Of a stretch of 64,000 nt of DNA, positions 1 through 64,000 are shown in pieces. Made by a program: the position numbers and the translations under genes. Below the pieces are notes generated by a model. The model had not been told where the DNA came from. It did no database searches and saw only the letters and a list, made by a program, of their open reading frames with translations. Each line of letters starts with the position of its first letter. Within the stretch, counting starts at the first letter, position 1. Origin of the DNA: Methanohalophilus euhalobius (GTDB lineage: Archaea > Halobacteriota > Methanosarcinia > Methanosarcinales > Methanosarcinaceae); the NCBI RefSeq assembly GCF_900215215.1, contig NZ_OBDR01000006.1, positions 1 through 64,000 of the forward strand, written 5' to 3'.

Positions 1-495
1 CAATCGAAGGGAACTTTATCTGCAAAACGTATGTTGAAACATATTTCAGGTAAAGAGAAACGTCTTATGCGAGATGTAAACCACACAATCTCAAAAAAAA
101 TTGTGAAATTCGCAGTTGAAAAAGGTGTATCTGTAATAGGTCTGGAAGATTTATCAGGAATACGTGATTCCACGCTTCCCAAAGTTTCTAAAAAGAGAAG
201 GCATAATCACAGTAGTTGGGCTTTCCGCCAATTACAAACATTCATTGAATACAAAGCAAGAGAAGCAGGTATAATCACTCATTATGTTGACCCATCGTAT
301 ACCTCTCAAACCTGTATTCGATGTAATCATATCTCAAAAAACAATCGTAACAGGTTGTCTTTTAGATGTGAAAAATGTGGTTATGAGAACAATGCCGACC
401 TAATCGGTGCAATGAATATTGAACACAAAACACGGGATTACAGGTATATCCTGGAATCTCAGGGGTGCATGTCAGCCACCCGGACGAATGCTTAA
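1..495 (+). CDS. tnpB: TnpB RNA-guided endonuclease / IS transposase accessory protein, C-terminal part
   Basis: The frame is open from base 1, so the N-terminus is outside the window. Visible are the GLEDLSG motif of the RuvC-II region (about base 139), the SWAFRQL motif, a four-cysteine zinc ribbon (CIRCNH and CEKCGY) and the final RuvC-III motif with ADLIGAMNI. TnpB proteins are omega-RNA-guided DNA nucleases that help retain IS200/605 elements and are the ancestors of Cas12. All C-terminal signatures are intact, so the protein may be functional if the missing half is. Confidence 0.88.
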   Translation, partial: QSKGTLSAKRMLKHISGKEKRLMRDVNHTISKKIVKFAVEKGVSVIGLEDLSGIRDSTLPKVSKKRRHNHSSWAFRQLQTFIEYKAREAGIITHYVDPSYTSQTCIRCNHISKNNRNRLSFRCEKCGYENNADLIGAMNIEHKTRDYRYILESQGCMSATRTNA

Positions 496-536
496 TTGAC
501 ATTCAAGCCCCTTGCCGTAAGGGAGGGGTAGTTGAC
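1..536 (+). mobile_element. Right part of an IS200/IS605-family (IS1341-like) element
   Basis: The window opens inside a tnpB gene. About 40 bp beyond its stop lies a structured end: a CCCCTT / AAGGGAGGGG hairpin at about 507-528 followed by GTTGAC ending at 536, the usual form of an IS605-type right end. To the right, a truncated membrane-protein reading frame on the minus strand begins abruptly, which places the boundary near 536. Homologous elements transcribe a guide (omega) RNA from the 3' part of tnpB through the right end, so one may be made here (inference). The left end and any tnpA are outside the window. Confidence 0.75.
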
Positions 537-776
537 ATCCTTGTATACAAATGCAAACCACAACAAAAAGGGAAACGCTGCCCTGCCGATAGCATAAATA
601 TAGAACAATTCTCCGGCTACAGAGATGAAATTGAATTGCAGTACTATGACCACCAGAGTAAATAATAGGATCAAAATCGAACCCAAAAAGATAAGTTTCA
701 GCCTTCTTTTATTATCTATCGGGGTAGCCATGATAAGTGCAATAAAAGGTACAAGGTTCATAGGCAGATAGATCAT
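536..776 (-). pseudogene. Membrane-protein fragment truncated by the IS element
   Basis: An 80-residue minus-strand frame with two to three hydrophobic segments (for example LIFLGSILILLFTLVVIVL) runs leftwards into the IS right end, where native coding ends. The remaining codons to 492 are IS sequence. A TAG lies directly before the ATG, with only a weak AGGT upstream, so the left-over piece may also lack its natural N-terminus. The pattern loosely resembles small membrane proteins that accompany archaeosortases/exosortases, but I cannot confirm a family. It is most likely a broken gene. Confidence 0.5.
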
Positions 777-1073
777 CTATACCTATCTATATGATTATGA
801 TTATATTATTCAGGCAAATCTTCAGGTATTACTACTAAATATTCAGTAATTGCCGGATATTATATTTCATATGTTGCAACAACCTCGCAGCAATGTGTTT
901 TTTAATAAGCATGCAATACATCCTCTTTTACTCAAAAAAACAATGTTTCTAAACTCATTTCTTCATTTTGTCTTAGTAAAATCAATAAAAAGAGTACAAA
1001 GGAAGCCTTTCAGGAAAAGTTATTTACATTTCAAAACAGAAGTTGTTTGCAGTCATTATTATGGGGGTATTTA

Positions 1074-1574
1074 GTGGAAGTTTTTGAAGCAATAGAGAAA
1101 CGCACCAGCATCCGGCAGTTCCTTCCCCGCAAGGTCGCTGCCTATACTCTGGATAAAATACTTTATGCAGGCACCCAGGCACCGAACGCCTTTAACAGCG
1201 AACCCTGGGAGTTTATTCTTGTCAAAGAGGAGAAGCTAAGGGCACAACTCGCAGATATGAGAAAAAAGGCACCAGAGCAGCAGAAGGCCATCGAGACCGC
1301 GCCCGTTATTGTCGTGGTTTGTTATAACAAGAAGTTGGGGGACGAGGCTGTGGGTTCAACATATGCCTGCATAGAGAACATGCTGCTTGCTGCAACTGCT
1401 GAAGGACTGGCGGGGGTCACCCTTACATTCCATGGGAAAAAAATAATGGACATGTTCGCCATTCCGGATGGTTTTGATGTGGCAGCCGTAATTCCCATGG
1501 GATACCCTGCAGAATGTCCTGAAAAACCTTCTCGTGTGGCAGTAAGGGATAAAACGCACATAGATAAGTTTTAA
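1074..1574 (+). CDS. Nitroreductase family FMN-dependent oxidoreductase
   Basis: 166 residues, a short member of the nitroreductase fold. The N-terminus EAIEKRTSIRQF carries the family's phosphate/FMN-binding Arg-Ser-x-Arg pattern, followed by APNAFNSEPWEFI for the FMN isoalloxazine site. The GTG at 1074 is chosen because GGGGGT lies just upstream at 1063-1068; the longer reading from 1047 adds residues not typical of the family. Substrate unknown; members reduce nitroaromatics, quinones or flavins with NAD(P)H or other donors. It is followed by oxygen-stress genes, so a redox protective role is plausible (inference). Confidence 0.85.
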   Translation: MEVFEAIEKRTSIRQFLPRKVAAYTLDKILYAGTQAPNAFNSEPWEFILVKEEKLRAQLADMRKKAPEQQKAIETAPVIVVVCYNKKLGDEAVGSTYACIENMLLAATAEGLAGVTLTFHGKKIMDMFAIPDGFDVAAVIPMGYPAECPEKPSRVAVRDKTHIDKF

Positions 1575-1624
1575 CTACTCACGTTATCAAATATACTAGC
1601 TACTGATTGTGGGAGTTGAATAAA

Positions 1625-2113
1625 TTGCAAGATATACTCAAAGATGTAGATGTAGAACTCGAGAACATTAGGACGATTGAAGAAGCAGTGGAAATGGCGA
1701 TTGCTCTGGAGGACCAGGGGTATGATTTCTATCTTGAAAGGGCTGAACTTTCCGGCAATCCCGGGGCAAAGAAAACCTATGAGTTCCTGGCCGAGGAAGA
1801 AAAGCACCATGCTCAATACCTTCACAAATTCCTTGAAGGAAAAGAAGTCGAAATACCTGAATCCAAGATACCTGATTTCCGTGGATCTTTGAACGTGGAA
1901 TTCACAGAAAACAATCTGGAAGAGATCGGCATTATGCTTGGTGCACTGCGTTTTGAAAGAAAGAGTGAATATTTCTACCTTGAACTCGAAAAGAAAGCCA
2001 CCGAAAGGGAAGAACAGGAATTTTTCAGCAAGATCGCCAAAGTTGAGCGTGACCACTATGAACTCATTGATGGTTTGCTGGATGAAGCTACCGGTTTCAG
2101 GATGCAGACATAA
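1625..2113 (+). CDS. Rubrerythrin/ferritin-like diiron protein
   Basis: 162 residues of helical ferritin-like four-helix bundle. Diiron ligands are visible as ALEDQGYDFY with a following EEEKHHAQYL (E..E..H pattern) and, in the second pair of helices, RFERKSEYFY and KVERDHYELIDG. No C-terminal rubredoxin CxxC domain is present, so this is the short 'rubrerythrin-like' type. The TTG at 1625 is preferred because GGGAG at 1611-1615 is correctly spaced from it; TTG at 1607 has no such site. It lies 18 bp before fprA, consistent with a joint role in reducing peroxide and oxygen in an anaerobe. Confidence 0.85.
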   Translation: MQDILKDVDVELENIRTIEEAVEMAIALEDQGYDFYLERAELSGNPGAKKTYEFLAEEEKHHAQYLHKFLEGKEVEIPESKIPDFRGSLNVEFTENNLEEIGIMLGALRFERKSEYFYLELEKKATEREEQEFFSKIAKVERDHYELIDGLLDEATGFRMQT

Positions 2114-2131
2114 ATTTGGCAGGTGAATTTT

Positions 2132-3334
2132 GTGGATACTCCAGAAGAGCCACTTGAAATTGCAGAAGGGGTTTACTGGGTTGGCGTAATCGACTGGAAC
2201 CTGCGTGATTTCCACGGTTATGAAACTCCCCGCGGGGGCACATATAATGCTTACCTTATAGTAGATGAAAAGATCACCCTCATAGACACTGTAAAAGCAT
2301 CCTTTGCAGACGAGATGATCGAAAGGATCAGCAGAATAGTGGACCCCGCAAAGATCGATTATATAGTAGCCAATCATGTGGAGATGGACCATTCCAGTGC
2401 CCTGCCACGGGTCATGGAAGTTGCTCCTAATTCCAAAATATTTGCCACAGAAAGGGGCAAAACAGGACTGAATGAATATTATGCCGAATCCGGATGTAGT
2501 GGCTGGAACTTTGAGACGGTGAAAACCGGGGATGAATTAAACACCGGCAAAAGGACCCTGATGTTTATTGAAGCGGTCATGCTCCACTGGCCCGACAGCA
2601 TGCAGACTTACCTCAAAGAGGATAATATTCTCTTTTCCAATGATGCATTTGGCCAGCATATTGCCACCTCCAGGAGGTTCGATGACCAGGTAGAAGACGT
2701 GATGGAAGATGCCGCCATATATTTTGCCAATATACTGATGCCCTTTACATCCCGAATACTCAAACATCTTGAAACTGTCGGGAAACTAGGGTTACAGATA
2801 GACATGATAGCTCCGTCCCACGGTGTTATCTGGCGCAACGATCCTCAACGGATAATCGATGCCTATGCAAAATGGGCTTCCGGGACAAGTGAGCAAAAAG
2901 TGCTTGTGATCTATGATACAATGTGGGGCAGCACCGAAATGATGGCAAAAGCAATTGCAGAAGGAGTGCGGGCATCAGGCACTGAGGTTGTCTTGTTCCA
3001 CCTGCGCAAAAATGACTGGAGCATGCTCATCAAGGAATTAATGGAATGCCGGGTCTTTGCCCTTGGATCTCCCACAATGCACAATGGGATGTTCTTCACA
3101 ATGGGTGGTTTCCTGACGTACCTGAAAGGTTTGCGCCCCAAAGACAAAAAAGTATCATTCTTCGGATCCTATGGCTGGGGTGGTGGTGCAATCAGACAGA
3201 TGAAAGAGGCACTCAAGAATACCAAAATGGAATTTGTGGAAGACCCTTTGAAAGTGAAATTCAGACCTGAAAAGGAAGATTTAGAGGATTGCAGGCTACT
3301 GGGAATAAAGTTGGGTGAAATTGCCCGGTCCTGA
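2132..3334 (+). CDS. fprA: FprA-type flavodiiron protein (F420H2 or rubredoxin : O2 oxidoreductase)
   Basis: 400 residues in the A-type flavoprotein arrangement: an N-terminal metallo-beta-lactamase-like diiron domain with the ligand motif HVEMDHSS (around residue 82) and further histidines in MLHWPDS and APSHGVIW, then a C-terminal flavodoxin domain starting VLVIYDTMWGSTE (around residue 257) that binds FMN. The family reduces O2 to water four electrons at a time; in methanogens the donor is coenzyme F420H2 (established knowledge). GTG at 2132 has GGCAGGTG just upstream, so I prefer it to GTG at 2123. Part of the oxygen-defence cluster. Confidence 0.93.
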   Translation: MDTPEEPLEIAEGVYWVGVIDWNLRDFHGYETPRGGTYNAYLIVDEKITLIDTVKASFADEMIERISRIVDPAKIDYIVANHVEMDHSSALPRVMEVAPNSKIFATERGKTGLNEYYAESGCSGWNFETVKTGDELNTGKRTLMFIEAVMLHWPDSMQTYLKEDNILFSNDAFGQHIATSRRFDDQVEDVMEDAAIYFANILMPFTSRILKHLETVGKLGLQIDMIAPSHGVIWRNDPQRIIDAYAKWASGTSEQKVLVIYDTMWGSTEMMAKAIAEGVRASGTEVVLFHLRKNDWSMLIKELMECRVFALGSPTMHNGMFFTMGGFLTYLKGLRPKDKKVSFFGSYGWGGGAIRQMKEALKNTKMEFVEDPLKVKFRPEKEDLEDCRLLGIKLGEIARS

Positions 3335-3387
3335 TTATTCCCAAATCTTTTTATTTATATTGAACAAACAATGCAAGGAGTGATATA

Positions 3388-3663
3388 ATGAAATTCGAAG
3401 ATGAACTTGAGATGGAATTCTATGAACGTTCCAAGAAAAATGCTGAAACTACCGGGTACAAACTTAATTCAGACTATGATGTTATCACCACGGCGGTAAA
3501 AAATATCGCTAACAATAAGCGCAAGTATGGTGAATGGTACTGCTTCTGCCAGAAAAGAACAGGGGATAAAGAAAAAGATAAGAAGATTATCTGTCCGTGT
3601 GCCCGTCGTGCCCGCGATGTTGAGACCCGTGGTTCATGTAAGTGTGGATTGTACATTAAGTAA
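3388..3663 (+). CDS. Ferredoxin:thioredoxin reductase catalytic-subunit-like protein
   Basis: 91 residues. It shows the full cysteine pattern of the FTR beta subunit: WYCFCQ, then IICPCARRA and a final SCKCGLYI, which together hold a [4Fe-4S] cluster next to a redox-active disulfide. Such proteins reduce thioredoxins using ferredoxin electrons. The start has a strong AAGGAG site at 3375-3380 and a TATA-like TTATTTATAT at 3351-3360. Its place after fprA suggests the thioredoxin branch of redox homeostasis. A plant-type variable subunit is not seen, as is usual in archaea. Confidence 0.9.
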   Translation: MKFEDELEMEFYERSKKNAETTGYKLNSDYDVITTAVKNIANNKRKYGEWYCFCQKRTGDKEKDKKIICPCARRARDVETRGSCKCGLYIK

Positions 3664-3738
3664 TGATATTAGAAGATTGCAAGTATAAACAGGTCCAAAC
3701 TAAATTTCATAGTCGATCTTGCAATCCTTTTTCTTTTT

Positions 3739-3966
3739 TTGGTCGTTGCCTTTACAGGCTTTTATATGTATATTTTTATTCCTTCAGGAGTACCACAGGG
3801 CCGTAACCAAATATATATGGGTCTTACAAAAGCAACCTGGACGATGATAAATAGGGTTTCTATTATACTGACAATCGCTGTTCTGGTACATACTTTACTT
3901 CACTACAAATGGCTGTCATGCATGACAAGCAATCTCCTGACAAACTCTAAAGAGTGTGAAAAATAA
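3739..3966 (+). CDS. Small membrane protein, DUF4405-like
   Basis: 75 residues with two hydrophobic segments and a histidine-bearing stretch (VLVHTLLHYKW), similar in character to DUF4405 / cytochrome b561-like mini proteins. The coding frame seems to reach back to about 3673 and reads NRSKLNFIVDLAILFLFLV, a typical N-terminus for the family, but that part offers no ATG, GTG or TTG. The TTG at 3739 falls inside the first membrane helix. Either a non-standard start is used or the gene has lost its start. Function unknown; family call tentative. Confidence 0.45.
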   Translation: MVVAFTGFYMYIFIPSGVPQGRNQIYMGLTKATWTMINRVSIILTIAVLVHTLLHYKWLSCMTSNLLTNSKECEK

Positions 3967-3982
3967 TCCTCTGCGATGGTTA

Positions 3983-3997
3983 GATATATTTATATGG
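3983..3997 (+). promoter_or_regulatory. Probable TATA box of serA
   Basis: ATATATTTATATGGG matches the archaeal TATA consensus and lies about 90-100 bp before the serA start, leaving a 5' leader of roughly 65-75 nt. The leader contains CACCG at 4022 and CGGTG near 4044, which could pair into a hairpin. Promoter call from motif only. Confidence 0.5.
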
Positions 3998-4083
3998 GTG
4001 GTTCAATCTAAAGTCTGTGTTCACCGGAGGCTATCCGTTATATCGGTGTATTATATCATTGTTATCACATGGAGAATATTAAA

Positions 4084-5655
4084 ATGAAGGTACTAGTCAG
4101 TGATTCGTTATCAGAGGAAGGAGTGGCAAAACTTGAAGAACATTTTGATGTGGAGGTTTCAACAGGCCTTTCCGAAGATGAGCTTGTTGAGAAGATCGGA
4201 GATTTTGACGCCCTTGTAATACGCAGTGGAACACAGGTTACTGCCAGGGTAATCGAAGCCGCGGATAAACTCAAGATTGTAGGGCGTGCAGGAGTTGGAG
4301 TCGATAATATTGATATTCCTGCAGCTACAGAGAAGGGAATCATTGTGGTGAATGCACCGGAAGGTAACATGCTTTCAGCTGCGGAACATACAATTGCAAT
4401 GATGCTTTCGATGGCACGCAATATACCACAGGCAAATGCTTCACTTAAAGCAGGTAAATGGGAGCGAAAAAAATTTTTAGGCGTTGAGGTAAATGGAAAG
4501 ACCCTTGGGGTGATAGGCCTGGGCAGGATAGGTGCCGAAGTGGCCAAAAGAGCACAGGGACTTGAAATGAATATCCTTGCCTATGACCCGTTTGTAAATG
4601 AGGACAGGGCTAAAGAACTGGGCGTAGAACTGGCACCTGTAAAAGATATTGCAAAATGTGCCGATTTCATTACCGTACATACACCATTGACTAAGGAAAC
4701 CCGCAATATCCTGGATACTGAAGAATTTGATCTTATGAAGCCTACTGCTAGGGTCATTAATTGTGCCCGTGGCGGAATAATCAATGAAGACGCACTAGGA
4801 GAGGCTCTTAAAAATGGCAAGATCGCGGGTGCTGCCATAGATGTCTTTACAAGTGAACCCCCTGAAAACTGTTCTTTTGTTGGATTGGAAAATGCTGTTG
4901 TAACCCCCCATCTTGGTGCATCGACCGAAGAGGCACAGGTCAATGTGGCTGTATCCGTAGCAGAAGAAGTGATATCTGTATTAAATGGCGGACCTGCCCG
5001 CAGTACGATCAATATTCCCTCTATAAAACCGGAAATAATGTCCACAATTGCACCTTATCTTGAACTTGCGGAGACCCTGGGAAGTGCAGTATCCCAGCTG
5101 ATGGACGGCAACTATGAGAAAGTCGAAATTGCCTATAAGGGAGATGTTGCCGGCAAGGATACCCGGCATCTCACACTTGCGGCACTTAAAGGTGTACTGA
5201 AGACCATAATGGGTGCTGCTGTAAATTATGTAAATGCTCCTTCAATTGCTAAATCCCGGGACATTGAAGTCGTGGAGAGTAAATCCGAAAGAGTAGAAGA
5301 ATATTCATCCAGCATAACAATCAAACTCAGCAAGGATTCCATTTCCAAGAGTATTACCGGTACGGTTGTAGAGGATGACTTGAGAATAATCATGATCGAC
5401 GGGCAGAGGGTAGATCTTGCGCCTTCAGGTTACATGATCGTTTCCAACCATATAAACAGGCCCAATGTAATCGGCCCCTGCTGCATAATACTGGGAAATC
5501 ATGAGATCAATATTTCCGGCATGCAGGTCGGTCGTGTCCAAATATGTGGGAAGACCATTATGGCATTGAATGTGGATTCCGAAGTATCAGAGGAGATCCT
5601 TGAACAAATTCGCCATGTTGATGGTATTATAGATGCCAAACTGGTGTCTCTCTAA
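4084..5655 (+). CDS. serA: D-3-phosphoglycerate dehydrogenase
   Basis: 523 residues, the long SerA form. An N-terminal substrate/NAD-binding pair includes RAGVGVDNIDIPAAT, the Rossmann motif GVIGLGRIGAEVAKRA (around residue 140), NCARGGIINEDAL and the catalytic histidine in VTPHLGASTEEA. These are followed by an intervening domain and a C-terminal ACT domain (IIMIDGQ... to the end) that usually binds serine. It oxidises 3-phosphoglycerate to 3-phosphohydroxypyruvate, the first step of serine synthesis. ATG at 4084 is chosen because GGAGAA at 4071 fits it; ATG at 4069 has no ribosome site. Confidence 0.95.
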   Translation: MKVLVSDSLSEEGVAKLEEHFDVEVSTGLSEDELVEKIGDFDALVIRSGTQVTARVIEAADKLKIVGRAGVGVDNIDIPAATEKGIIVVNAPEGNMLSAAEHTIAMMLSMARNIPQANASLKAGKWERKKFLGVEVNGKTLGVIGLGRIGAEVAKRAQGLEMNILAYDPFVNEDRAKELGVELAPVKDIAKCADFITVHTPLTKETRNILDTEEFDLMKPTARVINCARGGIINEDALGEALKNGKIAGAAIDVFTSEPPENCSFVGLENAVVTPHLGASTEEAQVNVAVSVAEEVISVLNGGPARSTINIPSIKPEIMSTIAPYLELAETLGSAVSQLMDGNYEKVEIAYKGDVAGKDTRHLTLAALKGVLKTIMGAAVNYVNAPSIAKSRDIEVVESKSERVEEYSSSITIKLSKDSISKSITGTVVEDDLRIIMIDGQRVDLAPSGYMIVSNHINRPNVIGPCCIILGNHEINISGMQVGRVQICGKTIMALNVDSEVSEEILEQIRHVDGIIDAKLVSL

Positions 5656-5679
5656 GTAAAATAGAATCGACCCAAACAC

Positions 5680-6162
5680 ATGATGAAGAAAAGGATTTAC
5701 CACCGATTCCCGCGCAGGGAGGTCCAGTTTGAGCAAAAGAACCGGTATTATTCGGATTTGCCCTATCTTGTGAAAGTGATGGCTAATACGGATGGCAGGT
5801 TCGGTATGTTTGTTACCGAATCTGTTACAAGAAGAGGTTACCGAATACAGGCAAAACGTGAAATCAAAGTTGAAATTGTCATGAATGGTATTGATTTTTC
5901 ACCATTGAATTATCGTAATGCTGATTCTGTTGTTGGCACAATTGAACCTGAAGGGATGGTGGATTTCCGTATCTCACTGAAATACAGTTATCTGGATGGT
6001 GAATATAGCAGGGTTCCTTTCAAAGGTGATGTCTTCCTGGTAAGGGCAATACTTGAAGGGGATGTCCTTACCCTTCGTATCAATCATATTGATGGACCCG
6101 GCAGAACCGAATGTGGAAGAATTGCTGATACAATTGTTGATGAATTAAGACGTGAATCCTGA
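5680..6162 (+). CDS. Uncharacterised archaeal protein
   Basis: 160 residues (158 if the second ATG is used). Soluble, basic at the N-terminus (KKRIYHRFPRREVQFEQK), with a mixed beta pattern. No motif that I can tie to a known activity. It sits 24 bp after serA and its TGA overlaps the ATG of the next gene, so the two small genes are translationally coupled and probably work together. Methanogen-restricted conserved proteins of this sort are common beside serA, but the role is unknown. Confidence 0.75.
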   Translation: MMKKRIYHRFPRREVQFEQKNRYYSDLPYLVKVMANTDGRFGMFVTESVTRRGYRIQAKREIKVEIVMNGIDFSPLNYRNADSVVGTIEPEGMVDFRISLKYSYLDGEYSRVPFKGDVFLVRAILEGDVLTLRINHIDGPGRTECGRIADTIVDELRRES

Positions 6163-6626
6163 TGGATGAATTGAAGTATGTGGCAGCAGCTCCCTTCAAA
6201 AGGAATGAAGGCAGTTCAATGCTGCCACAGGATTTTGAATTTTCTCTCTCCTTTGACCTTAAGTGGATGACACCCGAACAGGCATCCAGAATACTGGATA
6301 TTGCTTTAAATTCTCATTTGCTTTATATGGAAGATGAGCATTTGCACCCTGCATTTGATCCATCGACAGTTGATATCCCGAGAGGATTCATCCCTTCAAA
6401 AGACATCCTGCAACAGGTAACCCTTGTAGATCAGATTCTGGAATACATCGCATCCTGCAGTAATATGGATCTGAAACAGGTAGTATCACTTGTGAATAAT
6501 CGGCATGAGAATCTTTCAGGTATGGTGGATGTTGAAGTTGCCGCCCTTATTATCGGAAGAGAGCTTGATTGTGATATGGACAAATTCTATGAAAAGGTCC
6601 TGCAAAACGTTTCAATTAACGGTTGA
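6162..6626 (+). CDS. DUF2240 family protein
   Basis: 154 residues. The pattern AAAPFKRNEGSSMLPQDFEFSLSFDLKWM followed by helices and a conserved GFIPSKDIL block matches the archaeal DUF2240 family (COG3612), of unknown function. Start ATG overlaps the previous stop (TGATG), indicating coupling. No catalytic motif is visible; the alternation of short helices could be a winged-helix-like fold (inference). Confidence 0.8.
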   Translation: MDELKYVAAAPFKRNEGSSMLPQDFEFSLSFDLKWMTPEQASRILDIALNSHLLYMEDEHLHPAFDPSTVDIPRGFIPSKDILQQVTLVDQILEYIASCSNMDLKQVVSLVNNRHENLSGMVDVEVAALIIGRELDCDMDKFYEKVLQNVSING

Positions 6627-6741
6627 CTAATGCACAATCTTTATCTATTAGTAATTTAATTACATCCCACACTCCCTATCTATTCACCATGTTCGAACGC
6701 AAATTGTGCGTGAGTGAGAGATATTCTTGCAGAGGGACATT

Positions 6742-7122
6742 ATGAGTAAAAAAACACAAAACAAAATTGAAAGGAAATCAGATCCAAGGGTTCCTTCCCT
6801 GATTGTCAGCCTTAAGGAACAGGCACGTCAGGAAGATGCTCCGATCTGGAGAGATATAGCCAGAAGATTGGAAAAACCAAGGAAGAATTATGCCGAGGTA
6901 AACCTTAGTAAACTCAACAGGAACGCAACAGAGGGCGAAATTGTTCTTGTTCCGGGAAAGGTACTTGGTGCCGGCACTCTGAAACGCTCCGTGGCTGTTG
7001 CAGCGCTTGGTTTCAGTGCATCTGCAAAGGAAAAAATCGCAGAAAATGGCGGCAGATGTGTCACTATTGAAGAGATTATGAACGAAAAACCGGCAGGCTC
7101 CGGTATCAGGATCTTGATCTAA
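6742..7122 (+). CDS. rpl18e: Large ribosomal subunit protein eL18 (L18e)
   Basis: 126 residues, full length for archaeal L18e, with the family signatures KTNP-like N-terminus (SKKTQNKIERKSDPRVPSL), WRDIARRLEKPRKNYAEVN and GKVLGAGTLK. Opens the conserved archaeal L18e-L13-S9-RpoN-RpoK-S2 operon. ATG at 6742 preferred over TTG at 6727. The 115 bp before it has AT-rich promoter-like sequence around 6640-6660. Confidence 0.96.
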   Translation: MSKKTQNKIERKSDPRVPSLIVSLKEQARQEDAPIWRDIARRLEKPRKNYAEVNLSKLNRNATEGEIVLVPGKVLGAGTLKRSVAVAALGFSASAKEKIAENGGRCVTIEEIMNEKPAGSGIRILI

Positions 7123-7138
7123 AGGCAGGTGTTCTATA

Positions 7139-7558
7139 ATGACAGTTATCGATGCAGATGGACTTATTATGGGAAGGCTTGCAAGCAAGGTTGCACATAG
7201 GCTTCTTGCTGGTGAAACCATATCCATAGTCAACGCCGAGAAAGCTATAATCTCTGGAGCAAAAATAGCTACCTACGAAGATTACGAGCATAAAAGGTCA
7301 CTTGGAAGCCATGAATTTGGCCCATTTTTCCCAAAAAGGGCAGATAGGATACTTAAAAGATCTGTCAGGGGAATGCTCCCATACAAAAGAGCACGTGGTA
7401 AAGACGCTTTTGCACGCCTCAGGGTTTATATTGGCATACCTGAAGAATTTGGAAATGCTGAATTAGAGGCTGTAGAAGGAACAAATATCGACCGCCTGAG
7501 TACTGCAAAATATATTACCATCGGGGAATTGAGCAGAAAAATGGGTTCAAAATTCTAA
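7139..7558 (+). CDS. rpl13: Large ribosomal subunit protein uL13
   Basis: 139 residues, matching archaeal L13: DADGLIMGRLASKVA at the start, ISIVNAEKAIISG, and the RSVRGMLPYKRARGKDAFARL block that contacts 23S rRNA. Preceded by AAAGGCAGGTG, and 16 bp after rpl18e. The minus-strand reading frames over it are shadows. Confidence 0.97.
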   Translation: MTVIDADGLIMGRLASKVAHRLLAGETISIVNAEKAIISGAKIATYEDYEHKRSLGSHEFGPFFPKRADRILKRSVRGMLPYKRARGKDAFARLRVYIGIPEEFGNAELEAVEGTNIDRLSTAKYITIGELSRKMGSKF

Positions 7559-7570
7559 GGAGAATCATAA

Positions 7571-7975
7571 ATGACCAACAAAGTTTGTAATACTTCAGGG
7601 AAGAAGAAAACAGCCATTGCCCGGGCAACTGTCAGTAAGGGCGTTGGCAAAACCCGTGTTAACAAGAAACCTCTGGAAGTTTTAGAACCAGAATTTGTAA
7701 AACTTAAAATCATGGAGCCCCTCATGCTTGCTGAAGATGCCGCATCCGGCATTGATATCGATGTAACAGTAAGCGGAGGCGGAATTATTGGTCAGGCAAA
7801 TGCAGTGCGTACCGCTATTGCAAGGGGTATTGTAGAGTGGACAAATGACACTGCTCTTCGTGATGCATACATGGCATATGACCGCAGTCTTCTGGTAAAC
7901 GACTTCAGACAGAAAGAATCCAAGAAATTTGGCGGACCTGGCGCTCGTGCCAGATACCAGAAATCTTACAGGTGA
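7571..7975 (+). CDS. rps9: Small ribosomal subunit protein uS9
   Basis: 134 residues ending in the universal S9 tail YQKSYR that reaches the P site. [11 protein letters not shown] and [20 protein letters not shown] are family hallmarks. Starts 12 bp after rpl13 with AAGGAGAAT upstream. Confidence 0.97.
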
Positions 7976-7983
7976 AAGCATAA

Positions 7984-8172
7984 ATGTTACCAGTTCGCTG
8001 TTTCACATGTGGCAAGGTAATTGCAAATTGCTGGGAAGATTACAAAAGGCGAGTTGAGCAGGGAGAAGCACCTGCTGCCGTACTTGATGATCTGGGTATC
8101 ACCCGCTACTGTTGCAGACGTATGATCCTTGCACACGTTGAACTTATCGATGTAGTTGCACCATACCAGTAA
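7984..8172 (+). CDS. rpoN: RNA polymerase subunit RpoN (Rpb10 homologue)
   Basis: 62 residues. The CFTCGK near the N-terminus and RYCCRRM motif form the single zinc site of Rpb10/RpoN. Translation begins 8 bp after rps9. Its TAA stop (8170-8172) is immediately followed by the first base of a tRNA gene, so the mRNA and the tRNA precursor are probably one transcript cut by RNase P. Confidence 0.97.
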
Positions 8173-8247
8173 GGGACCGTAGGGTAGGCTGGACCATCCT
8201 TCGGCGTTCGGGACGCCGGTACCTGAGTTCGAATCTCAGCGGTCCCA
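8173..8247 (+). tRNA. tRNA-Pro (CGG)
   Basis: A cloverleaf can be drawn: acceptor GGGACCG pairs with CGGTCCC (8240-8246) with discriminator A. The anticodon arm is CGGCG-TTCGGGA-CGCCG, giving T33 and anticodon CGG. The T arm is CTGAG/CTCAG around TTCGAAT. CCA is not encoded. The gene starts on the base after the rpoN stop codon. Confidence 0.92.
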
Positions 8248-8297
8248 TCCCTTTATACTAAAGGAATTGGTAAGTGTATGAATAGTTAGCAAACCAC

Positions 8298-8330
8298 ATT
8301 CGGAGGGACTCCGAATATCCCTATATATTT
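8298..8330 (+). promoter_or_regulatory. 8-bp palindrome abutting the rpoK TATA box
   Basis: ATTCGGAG-GGA-CTCCGAAT (8298-8316) is a perfect inverted repeat with a 3-base centre. It lies directly before CTATATATTT (8321-8330), a good archaeal TATA box about 90 bp ahead of rpoK. It could be an operator over the BRE region or a terminator hairpin for the upstream operon and tRNA; the missing T run favours the former. Confidence 0.5.
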
Positions 8331-8415
8331 CCGATTAATATTGATAAATGGACTTTTCTAGATCCAGTAAATTCCACGTCATCCATCCTATTGTAACTTC
8401 TGCCAGGGTGATTAA

Positions 8416-8598
8416 TTGAGCAAAGAGAAATTTACAAAGTATGAACGTGCGAGAATCATTGGAGCCAGGTCCCTACAGATTTCAATGGAAGCTCCTGTAC
8501 TGATTGATATCGACAGCAATGATTCCTTACAAATCGCTAAGTTTGAATTTGAAAAGGGTGTCATCCCTATTACAGTAAAAAGAGATATTTCATCATGA
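8416..8598 (+). CDS. rpoK: RNA polymerase subunit RpoK (Rpb6 homologue)
   Basis: 60 residues with the Rpb6/omega signature [24 protein letters not shown] start at 8416 with AGGGTG at 8405-8410. Shares the standard archaeal gene neighbourhood (rpoN, rpoK, rps2) but is separated here by a tRNA and a fresh promoter. The subunit stabilises the clamp of RNA polymerase. Confidence 0.95.
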
Positions 8599-8608
8599 GG
8601 TGAACTTT

Positions 8609-9337
8609 ATGGAAGAAGATCAGGTTATTGAAGAAACATTAGATGAACAGGTTGAACAAAAGGTGGAGGAGGCTCCTGTAGAAGCAGAAACTCCAAATGT
8701 CGAAACTACAAAAGAGGAAACAACAGAAGCAGCTGATCCGGAAGGTCCTGCACCGGATTCAACTTCCCTTGTTCCGATAGACGAGTATCTTGCATCCGGA
8801 GTACACATCGGTACCCAGCAGAAGACACAGGATATGATGAAATTTGTATACCGTGTGCGTACAGATGGACTTTATGTTCTGGACATACAGGCTACAGATA
8901 GCAGAATAAGACAGGTCTCTCACTTCCTCTCAAAATACGACCCTGCAAAAATACTGGTCGTGTCCGCAAGGCAGTACGGCCAGTTCCCTGCCAAAATGTT
9001 CTCCAAAGCAATTGGAGCAAAATCAATGGTAGGACGTTTTATCCCGGGTACCTTAACCAATCCTTCAATTGAAGGATTCTGCGAGCCCGATGCAATAATG
9101 GTTACCGATCCTGCAGGTGATGCACAGGTAATCAAAGAAGCTGTCAACATCGGAATTCCAGTTATAGGACTTTGTGATACCAATAACATGATATCAAATG
9201 TTGATCTGGTAATCCCAACAAACAATAAGGGACGTAAAGCACTTTCCCTCATATACTGGCTTCTTGCAAGGGAAATCTCAAAAGAAAAGGACATTCCATT
9301 CAATTATACCATGGAAGACTTCGAAGCAGGTCTGTAA
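8609..9337 (+). CDS. rps2: Small ribosomal subunit protein uS2 with acidic N-terminal extension
   Basis: 242 residues. The S2 core begins near residue 50 ([19 protein letters not shown]) and includes [10 protein letters not shown] and [11 protein letters not shown], both family marks. The first 50 or so residues are dominated by Glu, Asp, Thr and Ala. This kind of extension occurs in some methanosarcinal and halophilic S2 proteins and is probably disordered. ATG at 8609 has GAGGTGA just upstream (8597-8603). It starts 10 bp after rpoK, so they share a transcript. Confidence 0.95.
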
Positions 9338-9341
9338 GTCT

Positions 9342-9357
9342 CCCGGTTAATTCCGGG
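9342..9357 (+). terminator. Hairpin directly after rps2
   Basis: CCCGG (9342-9346) and CCGGG (9353-9357) flank a 6-base loop only 4 bp beyond the rps2 stop. No long T run follows, so a terminator role is uncertain; it may simply protect the 3' end of the message. A TATA-like CTTATATAATT (about 9382) for the next gene lies downstream. Confidence 0.35.
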
Positions 9358-9423
9358 AATAACTTGCTCCCATCCATATCACTTATATAATTATTCCCTC
9401 CTAACCGTAAGAGGGGTATTATT

Positions 9424-10221
9424 ATGAGACAGCCAACAGTAGCAGGCCAGTTCTATCCTCTGGGTATCAAACCCCTCAAGAAAGAGCTGAGCCATTGTTT
9501 CAAGGATTTGGAATTGGTCAGCGAGGATGCATATGGTATAGTTGTTCCTCATGCAGGATACATGTTTTCAGGCCCGGTGGCGGCTTATGCCTATTCGAAG
9601 TTGCCAAAGGCAGACACCTATGTAATATTCGGTCCCAATCATACGGGATATGGATCTGCAGTGGCACTATCAACTCAAACCTGGTCCACTCCTCTGGGAG
9701 ATATTGAAGCCGATGAGAATATGGGAGAAATGCTTGCAGGATCAATAATCGACATGGATGAAGTTGCCCATATGTACGAACATTCAATCGAGGTCCAGTT
9801 GCCTTTCCTGCAGTATCGTTTCGGTGATTCATTCAAAATTCTTCCAATATGCATGGGTTTGCAGGATATAGATACTGCCCGGGAAGTCGGTTTGGAAGTT
9901 GCAAAAGCTGCGGAGAAATCCGGGAAGAAAGTGGTGTTTATAGCATCAAGTGACTTCACCCATTACCAGCCACATGAAACCGCAAAAGAGACAGATATGT
10001 ATCTGATTGACTCACTGTTAAATATGGATGTTGAGGAATTTGACCGCAGACGAGAAGAACTTTCCGCAACTGCATGTGGATATGGACCCATTGTAGCAAT
10101 GTATACTGCAGCAGAATATATGGGAGCAAACACTGCAGAATTACTGAAATATGCTACAAGCGGAGATATGACCGGGGATTATTCAGCAGTTGTTGGATAT
10201 GCAGCCATACTTGTGAAATGA
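9424..10221 (+). CDS. MEMO1 family protein (AmmeMemoRadiSam system protein B)
   Basis: 265 residues. The MEMO fold resembles non-haem iron dioxygenases. Visible signatures include VVPHAGYMFSGPVAAYAY, FGPNHTGYGS, EHSIEVQLPFLQY and SSDFTHYQP, with the histidines that hold the metal. Archaeal genomes typically pair MEMO with an AMMECR1-like protein and a radical SAM enzyme; the radical SAM partner is present at 20093. Molecular role unresolved. Location between rps2 and mvk is the usual archaeal arrangement. Confidence 0.93.
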   Translation: MRQPTVAGQFYPLGIKPLKKELSHCFKDLELVSEDAYGIVVPHAGYMFSGPVAAYAYSKLPKADTYVIFGPNHTGYGSAVALSTQTWSTPLGDIEADENMGEMLAGSIIDMDEVAHMYEHSIEVQLPFLQYRFGDSFKILPICMGLQDIDTAREVGLEVAKAAEKSGKKVVFIASSDFTHYQPHETAKETDMYLIDSLLNMDVEEFDRRREELSATACGYGPIVAMYTAAEYMGANTAELLKYATSGDMTGDYSAVVGYAAILVK

Positions 10222-10246
10222 TCCAGTAAAGGGAAAAAGAATTCAT

Positions 10247-11164
10247 ATGATAACCTGTTCAGCACCGGCAAAGGTGTACCTTTTTGGGGAACACGCCGTC
10301 GTTTATAATGAGTCGGCTATTTGCTGTGCTGTAAATATTCGTACCAGGGTAAATATTGAATATTCAGAAAATATTGTGATCAATTCATCCCTTGGGACTA
10401 CAGGTATTGATTATGAAATTCATCCCTATGTATCTGCCGTTGTGGAAAAAATAAGAAAAAAATCGCCGTATAGAGGAGTATCAATATCCATTGAATCGGA
10501 TATCCCTGTGGGCTCAGGGCTTGGCTCCTCTGCGGCGGTAGTTGTGGCTACGATTTGTGCTTTTAACAATCTTTTAAAACTTGGAATGGATAAGGAATCC
10601 ATAGCATCCTTTGGACATTCAATCGAAAAAGAAATACAGGGAGCTGCAAGTGCTACGGACACCTATGTATCTACAATGGGTGGGACCGTTGCAATACCTG
10701 CACGACAGCATCTGAAAAATCCCCTATGTAACCTGATAATAGGTAACACCAATGTGTTTTCCTCCACAGGACAACTTGTAGCGAAAGTCGCATCTCTTAA
10801 AAGTATATATCCGGAAGTTATCACCCCCATTCTTTCTACTATAGGAAAAGCGTCTTTGAGAGGAGAAAGCCTTCTGGAAAATGAGGATTACAGGTCACTT
10901 GGGGAACTTATGAATGTAAATCAGGGTTTACTTGAAGCAATCGGTGTGGGTTGTGATGAACTTTCCAGACTTATCCACTCAAGCAGAACTGCCGGTGCAC
11001 TTGGTGCCAAGATTACCGGAGCAGGAGGCGGTGGATGTATGGTTGCCCTTGCAGAAAATGAGAATATTGATGCCATATCCAGAGAGATCAAAAACGCTGG
11101 CGGAATCCCCATCGTAACAGGAGTTACGGATTCAGGTGTAAGGGTGGATTTTGATAATGAATGA
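10247..11164 (+). CDS. mvk: Mevalonate kinase
   Basis: 305 residues, GHMP kinase family. APAKVYLFGEHAVVY is motif 1, the ATP loop is PVGSGLGSSAAVVVA (motif 2), and KITGAGGGGCMVAL is motif 3. It phosphorylates mevalonate in the archaeal isoprenoid (ether lipid) pathway. The 3' end overlaps the next gene by 8 bp, and the pathway continues with IPK and the type 2 isomerase in the same direction. Confidence 0.96.
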   Translation: MITCSAPAKVYLFGEHAVVYNESAICCAVNIRTRVNIEYSENIVINSSLGTTGIDYEIHPYVSAVVEKIRKKSPYRGVSISIESDIPVGSGLGSSAAVVVATICAFNNLLKLGMDKESIASFGHSIEKEIQGAASATDTYVSTMGGTVAIPARQHLKNPLCNLIIGNTNVFSSTGQLVAKVASLKSIYPEVITPILSTIGKASLRGESLLENEDYRSLGELMNVNQGLLEAIGVGCDELSRLIHSSRTAGALGAKITGAGGGGCMVALAENENIDAISREIKNAGGIPIVTGVTDSGVRVDFDNE

Positions 11165-11936
11165 GAAAACTAACGATATTACCGTATTGAAAATCGGCGG
11201 TAGTGTCATCACGGACAAGAGCAGTGATGAAGGAGTAGCCAAAGAAAAATCTATAATGCGAATTGCCCGTGAAATTTCTTTCTTTGAAGGTCGTCTTATT
11301 ATTGTACATGGTGCCGGTTCATTCGGCCATCCCCAGGCACAACGGTACGCCCTTGCAGACAAATTTTCCGCGGAAGGCTCCGCAGTCACCCACAGATCGG
11401 TCGCCTCATTAAATGAATCGTTTGTAAATGCTCTTGCACAAATGAATGTTAATGCAGTAGGAGTACATCCCATGGGATGTGTTGTAGCAAAGAACGGGCG
11501 CATATCCGAATCATTCCTCCCTGCACTGCAAATGATGCTTGAAAAAGGAATTACACCGGTACTTCATGGCGATGTTGTAATGGACACTATAAAAGGTTCT
11601 TCAGTAATCTCCGGGGATCAGATAGTTCCTTATCTTGCTTCAAAACTCAATGCATACAGGATAGGTGTGGGAAGCGCAGAAGATGGCGTACTTGATGAAC
11701 ATGGCCATCCCATTCCACTAATTACTCCGGATAATTTTGAAGTTGCCAGTAGGCATATAGGAGGATCGGAGAATACCGATGTAACCGGCGGAATGCTGGG
11801 CAAGGTAAAAGAGATGCTTGAGATGTCCCGGCAAACCAAAGTACCTTCTTACATCTTCAATGCCAATGCATGCGGTAATGTAATGAGTTTTCTGAGAGGG
11901 GAAATGATAGGTACTGTAATTAAAGACAAGGCTTGA
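11157..11936 (+). CDS. ipk: Isopentenyl phosphate kinase
   Basis: 259 residues of amino-acid-kinase fold. VLKIGGSVITDKSS opens the ATP site, IIVHGAGSFGHPQAQ includes the catalytic histidine typical of IPK, and later VTGGMLGKVKEM is a family mark. It converts isopentenyl phosphate to IPP in the alternative mevalonate route of archaea. ATG at 11157 overlaps the mvk stop, indicating coupling. Confidence 0.95.
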   Translation: MNEKTNDITVLKIGGSVITDKSSDEGVAKEKSIMRIAREISFFEGRLIIVHGAGSFGHPQAQRYALADKFSAEGSAVTHRSVASLNESFVNALAQMNVNAVGVHPMGCVVAKNGRISESFLPALQMMLEKGITPVLHGDVVMDTIKGSSVISGDQIVPYLASKLNAYRIGVGSAEDGVLDEHGHPIPLITPDNFEVASRHIGGSENTDVTGGMLGKVKEMLEMSRQTKVPSYIFNANACGNVMSFLRGEMIGTVIKDKA

Positions 11937-11951
11937 ATAATTGGGATTTTT

Positions 11952-13043
11952 ATGAGTACTTCCAGCAGAAAACTAGAACATATGCAACTTTGTGCCCAGC
12001 AACAGGTTGAATCCAGAAAAGCCGGACCAGGATTTAAGGACGTAAAACTTGTCCACCGTGCACTCCCGGAGATGGACATGGATTCAATGGATATTTCCAC
12101 GAGTTTTCTGGGAAAAAAACTGGATGCACCTTTCATGATAGCCTCTATTACAGGCGGCCATCCCGATACGACACCGGTAAATGCGGCACTTGCAGAAGCC
12201 GCCGAAGAAACCGGTATTGGAATAGGTGTAGGAAGCCAGAGAGCTGCCATAGAAGATACGGTTCAGGAAGAATCATTCAGTGTAGTAAGGGATAAGGCTC
12301 CTAATGCTTTTGTTTATGGTAACATTGGAGCGGCCCAGGTCAAGGAATACGGTATAGAAGGTGCAGAAAAACTTGTTGAAATGCTTGATGCTGATGCCCT
12401 CGCTGTACACTTGAATTTCCTTCAGGAAGCAATTCAACCCGAAGGTGACAGGGATGCCACCGGATGTATTGGAGCAATCGAAGAGATATGTTCAATCGAT
12501 GTACCAATTATAGTAAAAGAAACCGGGGCAGGTATTTCCCGGGAAGATGCCCTGCTATTGAAAGAAGCCGGAGTAGCGGCTATCGATGTGGGCGGTGCCG
12601 GTGGGACCAGCTGGGCCGGTGTGGAAGTTTATCGTGCCAAACAGAGAGGAGACCGTATTTCTGGCCATCTAGGAGAACTTTTCTGGGATTTTGGAATTCC
12701 AACTATCCCCTCCCTGATTGAATGTCGTGTGTCTCTTCCTCTCATAGCTACAGGGGGCGTACGTACCGGACTTGATATTGCCAAATCCCTTGCAATTGGA
12801 GCAAACCTGGCCAGTGCAGCCCTGCCTTTCGTGGCCCCAGCCCTTAAAGAAGGGGATTCTGTAAAACAACGTCTTGAATTAATGTTTGAGGAACTGAAAG
12901 TTGCAATGTTCCTCTGTGGCTGTCCTGATATTGAAAGCCTGCGGACCTCATCGTCCGTGGTGCTTCAGGGTGAGACCCTTGAATACCTGGACCAGCGAGG
13001 CTTTGACATCCGCGATATTGAATTACGTTCTAAATTACTTTGA
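11952..13043 (+). CDS. fni: Isopentenyl-diphosphate delta-isomerase, type 2 (FMN)
   Basis: 363 residues with the type 2 isomerase signatures: SRKLEHMQLC at the N-terminus, MIASITGGHPDT, HLNFLQEAIQPEGD, and the FMN phosphate loop VGGAGGTSWAGVE. The TIM-barrel enzyme interconverts IPP and DMAPP using reduced FMN. 15 bp after ipk. Confidence 0.96.
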   Translation: MSTSSRKLEHMQLCAQQQVESRKAGPGFKDVKLVHRALPEMDMDSMDISTSFLGKKLDAPFMIASITGGHPDTTPVNAALAEAAEETGIGIGVGSQRAAIEDTVQEESFSVVRDKAPNAFVYGNIGAAQVKEYGIEGAEKLVEMLDADALAVHLNFLQEAIQPEGDRDATGCIGAIEEICSIDVPIIVKETGAGISREDALLLKEAGVAAIDVGGAGGTSWAGVEVYRAKQRGDRISGHLGELFWDFGIPTIPSLIECRVSLPLIATGGVRTGLDIAKSLAIGANLASAALPFVAPALKEGDSVKQRLELMFEELKVAMFLCGCPDIESLRTSSSVVLQGETLEYLDQRGFDIRDIELRSKLL

Positions 13044-13104
13044 GATTATTACTGAATCAAGATCATTAAATTAAGAAATTGAAAATCATTAAAGAGGACT
13101 ATAT

Positions 13105-14448
13105 ATGACAGAACTAGGGATTGTTGCAGTAGGCGGTTACAATGAAATGGGCCGTAACATGACTGCCATAAGAGTTGATGACAAGATCATCATAATTGAC
13201 ATGGGACTACGTCTGGATAGGGTGCAAATCCATGAGGACGTAGAAATTGATAAAATGCATTCTCTTGAGTTAATTGAGATGGGTGCTATCCCTGACGACA
13301 CAATAATGAAAGAGATTGACGGGAATGTATGTGCAATTGTTTGCACACACGGCCACCTTGATCACATAGGTGCTATTTCAAAACTGGCACACAGATATGC
13401 AGCTCCGATAATCGGAACGCCGTACACCTCTGCCCTGATACAACACCAGATTGATTCTGAACGCAAGTTTGGTGTGAAGAACAGGATAATATCCGTAAAG
13501 GCCGGCGGCACATATCAGGTTAGTGATGAGGTCTCAATCGAAATGATAAGGGCCCAGCACAGTATCATAGATGCGGTATTTGTGGCAGTCCATACTCCCA
13601 GGGGTGCCATTTTGTATGCATGCGATTTTAAACTCGATCGTACACCCACCCTTGGAGAACCTCCGGCATTTGACAGGTTAAGGGAACTTGGCAAGGAAGG
13701 TGTTGTGGCCATGATTGCCGAAAGTACAAATGCGACAAGGGCAGGTAAAACCCCTTCCGAAAGAATAGCCCATGATATGGTTCGTGATGTATTGCTTGGA
13801 ACGGAAGAATCCGATGTGGGCATGATAATAACCACTTTCGCATCCCATATTGCCCGTCTGAATTCTATAATGCAGTTTGCAACAGAAATGAAGAGGACCC
13901 CAATCCTGCTTGGACGCTCTATGGACAGATATGTGAATACTGCCCGTGAACTGGGATACATCGAACTTCCGAAGAAAACAGAAATATACGGTAACCGCAA
14001 AGATATTGACAAGGCATTCAAGAAGATAATGGAGAAAGGTAAGGACAAATACCTCCCAATCGTTACAGGCCACCAGGGTGAACCGGGTGCAATTCTTTCC
14101 AGGGTTGCCAATGGTGATACTGCCTATAAAATAGAATCCGGAGATAAGGTAATTTTCTCAGCAAACACAATCCCTACCCCGATGACACAGGCAAACAGGT
14201 ATGCTCTTGAGACAAAACTCAAAATGAAAGGAGCACGTTTGTATGATAATGTCCATGTTTCCGGACATGCATACCGTGAAGACCACTGGGAATTAATAAG
14301 ACTCGTTAATCCTGAAAATGTAATTCCTGCACACGGCAACATCGATATGCACAGTGCCTATATTGAAATGGCTGAAGATGCAGGCTATGAACTAGGTCAC
14401 ACACTTCATCTATTGAGAAACGGAGAAGAATTATATCTTGAAGATTAA
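13105..14448 (+). CDS. rnj: Archaeal RNase J (beta-CASP metallo-beta-lactamase ribonuclease)
   Basis: 447 residues. The metal-binding motif CTHGHLDHIGA (around residue 79), a further histidine in RAQHSIIDA, the CDFKLD motif and the C-terminal SGHAYREDH and PAHGNIDMH motifs make a complete beta-CASP nuclease. Archaeal RNase J is a 5'-3' exoribonuclease in mRNA and rRNA turnover. A clear AAAGAGGAC site is upstream. The neighbourhood rnj-idsA is conserved in euryarchaea. Confidence 0.93.
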   Translation: MTELGIVAVGGYNEMGRNMTAIRVDDKIIIIDMGLRLDRVQIHEDVEIDKMHSLELIEMGAIPDDTIMKEIDGNVCAIVCTHGHLDHIGAISKLAHRYAAPIIGTPYTSALIQHQIDSERKFGVKNRIISVKAGGTYQVSDEVSIEMIRAQHSIIDAVFVAVHTPRGAILYACDFKLDRTPTLGEPPAFDRLRELGKEGVVAMIAESTNATRAGKTPSERIAHDMVRDVLLGTEESDVGMIITTFASHIARLNSIMQFATEMKRTPILLGRSMDRYVNTARELGYIELPKKTEIYGNRKDIDKAFKKIMEKGKDKYLPIVTGHQGEPGAILSRVANGDTAYKIESGDKVIFSANTIPTPMTQANRYALETKLKMKGARLYDNVHVSGHAYREDHWELIRLVNPENVIPAHGNIDMHSAYIEMAEDAGYELGHTLHLLRNGEELYLED

Positions 14449-14476
14449 AACTGCAATCATAATTGGTTGGGATAAT

Positions 14477-15442
14477 ATGGATTTAATTGATGAATTGAAA
14501 AAACGCAGTACCCTGGTCGATGAATCTATAGAGGAATTTTTGCCCATCGACCACCCGGAGGAATTGTACCGTGCAACGCGGTACCTTCCGGATGCCGGAG
14601 GGAAAAGACTTCGCCCGGCAATCCTCATGCTTTCTGCTGAAGCAGTGGGTGGAGATTCTGATTCCGTGCTTCCTGCTGCTGTTGCCCTTGAACTTATCCA
14701 TAATTTCACACTTATACACGATGACATTATGGATAGGGATGATATTCGCCGCGGAATGGCGGCACTTCATGTGAAATGGGGTACTGCAGGAGCAATTCTG
14801 GCCGGTGACACCCTTTATTCCCGTGCCTTTGAGATCATTTCGAAAATGGATGCCGACCCACAGAAATTACTCAAATGTGTGGCCTTATTGTCCCGTACCT
14901 GTACCGAAATCTGTGAAGGGCAGTGGCTGGATGTTGATTTCGAAAAAAGGGATGTTGTGGATGTGGCCGAATATCTGGAAATGATAGAAAACAAAACATC
15001 TGTGCTTTATGGTGCTGCTGCCAAAGTGGGTGCTATCCTTGGAGGAGCATCCGATGAAGTTGCTGATGCAATGTACGAATTCGGCCGCCTTACAGGTATA
15101 AGTTTTCAGATACATGATGATGTGATCGACCTTATTACTCCGGAGGAAATTCTGGGTAAATCTAGAGGTAGTGACCTGAAAGAAGGCAAAAAGACCCTTA
15201 TTGCACTTCATGCCCTGAATAATGGCGTTGAACTGGAATGCTTTGGCAAAGCTGATGCTACCCAGGATGAAATCGACAGTGCAGTCGCAAAACTGGAAGA
15301 ATCAGGAACCCTTGCCTATGTCAGGGAAATGGCTGATAACTATCTTGAGGATGGTAAGAACAAACTTGGTTTGCTGGAAGATTCTCCGGCTAAAGAAACA
15401 TTGATTGAAATTGCCGATTATATGGTCAGTAGAGAATACTGA
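14477..15442 (+). CDS. idsA: Polyprenyl (geranylgeranyl/farnesyl) diphosphate synthase
   Basis: 321 residues. The first aspartate-rich motif is HDDIMDRDD and the second FQIHDDVIDL; GGKRLRP binds diphosphate. The protein condenses IPP units to C15-C20 chains for archaeal membrane lipids. ATG at 14477 gives the typical N-terminus (MDLIDELKKRS); the longer reading from 14438 overlaps rnj. Final product chain length cannot be fixed by eye. Confidence 0.94.
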   Translation: MDLIDELKKRSTLVDESIEEFLPIDHPEELYRATRYLPDAGGKRLRPAILMLSAEAVGGDSDSVLPAAVALELIHNFTLIHDDIMDRDDIRRGMAALHVKWGTAGAILAGDTLYSRAFEIISKMDADPQKLLKCVALLSRTCTEICEGQWLDVDFEKRDVVDVAEYLEMIENKTSVLYGAAAKVGAILGGASDEVADAMYEFGRLTGISFQIHDDVIDLITPEEILGKSRGSDLKEGKKTLIALHALNNGVELECFGKADATQDEIDSAVAKLEESGTLAYVREMADNYLEDGKNKLGLLEDSPAKETLIEIADYMVSREY

Positions 15443-15453
15443 CCACTATTTTT
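15425..15453 (+). terminator. Hairpin plus T run at the end of the lipid operon
   Basis: GTCAGTA (15425-15431) and TACTGAC (15437-15443) are perfect inverted repeats around a 5-base loop spanning the idsA stop codon, followed by CACTATTTTT. Shape and place fit a terminator; it is also possibly an mRNA 3'-end stabiliser. The next gene's TATA box TTTATATATA is at 15461-15470. Confidence 0.5.
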
Positions 15454-15525
15454 GTGATAATTTATATATATATTATTCTCCCAATTGTAACCTGAGTTAT
15501 ACTTTATTCTTTCAAGGAGAATGGT

Positions 15526-17172
15526 ATGAAAGACTTGGCGCATAGGATAGAAGATTATAATCAGGCATGCCTACATAACAGGCATTTTCTCCATAAATTA
15601 CAGTTTTGGAAAGGGGAGCCTGAAACACTACCTGCTTATGAGCCTGGTATCCATGGTGACCTGGTAAATTTTGAGATTCCAGAAGGGTATGAAGAAATTG
15701 AACGCTATTGGGTTGATGAACCCTATGTCTTCGTAAGCATTCTCAAAAGACTGGGTATATACCGCTATGTGGTTGTGGAACCTTCACTTTCTGTGTATGA
15801 GAAAGATATCCTGGAGCGCACCTATAGCGATCTGAAAGACGTTCTCACAATCGATGAAACAACTTGTGCCGATTCTGGCAGGGATATTATCCTTGTTTCA
15901 AAAGCCCTTTCTCTTTTCAAACGTTACCGTATTCCGCTGGAGGTTTCTTCTGAATACAGGATCCTTTACTACCTGAGGCGTAATTTTCTGGGATTTGGAA
16001 GAATCAATCCTCTTATGATGGATTCTGATATTGAAGATATTTCATGTGATGGGGTAGATATTCCCATATATCTTTATCACCGAAAATATCTGAATATCGA
16101 GACAAATATTTCATACACAGAGGACAAACTTAACTCTTTTGTGATCACGCTCTGCCAGAGATCAGGGAAACACATTTCGGTGAGTGAACCTCTTGTTGAT
16201 GCTACTCTTAACGACGGATCGAGACTGCAGGCTACTCTGGGCAAGGAAATTACTACCAGGGGCAGTTCTTTTAGTATACGTAAGTTCAGGGGAGACCCGA
16301 TTACTCCTGTAGATCTTATCAATTTCGGAACCTGTAATCTGGAAATGATGGTATACTTCTGGCTGGCAATTGAAAACGGTTTCAGTGCCATTTTTGCAGG
16401 AGGAACGGCTTCGGGTAAAACCACAATGCTTAACGCGATCTCATTGTTCATGCCACCGCTTTCCAAAATAGTGTCCATCGAGGATACCAGGGAAATCATG
16501 ATGTACCATGACAACTGGATAGCAAGTGTTACCAGGGATTCTATAGGCAGAAGCGGAGCTGGAGAGGTTTCAATGTATGACCTTCTCAAATCTGCTCTCC
16601 GCCAGAGACCAGAAACCCTGATTGTAGGAGAAGTCAGAGGCAAGGAAGCTCTTATACTTTTCCAGGCCCTTTCAACCGGGCATACAACCTATTCCACAAT
16701 ACATGCGGGGGATGTGCAGACAGTGGTTAACAGACTTGAAAATGAACCTATCAATGTACCGCATGCAATGCTCCAGTCCCTGGACATCCTCTGTATACAA
16801 AGACAGGTATACGTGGATGATAAAAGAGTACGCAGACTGGATAACCTGGTCGAATTTACAGGAATTGATCCCAAGAGCGGAGATATAAGAATCAATGAAT
16901 TATACCAGTGGGATTCTACCAAAGATGAATTTTTACACAATGGGCAATCCAATGTATTAAAACTCATCGTGCAGAAAAAAGGTTGGTCTGCCCATAAATT
17001 GCGGGAAGAAACGCAGAATCGCCGTATGATCCTGGAATATCTTCTGGACCATGACATCAGAGATTACATAAGCATTTCACTACTGGTGAAAACCTATGCA
17101 ACATCTCCTGAAATCGTGCTGGATGCAATTGAAAATGATGCTCTTGTAGACCTGCTGCAGCAGGAAAGGTGA
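15526..17172 (+). CDS. Type II/IV secretion (archaeal pilus) ATPase
   Basis: 548 residues of the VirB11/PilT-like family. An N-terminal domain is followed by Walker A FAGGTASGKTTM (around residue 290), an aspartate box with VSIEDTREIM, and Walker B LIVGEVRGKEALIL with STGHTTYSTIHAGD. Such hexameric ATPases power assembly of archaeal type IV pili or the archaellum. AAGGAGAATGGT precedes the ATG. The next gene is the membrane platform and then a pilin-like protein, so an adhesion/secretion pilus is likely rather than the archaellum (no arl accessory genes are visible). Confidence 0.92.
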   Translation: MKDLAHRIEDYNQACLHNRHFLHKLQFWKGEPETLPAYEPGIHGDLVNFEIPEGYEEIERYWVDEPYVFVSILKRLGIYRYVVVEPSLSVYEKDILERTYSDLKDVLTIDETTCADSGRDIILVSKALSLFKRYRIPLEVSSEYRILYYLRRNFLGFGRINPLMMDSDIEDISCDGVDIPIYLYHRKYLNIETNISYTEDKLNSFVITLCQRSGKHISVSEPLVDATLNDGSRLQATLGKEITTRGSSFSIRKFRGDPITPVDLINFGTCNLEMMVYFWLAIENGFSAIFAGGTASGKTTMLNAISLFMPPLSKIVSIEDTREIMMYHDNWIASVTRDSIGRSGAGEVSMYDLLKSALRQRPETLIVGEVRGKEALILFQALSTGHTTYSTIHAGDVQTVVNRLENEPINVPHAMLQSLDILCIQRQVYVDDKRVRRLDNLVEFTGIDPKSGDIRINELYQWDSTKDEFLHNGQSNVLKLIVQKKGWSAHKLREETQNRRMILEYLLDHDIRDYISISLLVKTYATSPEIVLDAIENDALVDLLQQER

Positions 17173-17175
17173 TTT

Positions 17176-19095
17176 TTGATGATGCCTTTTCAGGATATTG
17201 CATACAGGTTATTCGGTAAACACGCATTCCAAAAAAAAGATGAGTATCCGAAATTATGTCATTCCCTGAAAAGTGCACGTTTTGCCATTCCTGCAGATCA
17301 GTATATATCAACAGGATATCTCTATTCCCTAATTTCTTTTTGCGTCACAGGTATTATATTTTATTTTATTGCATCGCGCCTTTTCGAAATTCTTGATCTA
17401 TCCATCATCGATGATATGCGCATAATTGCTCTTCTATCATCCATGATTATAGCCCTCTTATTTTCCACGATTCTGTTTAATATCCAGATGAAACTCCCGC
17501 TCCTCTGGGCAAGTAATCGCAAGGCTTACCTTGACCAATCATTAACCCACGCTGTAGCATACCTGTACGCATTGAGCAAAGGTGGGGGGATGAGTCTTTT
17601 TGATATATTTAAATCATTAAGCCAGCAGAGGCATATTTATGGAGTCGCTGCAGATGAATTTGGATACATAGTCAGGGATATGGAATACTTTGGCTATGAC
17701 ATGCTCACAGCACTGAAAAATGCAAAAGAGAATTCTCCCTCTGAAAAATATAAGAATTTCCTGGATGGCATGCTCTCAATTATTTCCAGTGGGGGAGATG
17801 TTATTTCATATCTAAAAAATAAAAGTGAACAATATCGTTTTCTTGCAATCAGGGAACAGAAGACCTTCCTTGAAACACTCGCAATACTTGCGGAAGTTTA
17901 TGTAACAGTATTCGTAGTGGGCCCTGTTTTTCTCATAACGATACTTATCGTATTGGGCTTTATGGGATCGAATTCATTAGACGTACTGTACATTTTAGTT
18001 TATGTCCTCATACCGATAGGCACAGTTTTATTCATAGTTTTCTTATCCACAATATCGGATAACCTGGAAGGAAGAAGCATTCAAACTTCACAGCAAATTT
18101 TCAATGAATTTGATAATGTCAGAGTGAATGAATATACAACTATCGATGAAAAGATGTTGAAAAAAATTTCCTGGAACTGCACGATATATAACATTATTGA
18201 TAAAGTAAGTAATCCTATTAAGTGGTTGACCCGTAAACCTCATTATTCTTTAATATTGAGTATTCCTGCAGGTCTGATTTGCATATTATATGGAAACCTG
18301 ACCATATTGTCATCACTCGATTTTTCAAGCATCAGTTTAAGTTACATCAATGTAGAGGCAGCTGCTGCAATCGATGATTACATTGTGTTTGCATTTATTA
18401 TCATAAGTGTTCCTTTTATTGTATTTTATGAATCAAAGAGAAGATGGGTTTTGAAAGTTGAAAATGAAATGCCCGAATTCTTGAAAAGACTTGCAAGTAT
18501 CAATGAAGCAGGAATTCGCCTCTCCAGCGCAATATCCCTGGTTTCACGTTCAAAAATCGGAGTCTTGAATACAGAAATTAAAAGAATGGCTTCCCATCTT
18601 TCCTGGGGTGGCAATCTTGAGGAAGTTCTCAAAAAGTTTGAATACAGGGTCAGGACTGAATTTAACAGCCGAATTATTACTTTAATCATACGGGCCAGCG
18701 AATCTACAAGCGATGTTATCAGTGTACTCAACATCGCTGCATCAGAAGCCGATATGCAGAATCAGCTCAAAAAGGAACGCTCAGCTGAAATGACAGTATA
18801 TGTATTCATAGTCTATATCGCTTTTCTGGTGTTTCTTTTCATTGTTTATGTGCTTGCTGCCTACTTCCTTCCGGCAGTACCTTCTTCTGCGGGAGATGCA
18901 GTGGCAGGCATGCCTTTGAATATTCAATTTGACATGGATGCCTATATATTGCTTTTCTTCCATGCATCCCTTATACAGGGCGTGTGTTCCGGGCTGGTTG
19001 CCGGGAAGATGGGGTCTGGCAGTGTTTTGGCGGGCGTGAAACATTCACTGTTCCTGGTATTGATAGCTTATATCACCTTTACACAATTCATCTAA
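17176..19095 (+). CDS. TadC/FlaJ-like membrane platform protein (type II secretion F family)
   Basis: 639 residues with about eight to nine membrane segments grouped in two T2SSF units: one around residues 40-290 and one around 360-620. EYFGYDMLTALK and KRLASINEAGIRLSSAISL fit the cytoplasmic helical domains. It anchors the pilus ATPase on the inner membrane face. Starts 3 bp after the ATPase stop, so coupled. Exact number of membrane spans uncertain. Confidence 0.88.
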   Translation: MMMPFQDIAYRLFGKHAFQKKDEYPKLCHSLKSARFAIPADQYISTGYLYSLISFCVTGIIFYFIASRLFEILDLSIIDDMRIIALLSSMIIALLFSTILFNIQMKLPLLWASNRKAYLDQSLTHAVAYLYALSKGGGMSLFDIFKSLSQQRHIYGVAADEFGYIVRDMEYFGYDMLTALKNAKENSPSEKYKNFLDGMLSIISSGGDVISYLKNKSEQYRFLAIREQKTFLETLAILAEVYVTVFVVGPVFLITILIVLGFMGSNSLDVLYILVYVLIPIGTVLFIVFLSTISDNLEGRSIQTSQQIFNEFDNVRVNEYTTIDEKMLKKISWNCTIYNIIDKVSNPIKWLTRKPHYSLILSIPAGLICILYGNLTILSSLDFSSISLSYINVEAAAAIDDYIVFAFIIISVPFIVFYESKRRWVLKVENEMPEFLKRLASINEAGIRLSSAISLVSRSKIGVLNTEIKRMASHLSWGGNLEEVLKKFEYRVRTEFNSRIITLIIRASESTSDVISVLNIAASEADMQNQLKKERSAEMTVYVFIVYIAFLVFLFIVYVLAAYFLPAVPSSAGDAVAGMPLNIQFDMDAYILLFFHASLIQGVCSGLVAGKMGSGSVLAGVKHSLFLVLIAYITFTQFI

Positions 19096-19132
19096 AACAG
19101 GATAAACATGTAAGCAGGAGTAATGGAACTAT

Positions 19133-20035
19133 ATGAATTCAGTGAAACAGTTTTTCAAATCCGAATCTGCAGTATCAACAGTAGTTTCATTTGTCCTTTT
19201 ACTGGGCCTTTTTGTGACAGTACTGGCTGTCTTTAATGCTCATTACATACCTGAATGGAAAGCAGATGCTGAAAAAGCCCATATGGATGATGTCTATGAT
19301 GACATGTCCCAGTTAAAAGCCCGGGCCGATATGCTTTCCCTTGCCAGTTCCCTTGATGAAAATAGCACTGTTTCTTTGAGCATACCCATTAAGATGGGAG
19401 GAGGAGATATTCCCATAGTGGGTCCCACCAAATCAAGTGGCGTACTGTCGGTGAATGATGATGATAATTTCAGGATCAGTATTGAAGGATTGAATACTAC
19501 AAATTCTACAAATCAGTTAGTAATTTCTGATTCTTATTTTCCTGGTAATATTCGTTATGCTTCAAATAATGGTTATTACGTTGACCAAATCTTTGCCTAT
19601 GAAAACGGTGCTGTGATCGTGTCACAAAGGGAAAGATCCCTTATGAAAATGGACCCGTCCATTTCAATTAAAAACCAATCTGGAACCCTATTAAAAGTTG
19701 ATTTAACGCTAATGGAAATTACCGGGGATAGGGTAGTGATTACCAGCAACGGTATTGAAGAAGTTAAACTTACAGGTAATGATTGGGTTGAGGAGTTTAA
19801 TTCAACTAAAAATGAGTCTCTTACCAACCTTACAATTTCTATGAATACCAGTTATCCTTCAGCATGGGCAAAATATCTCAATGACTCTGCTAAAAGTGAA
19901 GATCTTGCTTACCCAAGCGACTATAATGTTGATGAAGGCGAAGATTATGTAATCTTCAATTTAAATTCATCAGATAGCAATATCGATTTTCATCTTAACA
20001 AGGCAACAGTGGATGCAAGGGTTGGAACATTCTAA
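19133..20035 (+). CDS. Type IV pilin-like secreted protein
   Basis: 300 residues. A short basic lead (MNSVKQFFKSES) precedes AVSTVVSFVLLLGLFVTVLA, which matches archaeal class III signal peptides: cleavage would occur near the Ser-Ala, leaving the hydrophobic helix as the assembly segment. The rest is extracellular, rich in Ser, Thr and Asn with N-glycosylation-like sites (for example NSTNQ, NESLTNLT). Its place after the ATPase and platform genes suggests a large pilin or pseudopilin of the same machine (inference). Confidence 0.7.
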   Translation: MNSVKQFFKSESAVSTVVSFVLLLGLFVTVLAVFNAHYIPEWKADAEKAHMDDVYDDMSQLKARADMLSLASSLDENSTVSLSIPIKMGGGDIPIVGPTKSSGVLSVNDDDNFRISIEGLNTTNSTNQLVISDSYFPGNIRYASNNGYYVDQIFAYENGAVIVSQRERSLMKMDPSISIKNQSGTLLKVDLTLMEITGDRVVITSNGIEEVKLTGNDWVEEFNSTKNESLTNLTISMNTSYPSAWAKYLNDSAKSEDLAYPSDYNVDEGEDYVIFNLNSSDSNIDFHLNKATVDARVGTF

Positions 20036-20092
20036 TCTATTGGCAGATAGTTTTTTATCATTCAAAGTACCCAGTTAAACGGGGGTATAAGT

Positions 20093-21121
20093 TTGTTAAA
20101 AGAAGCTATGTTCTATGAGCAACTTGAGGATAAAAAGGTACGTTGCAATTTATGTAATCACAGGTGTCGTATAGCAGAAGGTAAAACCGGTATTTGCAGG
20201 GTGCGACAGAATAAGGAAGGGAAACTGTATAGCCTGATCTATAATACGGTTTCAAGTGAAGCCGTTGATCCTATCGAAAAGAAGCCCTTATTCCATTTCT
20301 ATCCGGGCACTTACTCCTATTCACTTGGAACCATTGGCTGTAATTTCCGCTGTAAATATTGCCAGAACTGGACCATATCGCAGGTTAACCTGGACGAAGC
20401 ACAATCGGTGGAAATTACCCCTGAGCAGGCAATCGATCGAGCTCTTGCAGCAGATTGCAAGAGTATTGCCTGGACCTACAATGAACCGACTATATGGTAC
20501 GAATATACCTATGACAGTGCAAAGCTTGCTAAAGAGGCAGGTCTGGCTACGGTTTATGTGACAAACGGCTATATCACACCGGAAGCATTGAAGCATATAG
20601 CCCCTTATCTGGATGCTTTCCGGGTTGATATCAAGGCGTTTACAGAAAAATTCTATCATGAACTCACTTCTGCTCATTTGCAACCCGTTCTCGATTCAGC
20701 CAAACTGGCCCGTGAACTGGGAATGCATGTGGAAGTGGTGTATCTGGTGATTCCCACATTCAATGATTCAAGGGATGAATTGAGGGATGTTTGCCGATGG
20801 ATAGTGGAAAACCTGGGTAAAGAAACACCGGTTCATTTCACACGTTTTCATCCAAACTATAAACTCCAGAATGTTTCTCCAACACCTGTTGAGACTCTAG
20901 ACCAGGCCTATGAAATAGCAACTAAGGAAGGACTGGAATATGTATATCTGGGCAATGTTTTGTCCTCTAAATATGAGCATACGTTCTGCCCTTCCTGCGG
21001 TAATATGATTATAGGAAGGGGTGTTTTTGATGTGGAAGAAAGTCATCTGACAGAGGATAACAAATGTGAATACTGTGGTGCATCCATTCCTATCTCCGGT
21101 AAATATGGGGGTTATCTATAA
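20093..21121 (+). CDS. AmmeMemoRadiSam system radical SAM enzyme
   Basis: 342 residues. N-terminal cysteines (CNLCNHRCRIAEGKTGICRVR) are followed by the radical SAM cluster motif CNFRCKYCQNW (about residue 81) and AWTYNEPTIW. A C-terminal CPSCG...CEYCG pair gives another metal site. TTG start at 20093 is supported by GGGGGT just upstream. It belongs to the set with MEMO (see 9424) and AMMECR1; the reaction is unknown. Confidence 0.93.
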   Translation: MLKEAMFYEQLEDKKVRCNLCNHRCRIAEGKTGICRVRQNKEGKLYSLIYNTVSSEAVDPIEKKPLFHFYPGTYSYSLGTIGCNFRCKYCQNWTISQVNLDEAQSVEITPEQAIDRALAADCKSIAWTYNEPTIWYEYTYDSAKLAKEAGLATVYVTNGYITPEALKHIAPYLDAFRVDIKAFTEKFYHELTSAHLQPVLDSAKLARELGMHVEVVYLVIPTFNDSRDELRDVCRWIVENLGKETPVHFTRFHPNYKLQNVSPTPVETLDQAYEIATKEGLEYVYLGNVLSSKYEHTFCPSCGNMIIGRGVFDVEESHLTEDNKCEYCGASIPISGKYGGYL

Positions 21122-21217
21122 AATCCTCTGATGTAACCCCTTTTTTGCCGGCGTCAAACAAAAAGTTTAAATCAGATTGATGCATTAGAAGCGCTCGCGA
21201 CAAGTCGCATGCAATGT

Positions 21218-21290
21218 GCCGCCATAACTCAGTTGGTAGAGTGTCTGGCTGTTAACCAGAATGTCACAGGTTCGAGCCCTGTTGGCGGCG
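21218..21290 (+). tRNA. tRNA-Asn (GTT)
   Basis: Acceptor GCCGCCA pairs with TGGCGGC (21283-21289), discriminator G. The anticodon arm TCTGG-CTGTTAA-CCAGA gives GTT; T arm ACAGG/CCTGT around TTCGAGC. CCA not encoded. A TATA-like GTTTAAAT lies about 50 bp upstream (21164-21171). Confidence 0.95.
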
Positions 21291-21310
21291 CTGATTTCAT
21301 CATTTTCTAT

Positions 21311-21388
21311 GGGCCTATAGCTTAGTCTGGTTAGAGCGCTCGGCTCATAACCGAGCGATCACCGGTTCGAATCCGGTTAGGCCCACCA
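21311..21388 (+). tRNA. tRNA with CAT anticodon (elongator Met or Ile2)
   Basis: Acceptor GGGCCTA pairs with TAGGCCC (21378-21384), discriminator A, and CCA is encoded (21386-21388). Anticodon arm CTCGG-CTCATAA-CCGAG gives CAT; T arm ACCGG/CCGGT. Not the initiator (no A1 or GGG anticodon stem). Telling tRNA-Met from the agmatidine-modified tRNA-Ile2 needs comparison with references. 20 bp after tRNA-Asn, so co-transcribed. Confidence 0.9.
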
Positions 21389-21637
21389 CAATATTTTGTC
21401 AATTCCAAAATTTCAATGCTTTCATTAGAACATCTTTTTTAGTACCGCAGCAGGCACATCCCTATTTCAGAAAAATGAAACCCTTTTTGGTGAAATGAAA
21501 CAGGAATCAGGGATAATATAGACATTCAGCAACTTTCGATGGGCATTCCAATGATTAGATGGTTGCTCTTTGAAGGAGCCACGATTGTAGGTGCGGATTC
21601 TGCCATCTTCGAAAAAGGGGATTATTGAAATTCCCTG

Positions 21638-23038
21638 TCAGGAAACATGCCAATCACTATAGACATACTCCACACCAGTATTTGACCCCACAACCCGGAT
21701 TCCAATCCGATACGTCTCACCTACAGGAACCTTCAGGTTTGAAATCTCATAAGAGACTGCTTCTTCCACATCAATTTCCGGGATCTGGTCACTTGCAACC
21801 TGGTCCCAGACCATGCCCTTCTGCGTGGCTTCAAGACCAGTGTAAATAATGACATCTTCGGCTTTTGCAGAACCAACATTCTCGACCTCGATATCGAGGT
21901 CAATGTAGGAAAAACGGGAATCGTGTCTTCCACTGCCTGCAAAGTCAACTGCAATTTCTGGATAGCCGTCAGTAATAGGAATTATCCGGGCATCGGAATT
22001 CCTGTATACAGTGGGAATCCTGCCCACTTCCCAGCCTGAATTTGTTGTTTCTAGGTAGAAATATTTCACTCCCGAATAATCATAATAGCTCCCGGGAAGG
22101 TCATCGCTGCCCTTTACCCCCACAGCCATGTGACCGGGTAATTCAATCAGCGACACGCCATATCCCATGTCATACAAAAGTGCCGCAAGCAGGATAGAGG
22201 AATCTTCACAATCCCCGCCTCCGTGGTACATTGTTTCAAAGGGGAATCTGGGATATTCATCATAACCGGCAGATACACTGTCACTGACATAAGGAAGGGA
22301 CTGGACAAAAAGCATGGTTATGTAAGGAATTTCCTCCCGGCCGTAATCTGCTTCTTCTGCCAGATTTTCCATTTGTAATGTAATCTGGGATATGAATGCG
22401 TCATCATAAGGGTCATTTACAAAATGCACCCAATGGCGATAACGGGTTCTCTGTGAATATAATTCATAAGCTTCTTTGTCATATCTGGCCTGGAGCTGGA
22501 ATTGCCTGTCGTCGTACTCCCATACATAATTCCTGGTGATTGAATCTTTTTCAATTTTGACCGTTGGTTTCCTTTCACTATCCCGGTCAGGAAAATCCAC
22601 ATACAGATATATTTCCGGTTTCAAAGTGTATGATAAGTCGATGACAAAACTGTTATCATATATACTTTCCAGTTTGATTGAATAGACTATGAACTGCTTT
22701 TCAGGGTCCCATACATCATAACTGCGGCCGACAAATATCTTTTTAGTACCATATTCATAGCCGTCTTTCCTCAACGATAAGATCGAATAGCCTTCTTTTC
22801 GGTTTATCTCCAGTACCTTCAGGGAATAACCATTATCAATATCCAGTATCGCAGTTTTCTTCAGGGTTGCATTGTACACGTTAACATCAGTTTCCGGTGA
22901 ATCCGGCGTTGAAACATTATCTACCGATGTTTGCTCCTCCGGAATCTCCCCGTTTGAGTTTCCTTCTTCTGTGCAACCCAGAAAGGATAGGGACAGAAAA
23001 ACAATTACAAGAACAGAAACCAATTTACTCTTTTGCAT
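21638..23038 (-). CDS. Lipoprotein with transglutaminase-like domain
   Basis: 466 residues. An N-terminal lipobox FLSLSFLGC (Cys22) predicts lipid attachment outside the membrane. The middle has a transglutaminase core: GGGDCEDSSILLAALLYDMG provides the nucleophile Cys, LIELPGHMAVGV the histidine, and KYFYLETT the third position. Several methanogens have such surface proteins; whether they are proteases or cross-linkers is not known. The C-terminal part resembles a CARDB-like beta domain. It stands alone, facing the tRNA pair. Confidence 0.85.
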   Translation of the reverse strand: MQKSKLVSVLVIVFLSLSFLGCTEEGNSNGEIPEEQTSVDNVSTPDSPETDVNVYNATLKKTAILDIDNGYSLKVLEINRKEGYSILSLRKDGYEYGTKKIFVGRSYDVWDPEKQFIVYSIKLESIYDNSFVIDLSYTLKPEIYLYVDFPDRDSERKPTVKIEKDSITRNYVWEYDDRQFQLQARYDKEAYELYSQRTRYRHWVHFVNDPYDDAFISQITLQMENLAEEADYGREEIPYITMLFVQSLPYVSDSVSAGYDEYPRFPFETMYHGGGDCEDSSILLAALLYDMGYGVSLIELPGHMAVGVKGSDDLPGSYYDYSGVKYFYLETTNSGWEVGRIPTVYRNSDARIIPITDGYPEIAVDFAGSGRHDSRFSYIDLDIEVENVGSAKAEDVIIYTGLEATQKGMVWDQVASDQIPEIDVEEAVSYEISNLKVPVGETYRIGIRVVGSNTGVEYVYSDWHVS

Positions 23039-23903
23039 GACACATCCTGATTGATTTAAAAGTTGAAATATACCATTGACATTGGTTTACCAAATACTTA
23101 AGATCGAGCTTATTTCAAAACTGCAGATAGACCTATTCCAGCATAGCACAGGTGCAATATCTAGATCCCTCTGAAAGGTCACAGCCATTCATACCTACAT
23201 ACTATTTTTCAGGTCCATCTTCAAATGCGAAGAGTCAATCTATTCTATGTGCCTCTTTTCAGATATGATCCATGATCGATTCCTGCAGGTCTGCCTCTTT
23301 TTCCAGATTTCTCATTCCTGATATTTATTGGAATGTTTCAGCACCTGGCTAATTTTTGAATTGAATTCTTTGTGGATTCCCGAATTTCTAATGGTAGAAT
23401 CATCAACTCTAACGTAAATCAATGCTGCGTTACATCATTGGGTATATCTCATGAATATACTTGATGTTATATGATTTAAGAATAATGATGTCCTTATTTC
23501 TCAAAGTACATACAGGTAATATGACCCAGAATCGATTCTTGTCCTGCAATTATTTTCACATCTTTTTACGGTTGCTAGATGTATACGTACATACGGTGCT
23601 ACGCATCGTAGATGATAGTAGAATATGGGAGGCATGGATATGCCTGTAAAGGGGAAGGCGCTTAGGTGAGAATGTTTGCTGAAGATTGTATCATGTAGAA
23701 TTATAACAAGCAAATTTCTTCATAAGTTACACTTTGAGATATTTTCGAGTGACAATCAGGGCAATAATATATAATTTTCGCTCACATTAACTTTCCATTT
23801 AATGCCTACCCAAAAATTCCGATAAATACATGAGAAGAGCTATAATTCCTTCTCTCCTTAGTATTTATTCCTGGTTAAAAACAGTTTAGTTTACTTTTCC
23901 TTT
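23039..23903. other. Gene-poor gap of about 860 bp
   Basis: AT-rich sequence with many stops in all frames. The only open frames are short (about 60-70 codons near 23461-23713), with no ribosome site or recognisable motif. One minus-strand stretch (about 23190-23400) reads like decayed coding sequence broken by stops, but I cannot name it. The first 60 bp hold the promoter of the lipoprotein gene. Confidence 0.5.
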
Positions 23904-24170
23904 TTAGTCAACATGTCGCAGTCCCGACCCCAGACGAATCAGTGATGCTACTAGAATTGCTTCTTCAATTTCGGAATCTTTTAAACCTGCATTGCGAGCA
24001 AATTTTTTGTGGTGGGATACACATTCATCACATCCCACAGCCACAGCACTTGCAAGAGCCAGCAGTTTTTTAGTTTTATTATCGATAGCACCATCCTGCA
24101 TTATGGTATCTTTTAAGTTCGAGAAGTCCTTTTCCCAATTCGACTCTTTGTCATCCATAGAAATAGTCAT
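23904..24170 (-). CDS. AhpD/carboxymuconolactone decarboxylase-like protein
   Basis: 88 residues. The redox motif CDECVSHHKKFARNAG (Cys-x-x-Cys followed by His) defines the AhpD core of the CMD family, with an all-helical pattern. Small archaeal members are thiol peroxidase-like or of unknown redox role. Its ATG overlaps the stop of the upstream regulator (ATGA), so the two form an operon read leftwards. Confidence 0.88.
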   Translation of the reverse strand: MTISMDDKESNWEKDFSNLKDTIMQDGAIDNKTKKLLALASAVAVGCDECVSHHKKFARNAGLKDSEIEEAILVASLIRLGSGLRHVD

Positions 24171-24511
24171 TTATGCCCTCCACTTTTTACATTTTCCATA
24201 TATGCTTCTGCCCGCGGAGAAGGAAAATATACAATACTTCCGTTTTTCTCCTCTTTCTCAACGTAAAGGGCATTTTCCAACATTCCTATATGGAACTTGG
24301 CCTCCGTTTTGGTCAGTTCCATTTCATTTTGCAAATCATCAAGACCCATAGGTGATTCCAGTAGAAGAGATAGTATACTTCTGCGGATATTATTCTGAAG
24401 AGTTTTCAGCCCGGTGCTGTGATCTTCAGTTGGGTTGCGGTTGAGTTTACCTTCTTTTCTGACTTTAGTAAGCCATTCCTCTTTTCTTTTCTTCATATCC
24501 TCATCAGACAT
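24167..24511 (-). CDS. Winged-helix transcriptional regulator
   Basis: 114 residues from ATG 24511 (132 from 24565). A charged N-terminus is followed by a winged-helix region: NNIRRSILSLLLESPMGLDDLQNEMELTKTEAKFHIGMLENALYVEKEE is of ArsR/HTH_20 type. The protein is coupled to the AhpD-like gene and probably controls it, perhaps in response to oxidants (inference). No cysteine sensor is visible. Start choice uncertain; neither candidate has a strong ribosome site. Confidence 0.75.
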   Translation of the reverse strand: MSDEDMKKRKEEWLTKVRKEGKLNRNPTEDHSTGLKTLQNNIRRSILSLLLESPMGLDDLQNEMELTKTEAKFHIGMLENALYVEKEEKNGSIVYFPSPRAEAYMENVKSGGHK

Positions 24512-24593
24512 AGCAATCAATAATATGTAACCATTAATAACTATATTTTTTTTGGTATTTTGCATGAACTTAGCATTTAGCTAATTTTCCCAT

Positions 24594-24917
24594 CTTCTAG
24601 ATGTCAAGCAGGGTGTATCAAGGATCAGGAATCGTGTTATTGCCAGAGTCTTCAGGGAACTTGACCTGATAGAGCAGTAGGGTAGTGGTTTTCGTTGTAT
24701 ACTGAAGGACGCTGAAGAACCTGGGCTCCCCCAGCCGGAGGTAATCGAGATATGTATGAGGTGGAAGTTTATTGTCTACCTGGCAGATTCCATTGCGGAA
24801 TCCACAGAAAGTCATCCTGGTAAAGAAGAAACTTCATGCCGGGCAGGCGAACAAGTAACCGAACATGTAACCAAACAAGTAATCGAACAAGTAACCGAAG
24901 AATGTCTTATGTTGTAG
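24594..24917 (+). pseudogene. C-terminal remnant of an AlbA_2/RecG-like ATP-binding regulator
   Basis: The plus-strand frame from about 24594 reads SRIRNRVIARVFRELDLIEQ, then an in-frame TAG at 24678-24680, then GSGFRCILKDAEEPGLPQPE and, near the end, a repeat of EQVTEHVTKQVIEQVTEE. This is the usual end of AlbA_2-domain 'RecG-related' proteins, where the TAG position is normally Trp (EQWGSG). The rest of the gene is missing. TGG to TAG would be a single change, so this looks like a decayed fragment at the left rim of the defence island. Because Methanosarcinaceae can decode UAG as pyrrolysine, the stop alone is not proof, but the truncation is. Confidence 0.75.
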
Positions 24918-25020
24918 ATCTTTCTGTGTTTAGAAGGAAATTTGATGAAGAATTATACCGGCCCAAAAATAATATACATTGGCTATAATCAAATATCCCC
25001 TTTTACTCAAGCAATATAAA

Positions 25021-28000
25021 TCAATTGTTCAATGCCATATATTTTTGAAATAAACTTATAATTCCTTTCGGACTTCTATTACCAAGAACTAGTAGCCACC
25101 AATAACCAGGAATATCCAGTGCTTTTTCTTCTTCTTTTGTATTACTTTCTTCTTTCGGGAATGCACGTCGAACAATTGATGCCCACTCTTCATCCGATAT
25201 CTTATATTTTGAGGACATTTTTTCAAGCTCAGAAATGATCTTAGTGGATGCACCGTGCCTATAGAATGGCTCCAAAATATTTTCTACTTGTAATGTTCCA
25301 TAATCGAACATTGGCATATTTTTATGATTTTCAAATCTCTGACGAACCATACTTTCTGCATCGTCTTTAAGATTTATGAAGTGGGAATCCTTTGTTTCGA
25401 CAGATGCTTTGGAACCTATTCTCATGGCCGTGTCTTGTATACTGGAAATTTCTTCCATGTAACGCAAATTATCTTCACAATTGATATGAGCACCTGGAGA
25501 TGGTAAAGCCACATAATGATGGAATATTGGTTGTTTACCTTCTTTTCTTCTTAAAACCCTACCAATTCTCTGTACAAGTTGAAGACGAGTATCAGCAGAA
25601 GAAACGTTGATTCCAATTTCAGCATCTGGAATATCAATTCCTTCATCCAGCATTTTGGCACCAATCAAAATACCAGAATCAGCTCTTTTGAATTTATCTA
25701 TAAGGTTGTATACATTCCCTCTGGCTTGTGAATGAATGACAAATACATTACTAAATAAAGGTTTTAATTGATTCCCGATATTTTCACAAGTTGCTATATC
25801 CATTGTGAAAAGTACAATCTTTTTCTTTTGTTGGAGATATTTGGAAGCAAGTTTTACTGCATCATCAACTTTTGGTTTTGATTTGTGCACGATCCATTTC
25901 CTTTCCTGAAGGAGGCCTCGAAGCTTATTCCAATTATCTGGTAATTTTATTTTCCTATATCTTGCAAACTCACATAACTTTACAAAGTCACGTAAGTCAT
26001 TCATTTGACTTTGCTTATTTTTACTTAGATCTTTAATTAATTTTCTATCATTGCTGATTTCAGAAAAAATAGAAGATATCTTTTTTGATAACTTGTCAAA
26101 TTGATTGACTTCTACAATAGAAAGATATGTAGGATGCACTTCCCATCTGAACTTAGGCAAAATTCCCTTTGATATAGCTTTTTTTACATCAAGGTTATAT
26201 ACCACTGGACCCAAATTTCTTTTAAGCACAGATAATTTCGTTTGTCCTTCAACTGTAGCTGATAAACCCATTCTCCATTTACTTTGTAAAGAAAGAGCAT
26301 TTCTGAATTCATAACCTGCACCATGATGTACTTCATCCACTATCAACAAATCAGTACGATAAGAAGATGGAGATCTGATTACTGATTGAATTGTATTGAA
26401 ATGAATCTGAAGACCACCTGAAATTACAGGAGTAGTATGCTCCAGCGATGGATTTGATAAAATTCCAAATTTATCTATTACTTCACGTCTCCACTGATTC
26501 AAAATTGCTTTGCTATGAGTAAGTATCCTAACATGTAACCTTCCATATTTTTCCAATAATTTTTGGATCGCCATAAGTCCAACAACAGTTTTACCAGTTG
26601 CTGTGGCCATTTCCAGGATTCCAAAACCTTTGTTAGACAACCACGAATTTAACCCTTCTTTTTGATGTTCCCAAGGGTTAAGCATTAAAACCGGTCTAGC
26701 AAGAACATTATCTATTTCATCCTCATTGGTAGCAGATATTTTTTGCTGAAACTCCTGCAATTTTGAAATGTCTTTCAGATTAATGTAAAGTTCTAGGAAG
26801 AAGAGCGCACTCCCGGGAGATGCCACTGTTTTTGCTTTATCCACCACCCCAGGACACATTCCCATTTTGATGAGAAGTTTTTTGAAGAAAAGGATTGCAG
26901 GGGTCGATAAAATAGTACCCATATAGTAATCAGAATTTTTATAGAACAGATATTTAAGGTTATTATCCGCAGCGGCACGGAATTGTAGAAAGTTGTCTCT
27001 TAATTTTTTGTCATCAATTACGTATTCATCTTCAGAAATTGATATAATCCTTTCTCTGAACATCTGGAAAAATAAATTTGTGAAAAAATGCTCCAGTTTA
27101 CGATATTCCGTATAATAGCCTGCTCCGGTATGTCTTAGAGTCGGAACAATATTCTGATTTTCTTTATACATCTGATATATCAACAGTTCGTCATCAGAAA
27201 TTGCAAGTGTTCGAGCATCAGAATAAGATGACAGGTCTTTCAGAAATTCATCATAAGTTGGTGCTTCTTCAAAAGATACTGTCTTTATATTTTTCTTGCA
27301 GGATATGCCAGTGTAAGGTATTGATGCTTTGTTGACCTTTTCGTTTTGAATTTTAGCAACTTCGTCGATACATTTATTAGAATCTTCATGATTTCCAGAT
27401 TTGTTATACAATTGGGCTGCTTTTTCGTATAATTTTATTGCTTGATTCTTTTTATTTTGGTGTCGATTGCGGTTATAAGCAAACTTACAAGCTTTGGCCT
27501 GTTTTTCATAGATGTACGGATTTTTTGCCTCTGCTTTGAGTGCCTTTTTGCAACAAATTTCCATTTCACTCCAGTTTCTATACTGTTCATACAATTGCAT
27601 GGCTTTCATGTATGCATCAGCAGCTTTTCTTTTGTGACCCATTGCCAAAAGCAAATCTGCATTCTTAGTGCACAATTGTGGAGTTGGGTAAGTTTTCCCA
27701 TCTATTTCCAATTTAAGTGATTCATTACATACATGTTGGACCAGTTCGATTTTGTCTTCATATTCCCAAAAATCGGCAGCCTTCTTGTAAGCCCGTCTTA
27801 CTTTTTTAATTTTATCTTCTGGTTTATTAAAAGACTGTGTTCCCATTATTTTTCCTTCTACATAAAAATAGAAGGGATTGTTTTGCTCAGGCTCATAATT
27901 TACAATATCGAAAAATGAGGACATTTGACCATTCTGTTTGAGTAATTCTAAAACACGGTCCAAAAAGACGATTCCCATCTTATTTTTGTTAACTGAGAAA

Positions 28001-28749
28001 CACTTTTTTGATTTTGAACACCATGTATTCAAATTAGTGTAACCTAGTTCATCGGTTAAATCAAATAATTTGTACAAATTTTCTATAGGATTGTATTTGA
28101 TTAGTAATTCGAGCGCTATATCCATATTGTAATTAGATTCGTTATTATTATTCAACTCATATTGAATAACTGACTTAGAAAAAAGTGCCCCTGCATCGTC
28201 TGGATTAATGGTAAGCAAATGTTCGTATACATCAAGGGCTGCTTCTAGGTCTTTGTTATTTACAAATTCACGAATTGATGTTATATATGCATCAATCGAT
28301 TCAGAATCATTTATCAGGTTGAAGCATACAGAAGCCTTCATTGCGTAAAAATAAGGATTTGAGGGATCATTTTCAATAAGCCCATTGTAATTACAAAGTG
28401 CAGTTTCATTTTCACCCAAGTTATAGTTAATTGAGGCAATTTTTTCCAGAAGCGGGTTTGAGGGGTGAAGGTGATTTAAATTTTGATATAATTCCAATGC
28501 TTTTTCGTGTCTTCCAATTTTAAGATAAGAATCTGCTTTTATTAAGATAAGGTCGTAATTGGGATTATTTATAGTTTCAATTATTTCAAGGGCCTTATTG
28601 AAATCACCTTGAGAGTGATAATATATAGCTTTACTTTCTGAACTTTGGTTTAATTGTTCCTCGCTTTGCCCAAGATTTATATTGTATTCTTGTATTTCAT
28701 ATTTGTAATTTGAAGGTGCTATAGCCATATTAACTGTATAGAAATACAA
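25021..28749 (-). CDS. TPR-containing SF2 (DEAD/DEAH-type) helicase
   Basis: 1,242 residues. Roughly the first 480 are TPR-like helical repeats (for example ALEIIETINNP, ALELYQNLNHLHPSNPLLEK, AIKLYEKAAQLYNKSGN). After a linker comes a complete SF2 core: Q-type start NPWEHQKEGLNSWL, Walker A ATATGKTV (about residue 714), IVDEVHHGAG (about 806), GLSATVEG and motif VI QRIGRVLRRKEG (about 1063). Low GC like other island genes. It is divergent from brxB with only 132 bp between, so it may belong to the BREX locus or be a separate helicase defence gene. A second ATG at 28728 is an alternative start. Confidence 0.85.
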   Translation of the reverse strand: MYFYTVNMAIAPSNYKYEIQEYNINLGQSEEQLNQSSESKAIYYHSQGDFNKALEIIETINNPNYDLILIKADSYLKIGRHEKALELYQNLNHLHPSNPLLEKIASINYNLGENETALCNYNGLIENDPSNPYFYAMKASVCFNLINDSESIDAYITSIREFVNNKDLEAALDVYEHLLTINPDDAGALFSKSVIQYELNNNNESNYNMDIALELLIKYNPIENLYKLFDLTDELGYTNLNTWCSKSKKCFSVNKNKMGIVFLDRVLELLKQNGQMSSFFDIVNYEPEQNNPFYFYVEGKIMGTQSFNKPEDKIKKVRRAYKKAADFWEYEDKIELVQHVCNESLKLEIDGKTYPTPQLCTKNADLLLAMGHKRKAADAYMKAMQLYEQYRNWSEMEICCKKALKAEAKNPYIYEKQAKACKFAYNRNRHQNKKNQAIKLYEKAAQLYNKSGNHEDSNKCIDEVAKIQNEKVNKASIPYTGISCKKNIKTVSFEEAPTYDEFLKDLSSYSDARTLAISDDELLIYQMYKENQNIVPTLRHTGAGYYTEYRKLEHFFTNLFFQMFRERIISISEDEYVIDDKKLRDNFLQFRAAADNNLKYLFYKNSDYYMGTILSTPAILFFKKLLIKMGMCPGVVDKAKTVASPGSALFFLELYINLKDISKLQEFQQKISATNEDEIDNVLARPVLMLNPWEHQKEGLNSWLSNKGFGILEMATATGKTVVGLMAIQKLLEKYGRLHVRILTHSKAILNQWRREVIDKFGILSNPSLEHTTPVISGGLQIHFNTIQSVIRSPSSYRTDLLIVDEVHHGAGYEFRNALSLQSKWRMGLSATVEGQTKLSVLKRNLGPVVYNLDVKKAISKGILPKFRWEVHPTYLSIVEVNQFDKLSKKISSIFSEISNDRKLIKDLSKNKQSQMNDLRDFVKLCEFARYRKIKLPDNWNKLRGLLQERKWIVHKSKPKVDDAVKLASKYLQQKKKIVLFTMDIATCENIGNQLKPLFSNVFVIHSQARGNVYNLIDKFKRADSGILIGAKMLDEGIDIPDAEIGINVSSADTRLQLVQRIGRVLRRKEGKQPIFHHYVALPSPGAHINCEDNLRYMEEISSIQDTAMRIGSKASVETKDSHFINLKDDAESMVRQRFENHKNMPMFDYGTLQVENILEPFYRHGASTKIISELEKMSSKYKISDEEWASIVRRAFPKEESNTKEEEKALDIPGYWWLLVLGNRSPKGIISLFQKYMALNN

Positions 28750-28881
28750 CTTCCTAAAATATAACTATTACTATTATATACTATCATAAGTAAATAAAAT
28801 ACACAAGGTTTGCTAATGTAATAATGGACAATCTTAACAATTAGAAAAACACCTATACACTATAAAAATTATTCAATAACC

Positions 28882-29466
28882 ATGACCATCGAAGAACGCC
28901 TAGATTTACTTGAAGAAACCATCCAGAGCGAGGAGTTTCTACAAGGTAAAGGATTGGGAAATGAAGTCCCTTTTTGGATATTTGATTATCCACCGGAGAA
29001 AGAACTACTTATACGTTCCAGGATTCCTAAATTAAAAGAGAATTTGAAACTTAAATCAATAAATATTCTGGAGATTGATTTGTATGAACTGTGTCTTGAA
29101 ATTGTCACAGCAAAAATTCCTATGGAACGAATTATGCAATTTGAATCTGACAAAGGATCTGACAAGTTGCTTGAAAAATTAAGATTGATGCTTAAGCCTG
29201 CAAATATCCAGCGAACCATCAAGAAAAAAATGGATGAATTTGGTGATGTGGGTATTGTTTTTATCACTGGAGTTGGGAAAGCCTGGCCTTTTATAAGGTC
29301 ACACTCAATTCTGAATAATTTACAACCAGTTGTGGATGACATGCCACTGATATTATTTTATCCCGGAAAATACAGTGGACTGGATTTAAGCTTATTCGGT
29401 AAATTCAAAGACGGGAACTACTACAGGGCGTTCAGGCTTGTGGATGACAGTGCGATAGACATCTGA
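28882..29466 (+). CDS. brxB: BREX protein BrxB (DUF1788)
   Basis: 194 residues. The ERLDLLEETIQSEEFLQGKGLGNEVPFWIFDYPP start and the VFITGVGKAWPFIRSHSILNNL and PLILFYPGKYSGLDLSLFG blocks are typical of DUF1788, which defines BrxB. It is a small essential BREX factor thought to interact with the other subunits. It opens the operon, 10 bp before brxC. In canonical type 1 loci brxA stands in front of it; here the space upstream is a 132-bp divergent promoter region. Confidence 0.9.
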   Translation: MTIEERLDLLEETIQSEEFLQGKGLGNEVPFWIFDYPPEKELLIRSRIPKLKENLKLKSINILEIDLYELCLEIVTAKIPMERIMQFESDKGSDKLLEKLRLMLKPANIQRTIKKKMDEFGDVGIVFITGVGKAWPFIRSHSILNNLQPVVDDMPLILFYPGKYSGLDLSLFGKFKDGNYYRAFRLVDDSAIDI

Positions 29467-29476
29467 GGGTGGGAAT

Positions 29477-32400
29477 ATGACTAATGATATTATGATACAG
29501 GATCTTTTTGAAAAGGATATAAAAAGGGATATTAAAGGAGTTATCAAGGTCGATCAATATGACGAAAATATTGTCGATACCGAACTTGATGAATATGTAA
29601 TTACAAGGGAGACATCAAAACACTTGGATGTCTTTTTCCAGCGCTATTATGATGCAATGCTTACTCCCACAGATAAAATAGGTGTGTGGGTTTCCGGTTT
29701 TTTTGGGTCCGGTAAATCACATTTTATCAAAATGCTGTCTTATCTCCTGGAAAACCGTAATGTGAAAGGTAAAAATGCTCTTGATTTTTTCCAGGAAAAA
29801 GTTGAGGATCCTTCAATCTACAGCAATATTGAAAATTCTGTTAATTTTGGCAGCAAGGATGTAATACTTTTCAATATTGATTCTAAGGCCAATACTATCC
29901 ATGCAGATCCGGAACCGATTGTCAATATTTTGATGCGAGCTTTTAATGAAAAGCGAGGTTTCTATGGGGATGTATTCTGGATAGCAGACCTGGAAGAGGA
30001 CTTAACTGAAAAAGAATTGTATGAACAATTCAAACTTGAGTTCAAAAAGATTGTAGGGGATTCCTGGGAAGAGAGGCGTGATTCATATGCTTTTGAACAG
30101 GATGCTATAATTGATGCTCTGGTGGCTTGTAATTATCAGAGCAGGGAATCATTGAATACTCTCTTTCTAAATGATGGGGAGACTTATCATCTGGATGTAG
30201 AGAAGTTTGCCAAAAAAGTTGAAAAATACTGTGAATCCCAGGGAAAAGATCATCAGGTTATTTTCCTGATCGATGAGATTGGACAGTATATTGGTGAAAA
30301 TAGCAAGATGATGCTGAATCTGCAGACCATTGCAGAGGAATTGGGCACAAAACTGGCAGGGAAAGCGTGGCTGGTTGTGACTGCACAGGCAGACATTGAT
30401 ACTATTACAGAAGACCGTGTCAAAGGTTATGATTTCTCAAAGATCCAGGGACGATTCGATACCAGATTGAGTCTTTCCAGTGCCAATGTGGATGAAGTTA
30501 TCAAAAAGAGGATACTTGCAAAAAAGCAAGAATATAATGCAACCCTTGCAGCCTTTTTTGCTGAGAAGAAATATGAACTTAAGAATTTGCTGGCTTTTTC
30601 CAAAGATTGTGCTGAGATGAAATTCTACAGGGGCGAGGAAGATTTCATTAATGTTTATCCTTATGTGCCCTACCAATTTTTCGTTTTGCAAAAGGTCTTT
30701 GAGAGAATTAGAAACAGTGGGTTTACAGGCAAGCATCTGGCAAAAGGTGAACGTTCGATGCTTAATGCTTTCAAAGAGGCTACTGAAAAGTATGCTGAAG
30801 AGAATATGGGCAAACTTATTCCATTTTATTCTTTTTATGATACAGTTGAGAGTTTCCTTGATCCCATTATCAAGTCTACTATCACTCAAGCTCAGGACAA
30901 TTCAGAGTTAGAGGAGTTTGACAATCAGATTCTCAAGTTACTGTTTTTAATAAGAAATGTAAAAGAAGTCGTTCCAAATCTGGATAATCTGGTTGTCCTT
31001 TCAGTGAGTTCTGTAGATGAGGATAAGTTGGAATTGAAGAGAAAGGTGGATGAATCCCTTAAAAGATTAGAACAGCAGACCCTTATCAGTAAGTCCGGAG
31101 ATAGTTATCATTTCCTGACCAATGAAGAACAGGAAATCAACAAAGAAATCAAAAATACCGAAGTTGAGAATTACCGTGTTCTGGATACGATTTATACATA
31201 TATTTTCGGTGATTCCAGTGAGATTTGTCCTACGAGATATAAGGATTATAAGTTTAACAAAGCAGTTGATGAAAAGTACAAATCTGCCGGCAATGCCGAC
31301 CTGACTGTCAAATTCCTGACACCCCTTTCAGATGAATTGTACCATAAAAGTGATCAACAATCCCTGTCTGGAGATGTGTTGAGCAATGTTGATTCCAAGG
31401 AAACTTTACTGTTTGTTTTCCCTCCGGATAGTAAAGTAGTTGATATGGTTCGCAACCACCTGAAAATAGAGAAATATCTGCGTCAAAATAGTTCAAATTC
31501 CAATATATCAGAAATTAATGATATTCTCCGTTCCAAGGAAGTGGAAAAGGAAAAACTAATTGATGAGGCTAAAAGGGCAGTATTTGAAAGTGCAAAGAAT
31601 GCACGTGTTTTTATTCATGGGAAAGAAGTGAACAGTATTGAGAAGAAAAACCCTAAGGAGAGAATTAAGGATGGGCTTGATGAACTTTCCCAGAATGTTT
31701 ACAGTAAGGCATCCTATGTCACTTATGATTACGATTCTGATAAGGATGTATTGAGGGTATTAAGAGCTGATGACCTGGAAAAGTTTGGTGTAGGGAAGTC
31801 TGATACAAATAGGAATGCTCTTGAAGAACTGCGTGATTATATCAAAGTCCGACATCAAAGGAATGATGTCCTTGTTTTGAAGGATATCAAGGAGAAGTTT
31901 TCGAGCAAACCATATGGCTGGAAGGATATGACCATTGCAGGTCTTGTAGCCACTCTTTTTGCCAACGAGGAAATCAAACTCTCCTACCAGAAAACTGCTT
32001 TGATCCTTAAATCTGAGAATGCCGATGAGATTGCCCGTTATCTGACTAAAAGGGAAGATGCTGATAGAATAGTTGTAAAGATTTGGGAAAAATCCAATCA
32101 GCAGACAATAAAGGCTGTCAGAGATGTGTTGAATGATGTGTTTGACAGGACGGCAATTCCTGAAAAAGAGAATGATCTTTTTGAATATACAAAGCAGGTT
32201 TTCAGCGAGAAAAGGGATGCTGCAGAAAAATATGCTGGACGTTATCAGGAAGTAGAAGCCTATCCAGGCAGAGAAGAGATCAGAGCTTACAGTGATTTCC
32301 TGAAAGAAATCAATCAAATCAATGATCCATCTGATTTTTTGCAGGAGGTTGCAGATAGGAAAGATGAATTGATAGAAGTTCACGAAGAAGCCAAACATTC

Positions 32401-33043
32401 GATTGGTTTCTTTGAAAGTCAGATGGTTGATATTTTCAGGGAAATGTACAACAGGGCAGATAAATATGAGCGGAATCTGCAGTTTCTCGATGCAGATATG
32501 AAGCAAAATGTCCGGACTGTACAGGAAATTCTGGAGATGGATAAACCATACTCCCGTATCAAAGAATTACCGCAGTTAGGCGGGAAAATAGATGATGCTC
32601 TCCAGAAGAGTCTTGATAATCTAAAGGAAGAAGGGTACGAGAAACTAGATCTCCGCAGGACAGAAGTTGCTCGGGAAATCGATTCTTATGGAAACTTAGG
32701 GAATGGTTTCAAAGATCGTGTTTTGCAGCGTTTTGATCATCTAAAGGGTAAGATTGCAGAATGTGAAGACTGTGTATATGCAAAAACCCTGAATGATTCT
32801 ATCGATGACCTGTACAAGGATGTTACTGATGAAGTTTCCAGACAATTGCAAATAATCAGGGAAAGAGATGATGTTGAAGGTGGAGAAGAAAAGCCTCATG
32901 TCAAACCTGTAAGGGTTGTTGATGCATCTGAATTTAGGAGTCAAAAGAAAATCGAGACCGAAGAAGACCTTGAAGAATATCTAGACAGCATTCGGCAAAA
33001 ACTGAAGGGGCTGCTTGAAGAAAACAAGATCACGGTGGTCTAA
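29477..33043 (+). CDS. brxC: BREX ATPase BrxC
   Basis: 1,188 residues, the usual BrxC/PglY size. Walker [16 protein letters not shown] is near residues 75-89, and the acidic Walker B is [13 protein letters not shown] (about residue 263). The rest is long helical and partly coiled coil. BrxC is a large ATPase needed for phage exclusion and methylation in BREX type 1. GGTGGGAAT precedes the ATG. Its stop overlaps the pglX start (TAATG), so the two are coupled. Confidence 0.93.
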
Positions 33044-36000
33044 TGGATAAGAGCAGTATCATTACATTTTCCAATTCATTACGAAATAAACTGGTGCAGG
33101 AAGTAAAGGATAGGGCTGCCTTTTACGGTATCCTGCCGGATAAAGTATTACCCGTGGATTCAGAGCATGCGGATTCCATTGTTATCGGAGGTAAGGTCTA
33201 CAACAAGAAGATCAAAAACCAACGTGCAAGACTTGTGAAGGAAGTAGCCGAGAAGGGTTATGAGAAGGTGATGGACGAAGTAACCTATACCTGGTTTAAC
33301 CGGTTTGTGGCCCTGAAGTTCATGGAGGTTAACGATTATCTGCCTGTAAAGGTATTTACCTCATCTAATGCAGACAGGAAGGAACCTGAAATCCTGACAA
33401 AAGCAGCAGACCTGGATTTTTTGAAACTGGATCTCGATTATGTACTGGACATCAAAGCCGAGGGCAAGGATGAGGAACTCTATCACTACCTGATCCTCAA
33501 AATCTGCAATTACCTGCATGAGATTATGCCATTCCTGTTCGAGCAGATCGAGGATTACACCGAATTACTCATCCCGGAATACCTGCTCCATACGGATTCG
33601 GTCCTTGTGGAATTGAATGATATCATTCCTGAGGAGGACTGGCAGGAAGTTGAGATCATCGGCTGGATCTATCAGGATTACGTGGCACCACGTAAGGAAA
33701 AAGTGTTTGCCAACCTGAAGAAGAATGTGAAAATCAATAAGGAAAACATTCCTGCAGCGACCCAGTTGTTCACTCCGAAGTGGATTGTCAAGTACATGGT
33801 GGAGAATTCCCTGGGCAGATTATGGCTGGAATCCAATCCCAGTCCCAACCTGCAGGACAAGTTTGAGTATTTCATTGACCAGGAGACCCCTGAGCCGGAA
33901 GAAAAAATCTACAGCCCCGAGGAAATCACCCTGCTGGACCCGGCGATGGGATCAGGCCATATTCTGGTCTATGCTTTTGATGTATTTTATGAGATCTACC
34001 GCTCCATGGGCTATCTGGATAATGAGATCGCTCCCCTTATCCTGAACAAGAACCTGTACGGTCTGGAGATCGATGACCGAGCCACCCAACTGGCAGGATT
34101 TGCCCTGATGATGCAGGCCCACAAATACGACCGCAAGTTATTCGAAAAAGACATCCAGCTCAACCTCTGTTCCATCCAGGAGACCAACAATATAGATTAC
34201 ATCCCCGAGCAGAAGTATCCCGAACTGCACCGCCTCATCGAATTCTTCGAGGATGCCAAGGAATACGGCTCCATCCTCAAAATGCCCAAGTTCGATTTCG
34301 ACAAAATCGATGCCGAATACGCAAAGTTCAGCAAGAATCCTGCCATAGATACTTTCGGAGATGTGCCAAACAGCCCGGATGCCATCATCAAACAGGCCAA
34401 ACTGATGAGCAGCCAGTATGATTGCGTAGTGACAAATCCACCGTATATGGGTAATAAGGGAATGAATCCAATACTCAAAAAATACTCTAAAGACAACTAT
34501 CCTGACAGCAAGTCAGATCTTTTTGCCATGTTTATAGAAAGTAATTTCAATTTTACGAAGCTTGCAGGTCAACTCGGATTTATGGCACCTTATGTATGGA
34601 TGTTTATTTCATCATATGAAAAATTAAGAAATTATTTGATAGAGCAGAAAACTATCACTTCATTGATTCAACTTGAATATTCGGGTTTTGATGGTGCAAC
34701 AGTACCAATTTGTACATTTACAGCTAAAAATGTCCATCTTCCTAATTATAAAGGTGGATATGTAAGGCTCTCTGATTTCCGTGGAGCAATAAATCAGGCT
34801 CCAAAAGCTCTAGAAGCTATAAAAAATCCAGAATGTAGCTGGTTTTATACCGCCTCCGCCGCCGATTTCAAGAAGATTCCAGGGAGTCCGATTGCTTATT
34901 GGATGAGTGAAAAACAAAAAAAGTTATTCATACACGAACCTCTTAAAAAATATGCAACATTCAAAGAGGGTATAACAACTGCTAACAATGACTTATTTTT
35001 AAGACTTTGGAGTGAAGTTAAGATAAGTGACATAACATTTAATTCTAGTGAATCTAATTCTAGTTTATTTTGGGTTCCCTATAATAAAGGTGGAACTTTC
35101 AGGAAATGGTTTGGTAACAACTACTATATTGTTGATTGGAGAATAAATGGCAGTAGAATAAAAGATTATCCCGGTTCATCTTTTCGTAATCCTTCATACC
35201 ATTTTAGAGACGGAGCAACTTTTTCTGCATTAAGTTCATCTTCTTTATCTGTTCGTTATTCTGGGAAAGGATTCGCTTTTGATAGCAAAGGAACTATGTT
35301 TTTCTCAGACAGAGCTTTAAAAGGAATTGTTGTCTATTTGAATTCAAAAATATGTGGCAAACTTCTAGAGTTAGTGACACCTACATTAGATTTCAGATTT
35401 GGAACCATACAAGAACTGCCATACCTAAAAAATGAACCTTTAAATTTTGAAAGATTAGTTGAAGGTTCAAAATCCGACTGGGATTCCTACGAAACATCCT
35501 GGGACTTCACCACCTCACCGTTCCTTAAAACCGAATTCCACAGTCCAACCCTCGAAGAAACCTACTCTAAACTCCGCACTCACTGGAAAGAAATGACATT
35601 GGATATGCAGCGACTGGAAGAGGAGAACAACTGTATTTTCATTGAGGCTTATGGTTTGCAGGATGAAATGACACCTGATGTTCCCCTTTCAGAGATCACG
35701 CTGACCTGCAATCCTTATTATCGGTATGGAAATAACAAATCAGAGGAAGAACTTGAAGCATTGCGGTTTACTGATACCATAAAAGAGTTTATCTCCTACG
35801 CCGTGGGCTGCATGTTCGGGCGGTATTCTCCGCATAAGGAAGGTCTGATTCTTGCCAATCAGGGAGAAGGAATGCAGGAGTTTATGGAGAAAGTGCCTGA
35901 TGCAGAGTTTTTGCCGGATGAGGATGCCATCATACCTATACTGGATGAGGAGTATTTCACAGATGACATCGTGGGCAGATTCAAGGAGTTCTTGAATGTG

Positions 36001-36483
36001 ACCTTCGGGCCGGAGAAATTGTCGGAGAATATGGATTTCATTGCACAAGCACTCAGCACCAAGGGCAAGAAGAAAACGAAGTCTTCCGAGCAGGTCATCC
36101 GGGATTATTTCCTGAAGGATTTTTACAAGGACCACGTGAAAATGTATAAGAAGCGGCCGATTTACTGGTTGTTTACTTCAGGAAAGAAGCGGGCTTTCAA
36201 TGCGCTGGTCTATATGCACCGCTATGACAGGACCACACTTGCCAGGATGCGGACAGAGTATCTACTGGAACTGGAAGGGAAAATGGATGCTCACAGGGAG
36301 ATGCTTTCCAGTGAGGATGCCCGCAGTGCAAAGGAGAAGGCGAAATTGGCCGGGTATATTGAAGAAATAATGTCTTATGATGAAGTGCTCAAGAACAAGG
36401 CCGATGCATATATTGAGATCGATCTGGATGACGGGGTTAAGGAGAATTACAAGTTGTTTGATGGATTGGTGAAGAAGATATAA
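33043..36483 (+). CDS. pglX: BREX adenine-specific DNA methyltransferase PglX
   Basis: 1,146 residues. Methyltransferase motif I is [17 protein letters not shown] (about residue 297) and motif IV is the adenine-type NPPY (about 465). The region after NPPY up to about residue 806 should carry the target-recognition domain. That segment is visibly AT-rich (19 G+C of 60 on 35101-35160) compared with the flanks (29 of 60 on 33661-33720), which suggests a swapped specificity domain. PglX marks host DNA at a non-palindromic 5-7 bp site; the sequence cannot be told from protein here. Confidence 0.95.
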
Positions 36484-36545
36484 TTATTAATCAGATAAAA
36501 ATAATTATGAAACCGTTTTAACAATAATATAGAGGGGAATAATTA

Positions 36546-36710
36546 ATGAATAAACCACTTGAATGGTTTAAAAAAGCCATTGATTCAGGCGAGTATGAAA
36601 TAGATGTAATTACTGAGATGGAATCGTGCATCTCCGAAGATGGATTTGATGTCAATGAATTCATGGATTGGACTGATAAAAAAATAAATCAAGAGTTAAG
36701 TGATGATTGA
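36546..36710 (+). CDS. 54-residue acidic protein of the inserted cassette
   Basis: ATG at 36546 with GAGGGG about 10 bp upstream. The product reads MNKPLEWFKKAIDSGEYE at the start and ends DKKINQELSDD: small, soluble, acidic and probably helical, with no zinc or membrane motif. It ends just before, and overlaps the alternative start of, the following ATPase, so the two are coupled. No family recognised. Conserved pairing with the ATPase would mark it as a partner or an antitoxin-like regulator (speculative). Confidence 0.6.
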   Translation: MNKPLEWFKKAIDSGEYEIDVITEMESCISEDGFDVNEFMDWTDKKINQELSDD

Positions 36711-36711
36711 T

Positions 36712-39102
36712 ATGGGAGAAGTAAAAAAAATCACTATATCGGGGTTTAGGGGAATAAATAGACCTCCTTTAGAACTTGATTTTCAAAATGGTAAATCAAT
36801 GATGATTTATGGAACAAATGGTACTGGCAAAAGTTCTATAGTTGATGCATGGGAATGGTTATATTCTGGAAAAATAATGCATCTAGCACGTGAAAATGCA
36901 AAAGAACACGCGTATCCTCACAAAGAAGCAGGTAATGATCAAACTTGGGTAAAAGTTGATTTTACTAGAAGTGAGATTGGGGAAATTGTAGCCACATTTA
37001 ACTTAGATAGGATAACTCATCCCTTCATTGAAGGAAATTACTCTGAGATTAAAAAGGTTGTTTCACATCCTTGCCATCTTAGATATCGTGACTTAACTGA
37101 ATTTGTATATGCGACTAAAGGAAAAAAATATGAATTTTTGTCCTCTCAAATGGGCTTTGGCGATGCCATCAAGATCCAAAACGATTTAAAAAAGGGTAGT
37201 ACCCGGTTAAATGAAAAATTAATTGATCTAAAAAAAGACCTAGAATTTTATAAAAAAGAATATTGTAAAATTACGGGAGAAGAACCTAAATCTATAGAAT
37301 CACATTTAAAGATACTGAATAATATCTTTTATCAACAAGATATTGAATATATCAATGAATTATCTGAATTAAATGTAAAACTTGAAAATTTGAAAGAGAA
37401 AGTTGAAAACGATGAAAAAAGCAAAAAGCTTTCCTATTGGAAAACAATTGAACAAATCATAAATCAGATATATCCAATTGAAAATATATGTACGGATGTA
37501 TCAGATTTTCAATATAAACTTGCCGAATTCAAAAAAGATGAAAATAAGATATCGAAACTTATTCTTTTGGATTTGTATGAAAAAGGTCTTGAGGCTATTG
37601 AGTCTCTAAAGGCTTATGATGAATGTCCTCTATGTGATCAATATTATGGAGGAAATTTGGTAGAATATATTGAACATAAGCAAAAATCATTGAAAAAATT
37701 GAACACAATGCGAATAGAAATTGAAGAAAAGAAGAAAAATGTTAATTCTTCAATTAATGAAATTATAAAAAAGCTAGATTATGCATCTAACAATTTAAGT
37801 CAACTTGATCTTGAATCGCCAATCGTACATTTGAATGAAAATATAAATAAAAGTCTTACTTTTTTTAAAGAATGTAATATACAATTGGAAAAAAGAGTGG
37901 AGAACATTAATACAGATTATGACTTTATAAACAAGATAGATACAAACGAATTTAATTCACTTCTAAATTCACAAGAAGAAATTACAGAATCTATTTCAAT
38001 ACAAATTGATGAACTCGAAAAAAATGAGTATCGCAAAAAATTAGTTTCTGATTGCCATAAACTTCATAATTTATCTAACTATTTTTCAAAATGGTATGAT
38101 TTGAATAGAAGTATATCTTATCTTATACAAATAAAAGATGAATATGAAAAAATAAAGGGAGACTATATTGAAGAAACAAAAAGAAATGTACAGGAGTCAT
38201 TTGATTCGATATCCTCTGATGTGGCCGCCTATTTTAATATTTTAGAATGTGATAATGACGTTCTTGGTGATCCCAAAATAGAATTATATTCAGATAGTGA
38301 CAAAGCGGTTGAGCTTGAAATCATGTTTGGTGGCGAATTTATTAAGCCTGCTTACAAATTCCTGAGTGAATCACAAATAAACAGTTTTGGGCTTTCCATA
38401 TTCTTATCTTCAGTAAAAAGATTTAACTCAACTTTTAAATTTATTATTTTAGATGACGTGATTAATAGTTTTGATATATATAAAAGACCACGTATAATTG
38501 ATATAATATCTACTCATTTTCCAGATTATCAATTTTTGATTCTCACACATGATTCAATTTGGTTTGATCGTCTCCAAAAGAAATTCCCCCAGTGGAAAAG
38601 AATGGAATTTTCTGGCTGGGATTACATGATTGGACCAAGAACTAAAACAGGTAAAAGTACATATGAGCGAATTGATGAATCCTTAACAAATGATAGACCT
38701 ACAGAAGCTGGGTGGTTTTTTGGAAGGTACTTGGAGGGGATGCTTCAAGAATTGTGTGAGTCGTTAGGAGCTTCTGTTAAATTTAAAAAACGAAATGAAT
38801 ATACTCTAATTGAACTATTGCAAGCATTCAGATCCAGAATGGAAAAAAAGCTAAAGAAAGACAATCCAATTGTAAAACAAATAAAAGATTTTGAATTAGA
38901 GTCAGGGTTTAGAAACTTTTGTGATCACTGGAAAAGGTCAGAAAGCGACTATAGTTCATCAGAAATTAGAGAGATAGTTCAGAAATGGAAAAACATAGAA
39001 AAACAAATCGAATGTAATGAATGCCATAAATTCATAAGGTATGAAAAAAATGGAAACTACGAACATATATCGTGTCCTTGCAGGAATACAACTTTAACAT
39101 GA
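36712..39102 (+). CDS. SMC/Rad50-like AAA ATPase with zinc hook
   Basis: 796 residues (up to four more if an earlier start at 36700 or 36703 is used). Walker A MIYGTNGTGKSSIVDAWEWL is near residue 30, followed by long coiled coil with a CPLC zinc hook at about 305-308. The C-terminal ATPase half holds the signature-like FLSESQINSFGLSIFLS and Walker B FIILDDVINSFD, and the protein ends in a CNEC / CPC zinc ribbon (about 768-790). The plan resembles RloC- or PtuA-type defence ATPases, but I see no clear nuclease motif. Base composition is extremely low (14 G+C of 60 on 38041-38100), unlike pglX and pglZ on either side, so it was inserted. Confidence 0.8.
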   Translation: MGEVKKITISGFRGINRPPLELDFQNGKSMMIYGTNGTGKSSIVDAWEWLYSGKIMHLARENAKEHAYPHKEAGNDQTWVKVDFTRSEIGEIVATFNLDRITHPFIEGNYSEIKKVVSHPCHLRYRDLTEFVYATKGKKYEFLSSQMGFGDAIKIQNDLKKGSTRLNEKLIDLKKDLEFYKKEYCKITGEEPKSIESHLKILNNIFYQQDIEYINELSELNVKLENLKEKVENDEKSKKLSYWKTIEQIINQIYPIENICTDVSDFQYKLAEFKKDENKISKLILLDLYEKGLEAIESLKAYDECPLCDQYYGGNLVEYIEHKQKSLKKLNTMRIEIEEKKKNVNSSINEIIKKLDYASNNLSQLDLESPIVHLNENINKSLTFFKECNIQLEKRVENINTDYDFINKIDTNEFNSLLNSQEEITESISIQIDELEKNEYRKKLVSDCHKLHNLSNYFSKWYDLNRSISYLIQIKDEYEKIKGDYIEETKRNVQESFDSISSDVAAYFNILECDNDVLGDPKIELYSDSDKAVELEIMFGGEFIKPAYKFLSESQINSFGLSIFLSSVKRFNSTFKFIILDDVINSFDIYKRPRIIDIISTHFPDYQFLILTHDSIWFDRLQKKFPQWKRMEFSGWDYMIGPRTKTGKSTYERIDESLTNDRPTEAGWFFGRYLEGMLQELCESLGASVKFKKRNEYTLIELLQAFRSRMEKKLKKDNPIVKQIKDFELESGFRNFCDHWKRSESDYSSSEIREIVQKWKNIEKQIECNECHKFIRYEKNGNYEHISCPCRNTTLT

Positions 39103-39173
39103 AATTTATGAATTGTCATTTTTTAGTTCAGTCACACTAATTGAAAAATAAACTTACTTGCTCACATCCAACC

Positions 39174-41789
39174 ATGCTCAACGCCGAAAAGACCGCACAG
39201 GCCATACTCAAAAAATTCAATGATACAGACGGATACAGAGACCGCAGGATAGTCTTCTGGTATGATAAGGACGAGACTGCAACTGATGGCGGGCTTGAGG
39301 AGATCGAACCGATCCTTGAGGAGAACAATATCCGGGTCCACAGGCTTGAGCAGAACTTCTTTGGGACCAAGAAACTCATTGAAGAGGATAAACCTGATAC
39401 CCATTTCCTGATATATTCATCCAGAGGCGAACCACAACACGAGAAGAACTGGTTGCTCGATATACAACTGTACTCCGAGCGGTTTGAAAACAGCCGAATA
39501 TCCGATATAAAGAGTGAATTTGGCATCGAAGGCTATGACCTGGATAACTTCCTGGAAGAGCATTACAAGTTCTTCGACAGCAAGGCACGTGTGGAGCCGT
39601 TCAGGAAATTCTATGACCCGAAATGGCGCCGGGACGAAATGGTACTGGGCTTTCTGGCAGTGCTCACAGGTTCAGATACCATAGATTTTAAAGATATCGT
39701 CCGCAAATTATTCCTCAAATCTCTGTATGAAACTGACAATCCTACCTGGTCCGAGATAAAGAGGCTCAATCTTAAAGACGATTTCTGGGTACTTGCAGGC
39801 AAATACTTCGGATTTGTACAATCTGATCCCACATTACGCAAACTATTCCTGAGCATCCTCCTAACCCACATAAAACGAAACACATCCCTTCCCCTGAAGA
39901 AATACAAGAACTATATCAACTCCATGAGCAATGAATGTGAGATTTTCATCCGCACATGGATGGACCACTCCAAAGACGGGATTTATTTCGATCAATACAG
40001 CAGGGAAACGTTTGAAGACAGCCAGCTCAAACTCGAAAAATATCTCAAACAGGAGATCAAAGAAACTGAACCTTGCGATTACCTGGATGCAGAAGCCTTT
40101 GATGTATTCGATAGAGCAATCATAAGTCGGATTGTAAGCAGTTTATGTAATGACCTGGAAGAATATGAAAAATACCTGGACTGGATCTTCCAGAGAAAAA
40201 CCAAACACTGGTATGCGGACTTCCAGCATATCTACAGTGCTTTGGAATACGCAGTCAAACTCCATAGGTTTGCCAAAGGGTTTGAAAAAACGCTTGCTTC
40301 CTGTAAAGATGTACGTGGATTCATAGCCCGCTATGAGAAAGACCTCTACCAGATGGATTATTACTACCGTAAATTTTACTTCCATTATGACCTCGACAAC
40401 AAGACGGACGTTCTTTCTAAGATCAGGGAACGTGTGGAAAACCTGTACAACAATAACCTTATCGACAAAATGCTCGGCCACTGGAGTGAACTGATCAATA
40501 CAGATGTTGGGGATTACTGGAAAGTAGAACTTGCAGACAGACAGGATGAATTCTACAAATTATATGTGCAAAACACCATTCAAAAGAATGACAGGGATAA
40601 GATTGCAGTCATAATTTCCGATGCGATGCGCTATGAGATCGCTGTAGAACTTCGAGAAAGACTCAACAAATCCAGCCAGGGTACAATGGAACTTAAAACA
40701 ATGGTTGGTTCCCTTCCTTCCTACACCAAATTGGGAATGGCATCCCTGCTGCCTCATGATTCATTGCAACTTAAGAATAATCATTATCTGGCCGATGGAA
40801 TCAGCACTGAAGGCACTCCCAACCGAGCAAAAATAGTGGACACGGCAACTCCTGACAGTGTTACTTTGACATATAAGGAAATAATTGATTTATCAAGAGA
40901 AGAATTACGTGAAAAGTACAAAGGAAAGCGGCTTTTCTATATATATCACGATGTTATAGATTCTACTGGCGAACATTCAGAAGACAAAGTATTCAATGAG
41001 ACGGAAACTTGCATCCAAGAAATCCAAAAAATAATTGGAAAACTCACTAATTCCCAACTTCTGAATAATGTAATTGTAACATCTGACCACGGCTTCATCT
41101 ACAGACGGGACGACCTGGAAAGTGTTTACAAACTCGATAAAGCAACCTTTGATAAAGACAGAATTATCGACTCTAAAAAACGCTTCATCCTCACTACAGA
41201 AGATATCGATGTGATGAACACTCACAAATTCAAGATCAACAATCTTGTTGAAACGGAAAACGATCTTTATGCATATGTCCCGGTAGCAGACTTGAGATTC
41301 AGGATGCAGGGAGGCGGAAACAAGTTTGTCCATGGTGGCCTGGCTCCTCAGGAAATAATCATTCCTGTCCTCAAATATAGCTATAAAAAGAGTGCAGAGC
41401 TGGAGCGCAAAGGAATCAAAAAAGGCAAAGTTGGAGTAACTGTTACAAATCCGGGTCGAAGGATCACAAGCAATTCCTTCTCTGTAAACCTGCTGCAGAC
41501 TGAAAAGGTAAGTGACAAACTTAAACCTTTGAAGGTCCGTATAGCCCTTTGGGACAGCGAGTTTGATGGCGAAAAGGTAAGTGATGAAAAGACCGTGATC
41601 TTGGAACGTTCTTCAGAAGAACCTACAGAACGCCAGCAGAAGGTAATATTAACCCTTGGGAATAATATAGAGAACAAAACATATTATCTCAAGCTGATAG
41701 ACGATGATCCAACTGCGATTAATAAGAATGTAATCGAGCCGATACCTTTTGAAGTAGATCTACTACTGAAAGATGATTTTGATTTTTGA
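39174..41789 (+). CDS. pglZ: BREX alkaline-phosphatase-like protein PglZ
   Basis: 871 residues. The N-terminus RRIVFWYDKDE is the classic PglZ opening. The alkaline-phosphatase core appears as AVIISDAMRYEIAVEL, then YIYHDVIDSTGEHSEDKVFNE and VIVTSDHGFIYRR, giving the expected metal ligands. PglZ is the second constant BREX component with PglX. ATG at 39174 is preferred over TTG at 39141 because it gives the standard N-terminus. Composition matches pglX and brxL, not the cassette before it. Confidence 0.94.
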   Translation: MLNAEKTAQAILKKFNDTDGYRDRRIVFWYDKDETATDGGLEEIEPILEENNIRVHRLEQNFFGTKKLIEEDKPDTHFLIYSSRGEPQHEKNWLLDIQLYSERFENSRISDIKSEFGIEGYDLDNFLEEHYKFFDSKARVEPFRKFYDPKWRRDEMVLGFLAVLTGSDTIDFKDIVRKLFLKSLYETDNPTWSEIKRLNLKDDFWVLAGKYFGFVQSDPTLRKLFLSILLTHIKRNTSLPLKKYKNYINSMSNECEIFIRTWMDHSKDGIYFDQYSRETFEDSQLKLEKYLKQEIKETEPCDYLDAEAFDVFDRAIISRIVSSLCNDLEEYEKYLDWIFQRKTKHWYADFQHIYSALEYAVKLHRFAKGFEKTLASCKDVRGFIARYEKDLYQMDYYYRKFYFHYDLDNKTDVLSKIRERVENLYNNNLIDKMLGHWSELINTDVGDYWKVELADRQDEFYKLYVQNTIQKNDRDKIAVIISDAMRYEIAVELRERLNKSSQGTMELKTMVGSLPSYTKLGMASLLPHDSLQLKNNHYLADGISTEGTPNRAKIVDTATPDSVTLTYKEIIDLSREELREKYKGKRLFYIYHDVIDSTGEHSEDKVFNETETCIQEIQKIIGKLTNSQLLNNVIVTSDHGFIYRRDDLESVYKLDKATFDKDRIIDSKKRFILTTEDIDVMNTHKFKINNLVETENDLYAYVPVADLRFRMQGGGNKFVHGGLAPQEIIIPVLKYSYKKSAELERKGIKKGKVGVTVTNPGRRITSNSFSVNLLQTEKVSDKLKPLKVRIALWDSEFDGEKVSDEKTVILERSSEEPTERQQKVILTLGNNIENKTYYLKLIDDDPTAINKNVIEPIPFEVDLLLKDDFDF

Positions 41790-41798
41790 GGCAGAAAA

Positions 41799-43838
41799 AT
41801 GAACGGGACAGAAATTGATACATCCATTGATGAAAAATTGCAGCAATACTTTGCAGGCCGTGTGGTACGCAAAGACCTCACCAAAATGATGAAAGTAGGC
41901 TACAATGTCCCGGTTTATGTCCTCGAATACCTGCTGGGTTCAAACTGTGCTACCGAAGATGAAGACCTGATAGCAGCCGGTGTAGAAAAGGTAAAAAATA
42001 TCCTCTCCCGAAACTATGTCCGACCGGATGAGGCGGAAAAAATAAAATCCCGCATCAGGGAAAGTGGTTATTACACAATAATAGACAAGGTAACTGTAAA
42101 ACTTAATGAGAGACGGGATGTATATGAAGCCGTATTTTCCAACCTGGGAATTGTCCAGGTGGAAGTTGAATCTGATTATGTAATGCGCTATGATAAACTG
42201 CTTGGTGGAGGCATCTGGTGTATCGTCAAAATGGAATACGAACCCGACCAGATGGGGTCACCCTTCATAATTTCGGATTTAAAACCCATTCAACTGCCCA
42301 ACATCAATGTAAACGAGATCCTTGAAAACAGGAACTTTTTCACAAAAGAAGAATGGATGGACGTCTTGCTGCGCTCTGTGGGGATGGAGCCTTCCAATCT
42401 CGAAGAAAGAACAAAGTGGCATCTTCTTGAAAGGCTTGTACCCCTTGTCGAAAACAACTATAATATGTGCGAACTCGGCCCCAGGAGTACAGGTAAATCC
42501 CACGTTTACAAAGAGATCTCACCAAACTCAGTCCTTATCTCTGGAGGACAAACCACTGTAGCAAACCTGTTCTACAATATGTCCACACGTCAGGTAGGAC
42601 TGGTAGGCATGTGGGATGTTGTAGCCTTTGATGAGGTTGCAGGGATTAATTTCAAAGATAAAGATGGCATCCAGATTCTGAAAGACTACATGGCTTCAGG
42701 TTCCTTTGCCAGAGGTAGAGAGCAGATCAATGCCAACGCCTCCATAGCCTTTGTAGGTAATATCAATCAAAGTGTATCCTCTCTTTTAAAAACTCATCAT
42801 CTATTTGCTCCCTTCCCTGAGGCAATGAATAATGACAGTGCCTTTTTTGACAGGATACATTATTATCTCCCCGGCTGGGAGGTTCCAAAATTTAGGCCTG
42901 AACATTTCACCGACAAACATGGTTTTATTGTCGACTATATTGCCGAATTCTTCCGTGAAATGCGTAAATACTCCTACGCAGACAGTCTATTCAACTATTT
43001 CAAGATGGGGTCCAATCTGAACCAGAGAGACGTAATCGCTGTGAAAAAAACCTATTCAGGGCTTGTCAAATTAATCTATCCCAATGGAAAAATCACCCGG
43101 GAAGAGGCTGAAGAAGTACTTCAATACGCTCTGGAAGGCAGAAGGCGTGTAAAGGAACAACTCAAAAAGATCGGCGGTATGGAATTCTTTGATGTGAACT
43201 TCTCCTATCTGGATAATGAAACCATGGAAGAAGATTTTGTCAACGTTCCGGAAAGTGGTGGTAACAAGATAATTCCTCCAGGACTTGGAAAACCAGGTGA
43301 AGCCTTTGCTGTTGCTCCAAATGAAAACGGAAAAATCGGTGTCTACAAGTTGGAACTGCAAATTGCCACCGGGAATGGAAAATATGAAGCCACAGGGCTT
43401 AGCAGCAATTCAGCAGCCAAAGAATCTGTCAAAACCGCTATCAATTACTTCAAAGCCAATGCCAAATCTATCAGCCAATCCATATCCACCAAAGAAAGTG
43501 ATTATTTCCTCAACTTCCAGGATATGTATGGAATCGGACTGGCAGATGGTCTGACACTTTCCGCTTTTATCAGTCTATGTTCCGGAGCCCTTGACAAGCC
43601 ACTGCATGAACAAACTGCCATAATTGGAGACATGACAATAGGTGGCTCCATTAATGCAGTGGATAATTTGGCAGACCTTCTCCAGGTATGTCTTGATGCC
43701 GGAGCAAAGAAAGTATTGATTCCTTCTGCTTCCACATCAAGGCTGGGAAGTGTACCACCTGAAGTGTTGAGCAAGTTCCAGCTATCTTTTTATGATGACC
43801 CGATAGATGCTGTTCAGAAAGCGTTGTTCTTTATGTGA
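41799..43838 (+). CDS. brxL: BREX AAA+/Lon-like protein BrxL
   Basis: 679 residues. N-terminal DNA-binding region, then an AAA+ module with Walker A LGPRSTGKSHVYKE (about residue 228) and VVAFDEVAGINFKD, and a C-terminal Lon-like domain (from about 490) with GDMTIGGSINAVDNLADLL and KKVLIPSAS. In true Lon the lysine of the dyad lies in GGLKEK; here that position reads VDNLAD, so peptidase activity is doubtful. BrxL is the marker of BREX type 1. It starts 9 bp after pglZ. Confidence 0.93.
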   Translation: MNGTEIDTSIDEKLQQYFAGRVVRKDLTKMMKVGYNVPVYVLEYLLGSNCATEDEDLIAAGVEKVKNILSRNYVRPDEAEKIKSRIRESGYYTIIDKVTVKLNERRDVYEAVFSNLGIVQVEVESDYVMRYDKLLGGGIWCIVKMEYEPDQMGSPFIISDLKPIQLPNINVNEILENRNFFTKEEWMDVLLRSVGMEPSNLEERTKWHLLERLVPLVENNYNMCELGPRSTGKSHVYKEISPNSVLISGGQTTVANLFYNMSTRQVGLVGMWDVVAFDEVAGINFKDKDGIQILKDYMASGSFARGREQINANASIAFVGNINQSVSSLLKTHHLFAPFPEAMNNDSAFFDRIHYYLPGWEVPKFRPEHFTDKHGFIVDYIAEFFREMRKYSYADSLFNYFKMGSNLNQRDVIAVKKTYSGLVKLIYPNGKITREEAEEVLQYALEGRRRVKEQLKKIGGMEFFDVNFSYLDNETMEEDFVNVPESGGNKIIPPGLGKPGEAFAVAPNENGKIGVYKLELQIATGNGKYEATGLSSNSAAKESVKTAINYFKANAKSISQSISTKESDYFLNFQDMYGIGLADGLTLSAFISLCSGALDKPLHEQTAIIGDMTIGGSINAVDNLADLLQVCLDAGAKKVLIPSASTSRLGSVPPEVLSKFQLSFYDDPIDAVQKALFFM

Positions 43839-43946
43839 TCATTAGCTAATATTTGAGTAGATATTTATATACAAGTATTCATGAAAACAATCTACAAACA
43901 ACAAATAGCAAAACTTCTTTATATGATATTTAAAATCTGTGAATAA

Positions 43947-44417
43947 ATGAAACTAATTCAATTTGATGGAGCTGCAATACCAAATCCCGGTAAAAGAGGA
44001 ATCGGAGCAGTTCTTCTTGACAATGGACAAGTCCTACATGAAATATCCGAAATGCTTGAAGGGACTGGCACTAATAATGAAGCAGAGTACAATGCCCTAA
44101 TTCAAGGATTAAAAAAGGCACAAGCCCTTGGTTGGACTGACATCAATGTACAGGGAGATAGCAAACTTGTAGTAAATCAAGTCAATGGGAAATGGTCTGT
44201 AAAAAGTGATAATCTTAAAGGTCCCTGCCAGATTGCTAAAAAACTAGTCGGACAGTTCAATTCAATAAAACTGGAATGGATTCCTCGAGAGCAGAATGAA
44301 AAGGCGGACTATGCAGCCTCAAAAGCTCTGGGATTTCAAAAAGACCCTCATCATAAGAAATATCCGAAAAGACCATCAAATAAAGGAAATAAGGATACAA
44401 ACGATTATGATTTTTAA
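43947..44417 (+). CDS. rnhA: Ribonuclease HI (type 1 RNase H)
   Basis: 156 residues. IQFDGAAIPNPGKRGIG holds the first catalytic Asp, NNEAEYNALIQGL the Glu, NVQGDSKLVVNQV the second Asp and EQNEKADYAAS the last Asp, so all four acidic residues are present. Basic tail at the C-terminus. Removes RNA from RNA-DNA hybrids. Its own promoter-like TTTATATGATATTTAAA lies just upstream. Function in the island, if any, is unclear; it may be an ordinary housekeeping gene. Confidence 0.9.
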   Translation: MKLIQFDGAAIPNPGKRGIGAVLLDNGQVLHEISEMLEGTGTNNEAEYNALIQGLKKAQALGWTDINVQGDSKLVVNQVNGKWSVKSDNLKGPCQIAKKLVGQFNSIKLEWIPREQNEKADYAASKALGFQKDPHHKKYPKRPSNKGNKDTNDYDF

Positions 44418-44697
44418 AAAAGCAACTTACCAAAAAAATGTTGTAATTGTAAAGATATTAGCAAATGCAAACTTGTAGAGCAGAGATTTGAAAATATTTA
44501 TAAGAAATAAGTCAAAGATTTGCCATCCTGTGATTTTGTTAGGAGTCAAATCAGGGAAATTGGTTGGTATTACATTTAAAGCCAAGTAATCATCCTTTCC
44601 GTGTCAGAACCTTTATCAGCCAATTTTAAGGTCTTAAAATAACTTCCATCAATAAAAAACTCAACATCAACAAAAATAATTAATGATAATGAGGCGA

Positions 44698-44913
44698 TTA
44701 GAAATCAAAAATAGACTTATTCACCTCAATTTCTTCGACCGCCTTTTCTAAATATTCGGGAATTTTTCTCACATACCTAATATGACCATGAATTGGACAT
44801 TTTTTTTGTATATGTTGAGTTCCATTACTAAATGTTTTCAAAAAGAATTTGCACTCCCTTTTGCATCTTGGACATGAAAAATCAATTTCACAATCTTGAC
44901 TTTTGCTCCACAT
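44698..44913 (-). CDS. Small zinc-finger-like protein
   Basis: 71 residues with SCPRCKREC near the N-terminus and KKCPIHGH in the middle, a plausible one-zinc site, followed by an acidic helix (YLEKAVEEIEV). No ribosome site is obvious. It lies between RNase HI and the Mrr-like gene in AT-rich sequence. May be a genuine small gene or a chance frame. Confidence 0.45.
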   Translation of the reverse strand: MWSKSQDCEIDFSCPRCKRECKFFLKTFSNGTQHIQKKCPIHGHIRYVRKIPEYLEKAVEEIEVNKSIFDF

Positions 44914-45060
44914 ATCGAAATCACTCTAAAATCTGGTCCTATAGCTATCAAATAGTCATGTTTTTGTATTATTATTTAATTTTTGCAATTAGTCTATGTA
45001 GTAATTAGATTCTATATGTTTTCTTATGTGCACATATAGAATATTAAAATACCAAAACTA

Positions 45061-46419
45061 TTATAATGCAACCATAAATATAAATATGAAAGAAAATACA
45101 ACTGTAGTGAATAGTAAATATGAATTTTCCATCACTTTTTTATGTCGTGGTAAGGCTGAATAGTAAGATTCAAAATCACGAAGTTCTTCAGTCGATTCAA
45201 AATATTTCTTAGCTCCAAAGAATCTTTTCATCACTGCACAATCAATACAGATACTAGCATTTGTCATTCTTGTTACTTTTACATGACCTTTGCAGGTGAT
45301 GGAACCACATTCTTTACAATACCATTTGGACCTAAATATGATTTTTTTTGTAATATTTGAGTTGCAAACCCTACAAAAATCAGTTTCATTTTTGGTAACG
45401 ATATTATCGCTAGGTGTTTCAACAAAATAGATATTATAGTCATTTCGTTTTGCTTGTATGTTTATTTCCCATTTTGGGTAATATAAGCATTTATAATTGG
45501 ATATTGTTATGTCCTTTGCTTTTGGAATGCATTCTTTTATATATTGTACATTATTTTTTCCTTTATATCTTATGTTTCTAGTATGACTGATTATAATTTC
45601 ATTCATAGCAAGTTCTTTTAATTCACTTTCATTTAGTCGAAAGTCTATTTTGGAAGAAAATTGGTTTTCTGGTAATGTTTTAAAATTTATATTTGAATCA
45701 TTTATTAGCAATCCAGCCAAGTTATAATCTAATAGATTTCCTCTTTCCCCATCAAAAAACAATTGTCCATTTGCCCTTTCATTGTGAATGATACCTACAG
45801 TCGTAGAAAAGTTAGCAGATATGTTGTATTCGATATAGAAAACTGGATGGAATACTGTTCGTATATTCTGTACGACTAAGTCCATTTTACTAATGGCATT
45901 AACCGGATAGAAGAAGTTTTCTAATGTCCAGTTTATTGTTTTTTCTTTTGGCGAGTAGTAAGTCGATTCATTGCTATATGCTTCAATAATCCCATTTTTT
46001 AAATCCACCTTAGCGCCGATTGCCAATTCTTTTAGTTCTCTGCCATCAATTAATCTAATTTCTATATTTTCAAGTGAATTGTTTATTTCTTGGGCATATT
46101 GAACTGCATTTGGTGAAAACGAACTTGATGTGACCACATAACCTTGTTTTTTTCCAACATGATTTAAAGTAACTACTGCAGAGTGTAATTTTTGTACAAC
46201 GGGCCTTCCTATTTTACTTTGATGATGCTTGCATTCCACTACTATTTTTATTAACTCACCATTTGGGTCTTTCTTCTCCATAACAATATCTTTTCCACCG
46301 TCATTAGAACAAGGAGTAACAATAACGTTTCGAAAACCATTTTTCCTAAAAATATCAGCAACTACTTCCTCAAACTGATATCCATTTAAGGAATCTAACA
46401 AGATATTATCATCCAACAC
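45061..46419 (-). CDS. Mrr-like restriction endonuclease with zinc finger and membrane anchor
   Basis: 452 residues. Residues about 5-130 form an Mrr-type PD-(D/E)XK domain with NDGGKDIVMEKKD and KIVVECKHHQS (Asp...Glu-x-Lys) and VVQKLHSAV. Then a beta-rich region of unknown kind, a multi-cysteine zinc segment (CRVCNSN, WYCKECGS, ICIDCAVM) and a final hydrophobic helix LLFTTVVFSFIFIFMVAL ending the protein. GTG at 46419 is supported by GGAGTGGGT just upstream. Mrr nucleases cut modified DNA; the tail would tie it to the membrane. Last gene of the leftward set. Confidence 0.8.
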   Translation of the reverse strand: MLDDNILLDSLNGYQFEEVVADIFRKNGFRNVIVTPCSNDGGKDIVMEKKDPNGELIKIVVECKHHQSKIGRPVVQKLHSAVVTLNHVGKKQGYVVTSSSFSPNAVQYAQEINNSLENIEIRLIDGRELKELAIGAKVDLKNGIIEAYSNESTYYSPKEKTINWTLENFFYPVNAISKMDLVVQNIRTVFHPVFYIEYNISANFSTTVGIIHNERANGQLFFDGERGNLLDYNLAGLLINDSNINFKTLPENQFSSKIDFRLNESELKELAMNEIIISHTRNIRYKGKNNVQYIKECIPKAKDITISNYKCLYYPKWEINIQAKRNDYNIYFVETPSDNIVTKNETDFCRVCNSNITKKIIFRSKWYCKECGSITCKGHVKVTRMTNASICIDCAVMKRFFGAKKYFESTEELRDFESYYSALPRHKKVMENSYLLFTTVVFSFIFIFMVAL

Positions 46420-46470
46420 AGACCCACTCCTATCAGTAAAGCTATTTCATTCAAGTTTTAATTTATCTTC

Positions 46471-48918
46471 TTAGTAATCTGTATCAATATCACCAGTCAA
46501 TTCTCCACCAAGGTATACCTTATTCAAAGCAGTTGAGAAACCAGACCAATCATTTTCAAAGTTCTTTATTTCATAGTTCTTACTAACTAATCTATCTTCG
46601 AGAATGCTGTTATTGTCTTTCTCAACTACAAAATCGCCTAAAACCATCTTAAGCTGCTCCCAATCATTGTAGAAATATTCCTGTAACAAAGGTATAACCC
46701 GATTATACCAAACAAAATACAATTTATTCTTGGCCTGCTCTTCTTCCAGTTCTACAACTTCACAAAAGTAACTATGCCCGATTTGATGATCTCTGTCTAT
46801 TAGTGCGGATAGCATACCATTTAATTCTTTCAACAATGAACCAATATTAACTCCATCAATTTCAACATCAATAATGGAATAATCAGGCATCATTTCCAGA
46901 AAAGTAAACCTTCTCCTCAAAGCAATATCCAGCAATGCAATTGAACGATCAGCAGTATTCATCGTTCCTACTATGTAGAGATTTGAAGGTACAGAAAAAT
47001 CGGTTTTTGAGTAAGGAAGTTTTATAGATATCTCATTGGATTTACCTGAACGTTTATCGTCTTCAATAAGAGTAATTAATTCTCCGAATATCTTTGCAAT
47101 ATTTCCTCTGTTGATTTCATCTATCACAAGAACATAATTATTCTCTGGGTCGTTTTTGGCCCTTTCACAGATGTCCTTGAATACACCGCTTCCTACCTTA
47201 TATGAAACATCACCTTCATATACAATCGGTTTCAAGCCTTCTATAAAGTCTTCATACCCATATGATTGGTGGAAAGTAATGAACGTACAATAATGACCAA
47301 AGTCTTTTTCCTCATAAATTTGTTTATTTCCTGTAAAAAGGTCGATTGCTTCTGATAAGTTATTTTCTACATATTCGATTCCCTCAGGTAGCAGGTACCA
47401 TTCACTACTCGAAGCCTTATCGAATAAAGTGGGAGAACTTTTGTTTTCAGTTTTTACAGTTTCACTGTTAGGATTTGAATGAGATTGTAGTTGACCCCAC
47501 AAAGTTTGTGAAAAATTCCTTTCTCTTCCCCTTATTTTTTCAAAATAAAATTTTATGATATCATGATTTTTTAAATCTGGGACCTTTACCGTTTCATTTT
47601 TGCCATTTAAATAAATCGATAAAGCAACCACTTGATACCACTTCAAATCCTGAAGTAATTCTATTTTCATCTCTTCGAATGACTTAGGTTTAGATAATTG
47701 ATCTTTAAGAAAAGATTTGGTGAATTGTTGAATGGCGTATGTCTTTCCTGTACCAGGCGGGCCATATAATATCACATTTTTAGTATGTACTAGTGTATTG
47801 TGGAGTAGGGATTTGTTTTGAGTAGTGATATTTGGAACATCGATATCCTTTAACCACCATAAAAATAAATCTACATCCATATAGGTTGCATCTTTCAAGC
47901 CATTGATCTTCAAATTTTGCAGAATATTTGACATATGTGGCTTCATTGCGATGTAGTATTCCCCTTGATCACCTTTGCTTCCATAAGGCAGAGTTCCTTT
48001 AATGTCAATATTCATTCTTGAAAAGAAATCATCGACTACAGAATTTTTAATCCAGAAATTATTAGGTTCTTTTAAACAAAGTAATTCACTTAAAAAACCA
48101 ATCCCCATATTATTGAATGATTTGAGTGCCTGATTTATATCATTTTCATTAGGCTTTGTGCTTTCCAATGAGGTTATGAGATCTACTTTGAAATTATCGA
48201 AACCACCATTATTGGCAAATATTGATTCTATATTATAACGTGCACCATAGGCAGCATCGGTATCATTTAATATTTCAAGCATCTCTTCTTCGGTAAGTGC
48301 TTCAGAATATTGATTTGTAAGTTTTTCACGTACCATCTCACTACTTTTTATGTGCTCCTTTCGATGATTTTTTAGCTCATCGGAATCCAATTGTGAAATA
48401 AAATATTTTACCAATTGTGAAATATCCATTTTGTCTCCATTCTCCAGTTGAGCAAATATATCTTTGTATTTATTATTCATTTGAATATATCCGTTCTTTA
48501 TTTCTTCCCATTTCCATTCTTCATTGACTGGAGTAATTGTTTTATTAGCAAGATTATAGGAAAGAGTAATTTGCTCATTAATGAGCCAATGAACCAATCG
48601 TGTATGGAGGTACTCAATTCCGGGATTTTCCGGATGTTGTGGCTCAAGATAATTACTTGTAATCTTTCCAATTCCTAATACGGTATTTTGACCATTGACG
48701 GCGATTACTACATCCCCTTCACTCATGTCATTATAAAAGTACCAGATTGAGTTTGCATCATTAGTGCCATGAGATTGTTTTACATCATCCAGAGACTCAT
48801 ATCCAGAATAACTTTCATCACCATCCCATCCTATTCCAATACATTTATTGTTCAAAAATTCATTCCAGAGACGACCTTTTTCCCCAGGGCGTATAAACCA
48901 TTTGTTACCCATATTCAT
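46471..48918 (-). CDS. mcrB: McrB AAA+ GTPase with N-terminal EVE-like domain
   Basis: 815 residues. The N-terminal 110 or so residues (WFIRPGEKGRLWNEFLNNKCIGIGW, then EGDVVIAVNGQNTVLGIGKI) look like an EVE/PUA-type domain, a reader of modified bases. A helical linker leads to the AAA+ motor: Walker A LYGPPGTGKTYAI (about residue 384), Walker B VLVIDEINRGNIAKIFGE and the McrB hallmark GTMNTADRSIALLD. The ATG overlaps the stop of mcrC (ATGA). With McrC it forms a type IV system that cuts modified DNA. Confidence 0.93.
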   Translation of the reverse strand: MNMGNKWFIRPGEKGRLWNEFLNNKCIGIGWDGDESYSGYESLDDVKQSHGTNDANSIWYFYNDMSEGDVVIAVNGQNTVLGIGKITSNYLEPQHPENPGIEYLHTRLVHWLINEQITLSYNLANKTITPVNEEWKWEEIKNGYIQMNNKYKDIFAQLENGDKMDISQLVKYFISQLDSDELKNHRKEHIKSSEMVREKLTNQYSEALTEEEMLEILNDTDAAYGARYNIESIFANNGGFDNFKVDLITSLESTKPNENDINQALKSFNNMGIGFLSELLCLKEPNNFWIKNSVVDDFFSRMNIDIKGTLPYGSKGDQGEYYIAMKPHMSNILQNLKINGLKDATYMDVDLFLWWLKDIDVPNITTQNKSLLHNTLVHTKNVILYGPPGTGKTYAIQQFTKSFLKDQLSKPKSFEEMKIELLQDLKWYQVVALSIYLNGKNETVKVPDLKNHDIIKFYFEKIRGRERNFSQTLWGQLQSHSNPNSETVKTENKSSPTLFDKASSSEWYLLPEGIEYVENNLSEAIDLFTGNKQIYEEKDFGHYCTFITFHQSYGYEDFIEGLKPIVYEGDVSYKVGSGVFKDICERAKNDPENNYVLVIDEINRGNIAKIFGELITLIEDDKRSGKSNEISIKLPYSKTDFSVPSNLYIVGTMNTADRSIALLDIALRRRFTFLEMMPDYSIIDVEIDGVNIGSLLKELNGMLSALIDRDHQIGHSYFCEVVELEEEQAKNKLYFVWYNRVIPLLQEYFYNDWEQLKMVLGDFVVEKDNNSILEDRLVSKNYEIKNFENDWSGFSTALNKVYLGGELTGDIDTDY

Positions 48919-50213
48919 TCCTCTTCCAATATTTTTCTAATGTCTTCGATAAGTTTCTTTTTATTAACTGGATTTGTCAAATCAATCCTTAAGTCTACAG
49001 TTGCAACCTTTATTTGTTGACCAGTCGGTTTAAGCATGTATTTTTCAATAATATGTCCATTTATTCCTGATGTACGAGGGTAAAGGAGAATGATTTTTGA
49101 GCAATCATATCTGTTAGCATAAGCGGCCATCTGATACATATCCGCCACAGAAACTCCTTTCTTTCGATCTTTCTTCCTTAATTTTTTGTACTTTGTGTCA
49201 ATAATAAGTTTTGTTATCTCTCTTTTGTTGAAAAGAATGTCTGGAATAAGCCAAAATGATTTTTCTTCTTTTGAATTTCTAGCGAGCTCCTTCCTACCCA
49301 TCTGTGAATAAAGATTGCAGTCCAGAAGATCTTCAGGAAGAATTGATCTGCGGTGTTTTTTTAGAAATCGTGCAATAAAGCGTTCAAAAAGCACATTCAT
49401 ATCAAATGTAAATGCAAAAGAACTCATGGAACCCACTGATGTCTCGACAACATTTGCATCGATAAACATTTTAGCCATATTAAATGCTGGCCGGTAATTT
49501 TCATTCAGTCTTGTGAAGATGACTTTGTTTAAGAGTGGAGTTGGGTTGGAGACATATGCGATATTTTCCATTTGATAATCAAGAATATGCAGGTTCTTTC
49601 TGTTTTCAGAATCTTGAGACTGATATTTCAATCTTCTTACAACGAATTTAAGTATCTGATTTAGTGGTATATCGGGGCTGAATTCATCATAGTTGACATA
49701 AAAATGGTGTTTTTTGAAACAATTCGAAATTATATGTTTTTGAACCATCCATTTGCCTTTAAAGTAAGGTAAATTCTCCTCTACCTCCATATACTGCTTT
49801 TGTGCTCCCTTTTTGAATACATCGATTAGATTTTTTATAAACATATAAGTTAATATCTCAAACCAGGCGGCTTTCCGAGATTGCATATGTGCGATGTCAC
49901 TTTCATAGATTGGTATGTCATAACAATAATGAAGCAAATATAGAAGATTTCGCTGAGAATTTTCTATCTTTGAGGCTCTTGTCAAACCATCACTATACAT
50001 TTTTGGTAATATCTCTATCGAAAGGTCACTTACTTGAATTAAACCAACATATTGTTTTGTATGAAGACCATTTCTTTTCAGAGTAAGGATTTCTCCATTT
50101 GATTCATTTAGTTTTTCGATGAGGTCAAGATGATGTGAGGATGGACCCTGAATAAAATCTGAATATGAGCGAGATTCATGTTCAAAAAGAGTTATAGAAG
50201 TATTTTGAGACAT
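48915..50213 (-). CDS. mcrC: McrC endonuclease subunit
   Basis: 432 residues. The N-terminal beta region VGLIQVSDLSIEILPKM is typical of McrC, and the PD-(D/E)XK site is seen as FWLIPDILFN followed by KLIIDTKYKKL near residue 325. It cleaves DNA when McrB translocates and stalls. Here it is transcribed before mcrB, the reverse of the E. coli order. Very AT-rich (14 G+C of 60 on 49681-49740). Confidence 0.92.
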   Translation of the reverse strand: MSQNTSITLFEHESRSYSDFIQGPSSHHLDLIEKLNESNGEILTLKRNGLHTKQYVGLIQVSDLSIEILPKMYSDGLTRASKIENSQRNLLYLLHYCYDIPIYESDIAHMQSRKAAWFEILTYMFIKNLIDVFKKGAQKQYMEVEENLPYFKGKWMVQKHIISNCFKKHHFYVNYDEFSPDIPLNQILKFVVRRLKYQSQDSENRKNLHILDYQMENIAYVSNPTPLLNKVIFTRLNENYRPAFNMAKMFIDANVVETSVGSMSSFAFTFDMNVLFERFIARFLKKHRRSILPEDLLDCNLYSQMGRKELARNSKEEKSFWLIPDILFNKREITKLIIDTKYKKLRKKDRKKGVSVADMYQMAAYANRYDCSKIILLYPRTSGINGHIIEKYMLKPTGQQIKVATVDLRIDLTNPVNKKKLIEDIRKILEEE

Positions 50214-50243
50214 GTTTTAAAACCAATGTACATTTAATATATA

Positions 50244-53200
50244 TTATTTATGCATATGAATTTTTCTTCCTTGATGGTTGTACCACTCACAAATCCCCTT
50301 ATATTCACAGAAATAACAGTTCGGCTCTTCCTTGATCTCAAAGTCCTCGGCCTTGATATCCGCTACGATCTCCCTGACACCATCAAGTACAGAATTGATC
50401 TGTGCTTCGTCCACATCCATTAACCTGAGGTCACGGATCTTCGGATTGACATACATCAGCCCTGCTTTGATAGGATATTTTCCATACCTCTCTCTGACAG
50501 CCTGGCAGTACAGGGCAAGTTGTACATCTTCTGGCATTTTATTCTTGCTCAATGGACTTTTGCTGGTCTTGTAATCAATAACAATATATTCGCCCGCAGG
50601 GGTTTGGTCGATTCGGTCAATTACTCCTCCAAACTGTGCTCCATCCAGTTTGAGATTGAACTTATCCTCCACAGCAATCGTTTCATTGACATTGCTTTCC
50701 TCAAACTCAAACCAGTATTCCAGCATCTGCCTGACTCTTTCAAGTTCCTGCTGCTCGTGGGTCTCTGAATCGAAAACAGAACCATCCCAGGTTTTATCCA
50801 GGATACGAGTGGCAAGTTCCATATCAATGGACTCGCCCTGCATCTTGTGCCTGCAAAGCTGTTCAAACACAGAATGCACATCGGTTCCAGTCTGGAAGAA
50901 TGTCTTTTGAGGAATCGGTATATTCAGTACATTGCTATACTTGAATTTCAGAGGACACTCCATGTATTGCCTGATCTTGGACGCTGAAAAGCGCATATCA
51001 GAATCTACAAGAGGTGGTAAATCTTCATTCACCAGTGCCTCCAATTCTCCCATCTCTTTGGGTGTGATCTTCAGAAAATCCTCAATATCAAAAACAGCCA
51101 GGTTGCCTTTATCCTCTATCTCTTTTAACTGAGTCAGCACCACCAGTGACTCCAGTGCCTGCTTCATCTGACCCTGGCCGGCATACATGTTCAAAAGCCT
51201 GAGATATTCATCCTGTTTTCCTTTCAATGGCGATTCTGTGGTAACAGTCTCCGTATCCTGCAATTTGTCAGTTTCAATGTATTCAATCAGGGGATTGGAT
51301 TCACAATCTAACTGGGTGACAAACTCACTGGGCTTGACACCTCGTTTGTTGCCTGCATATTTTTCAGGAAATGTGAGATACAGTTTTTCCCTGGACCGGG
51401 TCATGGCTACATAGGCCAGCCTGCGTTCTTCCTCCAGATGCAGGACTTTATCCTCCACATCCCTCTGAACACCTTTCTCAAGTTCCCCGGGAACACGGAA
51501 TTGCTTTTTGGTGAATCTCAGAGGCAGATGGCGATCAGCCATATCACAGACAAAAACAACCTTTGCTTCCTTACCCTTTGACTGGTGGATTGTCATAACC
51601 TTAACAGTATTTTCCTCACTGGTTTCCTCATCCCCGATATCCAGATTGAAAACAAGTTCCAGATATTCAACAGCCCTGGCAAATTCAGAACCCCCGTCCA
51701 CAAGTTCCAAATCTTCTACCATACTGGTCAGGGAGTTGAGGATATGAATATTCCTTCTGGAAGCCACGGTATCTGCAAGCAACTGGGCCCTGTATAGGTC
51801 GGTTTTCTCGGATAACAGATACTTCACAGTATCAGAGGGTAGGTGATTCTTTCTGTAATCGATAAGTTCATTAAGCCTGGTAAGGATGGACTTGACAAGT
51901 GCCTTTTGAATTACCGGCACATCATCCAGATGGTGTTGCAGCACAGAATAGATTCCGTCCCCTTCCAGTTCCGTTTCCCGGCTGAGTTTTTTTGCCACGG
52001 TATTGATCTTCTGGAGGTCATGTTCACTTACTCCTTCCCTTGCAAACACTCTGGCAAAAGCAATTCCACTGTTGAAGGGATCAGCAACAATATGCATGTA
52101 GGCCAGGGCTTCCTGTACAATGGGATAATTCTTAAGCTGCAGATTGCCCACATATTCCACAGGGATCATTTTGCCTTTCAATGCATCACTGTACTTTTTC
52201 CCATCAGCACGTTTTCTGGTAAGTACAAAGATCTCTTCAGGAGCAATATCCTCTTCTTCAATCAGCCGCTGAATCTCGTCTGCAACCCACCTGGCCTCAC
52301 TGGAATCATCCGGGGATTTTACTACCTTTATTTTCTCTCCATCCCCATTATGGGAATGCAGAGTCTTAGCTTCCCTTTCCGGGTTTGTTGCTATCAATTG
52401 CTGGGATAATTGTACTATCTGTGAGCTGGACCTGTAATTGCGGTCCAGAGGTATTTTTTCAAGGGATGCATAGTAATCCTGCAGCTGTTTGATATTGGAA
52501 AGATAGGCACCCCTGAATCGGTAGATGCACTGGTCATCATCAGCAACACAGGTAAGATTTGTGCCATCAGCAATTAGATTGATAAGAAAAAGCTGGGCAT
52601 AATTTGTATCCTGGAATTCATCTACCAGGACGTAATCATATCTGTTGCGAATCTGATTTCGAACAACGTCATTGTTTTCCAGCAGGCGACATGTCATTGT
52701 GATCATGTCATCGTAATCCATGAAATTATGGTCCCGTTTGTACTGCTGGTAATGTGAATAGAATCTGGCAAGGTCGGCAAGTTTGAGCAGTTCATCCCTT
52801 TCTTCTTCATCAACTATTTCGTCCAGCTTTCGCGTGACAAAATCCAGCAATTCCTGCGGACCTACCAGATGGTCATGTAACTGAGACACACCCTCCAGCA
52901 GGCTTGTGATGAGATCATAGGGTCTGTTGGGAATCGCAATATTCTCAAAACCAAAGGAGTCGATATTGTTTATTCCCCAGACATGGGAATGTTCCTGTGA
53001 TATCAGTCTGGTACCCTGGTTGATGCCAGCATACAGGGAGAACTCCCTGAGCAAATCATTGCAGTAGGAATGAAAGGTGGATACCGTAATTCCGCTGGAT
53101 TCACCAATGCGGTTTTCAATTCTCTCCTCCATCTCACCTGCGGCCTTTTCAGAGAAGGTAAGGGCAAGTATCCGGTCAGGAGAAAATCCTTCATCCACAA

Positions 53201-53324
53201 GGTTTACGACCTTTTCCGTAATGGTCAGGGTTTTGCCAGAACCAGGACCTGCTAGTATTAGAAGTGGTCCGTCTGTATAATCAACTGCCTGTGATTGTGA
53301 AGGATTGAGTTTGATATCTCCCAC
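50244..53324 (-). CDS. UvrD/RecB-like helicase-nuclease with Fe-S-type PD-(D/E)XK domain
   Basis: 1,026 residues. Helicase part: LNPSQSQAVDYTDGP, Walker A AGPGSGKT (about residue 27), DEFQDTNYAQLF, CVADDDQCIYRFRGA, VMTIHQSKG and ERRLAYVAMTRS. C-terminal nuclease: SASKIRQYMECPLKFKY (from about 778), VIDYKTSKS (about 911) and the cysteines CYFCEYKGIC (about 1005), which with CP of the first motif fit an AddB-like [4Fe-4S] cluster. GTG at 53324 with GGGGT upstream. Base composition is higher than mcrBC (24 of 60 on 51541-51600). May be a DNA-repair enzyme or a defence nuclease. Confidence 0.9.
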   Translation of the reverse strand: MGDIKLNPSQSQAVDYTDGPLLILAGPGSGKTLTITEKVVNLVDEGFSPDRILALTFSEKAAGEMEERIENRIGESSGITVSTFHSYCNDLLREFSLYAGINQGTRLISQEHSHVWGINNIDSFGFENIAIPNRPYDLITSLLEGVSQLHDHLVGPQELLDFVTRKLDEIVDEEERDELLKLADLARFYSHYQQYKRDHNFMDYDDMITMTCRLLENNDVVRNQIRNRYDYVLVDEFQDTNYAQLFLINLIADGTNLTCVADDDQCIYRFRGAYLSNIKQLQDYYASLEKIPLDRNYRSSSQIVQLSQQLIATNPEREAKTLHSHNGDGEKIKVVKSPDDSSEARWVADEIQRLIEEEDIAPEEIFVLTRKRADGKKYSDALKGKMIPVEYVGNLQLKNYPIVQEALAYMHIVADPFNSGIAFARVFAREGVSEHDLQKINTVAKKLSRETELEGDGIYSVLQHHLDDVPVIQKALVKSILTRLNELIDYRKNHLPSDTVKYLLSEKTDLYRAQLLADTVASRRNIHILNSLTSMVEDLELVDGGSEFARAVEYLELVFNLDIGDEETSEENTVKVMTIHQSKGKEAKVVFVCDMADRHLPLRFTKKQFRVPGELEKGVQRDVEDKVLHLEEERRLAYVAMTRSREKLYLTFPEKYAGNKRGVKPSEFVTQLDCESNPLIEYIETDKLQDTETVTTESPLKGKQDEYLRLLNMYAGQGQMKQALESLVVLTQLKEIEDKGNLAVFDIEDFLKITPKEMGELEALVNEDLPPLVDSDMRFSASKIRQYMECPLKFKYSNVLNIPIPQKTFFQTGTDVHSVFEQLCRHKMQGESIDMELATRILDKTWDGSVFDSETHEQQELERVRQMLEYWFEFEESNVNETIAVEDKFNLKLDGAQFGGVIDRIDQTPAGEYIVIDYKTSKSPLSKNKMPEDVQLALYCQAVRERYGKYPIKAGLMYVNPKIRDLRLMDVDEAQINSVLDGVREIVADIKAEDFEIKEEPNCYFCEYKGICEWYNHQGRKIHMHK

Positions 53325-53616
53325 TTTTTAGTACCCCATTCATATTTTATTTTTCCAGCAAATGATTGATGGTAAGTTGTATAAGTTTTGTTATTTCAGT
53401 TTTTTAGGAGAGGTAGGACTTCATTGTATTTTTTAGAGGTGATTTAATTTGAAAAAGTAGTATTAAGGATTCAGATTAACGTTACTCTTCCAGAACTTCG
53501 ATAAAATTTGTTCTTATCTCTCCTACCTTACGGAAGGAATCTCCTGTTTCAAAAGAGATGAATTTATATTTGAAACTGATCAATCAAGGAATAGATCTCC
53601 ATTTCGTCGATGACGA

Positions 53617-55160
53617 GTTACCATTCCCTATTTTCTCGGGAGCTACTTTCAACTACAACACAGAAAAGAAAGATTTTGAGATTGAGTAGTTACCATTCCC
53701 TATTTTCTCGGGAGCTACTTTCAACACGACGAAATAGTAGCTAGGGTAGAGTACAATGACAAGTTACCATTCCCTTTTATCACGGGTGCTTATGTCAACG
53801 AAATTGTTGCGACTCTTGCAGATGTTGGCCTGTCCTCTGCGTTACCATTCCCTTTTATCACGGGTGCTTATGTCAACTCAATATTCATCTCAAATATTGC
53901 GCAGGTGAACTGGGTTACCATTCCCTTTTATCACGGGTGCTTATGTCAACCCACGTGGAATTTTCCTGGACACAGGCCGAAAACAGAACAAAGTTACCAT
54001 TCCCTTTTATCACGGGTGCTTATGTCAACGGAATATTTCGATCTCCCTACAGGAGCAGAATTGATTTATGTTACCATTCCCTTTTATCACGGGTGCTTAT
54101 GTCAACAATATATATAGTTTGTGCCAACAATGAGAAAAATCAAATGTTACCATTCCCTTTTATCACGGGTGCTTATGTCAACGGGATCTCCACTATCCCT
54201 GGGCTCGCAGGACCCAAAGTTACCATTCCCTTTTATCACGGGTGCTTATGTCAACAGATGAGTCTACATTGGTTGTTACTAAGGAGTTGTGTTACCATTC
54301 CCTTTTATCACGGGTGCTTATGTCAACGAAATTGATGATATGATAATTCGCAAACAAGCAAATGGTTACCATTCCCTTTTATCACGGGTGCTTATGTCAA
54401 CCAAAAGCCAATGCCGAAAGGCCACCTGAAACACACAGGGTTACCATTCCCTTTTATCACGGGTGCTTATGTCAACAAGTCGTCATGCAGGAAATACAAA
54501 CAGAAAATGAAGGCAAGTTACCATTCCCTTTTATCACGGGTGCTTATGTCAACTGATGTAGCAAACAGGTTTTATCAATATGACAAACGTACAGTTACCA
54601 TTCCCTTTTATCACGGGTGCTTATGTCAACTGATTCAATCGGACATTATACAGCTAGAGGATGAGATTAAGTTACCATTCCCTTTTATCACGGGTGCTTA
54701 TGTCAACAATGTCCAAAAAGACAGACTGACTGTCCACGAATTGCTATCTAGTTACCATTCCCTTTTATCACGGGTGCTTATGTCAACATAAAAGTGTACC
54801 ACAATCGGTACACTCAATACATGCTGTTACCATTCCCTTTTATCACGGGTGCTTATGTCAACATAATAAATGACGGTAAATTCGTGACATATGGGTTTGC
54901 GTTACCATTCCCTTTTATCACGGGTGCTTATGTCAACTTCGCCCGCCCGGATTGGGATGACATATACTATAGTAAGTTACCATTCCCTTTTATCACGGGT
55001 GCTTATGTCAACACGTGGTGACGGGCTTGATCTGACAGGTGCATCTGGGTTACCATTCCCTTTTATCACGGGTGCTTATGTCAACTCAAGCATACCGCCT
55101 TGGAGTATGTCATCATCTATTTTGTTACCATTCCCTTTTATCACGGGTGCTTATGTCAAC
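53617..55160 (-). CRISPR. CRISPR array: 21 repeats, 20 spacers, two repeat families
   Basis: Repeats are 37 bp, spacers 35-43 bp. Nineteen repeats from 53763 on are identical (start GTTACCATTCCCTTTTATC, end GCTTATGTCAAC). The first two, at 53617-53653 and 53689-53725, are identical to each other but differ from the rest at seven positions (14, 17, 20, 25, 29, 30, 32). I infer transcription on the minus strand because the leader-like region and cas genes lie on the right, the odd repeats lie at the far end, and the last 13 bases on that strand (AGGGAATGGTAAC) are shared, giving the 5' handle ATGGTAAC. No duplicated spacer seen by eye. Confidence 0.98.
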
Positions 55161-55223
55161 CCTATGTTTTTTTCCTTTAAATCCTTTTTGGAGACCTTAG
55201 AATACTTCTTTTTGAGGGGGTAG

Positions 55224-55268
55224 TGTACAGACCTCAATTTGCCAGTACCCTTTAAAAAGGTCTGTACA
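55224..55268. promoter_or_regulatory. 45-bp palindromic element, copy 1 (leader side)
   Basis: TGTACAGACCT (55224-55234) and its perfect complement AGGTCTGTACA (55258-55268) enclose 23 bp containing CCCTTTAAAA, a TATA-like core. On the minus strand this core would place transcription start about 25-30 bp further left, close to the first repeat at 55160. So it may be the array promoter with a built-in operator (inference). Confidence 0.75.
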
Positions 55269-55287
55269 ATCGATAGCAGGAGGCGTC

Positions 55288-55449
55288 GTGAAAATTAACG
55301 CTGTTAACATCAGTAAAACACTATCTGCAGGCTTCATAATAAAAAGATTGATAAATATTCAATGTCTGTTTAAGGTTAAATTAAACCCACAATTGCCTGA
55401 AAATGATAATCTGTGTGTACAGACCTCCTTTTGGCTCAACCCCTTATAA
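55288..55449 (+). CDS. Possible 53-residue ORF between the two palindromes
   Basis: GTG at 55288 is preceded by a perfect AGGAGG (55278-55283). The frame runs to TAA at 55447-55449, inside palindrome copy 2, giving a product beginning MKINAVNISKTLSAGFIIKR. No family recognised. The strong ribosome site is the main support. It could be a small regulator of the locus, a leader peptide or chance. Confidence 0.3.
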   Translation: MKINAVNISKTLSAGFIIKRLINIQCLFKVKLNPQLPENDNLCVQTSFWLNPL

Positions 55450-55460
55450 AGGTCTTTACA
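55416..55460. promoter_or_regulatory. 45-bp palindromic element, copy 2 (cas side)
   Basis: TGTACAGACCT (55416-55426) and AGGTCTTTACA (55450-55460), one mismatch from perfect symmetry, again with 23 bp between and a CCCCTTATAA core. Total length equals copy 1 and, by my alignment, 36 of 45 bases agree. The copies are 192 bp apart. Their equal layout means they are related by descent or function rather than chance. Confidence 0.75.
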
Positions 55461-55575
55461 CATAGTTCATTAATCGAATTAAATCTATGACGTATTCATG
55501 ATTTAAAATCATATAGGTGCGTTTATTGCATTAATTCATGTAGAAATAACTCCCTGTACAGAATAAATACAATAA

Positions 55576-55586
55576 GTTTATATGAA
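55576..55586 (+). promoter_or_regulatory. TATA box of the cas operon
   Basis: GTTTATATGAA lies about 30 bp before the cas6 ATG (55612), so the transcript would begin within a few bases of the start codon, as in leaderless archaeal messages. No ribosome site is seen for cas6, which agrees. Confidence 0.6.
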
Positions 55587-55611
55587 TCCTCTTCTTATTA
55601 TTTAGAGTGTC

Positions 55612-56406
55612 ATGATAACCACGGTTGTACAGGTGGATATATCCACTAATCAAAACGTCAAGAAGAAGTTCATAGGCAGTGTATTCAGAGGCTGGCTTGG
55701 CTATAACCTGAAATGTGACACGAATAAAAAATGTGAAGGTTGCAAGGATACAGAGAAATGTCCTTATTTTATGGTGTTCAAAGAAAAAACAGGTGTCAGG
55801 CCATATTCAATTCTTGCTTTTGCAGATAAACAGAAAATCAGGGGAATAATACGTCTCTATGGCGATAAAAAGAAATTTGCGCCTAAGATACTCTCCTATA
55901 TCAAAAAGAATGAAAATAATACTCATTTTGGTGGACAAAAATACAAAATCGATTCCATAAAAGCCTACAACCAGAATATCAAACCGATTAATACAAAAGA
56001 TAGGGTCAGAATAGCCACTGTTTCACCTCTCCATCTCACAAGTAATCAGGATATGGAGATTATACCGTCCTTTAATACTATTCTCAGGTCTAGCATTCGT
56101 GCTTACAACCGTATTGCAAAATATCACGATACGGACAACTATCCATTTCATGTCGGAGAAGATATAACTGAATCAGATGCCGAGATTGTCGATTTTGATA
56201 TAAACACTGTGGAATATTCCCATGTAAACATAAATAACAAAAAAATGTTTTTCAGCGGGGTTGAAGGCTGGGTGGAATACGACACATCCGCTTTACCATC
56301 TGAAATAGGCACGATCCTGGGAATGGGTGAAGCCTTGCAGATTGGAAAACATACTACCTATGGCTTTGGAGGATTCATGGTGACAAATAAGGAGGATACA
56401 GATTGA
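55612..56406 (+). CDS. cas6: Cas6 pre-crRNA endoribonuclease
   Basis: 264 residues with a RAMP-type C-terminal glycine-rich loop GMGEALQIGKHTTYGFGGF, the hallmark of Cas6. A cysteine cluster near the N-terminus (CDTNKKCEGC, EKCPYF) suggests a bound zinc. Cas6 cuts the repeat RNA to release crRNAs with an 8-nt 5' handle. It opens the operon and its end overlaps cas10 by four bases. Confidence 0.88.
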   Translation: MITTVVQVDISTNQNVKKKFIGSVFRGWLGYNLKCDTNKKCEGCKDTEKCPYFMVFKEKTGVRPYSILAFADKQKIRGIIRLYGDKKKFAPKILSYIKKNENNTHFGGQKYKIDSIKAYNQNIKPINTKDRVRIATVSPLHLTSNQDMEIIPSFNTILRSSIRAYNRIAKYHDTDNYPFHVGEDITESDAEIVDFDINTVEYSHVNINNKKMFFSGVEGWVEYDTSALPSEIGTILGMGEALQIGKHTTYGFGGFMVTNKEDTD

Positions 56407-58745
56407 ATCAGAAGAATCAGAATATTGGGGTTAGTGATTGGTTCACTAAAAAAATAAAGGAAGATATTGATTATCCAGAACAGAGTAACAAAACACTGGA
56501 TGTCTTCATTAACGATATCATAGGGATCCTGGACAATTCAAAAAAATTGAGTGATGCTGCAGACGATATCTATGACAAACTTGAAAAATCAGAATTCATC
56601 AACAATATATGTTCTGATTCTCGTTTCCCTATATGTTCCCTTTTCCATCACATGAAAAACACATCGGCTGTTGCAACATGCATTTTGTTTCAAAATATTG
56701 CAAAAGATAAGTCATATTTGGAGAAATGTCTGAAAGAATACGATATAAAGGCTGATTATGCAGAAAAGGATCTTGTTTCTCTTTTAAGGATTGCTGCACT
56801 GTTACATGATATTGGAAAACCGCGCTCATCAAGTAAAAAGGTAAGGTATGGACCATATTATCATCATACCACTCAAACAAGAGAAATTCTGGAACACATA
56901 CTTGAAAATACCAGTTCTAATCTTGTTGAAAAATATGAATTGAATAAAATCGTTCCAAAACTTGCAGCACAGCATCATTCAAGAGATACCTCCACAAAAC
57001 TGGAACGATTGCTCAGCAAAGCAGATACAGTGGCTTCAGCTGCAGACAGGATCAATGAAATTGACAGTAATCTGGAAAACGGAAATCTTCATCTTGAAAG
57101 CAAGGATAAAATATTTCCTCATGAGATCAACTGTGATGCAGGGGGTATGAAATGTCTGGAAAAGAATCATACCACTGTACTGGGTAATGGAAGCACAATT
57201 GATTGCAAGGTTGAAATCAAAGACCCAACAGCAAACTCTGCTCAACTGTTCTATGATTCTGTATGCTATGGAGGGCCTGTAAAATATCTCGGGAAAACAT
57301 ATCCTATATCGGGCAACATCGGTATTCTTTCTCTTGATGTAATGGGCATTCAAGGGTTCATAGGTGAAGCAGATAAACTCAATATGTTGAGGGGTGGAAG
57401 TTACTTTGTAGACAAAGTTCTTGAAGCAGCAAAAGACGTAATTGCACATAAAGTATGCCCTGAAGCAGTCCTTTTCTGGGGAGGAGGCAATCTTCTCTCA
57501 TTCATTCCAGCAACTGAAATGTATAGAAAAGAATTAAAGGAAACTATAGAAAATAAGGTAAAAGATATATCAAACGACGGATTGCAGGTTGCGGTAATTA
57601 CCTTTGAAGAAGAACTTGCAAACGTTGCGGGGCAGTTCAATGATACTCTGGAAAAATCGCAGAATGAACTTGAAACCAGGAAGAATGAGACAAGATCCAG
57701 ACAGCCCATAAAGAATACGAAAAAGACATGTCGGTATTGTGCCAAAAGACCTGAAGCATCAAGTGGTGGTTCTTGCAAGGTATGCAAGGAGAAAGAAGAA
57801 AAAGGCAAATTGGCGAAGTGTCGTCTTTTCAACAAATATATCAAGAATACTCATGATTGTTCCATACCCACAGAGCTTTCTCATCTTGGTGAATCGATCG
57901 GTGCACTGGTAATCGATGGTAACATGATGGGGAGATTATTCCAGCAGACAAGTACACCTGCAGAGTATACCTATAAGAGTCACACCTTCAAGACCAAATT
58001 CGACAAAATACTGGAAGATTCAATAACCACTTTTCTTGATCAAGAAGAGAATCTCAACCTGGTAAAGCATCGAAAAGAAGGTATTGACTATCTTGGAATC
58101 GATGTACTCTATGCGGGTGGAGATGACGTACTTATTCTCATGAATGCAAAAGCTGTAATCCAGTTTGCAAGTCATTTGATTGAAAATGTATCTGAAGAGT
58201 TCATGTTTAAAAAGAAATTCTATGATACCACTACATTTGAGAATCCTACCGTAACCATATCCTGTGGAATTGCAATTGCAGATAACAGTTTTCCTATCTA
58301 TTTCCTGCTGGATGCAGCAAGAGAAATGGAATCCAGTGCCAAGAAAGAATTCAGGCAGAATACCAGCACAGATGATTACAACATAATCAAAATTCCAAAA
58401 GGTGCCATGTCAGTCACAGCTGTAAATTCTGCTATGCCTGAAAAAGACCATATTTCATTTGTTTTCCCTCATGATCTCAAAGATCTTGAACAGTTAAGCA
58501 GGATATTTGATATTGCTTTCTATCGGGAAAAATCTCGAACCCTCATTTCAGACCTGGTTACATGCGGTAATTCAAAACATGAATATTTGAACCTGATAAA
58601 ATACATGTATTCATCTGTGCAGCGCAAAAGTGATAGCATAAATATTGATGATTGTGAATGGATGGCCGATACATTATGTAATGACAATCTGCTTTCGGCA
58701 TCCCGTATGATCATACCTCATCTGTTACATGGGGAGGGGGAATAA
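56403..58745 (+). CDS. cas10: Cas10 (HD nuclease + GGDD cyclase) of a type III system
   Basis: 780 residues. An HD domain has LLHDIGKPRSSS at residues 134-145 (His135-Asp136) and a preceding SLFHHMKNT. A zinc finger follows (CRYC 443-446, CKVC 458-461), then the palm domain with YAGGDDVLIL, GGDD at 572-575. Both activities, ssDNA cleavage and cyclic oligoadenylate synthesis, look intact. TTG start with AAGGAGG just upstream. Large subunit of the effector complex. Confidence 0.95.
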   Translation: MNQKNQNIGVSDWFTKKIKEDIDYPEQSNKTLDVFINDIIGILDNSKKLSDAADDIYDKLEKSEFINNICSDSRFPICSLFHHMKNTSAVATCILFQNIAKDKSYLEKCLKEYDIKADYAEKDLVSLLRIAALLHDIGKPRSSSKKVRYGPYYHHTTQTREILEHILENTSSNLVEKYELNKIVPKLAAQHHSRDTSTKLERLLSKADTVASAADRINEIDSNLENGNLHLESKDKIFPHEINCDAGGMKCLEKNHTTVLGNGSTIDCKVEIKDPTANSAQLFYDSVCYGGPVKYLGKTYPISGNIGILSLDVMGIQGFIGEADKLNMLRGGSYFVDKVLEAAKDVIAHKVCPEAVLFWGGGNLLSFIPATEMYRKELKETIENKVKDISNDGLQVAVITFEEELANVAGQFNDTLEKSQNELETRKNETRSRQPIKNTKKTCRYCAKRPEASSGGSCKVCKEKEEKGKLAKCRLFNKYIKNTHDCSIPTELSHLGESIGALVIDGNMMGRLFQQTSTPAEYTYKSHTFKTKFDKILEDSITTFLDQEENLNLVKHRKEGIDYLGIDVLYAGGDDVLILMNAKAVIQFASHLIENVSEEFMFKKKFYDTTTFENPTVTISCGIAIADNSFPIYFLLDAAREMESSAKKEFRQNTSTDDYNIIKIPKGAMSVTAVNSAMPEKDHISFVFPHDLKDLEQLSRIFDIAFYREKSRTLISDLVTCGNSKHEYLNLIKYMYSSVQRKSDSINIDDCEWMADTLCNDNLLSASRMIIPHLLHGEGE

Positions 58746-58746
58746 A

Positions 58747-59400
58747 ATGAATATTTGGAAAGTATCACTCAAAGCCACCAGTGATTTCCATACAGCAGGA
58801 AAATCCAGCGGTTCAACGATTGACTATCTGAAAAACAGTGAAGATATGCCATACATACCTGCCACTCATATCAAAGGGGTTATGCGAACAGAGGCAGAAC
58901 GGATAATACGCACTTTAAAAGATGTTAATTGCTGGGTTACGGGTGACCCAGATCAAAAGGAAGTATCTGAAGAAAATAAGCGCAAAATTCGAAGCTGTAG
59001 GGATTTATCTGATGAAACGTGTGATGTCTGCAGGATATTTGGCACTCCCAATGACGATAATAAGTACACGGAAGGTAAAATTCGAGTAACTGATTTTGTC
59101 TATACGGAAGGGAATAAGAGTACATCTGCAAGGATGCATGTATCTATAGATAGAGATATGCTTTCGAATACAGGTGGTGGATTATATCGAACTTTTGCAG
59201 TACCATCAGGCACTGTTTTTTCAGGATATTTCATAATCCGAAACTTAAGTGATGACGATAATAAATTGCTATGGGGTGCCCTGCATTCAATGTGTCATTA
59301 TGGTCTTGGTGGTGAACGGTCACGTGGAATGGGTAGTTTTGAAGTTGCTGGAATTAAAGAGATCAAATATGAGCAATTTTGCACAGAGGTAGATTTATAA
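58747..59400 (+). CDS. Csm3-like RAMP protein (Cas7 family)
   Basis: 217 residues. DFHTAGKSSGSTIDYL, then PYIPATHIKGVMRTEAERII and CDVCRIFGTPND are classic Cas7/Csm3 patterns; the C-terminal glycine-rich loop is GLGGERSRGMGSF. It likely coats the crRNA; a catalytic Asp in the DFHTAG region could cut target RNA. ATG at 58747 is chosen for the strong GGGGAGGGGG before it. Confidence 0.9.
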   Translation: MNIWKVSLKATSDFHTAGKSSGSTIDYLKNSEDMPYIPATHIKGVMRTEAERIIRTLKDVNCWVTGDPDQKEVSEENKRKIRSCRDLSDETCDVCRIFGTPNDDNKYTEGKIRVTDFVYTEGNKSTSARMHVSIDRDMLSNTGGGLYRTFAVPSGTVFSGYFIIRNLSDDDNKLLWGALHSMCHYGLGGERSRGMGSFEVAGIKEIKYEQFCTEVDL

Positions 59401-60488
59401 TGAAAGTTTTAACGGCAACACTGAAAAACCTGGCACCTCTGCATATTGGAACAGGAAAAAAGACTGGAAATTTTTCAAAAACCCTTGAGTATATTCCAGG
59501 CCGAACAATACGGGGAATGGTGGGGTATTACCTATACAATAATAACAAATCTCTATTCAACGCCCTTCGCATCAATGAAGATGAGGATATGAGTCAAACT
59601 GGAGTATTCTTCAAAAACGCTCTGCCGATTAATAAAGGTAAGTCCACACGAGCCTGTCCTGTATCATTTAAGTGGTGCAAAAAATGTGGTCATATGATTG
59701 AACCTGACAAAAAAGAGTGTACCAATACAGTGGAAGACAGACCGTGTTTGCATGAAGGGAAAAAATATGGAGGCTTTATTACTGCTGATTCGTTTGAAAC
59801 AGGGGAACTTGAAAGCGTCTCGGTGAATACACAGATTTCTACAAAATGTCCGATTACACGAGATGGTAATACAAGTCCTGGACCATATGATGACATTGCT
59901 CCCTATAACATAGAGAGTATTGTAGAGGGTACAGAATTCGAATTCCAGTGTATTGTTGAAGATGAATATGTAGATGGTTTGAAAGAAGCATTGAATGAAT
60001 CTGGTATATTTGGGGGACTGGGTGGTTTCCGCTCCCGTGGATATGGAACTGTGACATTTTCCAATTTCAATGCAACTCCTGCATCTGATATGATTCAGGA
60101 AAAAGCCAGTAATATCTCGCAATTCAAGAATGCAATGATGGTTACTAATTCTCCAATGATTCTCAGGGATGGTGAAACTTCCATTATAGGCTTTGATGAG
60201 AATTTCGAACAATATGTTTCTAAAAGTTGTGACATTTGCGCCACTCAGGGAAATTTCAAAATTGTGAGTGGAGATAAGGGTTCACAGAAACTCAATGAAG
60301 GTATTGCACGTGGCTGGTCCATTAAGGAAGGTAACAAGGTTTCCGAGATCATTCCCTGTATTGGAATGGGTAGCTGCGCAGTGGTTGAAGGAGACCCTGA
60401 AGTCATGGCAACTCTGGAAGTCTATGGAATCGGGGAGATGATCAACAGTGGATATGGTGACGTGTATTTCATGGAGGGCCATCTATGA
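59400..60488 (+). CDS. Csx10-like RAMP protein (Cas5 family, type III-D)
   Basis: 362 residues. Starts with TLKNLAPLHIGTGKKTGNFS and EYIPGRTIRGMVGYYLY, carries a zinc insertion (CKKCGHMIEPDKKEC) and a GLGGFRSRGYGTVTFS loop, and has a second RAMP-like half to the end. These traits fit Csx10, the Cas5 of type III-D, which caps the crRNA 5' handle. ATG at 59400 overlaps the previous stop (TAATG). Confidence 0.8.
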   Translation: MKVLTATLKNLAPLHIGTGKKTGNFSKTLEYIPGRTIRGMVGYYLYNNNKSLFNALRINEDEDMSQTGVFFKNALPINKGKSTRACPVSFKWCKKCGHMIEPDKKECTNTVEDRPCLHEGKKYGGFITADSFETGELESVSVNTQISTKCPITRDGNTSPGPYDDIAPYNIESIVEGTEFEFQCIVEDEYVDGLKEALNESGIFGGLGGFRSRGYGTVTFSNFNATPASDMIQEKASNISQFKNAMMVTNSPMILRDGETSIIGFDENFEQYVSKSCDICATQGNFKIVSGDKGSQKLNEGIARGWSIKEGNKVSEIIPCIGMGSCAVVEGDPEVMATLEVYGIGEMINSGYGDVYFMEGHL

Positions 60489-60985
60489 GCAGCAATTTGA
60501 TCGAAATCAATCAATATGCCTGGGAACTGGCAACACTGGCCATGTGGAAAGCTGGAAAAGAACTTAAAGCGTATTCTACTGACCAGATTCGCAGAATTGT
60601 AGCAGCTGGGAACTCAGGCAACATTAACGATATCAAGAATATTATAGATCAATATTCACCTGCTCCCCCTCAGGGGAAGAAAGAGTACCAGGCTCAGGGT
60701 GAAATCCGCGCAAAACGCCAGAAAAATAAGGACTTTGGGAATAATTTGATTCAAGTTATATCTGAAAGAGATGTAGAAGATATACAGCGTTTGTTACAAT
60801 ATGTATTATGGAATATAAAAATTCTTGAATATGCTTACAAGAAATCTGAAGATAAATTTATAGATGAAATTGCTCTGGAGCTTGATTGTGAATATGTAAA
60901 TAAAGAAAAGATTACGGGTAATTTAAAGCAATTCATAGATGATAACAGAAGGAAAGGTAATTCCAGGGATAAAAGGAGGAGATAA
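60485..60985 (+). CDS. Small helical protein of the type III operon (possible Cas11)
   Basis: 166 residues, nearly all helix, with a strongly basic tail (NRRKGNSRDKRRR). Begins NLIEINQYAWELATLAMWKAGKELK. Size, charge and place between Cas5- and Cas7-like genes suggest the Csm2/Cas11 small subunit, but I see no diagnostic motif. Overlaps the previous stop by four bases. Family not recognised. Confidence 0.7.
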   Translation: MSSNLIEINQYAWELATLAMWKAGKELKAYSTDQIRRIVAAGNSGNINDIKNIIDQYSPAPPQGKKEYQAQGEIRAKRQKNKDFGNNLIQVISERDVEDIQRLLQYVLWNIKILEYAYKKSEDKFIDEIALELDCEYVNKEKITGNLKQFIDDNRRKGNSRDKRRR

Positions 60986-60987
60986 TT

Positions 60988-61503
60988 ATGACTGTTGAGT
61001 TCAATAGAGATGAGTTGGGGAGTATAGTTCTGGATTCGTATGAACTTATGCTGGAAATTCCATCTCCCAATAAAAAAGGAGATAAATACGAAATTCCTTC
61101 CAGGGGCAAACTGAAAAATCTTCCTGAAGCACTGCGGGAGTTTGAAGATCCACAATCTGCAATATTACATTTCACAAAAAGTGCATCTTATTTTTTACCA
61201 CGTTCTGATGCTAAATTGAGTGACTATTTGCAAATGTTGCTCTCCAAAGTCCAAAAGATACAAAGGGAAGAATCTGATCCTGAAAAAATCAGGGAAAGAA
61301 TACGTTATCTTATAGGATACAGTAACTGGAGTATGGATGCGGTTTGTAATATATTCGGGATGTCTGCCAGTGATCAGCAAGTGCGTGAGAGGGTTCACAC
61401 CATGGTCAATGCCGAACTTGGCCTTATTGACAGAGAAAAAGATGTTGACATAATCGTTGACAAAATTATGAAATGGAAATCAAACAATCCCAGGGGAAGA
61501 TAA
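60988..61503 (+). CDS. Unrecognised small protein of the type III operon
   Basis: 171 residues, helical, starting MTVEFNRDELGSIVLDSYEL and with an amphipathic middle (YLQMLLSKVQKIQREE). No RAMP glycine loop, zinc site or catalytic motif. AAAGGAGGAG before the ATG shows it is translated. Could be a second small subunit or a subtype-specific factor in the place where csx19 stands in some III-D loci. I cannot identify it. Confidence 0.7.
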   Translation: MTVEFNRDELGSIVLDSYELMLEIPSPNKKGDKYEIPSRGKLKNLPEALREFEDPQSAILHFTKSASYFLPRSDAKLSDYLQMLLSKVQKIQREESDPEKIRERIRYLIGYSNWSMDAVCNIFGMSASDQQVRERVHTMVNAELGLIDREKDVDIIVDKIMKWKSNNPRGR

Positions 61504-61505
61504 TT

Positions 61506-62270
61506 ATGTTCAGAAAACTGGTGGACAGAGCAATTTTGCAGTATAAGGTCACTACGAAATCCGATTTACATATCGGGGGTCACACTACTGTTGAACCTGC
61601 AGAGGTTGACAATCCTGTAATCAAAAATACGGAAGGTTATCCAATCATACCAGGTAGCAGTCTGAAAGGTGTAATGCGAACCGAAGTGGAGCGATTGCTT
61701 AAAGGACTGGATATTAAAGTGTGTGATGTATTTGATAATGAAAGTTATGGAGGCTGTAATGAGTGTCCAGTTTGCTACCTTTTCGGAGGCAAAGATTTGG
61801 CATCATCGATACGCATTAAAGATGCAGTTGCCGATAATAAAAAGACATTGATCAGAGATAGTGTAGCCATTGACCGCCAGACAAGGAAAGCCCGTGATGG
61901 TGGCAAATATGATATAGAGGCAGTTCCCAGGGGTACAATATTCAAGGGAACAATAACAATAGAAAACACAGGAATTGAATCGGATGGTTATCTCTATGAC
62001 CATGCAAAACTTGGTGGATTACTCGGTCTGATCGATTTTTTCAATGCATGCAGTGGAAACATAGGTCATGCTGTGTCCCGAGGATTTGGGGAAGTGGAAA
62101 TTGAAATCGAAAAACTCAATCTGATTACAGCACAGGATTATCTTGACGGCAAATATGAAGGAAGCGAATATTCTCCACAGACTGATGAATATCAGGATTT
62201 AAAATCAAATGCTGCTGCTGACTGGTCCAAATATGTAAAAGAAGATAAGCATGTCTGTCAAGAGGGATGA
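61506..62270 (+). CDS. Csm3-like RAMP protein (second copy)
   Basis: 254 residues. TKSDLHIGGHTTVEP (with the Asp often used for target-RNA cutting), YPIIPGSSLKGVMRTEVERL, CPVCYLFGG and the loop GNIGHAVSRGFGEVEIE are standard for Cas7-type Csm3. More complete than the copy at 58747. ATG at 61506 preferred; overlaps the next frame by a few bases. Confidence 0.9.
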   Translation: MFRKLVDRAILQYKVTTKSDLHIGGHTTVEPAEVDNPVIKNTEGYPIIPGSSLKGVMRTEVERLLKGLDIKVCDVFDNESYGGCNECPVCYLFGGKDLASSIRIKDAVADNKKTLIRDSVAIDRQTRKARDGGKYDIEAVPRGTIFKGTITIENTGIESDGYLYDHAKLGGLLGLIDFFNACSGNIGHAVSRGFGEVEIEIEKLNLITAQDYLDGKYEGSEYSPQTDEYQDLKSNAAADWSKYVKEDKHVCQEG

Positions 62271-62272
62271 TA

Positions 62273-63622
62273 GTGACCGATTATAGCATCTTTCAAAATC
62301 GATGGCAAATAACTGCCAGGTTAACACTGGTTACACCTCTGCGTATCGGTGGTGGACAGAATGCAGGTGCATATTCTCTCTCACAGAGTCCAGTACTCTT
62401 ATCCTATGATGCCCAGACAAAAAAACCCGACCCGTATATACCAGGCAGCAGCCTTAAAGGTGTATTGAGAAGTACGGTTGAAAGAATAATACGTACTTTC
62501 AATGAAAACAAATCCTGCATTGCTGTAAGTAATAAAAGAGATAACAATTTGCTTTGTGGAAAAGAGGATTGTATTCCCTGCTCAATATTTGGATCACAGA
62601 AAGAAGGTGCCAGTATTAGGGTACAGGATGCACATCTTTCCGATGAACTAAATCAGAACCTTGCTCTGGGAGAACGTCCACACTGTGCAACCCGCTATAA
62701 AAAAAGGGGACACGAATATGTGATGCAAACCAGAAAGAAAGGCAACGGACAAGTACCAAATGCAAATCCTCGCTTTGAAGAAATTGTAACAGCAAACAAT
62801 TCGTTTGATGTCACTATTAATCTTGATAATGCAAACGAGCAGGAAGTTGGTTTTGTATTACTTGCCCTGAATGAATTCAACCATAAGAGATGCTGTCTTG
62901 GAGGAGGGACATCTAGAGGAAACGGGTTTGTAGATGTAAATCGGGTTAGGGTTGCAAAAAAGAGTGTTGACAATGATGATGATGCCTTGTTTCAGGTGAA
63001 GACAGAACAAATGGACCCTATTATGTTCTGTAATGCAGCAAAGAAGTACCTGAAAAATATAGATAACGGTGAGGATACATGTCGTAGAGATTTCGATGTA
63101 TACTATCGTGCTTATTCTACCGATAAATTGGAAGGCAATGTGGTTGTTCCTTATGAGATTATTACAACGAAGGATTTCCAGATGCCAGGGGCAGATGAGG
63201 CTACCGTAACCAATCAAGGGGTACCAATAATACCAGGTTCAACCATCAAGGGTTACCTTCGACATACATTGATTTCTAAAGGTGAAGATGCAGATACTAT
63301 AGACGAGTTGTTTGGTGCCTCTGTGGGTAATAACCAACATCGTTCAAGGATTTTAATCTCCGATGCATTTCCACTAGAACAATTTGCCTCTAGCGATATG
63401 ATTCCTGCAAATACAAGACTGAAACTCTGGATGGTTTTTGATAATATTGAAAGGCACGAAGTTGAACTTATTAGCAACATCCTGAAAAAAGAATGTACAA
63501 TTACAGGAAAAAGTGTTGCCGATCCCAACAAAACAGGAAAATCTTCACGCAATGTTGTGAGATTTCATCCAGTATTACCAGAAAAATTTGAGGCAAACAA
63601 GTTCCTGGAATTAATGGTATAA
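62273..63622 (+). CDS. Double-RAMP (Cas7-Cas7 fusion) protein
   Basis: 449 residues holding two RAMP units. The first has LTLVTPLRIGGGQNAGAY, PYIPGSSLKGVLRSTVERII, CIPCSIFGS and GGGTSRGNGFVDV (to about residue 225). The second, weaker in cysteines, has VPIIPGSTIKGYLRHTLISKG and DELFGASVG (about 260-450). Two Cas7 copies in one chain would set a fixed number and order of backbone subunits. GTG at 62273 has GAGGG upstream; ATG at 62267 is possible. Confidence 0.85.
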   Translation: MTDYSIFQNRWQITARLTLVTPLRIGGGQNAGAYSLSQSPVLLSYDAQTKKPDPYIPGSSLKGVLRSTVERIIRTFNENKSCIAVSNKRDNNLLCGKEDCIPCSIFGSQKEGASIRVQDAHLSDELNQNLALGERPHCATRYKKRGHEYVMQTRKKGNGQVPNANPRFEEIVTANNSFDVTINLDNANEQEVGFVLLALNEFNHKRCCLGGGTSRGNGFVDVNRVRVAKKSVDNDDDALFQVKTEQMDPIMFCNAAKKYLKNIDNGEDTCRRDFDVYYRAYSTDKLEGNVVVPYEIITTKDFQMPGADEATVTNQGVPIIPGSTIKGYLRHTLISKGEDADTIDELFGASVGNNQHRSRILISDAFPLEQFASSDMIPANTRLKLWMVFDNIERHEVELISNILKKECTITGKSVADPNKTGKSSRNVVRFHPVLPEKFEANKFLELMV

Positions 63623-63624
63623 AT

Positions 63625-64000
63625 ATGAAATACTGGTTGGCTTTTATTGGTTCGAGCCCGTTTGCTGTAATCAATACAATCTGGGCGGCCTGCAGGGAAG
63701 AAGGTTATGTACCCGAACATGTCAAGTTCCTTACAAACAGGGAACTTAAAGAAGAGTGGAAGGACACTATTGGCAATTGGGTCCCCACACTTCTTGAAAA
63801 ATATGGTGTAATCGACCCGCTATACTCCACCGAGGACATTGTAGAAACTGATTTTCAGATGATTCATAACAAATATCGTTCCCTTCTTTCTGAAATCGGT
63901 GATAATGATGAGGTTGCTGTGGATATCACGCCTGGACGAAAATATATGTCAGCCATATCGATGGAAGTTGGACTGGAGATGGGGGTGGATCATGTATATT
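63625..64000 (+). CDS. CARF-domain protein, N-terminal part
   Basis: Open to the window end (125 codons). WLAFIGSSPFAVINTIWAA is a Rossmann-like first strand and loop, and AVDITPGRKYMSAISMEVGLE corresponds to the ligand-binding DxTxG-type motif of CARF domains. Such proteins sense cyclic oligoadenylate made by Cas10 and switch on an attached effector (RNase or nuclease). The effector domain is outside the window, so its output cannot be stated. 2 bp after the fusion RAMP. Confidence 0.78.
   Translation, partial: MKYWLAFIGSSPFAVINTIWAACREEGYVPEHVKFLTNRELKEEWKDTIGNWVPTLLEKYGVIDPLYSTEDIVETDFQMIHNKYRSLLSEIGDNDEVAVDITPGRKYMSAISMEVGLEMGVDHVY

Follow-up and report, generated by a model that had tools for sequence, protein, structure and literature searches.

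The gap between pglX and pglZ in a BREX-1 operon of Methanohalophilus euhalobius holds a two-gene cassette, which is probably a self-contained ABC-HEPN RNase defence module of RloC-like character that would arrest the cell and be held in check by its small partner. The operon runs along the + strand of the DNA analysed (GCF_900215215.1 NZ_OBDR01000006.1:1-64000), whose full 64,000 nucleotides are here called the window, and its features are collected in Table 1. We put at about even the chances that the pair is a distinct two-gene defence system, widespread in archaea and bacteria and absent from the catalogues searched, in which the small acidic subunit gates the RNase and the catalytic arginine has moved between two HEPN helices in the lineage that entered BREX-1. 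A preliminary description of this DNA had proposed a cassette of a 54-aa protein and a zinc-hook ATPase inside BREX, lying exactly between pglX and pglZ; both open reading frames and the CPLC hook were recovered, and the borders hold to the base against BREX DNA of the same genus.

Table 1. Coordinates of the BREX-1 operon, its cargo slot and the motifs of the two cassette proteins in the window.
Feature	Coordinates	Strand	Basis
brxB	28882..29466	+	PADLOC BrxB 1.7e-69, Pfam BrxB
brxC	29477..33043	+	PADLOC BrxC, NCBIfam NF033441
pglX, BREX-1 adenine methyltransferase	33043..36483	+	NF033452, 1347.8 bits; stop 36481-36483 is the left edge of the slot
Cargo slot, pglX stop to pglZ ATG	36484..39169	+	no homology to L146/L147; both flanks 87-94% identical
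GAGGGG, likely ribosome-binding site of the small gene	36532..36537	+	read in the sequence; inferred
Small acidic partner, 54 aa, pI 4.05	36546..36710	+	ORF calls, layout of homologous loci, codon-position changes
Rad50-like ABC ATPase with predicted C-terminal HEPN domain and zinc ribbon, 800 aa	36700..39102	+	GTG 36700; Pfam SMC_N 3.6e-13
Walker A, residues 38-45 (GTNGTGKS)	36811..36834	+	G38, N40, G43, K44, S45 invariant, 85 homologues
Zinc hook CPLC, residues 309-312	37624..37635	+	C309 and C312 invariant, 85 homologues
ABC signature region, residues 555-564 (LSESQINSFG)	38362..38391	+	S556, E557, G564 invariant, 85 homologues
Walker B, residues 583-587 (ILDDV)	38446..38460	+	D585, D586 invariant, 85 homologues
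HEPN-fold domain (predicted), residues 652-770	38653..39009	+	domain model pLDDT 93.5; structure comparison
Glu679, presumed active-site acidic residue	38734..38736	+	invariant, 85 homologues
R738-N739-x3-H743, HEPN motif RNxxxH	38911..38928	+	N739, H743 invariant; one Arg, 675 or 738, in 85/85
C-terminal zinc ribbon, C772-x2-C775 ... C792-x-C794	39013..39081	+	each Cys 96-99% conserved
pglZ from conserved ATG	39170..41789	+	TIGR02687, 806.4 bits; ORF-list start TTG 39141; right edge of the slot
brxL	41799..43838	+	TIGR02653, 1147.7 bits

The pglX-pglZ slot and its interchangeable contents

The gap between pglX and pglZ is a cargo slot with interchangeable contents, often known defence genes. 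BREX DNA of two relatives, one of the same genus (G001) and one of the same family (G013), is 87-94% identical to that of the window, and homology to the loci L146 and L147 ends at 36481-36502, at the pglX stop, and resumes at 39170, which makes the ATG there, and not the TTG at 39141, the probable start of pglZ. Both relatives are without the pair, their slots being filled by a 341-aa gene and a dGTPase-like 536-aa gene, respectively, and a pglZ of the same genus, 93% identical, is paired with other cargo. BREX-1 PglZ was found in 38 of 237 genomes of the host's class; of the 24 fetched loci that show pglX as well as pglZ, 23 have gap genes (24 of 25 counting the window), and among the fetched relatives from the class G018 alone has the pair in its slot. 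The other contents include Gabija in L154, with AAA/TOPRIM and UvrD-type genes of the same layout in L168; AbiLi with RloB in L148; GmrSD in L164; dGTPase or HD-domain genes in L147, L148 and L162; TIR in L156; a YhcG nuclease in L166; a Schlafen-type gene in L169; and AIPR in L160. The 341-aa cargo of the same-genus genome (L146 10096-11118) gave no Pfam or PADLOC match. A 741-aa protein is the cargo of two genomes (L149 7133-9355 and L170 964-3189; 85% identical, GC3 0.23), and its L149 copy likewise matched nothing in Pfam or PADLOC.

The slot itself is already known, genes between pglX and pglZ having been reported in about 7,000 of 9,000 genomes, with about 5,000 of the contents matching no known defence system (Went 2024, PMC11341690). 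Back-up nucleases in BREX were catalogued by Rakesh and Krishnan 2026 (PMC12839542), the main text of which makes no mention of RloC or PrrC.

The cassette had also been called AT-rich, with 14 G+C in 60 bases at 38041-38100 against 30 in 60 at 39541-39600 in pglZ, and both counts are exact. GC3 is 0.29 in the small gene and 0.22 in the ATPase, against 0.49 in pglX and 0.47 in pglZ; this richness is, however, not unique to the cassette, cargo GC3 being lower than that of pglX and pglZ in 22 of 23 loci (0.32 versus 0.52), and the accessory genes neighbouring in the window are likewise AT-rich. Since AT-richness is common to slot cargo in nearly all loci, composition alone was rejected as proof of foreign origin. 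The broader view of a foreign-looking insert agrees with the other genes held by same-genus BREX and with the homologous pairs, most of which stand alone; the opposite picture, in which every related BREX operon would contain the pair as a constant component of like composition, does not hold, as other cargo occupies the same-genus slot.

With regard to the rest of the operon, brxB, brxC, pglX, pglZ and brxL are all present in the window's genome despite the lack of any Pfam BrxA match at E up to 1; control genomes matched that model only below its cut-off, so a diverged brxA is possible. Compared with the same-genus pglX (L146), both ends of pglX are 88-91% identical whereas its middle (window 34914-35782) shows no similarity at the DNA level, consistent with an exchange of the target-recognition part. 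A gene of about 495 aa recurs across the BREX loci of this class (L146 5125-6612 and about 20 related loci) and is absent from the window; it sits between brxC and pglX in L146, gives a weak PADLOC match to pAgo-type models, and has a distant homologue in L169 with Schlafen AlbA_2 and HATPase domains. Adjoining brxB, a divergent TPR-helicase gene (25021-28749, - strand) has PbeA as its top PADLOC match (2.8e-56) and matches an NCBIfam DNA phosphorothioation restriction enzyme below cut-off. Downstream, at 45061-53324 (- strand), lie genes for an Mrr-type nuclease, an AAA ATPase and McrBC component, and a UvrD helicase with a PD-(D/E)XK nuclease, further defence-type genes that mark the region as a defence island.

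The ATPase, its C-terminal domain and the small partner

By sequence and model, the ATPase has a Rad50-type head, a coiled coil and a zinc hook. The full AlphaFold model (pLDDT 89.4) has Rad50 as its top structural match (Z 26.7), with Lamassu LmuB among the Foldseek matches; the top PADLOC matches are LmuB models (E 2.9e-20), Rad50 nonetheless coming first in the structure comparison. Sequence-only comparison with solved structures returned SMC heads and one UvrA-type ABC protein and nothing else. The protein probably starts at ATG 36712, one base past the stop of the small gene, an arrangement also seen in L016 and L024, the closest homologues. Profile comparison with RloC-like proteins, namely four proteins from relatives (L111-L114) that were found with Pfam AAA_13 and possess CxFC hooks and R-x3-E/D triads, gave a probability of 98.3 (E 2.6e-14) over the hook and the C-terminal half of the ATPase.

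A search of the C-terminal region for nuclease folds, suggested in the preliminary description, pointed to the four-helix fold of the HEPN superfamily. For residues 652-770 the model shows a bundle of helices with the zinc ribbon after it, and the best 15 rows of the VIA-align comparison are HEPN-class proteins (Z 9.0-5.6), including HEPN proteins, HEPN-MNT toxins, AbiA and Csm6, followed by unrelated bundles at 4.5; at 9.0, the top Z has a moderate value for a domain built of helices. Foldseek gave no match below 0.001 for this domain, so the HEPN assignment rests on the VIA-align comparison and the motif. HEPN sequence profiles gave no secure detection, the best Pfam HEPN-type matches among the homologues having E 0.018-0.022. 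Moreover, profile comparison of the domain with the RloC-like proteins failed (probability 1.4), so no claim is made from sequence that the two RNase domains share an ancestor.

The residues of the presumed active site are highly conserved. Glu679, Asn739 and His743 are invariant in all 85 homologues, and an arginine is found either at 675 (R-x3-E, 74 of 85) or at 738 (RNxxxH, 11 of 85), never at both and never at neither. The protein of the window belongs to the 738 type, and its R738-N739-F-C-D-H743 fits the HEPN pattern R-x4-6-H with a polar residue after R. R-x3-E...H is the triad of RloC and PrrC, confirmed by mutation in RloC (PMC2610378), and RNxxxH is the classical HEPN motif (PMC3710099). 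To account for the relocation of the arginine, the tree requires about two changes, of which one falls on a long, uncertain branch. The C-terminal domain is thus a predicted HEPN RNase with conserved active-site-like residues, the three invariant residues and the one-of-two arginine pattern favouring catalysis over a non-catalytic HEPN domain. An SMC- or Lamassu-like DNA clamp, whose HEPN domain would be non-catalytic and bind RNA or a partner, with the effector elsewhere, would agree with the LmuB models at the top of the PADLOC matches, with the Lamassu structures among the Foldseek matches and with the weak sequence evidence for HEPN; it is nevertheless quite unlikely in view of that residue pattern, and since the inspected loci showed no further conserved gene of the LmuA kind next to the pair.

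The small ORF is, on its pattern of change and layout, a real gene and a near-obligate partner of the ATPase. It keeps 54 codons with no indels across five homologues, among which changes number 170, 74 and 200 at the three codon positions, fewest at the second, and an ORF of the same layout is present in 76 of 86 ATPase-homologue loci versus 51 of 357 control genes (Fisher p 1e-39). The small partners have a median length of 64 aa and a median pI of 4.57, with 74 of 82 below pI 6, figures biased towards acidity since the most acidic ORF was taken where several overlapped the ATPase start. Their sequence is poorly conserved apart from the hydrophobic spacing, and the small gene commonly overlaps the ATPase start, often by 4 bases, which implies coupled translation. 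A conserved third gene was sought, and a GmrSD_N/DUF262-type gene was seen in four loci only, about 200-355 bases upstream of the pair in L014, L055, L087 and L089, which belong to different phyla.

A small acidic gene placed upstream and overlapping would also suit toxin-antitoxin addiction, with the ATPase-HEPN protein as toxin and the 54-aa protein as antitoxin, the main effect being to prevent loss of the BREX operon or plasmid and not to sense phage; pairs do occur on plasmids, several of them conjugative and some near toxin-antitoxin genes. We regard this as unlikely, a large and fully conserved ABC machine with a zinc hook being superfluous for simple addiction, and the other contents of the slot being phage-defence effectors.

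Distribution and history of the pair

ATPase homologues came from three sources: 80 genome contigs, 34 plasmids and 16 viral contigs, with most of the viral matches confined to the ATP-binding motif. A single-protein query found nothing in the first genome scan, an alignment-based scan recovered homologues, and tblastn against phage records gave no match. The distribution is patchy, with the ATPase in 4 of 99 relatives, and the pair occurs both in other BREX loci and alone, mostly outside BREX and stand-alone on plasmids and chromosomes, in archaea as well as in bacteria such as Ruegeria and Dyadobacter. BREX genes lie beside it only in the window, in G018 and in the Halorhabdus plasmid pHTIA, as judged with BREX-1 protein queries, which distant BREX types may escape, and on contigs some of which are short.

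The cassette was found in only two BREX-1 operons, that of the window and that of G018, in which the same pair lies between pglX and pglZ; in pHTIA the order is BREX-5 pglX, small gene, ATPase and pglZ. In the tree, the window and G018 copies form sister branches with support 100; the pairs grouped around them have no BREX nearby, and the Halorhabdus copy falls in the other half. Most simply, two independent captures of the pair into the same pglX-pglZ gap would explain this topology. Between the window and G018 the ATPase is 61% identical and pglZ 57%. These close identities and the sister position of the two copies led us to set aside the idea of one very recent insertion into BREX.

Similar identities of ATPase and pglZ, indicating that they may have long travelled together, and a position shared by two BREX-1 operons and a BREX-5 operon would be expected of a dedicated subunit that BREX itself requires in the window's lineage. 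Such a subunit is the least probable reading, as the 93%-identical pglZ of the same genus goes with other cargo and most homologues have no BREX nearby. A Rad50-type protein of DNA repair or maintenance, present in the operon by chance and with no role in defence, is in turn highly improbable: Rad50 is the top structural match, and the automatic annotation of some plasmid homologues cites double-strand break repair, whereas the patchy distribution, the sole conserved partner, which is a small gene and not an Mre11-like nuclease, and the position in a slot filled by defence genes all speak against it.

A full pair was also observed at L095 857-3325, on a contig classed as viral in IMG/VR, which suggests carriage by a provirus. 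Two Methanophagales genomes (L016 2839-5330 and L024 7805-10296) have the same two genes after the pair, a HEAT-repeat protein and a DNA methyltransferase as judged by eye.

Relation to known systems and proposed working

By sequence comparison, the pair is RloC-like in anatomy but lies outside RloC's published definition. The ATPase shares with RloC (Davidov and Kaufmann 2008, PMC2610378) its size class, the Rad50-like ABC head and the CxxC hook, together with a C-terminal RNase domain, predicted in the pair, with Arg, Glu and His, the Arg-x3-Glu arrangement occurring in 74 of the 85 pair homologues; a start codon of the GTG type and codons rich in A+T recall the traits of low expression that have been reported for RloC genes. 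On the other hand, the RloC triad is Arg-x3-Glu-x36-52-His, whereas Glu and His are 63 residues apart in the window and 63-83 apart in all 85 homologues, and in the clade of the window the arginine has moved to RNxxxH, leaving none at 675. The RloC-like proteins L111-L114 match AAA_13 at 1e-126 or better, whereas the ATPase of the window has no AAA_13 match at E up to 1, and they have no cysteines where the pair's ATPase has its C-terminal zinc ribbon. Three of the four also have no comparable partner gene, and L114 has one putative 59-residue frame that ends 8 bases upstream. The label of an RloC-type ATPase thus stands for the Rad50-type zinc hook and the predicted RNase domain of the RloC class, and falls short in spacing, AAA_13, zinc ribbon and partner.

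Other systems resemble the pair in part. PrrC with EcoprrI is an ABC-HEPN toxin inside a restriction-type locus that serves as a second line (PMC3710099), but it is without the hook insert and bound up with type Ic R-M, whereas the host of the pair is BREX and its family mostly stands alone. PARIS (AriA-AriB) in Salmonella BREX (PMC11341690) is similarly nested in the BREX operon, combines an ATPase with a toxic nuclease and is a proposed back-up effector; its ABC ATPase, AriA, is however of the OLD type, the TOPRIM nuclease AriB is a protein of its own, and the pair has no AriA or TOPRIM match. Lamassu (LmuA-LmuB-LmuC) has an SMC-like ATPase, its LmuB models giving the top PADLOC matches, but no LmuA nuclease is found beside the pair, the neighbours being pglX, the 54-aa gene and pglZ, and the pair's predicted effector is fused to the ATPase. 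RloC-family HEPN genes were noted in a few Pgl/BREX operons by Anantharaman 2013 (PMC3710099), so the general idea is not new; the sections of that paper used here contain no description of the two-gene architecture, the small partner or the slot exchange.

For the preferred reading of an RNase defence module, a mode of working can be proposed by analogy with RloC and PrrC. An ATPase dimer joined at the hook would sense a DNA structure linked to infection, either ends or stalled or degraded phage DNA, and ATP-driven movement of the heads would unleash the HEPN domain, which would then cleave RNA, probably tRNA as in RloC and PrrC, so that translation halts. The small acidic protein, to judge from gene order and charge, would most likely silence the complex or feed the trigger to it. 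Within BREX the pair may form a second line when methylation-based exclusion fails, with activation specifically upon BREX inhibition being speculative. The response to DNA ends, the killing, the control by the small protein and the triggering on a BREX block, as put forward in the preliminary description, would follow by analogy from RloC, PrrC and PARIS.

The pair offers one concrete answer to what fills pglX-pglZ gaps: its edges are defined, and the same genus supplies natural swap partners. The pair is likewise a testable two-gene system, in which the proposed roles of zinc-hook DNA sensor, RNase domain and small gate protein would be separable by mutation, and its family, with the arginine in two alternative places, provides a natural experiment on HEPN catalysis.

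Follow-up and report, generated by a model that had tools for sequence, protein, structure and literature searches.

The leader of a type III CRISPR array in Methanohalophilus euhalobius contains two 45-bp dyads, each spanning a TATA-like core, and each is probably a control site that gates transcription of the array. We conclude this because the dyads are real, enclose the probable promoter of the array, and recur in the same design before arrays in many related archaea. The reading that we favour, with a probability of roughly 0.6, is of each 45-bp element as the core promoter of a CRISPR array with a system-specific dyad operator around it, gating pre-crRNA transcription. Little is known of how CRISPR arrays are switched on in archaea, and work on their leaders has dealt mostly with spacer integration.

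Two TATA-spanning dyads in the leader of a type III array

The window, by which we mean the whole 64,000-nucleotide stretch analysed, carries the array, its leader and much of the adjoining cas operon:

53617..55160, minus strand: CRISPR array A, built of repeat GTTGACATAAGCACCCGTGATAAAAGGGAATGGTAAC and with its leader end at 55160; the two most distal repeats are of another type
55161..55460, minus strand: left-array leader, made up of a conserved repeat-proximal block containing TTTAAAGGAAAAAAACATAGG, then P1, a linker and P2; homologous to the right-array leader
55224..55268, minus strand: P1, inner TATA-spanning dyad, arms matching at 11/11 positions, start 108 bp before the first repeat
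55251..55258, minus strand: TATA box of P1, TTTTTAAA, called from sequence
55416..55460, minus strand: P2, outer TATA-spanning dyad, arms matching at 10/11 positions, start 300 bp before the first repeat
55612..56406, plus strand: cas6, preceded by a TATA-like TTTATATG of its own (55577) and an isolated TGTACAGA (55555)
56403..63622, plus strand: type III effector genes (cas10, Csm3/Csx7-like Cas7s, Csx10-like Cas5, Csm2-like small subunits)

P1 and P2 each consist of 11-bp arms around a 23-bp centre, with starts 192 bp apart, just as an earlier note on this DNA had described them. On the forward strand P1 reads TGTACAGACCT-CAATTTGCCAGTACCCTTTAAAA-AGGTCTGTACA and P2 reads TGTACAGACCT-CCTTTTGGCTCAACCCCTTATAA-AGGTCTTTACA, with the single mismatch in the right arm; on the minus strand, the direction of the array, they read TGTACAGACC-TTTTTAAA-GGGTACTGGCAAATTG-AGGTCTGTACA and TGTAAAGACC-TTTATAAG-GGGTTGAGCCAAAAGG-AGGTCTGTACA, respectively. 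Inverted repeats of the 11/23/11 form with at most one mismatch occur three times in the 64-kb window, and P1 and P2 are two of the three. A single such dyad could be chance, but four copies in two leaders, together with conservation across genera, place these dyads beyond it. The search of this genome that the earlier note had proposed found the dyad pattern (≤3 mismatches) at four places, all within the two CRISPR leaders of the type III locus, and a reversed control pattern gave no match genome-wide. The symmetric site around a TATA core is thus borne out; it is tied to CRISPR arrays and lacks genome-wide scatter, which fits an operator.

The cas operon, which further encodes a CARF protein, a PIN protein (matching CARF-PIN models), a CARF-HEPN protein (Csm6/Csx1-like), cas1, and cas2, lies between two arrays whose leaders both face inward. 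The right-array leader (C13:67940-68240, just beyond the window) is homologous to the left one and has both dyads, the outer of which begins directly after the cas2 stop codon, without an adjoining cas promoter. The dyads are therefore leader parts, located at the array leader end and common to both arrays of the locus, and not a divergent promoter common to cas6. The earlier note had put them in leader and promoter space shared by array and operon; they do lie in the intergenic interval 55161-55611, but they belong to the array leader.

Conservation among homologous leaders

The leader and repeat junction is matched in G036 (two leaders), G037, G044, G055, G067, and G069, and homologous leaders (family A) are present in seven genomes spanning three genera: Methanohalophilus, Methanolobus, and Methanomethylovorans. 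The junction has no match among viral contigs. All nine homologous leaders have the 11-23-11 arrangement, with the TATA box, TTTATAAA or a sequence very close to it, at element positions 11-18. The distance from the start of the inner element to the first repeat is 108-109 bp in all nine; for the outer copy, in the leaders that have one, it is 267-309 bp, and the G067 leader has a single dyad copy. Arm sequences vary by species (TGTACAGACCT, TGTGCAGACCT, ACTGGAGATCT, TGGGAACATCT, and others) with symmetry kept, although imperfectly in some. Apart from small changes, the repeat-proximal TTTAAAGGAAAAAAACATAGG (55161-55184) is also retained in all family A leaders, and may serve as an additional TATA-like site or as a block where Cas1 docks.

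The same design before other CRISPR families

We searched 112 genomes of the family with a first covariance model of the element, and 238 genomes of the class and 393 of the phylum with a second model built from more diverse elements. Class-wide there were 68 matches at E≤0.05, a threshold that is rough since the E-values come from a short calibration, and a count that is inflated by closely related genomes; by our tally 63 of the 68 are in CRISPR leaders. With arrays called by a simple repeated-word script, 62 of these 63 are followed, within ~240 bp, by an array or relic repeats oriented as expected; the remaining one (G111) was recognised solely by the leader-end motif TTTAAAGGA at a contig end. 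Three matches at contig ends are left unassigned (G069:C128, G004:C20, and G112), and two lie outside leaders (G114 and G162). In this genome, all five matches at E≤0.05 are within CRISPR leaders.

The half-sites before different repeat families are of several unrelated types. Family B, with GTTAAAATCAGACCTTAGAGGGATTGAAAC-type repeats, has the half-site TTCGTGGATCT and an element 173-202 bp before the repeat; its representative in this genome (C17:3152-3196) lies just after cas2, in the leader of an array linked to cas4-cas1-cas2. Family C, with GTTGAAAAACAGCTTCCAGC-type repeats, has the half-site RCCGCTGATCT and an element at -119/-120, and in G165 the half-site is CAGGTGAGTCT and the element is at -108. 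Outside the class, three arrays of G543 are each preceded by a tandem pair, with elements at -210 and -108 in two cases and at -220 and -119 in the third; these arrays surround a Cmr-type operon that includes Cas6, and a reverse transcriptase gene and cas1 lie alongside. Elements are also found at -108 in G436 and G527 and, by hand count, at -107 in G319. The G543 reverse transcriptase gene is of the group II intron type and adjoins cas1 (L238:13970-16459). Because training of the models drew on some of these families, the independent cases are G165 and the phylum matches with new half-sites.

The related genomes thus show the same 11-23-11 design before CRISPR arrays across Halobacteriota, and the feature is not special to type III, since it precedes several other repeat families. 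The earlier note knew of no described type III leader with this layout, and our literature search yielded no description of this dyad, in a field where much subscription literature was outside reach and an earlier description is possible.

Covariation of the arms

In family A, 8 of the 11 arm pairs have changed on both sides. Across 18 elements from several families, 42 cells had both sides changed, where shuffles gave 13.0 ± 2.8, and the signal is lost when the arm partner is slid by one base. When left arms are paired with right arms taken from other elements, the match falls (permutation p ~3.5e-5, an approximate value since the sequences are related). G-U pairs account for 3 of 37 non-Watson-Crick cells, no excess over random mismatches. 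The arms therefore change together with symmetry kept, and covariation far above shuffles without G-U enrichment fits a DNA dyad and not an RNA hairpin.

Conservation is unevenly distributed within the element. Of the 78 cells that the outer six arm positions give in 13 representatives of distinct leaders, 71 match (permuted mean 33); the inner five positions are a near-constant GAYCT, and element positions 11-16 (TTTATA) are constant, P1 having TTTTTA; the TATA box thus keeps a fixed position, as in an archaeal promoter. One half-site is constant within family B, and likewise one within family C, across genera. A constant inner arm, a variable but matched outer arm, and a constant half-site in families B and C would fit family-specific protein recognition, and covariation of the half-sites implies that each CRISPR family has a specificity partner evolving in step with it.

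A model for gating of the array promoter

In nearly all elements the TATA box is on the array-distal side, as expected of a promoter directed towards the array. If archaeal transcription starts lie ~22-30 nt past the TATA box, the predicted P1 start would be in or next to the array-side arm (55224-55234), so that the array-proximal arm would cover the expected start, with a short A-rich stretch ~10-13 bp before it; a TATA-to-start distance of 22 nt is documented in one archaeal case (PMC3124441). The array-distal arm, with the TATA box immediately on its inner side, would therefore cover the BRE position. We infer that a symmetric, CRISPR-family-specific DNA-binding factor on both arms gates pre-crRNA transcription. 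Such a factor would obstruct or remodel the promoter; on the simplest reading it would act as a repressor that denies access to TBP/TFB and RNA polymerase. The two tandem copies would be two gated promoters, at -108 and -300. Counting against a promoter with its operator are G251 and G269, where the dyad, placed between cas2 and the array, has its TATA box array-proximal, opposite to the others (L240:2587-2631 and L242:2322-2366), and the single copy in G067.

A broader proposal, which we advance tentatively, is that these elements form a class of CRISPR-array promoters across Halobacteriota, each a 45-bp dyad with hypervariable, co-varying, family-specific half-sites that encloses a TATA box lying almost always equally far from the repeat; their reader may be a factor of the own system, possibly the adaptation complex, such that transcription and spacer integration would be mutually exclusive. 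The dyad makes directly testable whether crRNA transcription and adaptation are on one switch, and it is a ready pull-down bait for the missing regulator. As a portable mark of CRISPR leaders in many members of the phylum, the 11-23-11 dyad around a TATA box also allows the promoter and orientation of an array to be called.

Comparison with known leader elements

The closest known system is CAPPa, the CRISPR-associated promoter palindrome of Sulfolobales, which like the dyad is restricted to CRISPR leaders and cas promoters, near the TATA box and conserved order-wide (PMC8699464). Unlike the dyad, CAPPa is a short TCCCN8GGGA of one sequence, 12 bp upstream of BRE/TATA, and is a proposed Csa3a site (PMC8699464); the dyad is 45 bp long, spans the TATA box, has half-sites that vary by CRISPR family, and is kept where Csa3 is undetected. 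Our element does not belong to CAPPa: its arms are TGTACAGACCT around a 23-bp centre, the TATA box is between the arms, and no protein of this genome matches TIGR01884 above the cut-off.

In leaders with the ATTCGCGAGC repeat, which we take to be of the Methanosarcina mazei type, the region from about -107 to -63 holds a TATA element whose arms match weakly. The M. mazei protein MM_0565, a CARF-wHTH dimer, binds the leader from -108 to -38 and not from -70 to -1, and that study saw no direct effect on CRISPR-Cas transcription (PMC7465815). That leader belongs to the same archaeal family, and its -108 to -38 fragment should contain the TATA element; binding there was localised to the fragment level, and the available portion of the study describes no palindrome (PMC7465815). 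In Sulfolobus, Csa3a and Cas1 bind distal and proximal leader motifs, of which the distal one matters for adaptation (PMC9456107). The Sulfolobus islandicus leader resembles ours in being two-part, with a distal Csa3a motif (-143 to -94) and a repeat-proximal Cas1 motif, but has no described TATA-spanning dyad and comes from a distant archaeal lineage (PMC9456107).

Alternative explanations

The earlier note had offered RNA hairpins and a tiny MITE duplicated in place as other readings. A hairpin acting as terminator, stabiliser, or processing signal in read-through RNA is compatible with complementary arms and with the position of several elements directly or closely after the cas2 stop, but we consider it very unlikely: G-U pairs are no commoner than random, which does not favour pairing at the RNA level, the TATA sequence of the loop hardly varies, and with the predicted start in the array-side arm, RNA started within the element would be without its 5′ arm. 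There are two similar copies, as for a MITE, but the genome has no other copy within 3 mismatches outside the CRISPR leaders, which excludes a MITE for practical purposes, and the spacing is fixed in diverged genomes. The note's main proposal, a single operator set controlling array and effector operon together, is improbable. Array and operon do share an intergenic space, and there are 8-mers upstream of cas6 that we regard as suggestive: TGTACAGA at 55555-55562, identical to part of the arms and 22 bp before the cas6 TATA-like site, and in G055 GACACATG, part of its own arm, before cas6. Against joint control, such lone half-sites are weak and were found post hoc, a full dyad upstream of cas6 is absent in G055 and G069 (with no obvious half-site there in G069), cas6 has its own TATA-like site, and the second dyad pair is at the other side of the operon, after cas2.

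Two further alternatives concern the protein that may occupy the arms. The sites could be docking sites for adaptation, with Cas1-Cas2 (with or without an accessory factor) on both arms at a fixed distance from the junction, and overlap with the promoter coupling or excluding transcription during integration. The inner start is 107-109 bp before the repeat in family A, G543, G436, G527, G165, and G319, half-sites vary between CRISPR families, the operons read have cas1 and cas6 in common and no HTH gene, and the Sulfolobus leader offers a precedent in its distal and proximal motifs (PMC9456107). We nevertheless think docking rather unlikely, since the TATA box is the most conserved part, family B elements are found anywhere from -173 to -202 and those of family C at -119/-120, and the outer copy is another 100-200 bp out. 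Alternatively, the dyad could be the operator of a Csa3-like CARF-wHTH regulator, as CAPPa is in Sulfolobales. MM_0565 binds the leader part expected to hold the element (PMC7465815), and Csa3 is within ~8-14 kb of some family C arrays in G006 and G081. However, no Csa3 scores above the TIGR01884 cut-off, which a strongly diverged relative could escape, in this genome (G000), G036, G069, G088, G096, G074, or G098, all of which keep dyads; the Csa3 regions read have no half-site, and CAPPa is a different motif placed upstream of the TATA box (PMC8699464). We thus reject Csa3 as a universal binder and doubt strongly that a Csa3-like regulator reads the dyad; its absence above the cut-off in this and several other dyad-keeping genomes makes another factor likely here.

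For the gated promoter that we prefer, the operon itself offered no regulator: Pfam, NCBIfam, and PADLOC searches found no HTH gene in it, the ORFs beside the C17 array being searched in part. A half-site-like match near an HTH gene on C15 is inside coding sequence, and we attribute it to chance. We also rejected self-targeting spacers as regulators, as no spacer matches the leader beyond 12 nt.

Other features of the locus

The two oldest (leader-distal) repeats of array A (53617-53725) are exactly the repeat GTTGAAAGTAGCTCCCGAGAAAATAGGGAATGGTAAC of the sister genome G036, and the remainder begin GTTGACATAAGC, so that a switch of repeat type is visible within one array. Compared with the flanking genes, the cas operon between the inward-facing leaders (C13:53600-69200) is inverted in G036 C17 (L082, L083), as if recombination between inverted leaders or arrays had flipped it. 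Within the operon, a 342-aa protein (L004:1626-3151) matches only the later part of CARF-PIN models and the preceding 166-aa protein matches the CARF part, and the two may form a split CARF-PIN pair. To the left of array A (45061-53324), translations read by eye resemble a restriction endonuclease, McrB and McrC, and a UvrD-like helicase, and these genes are perhaps a defence island.
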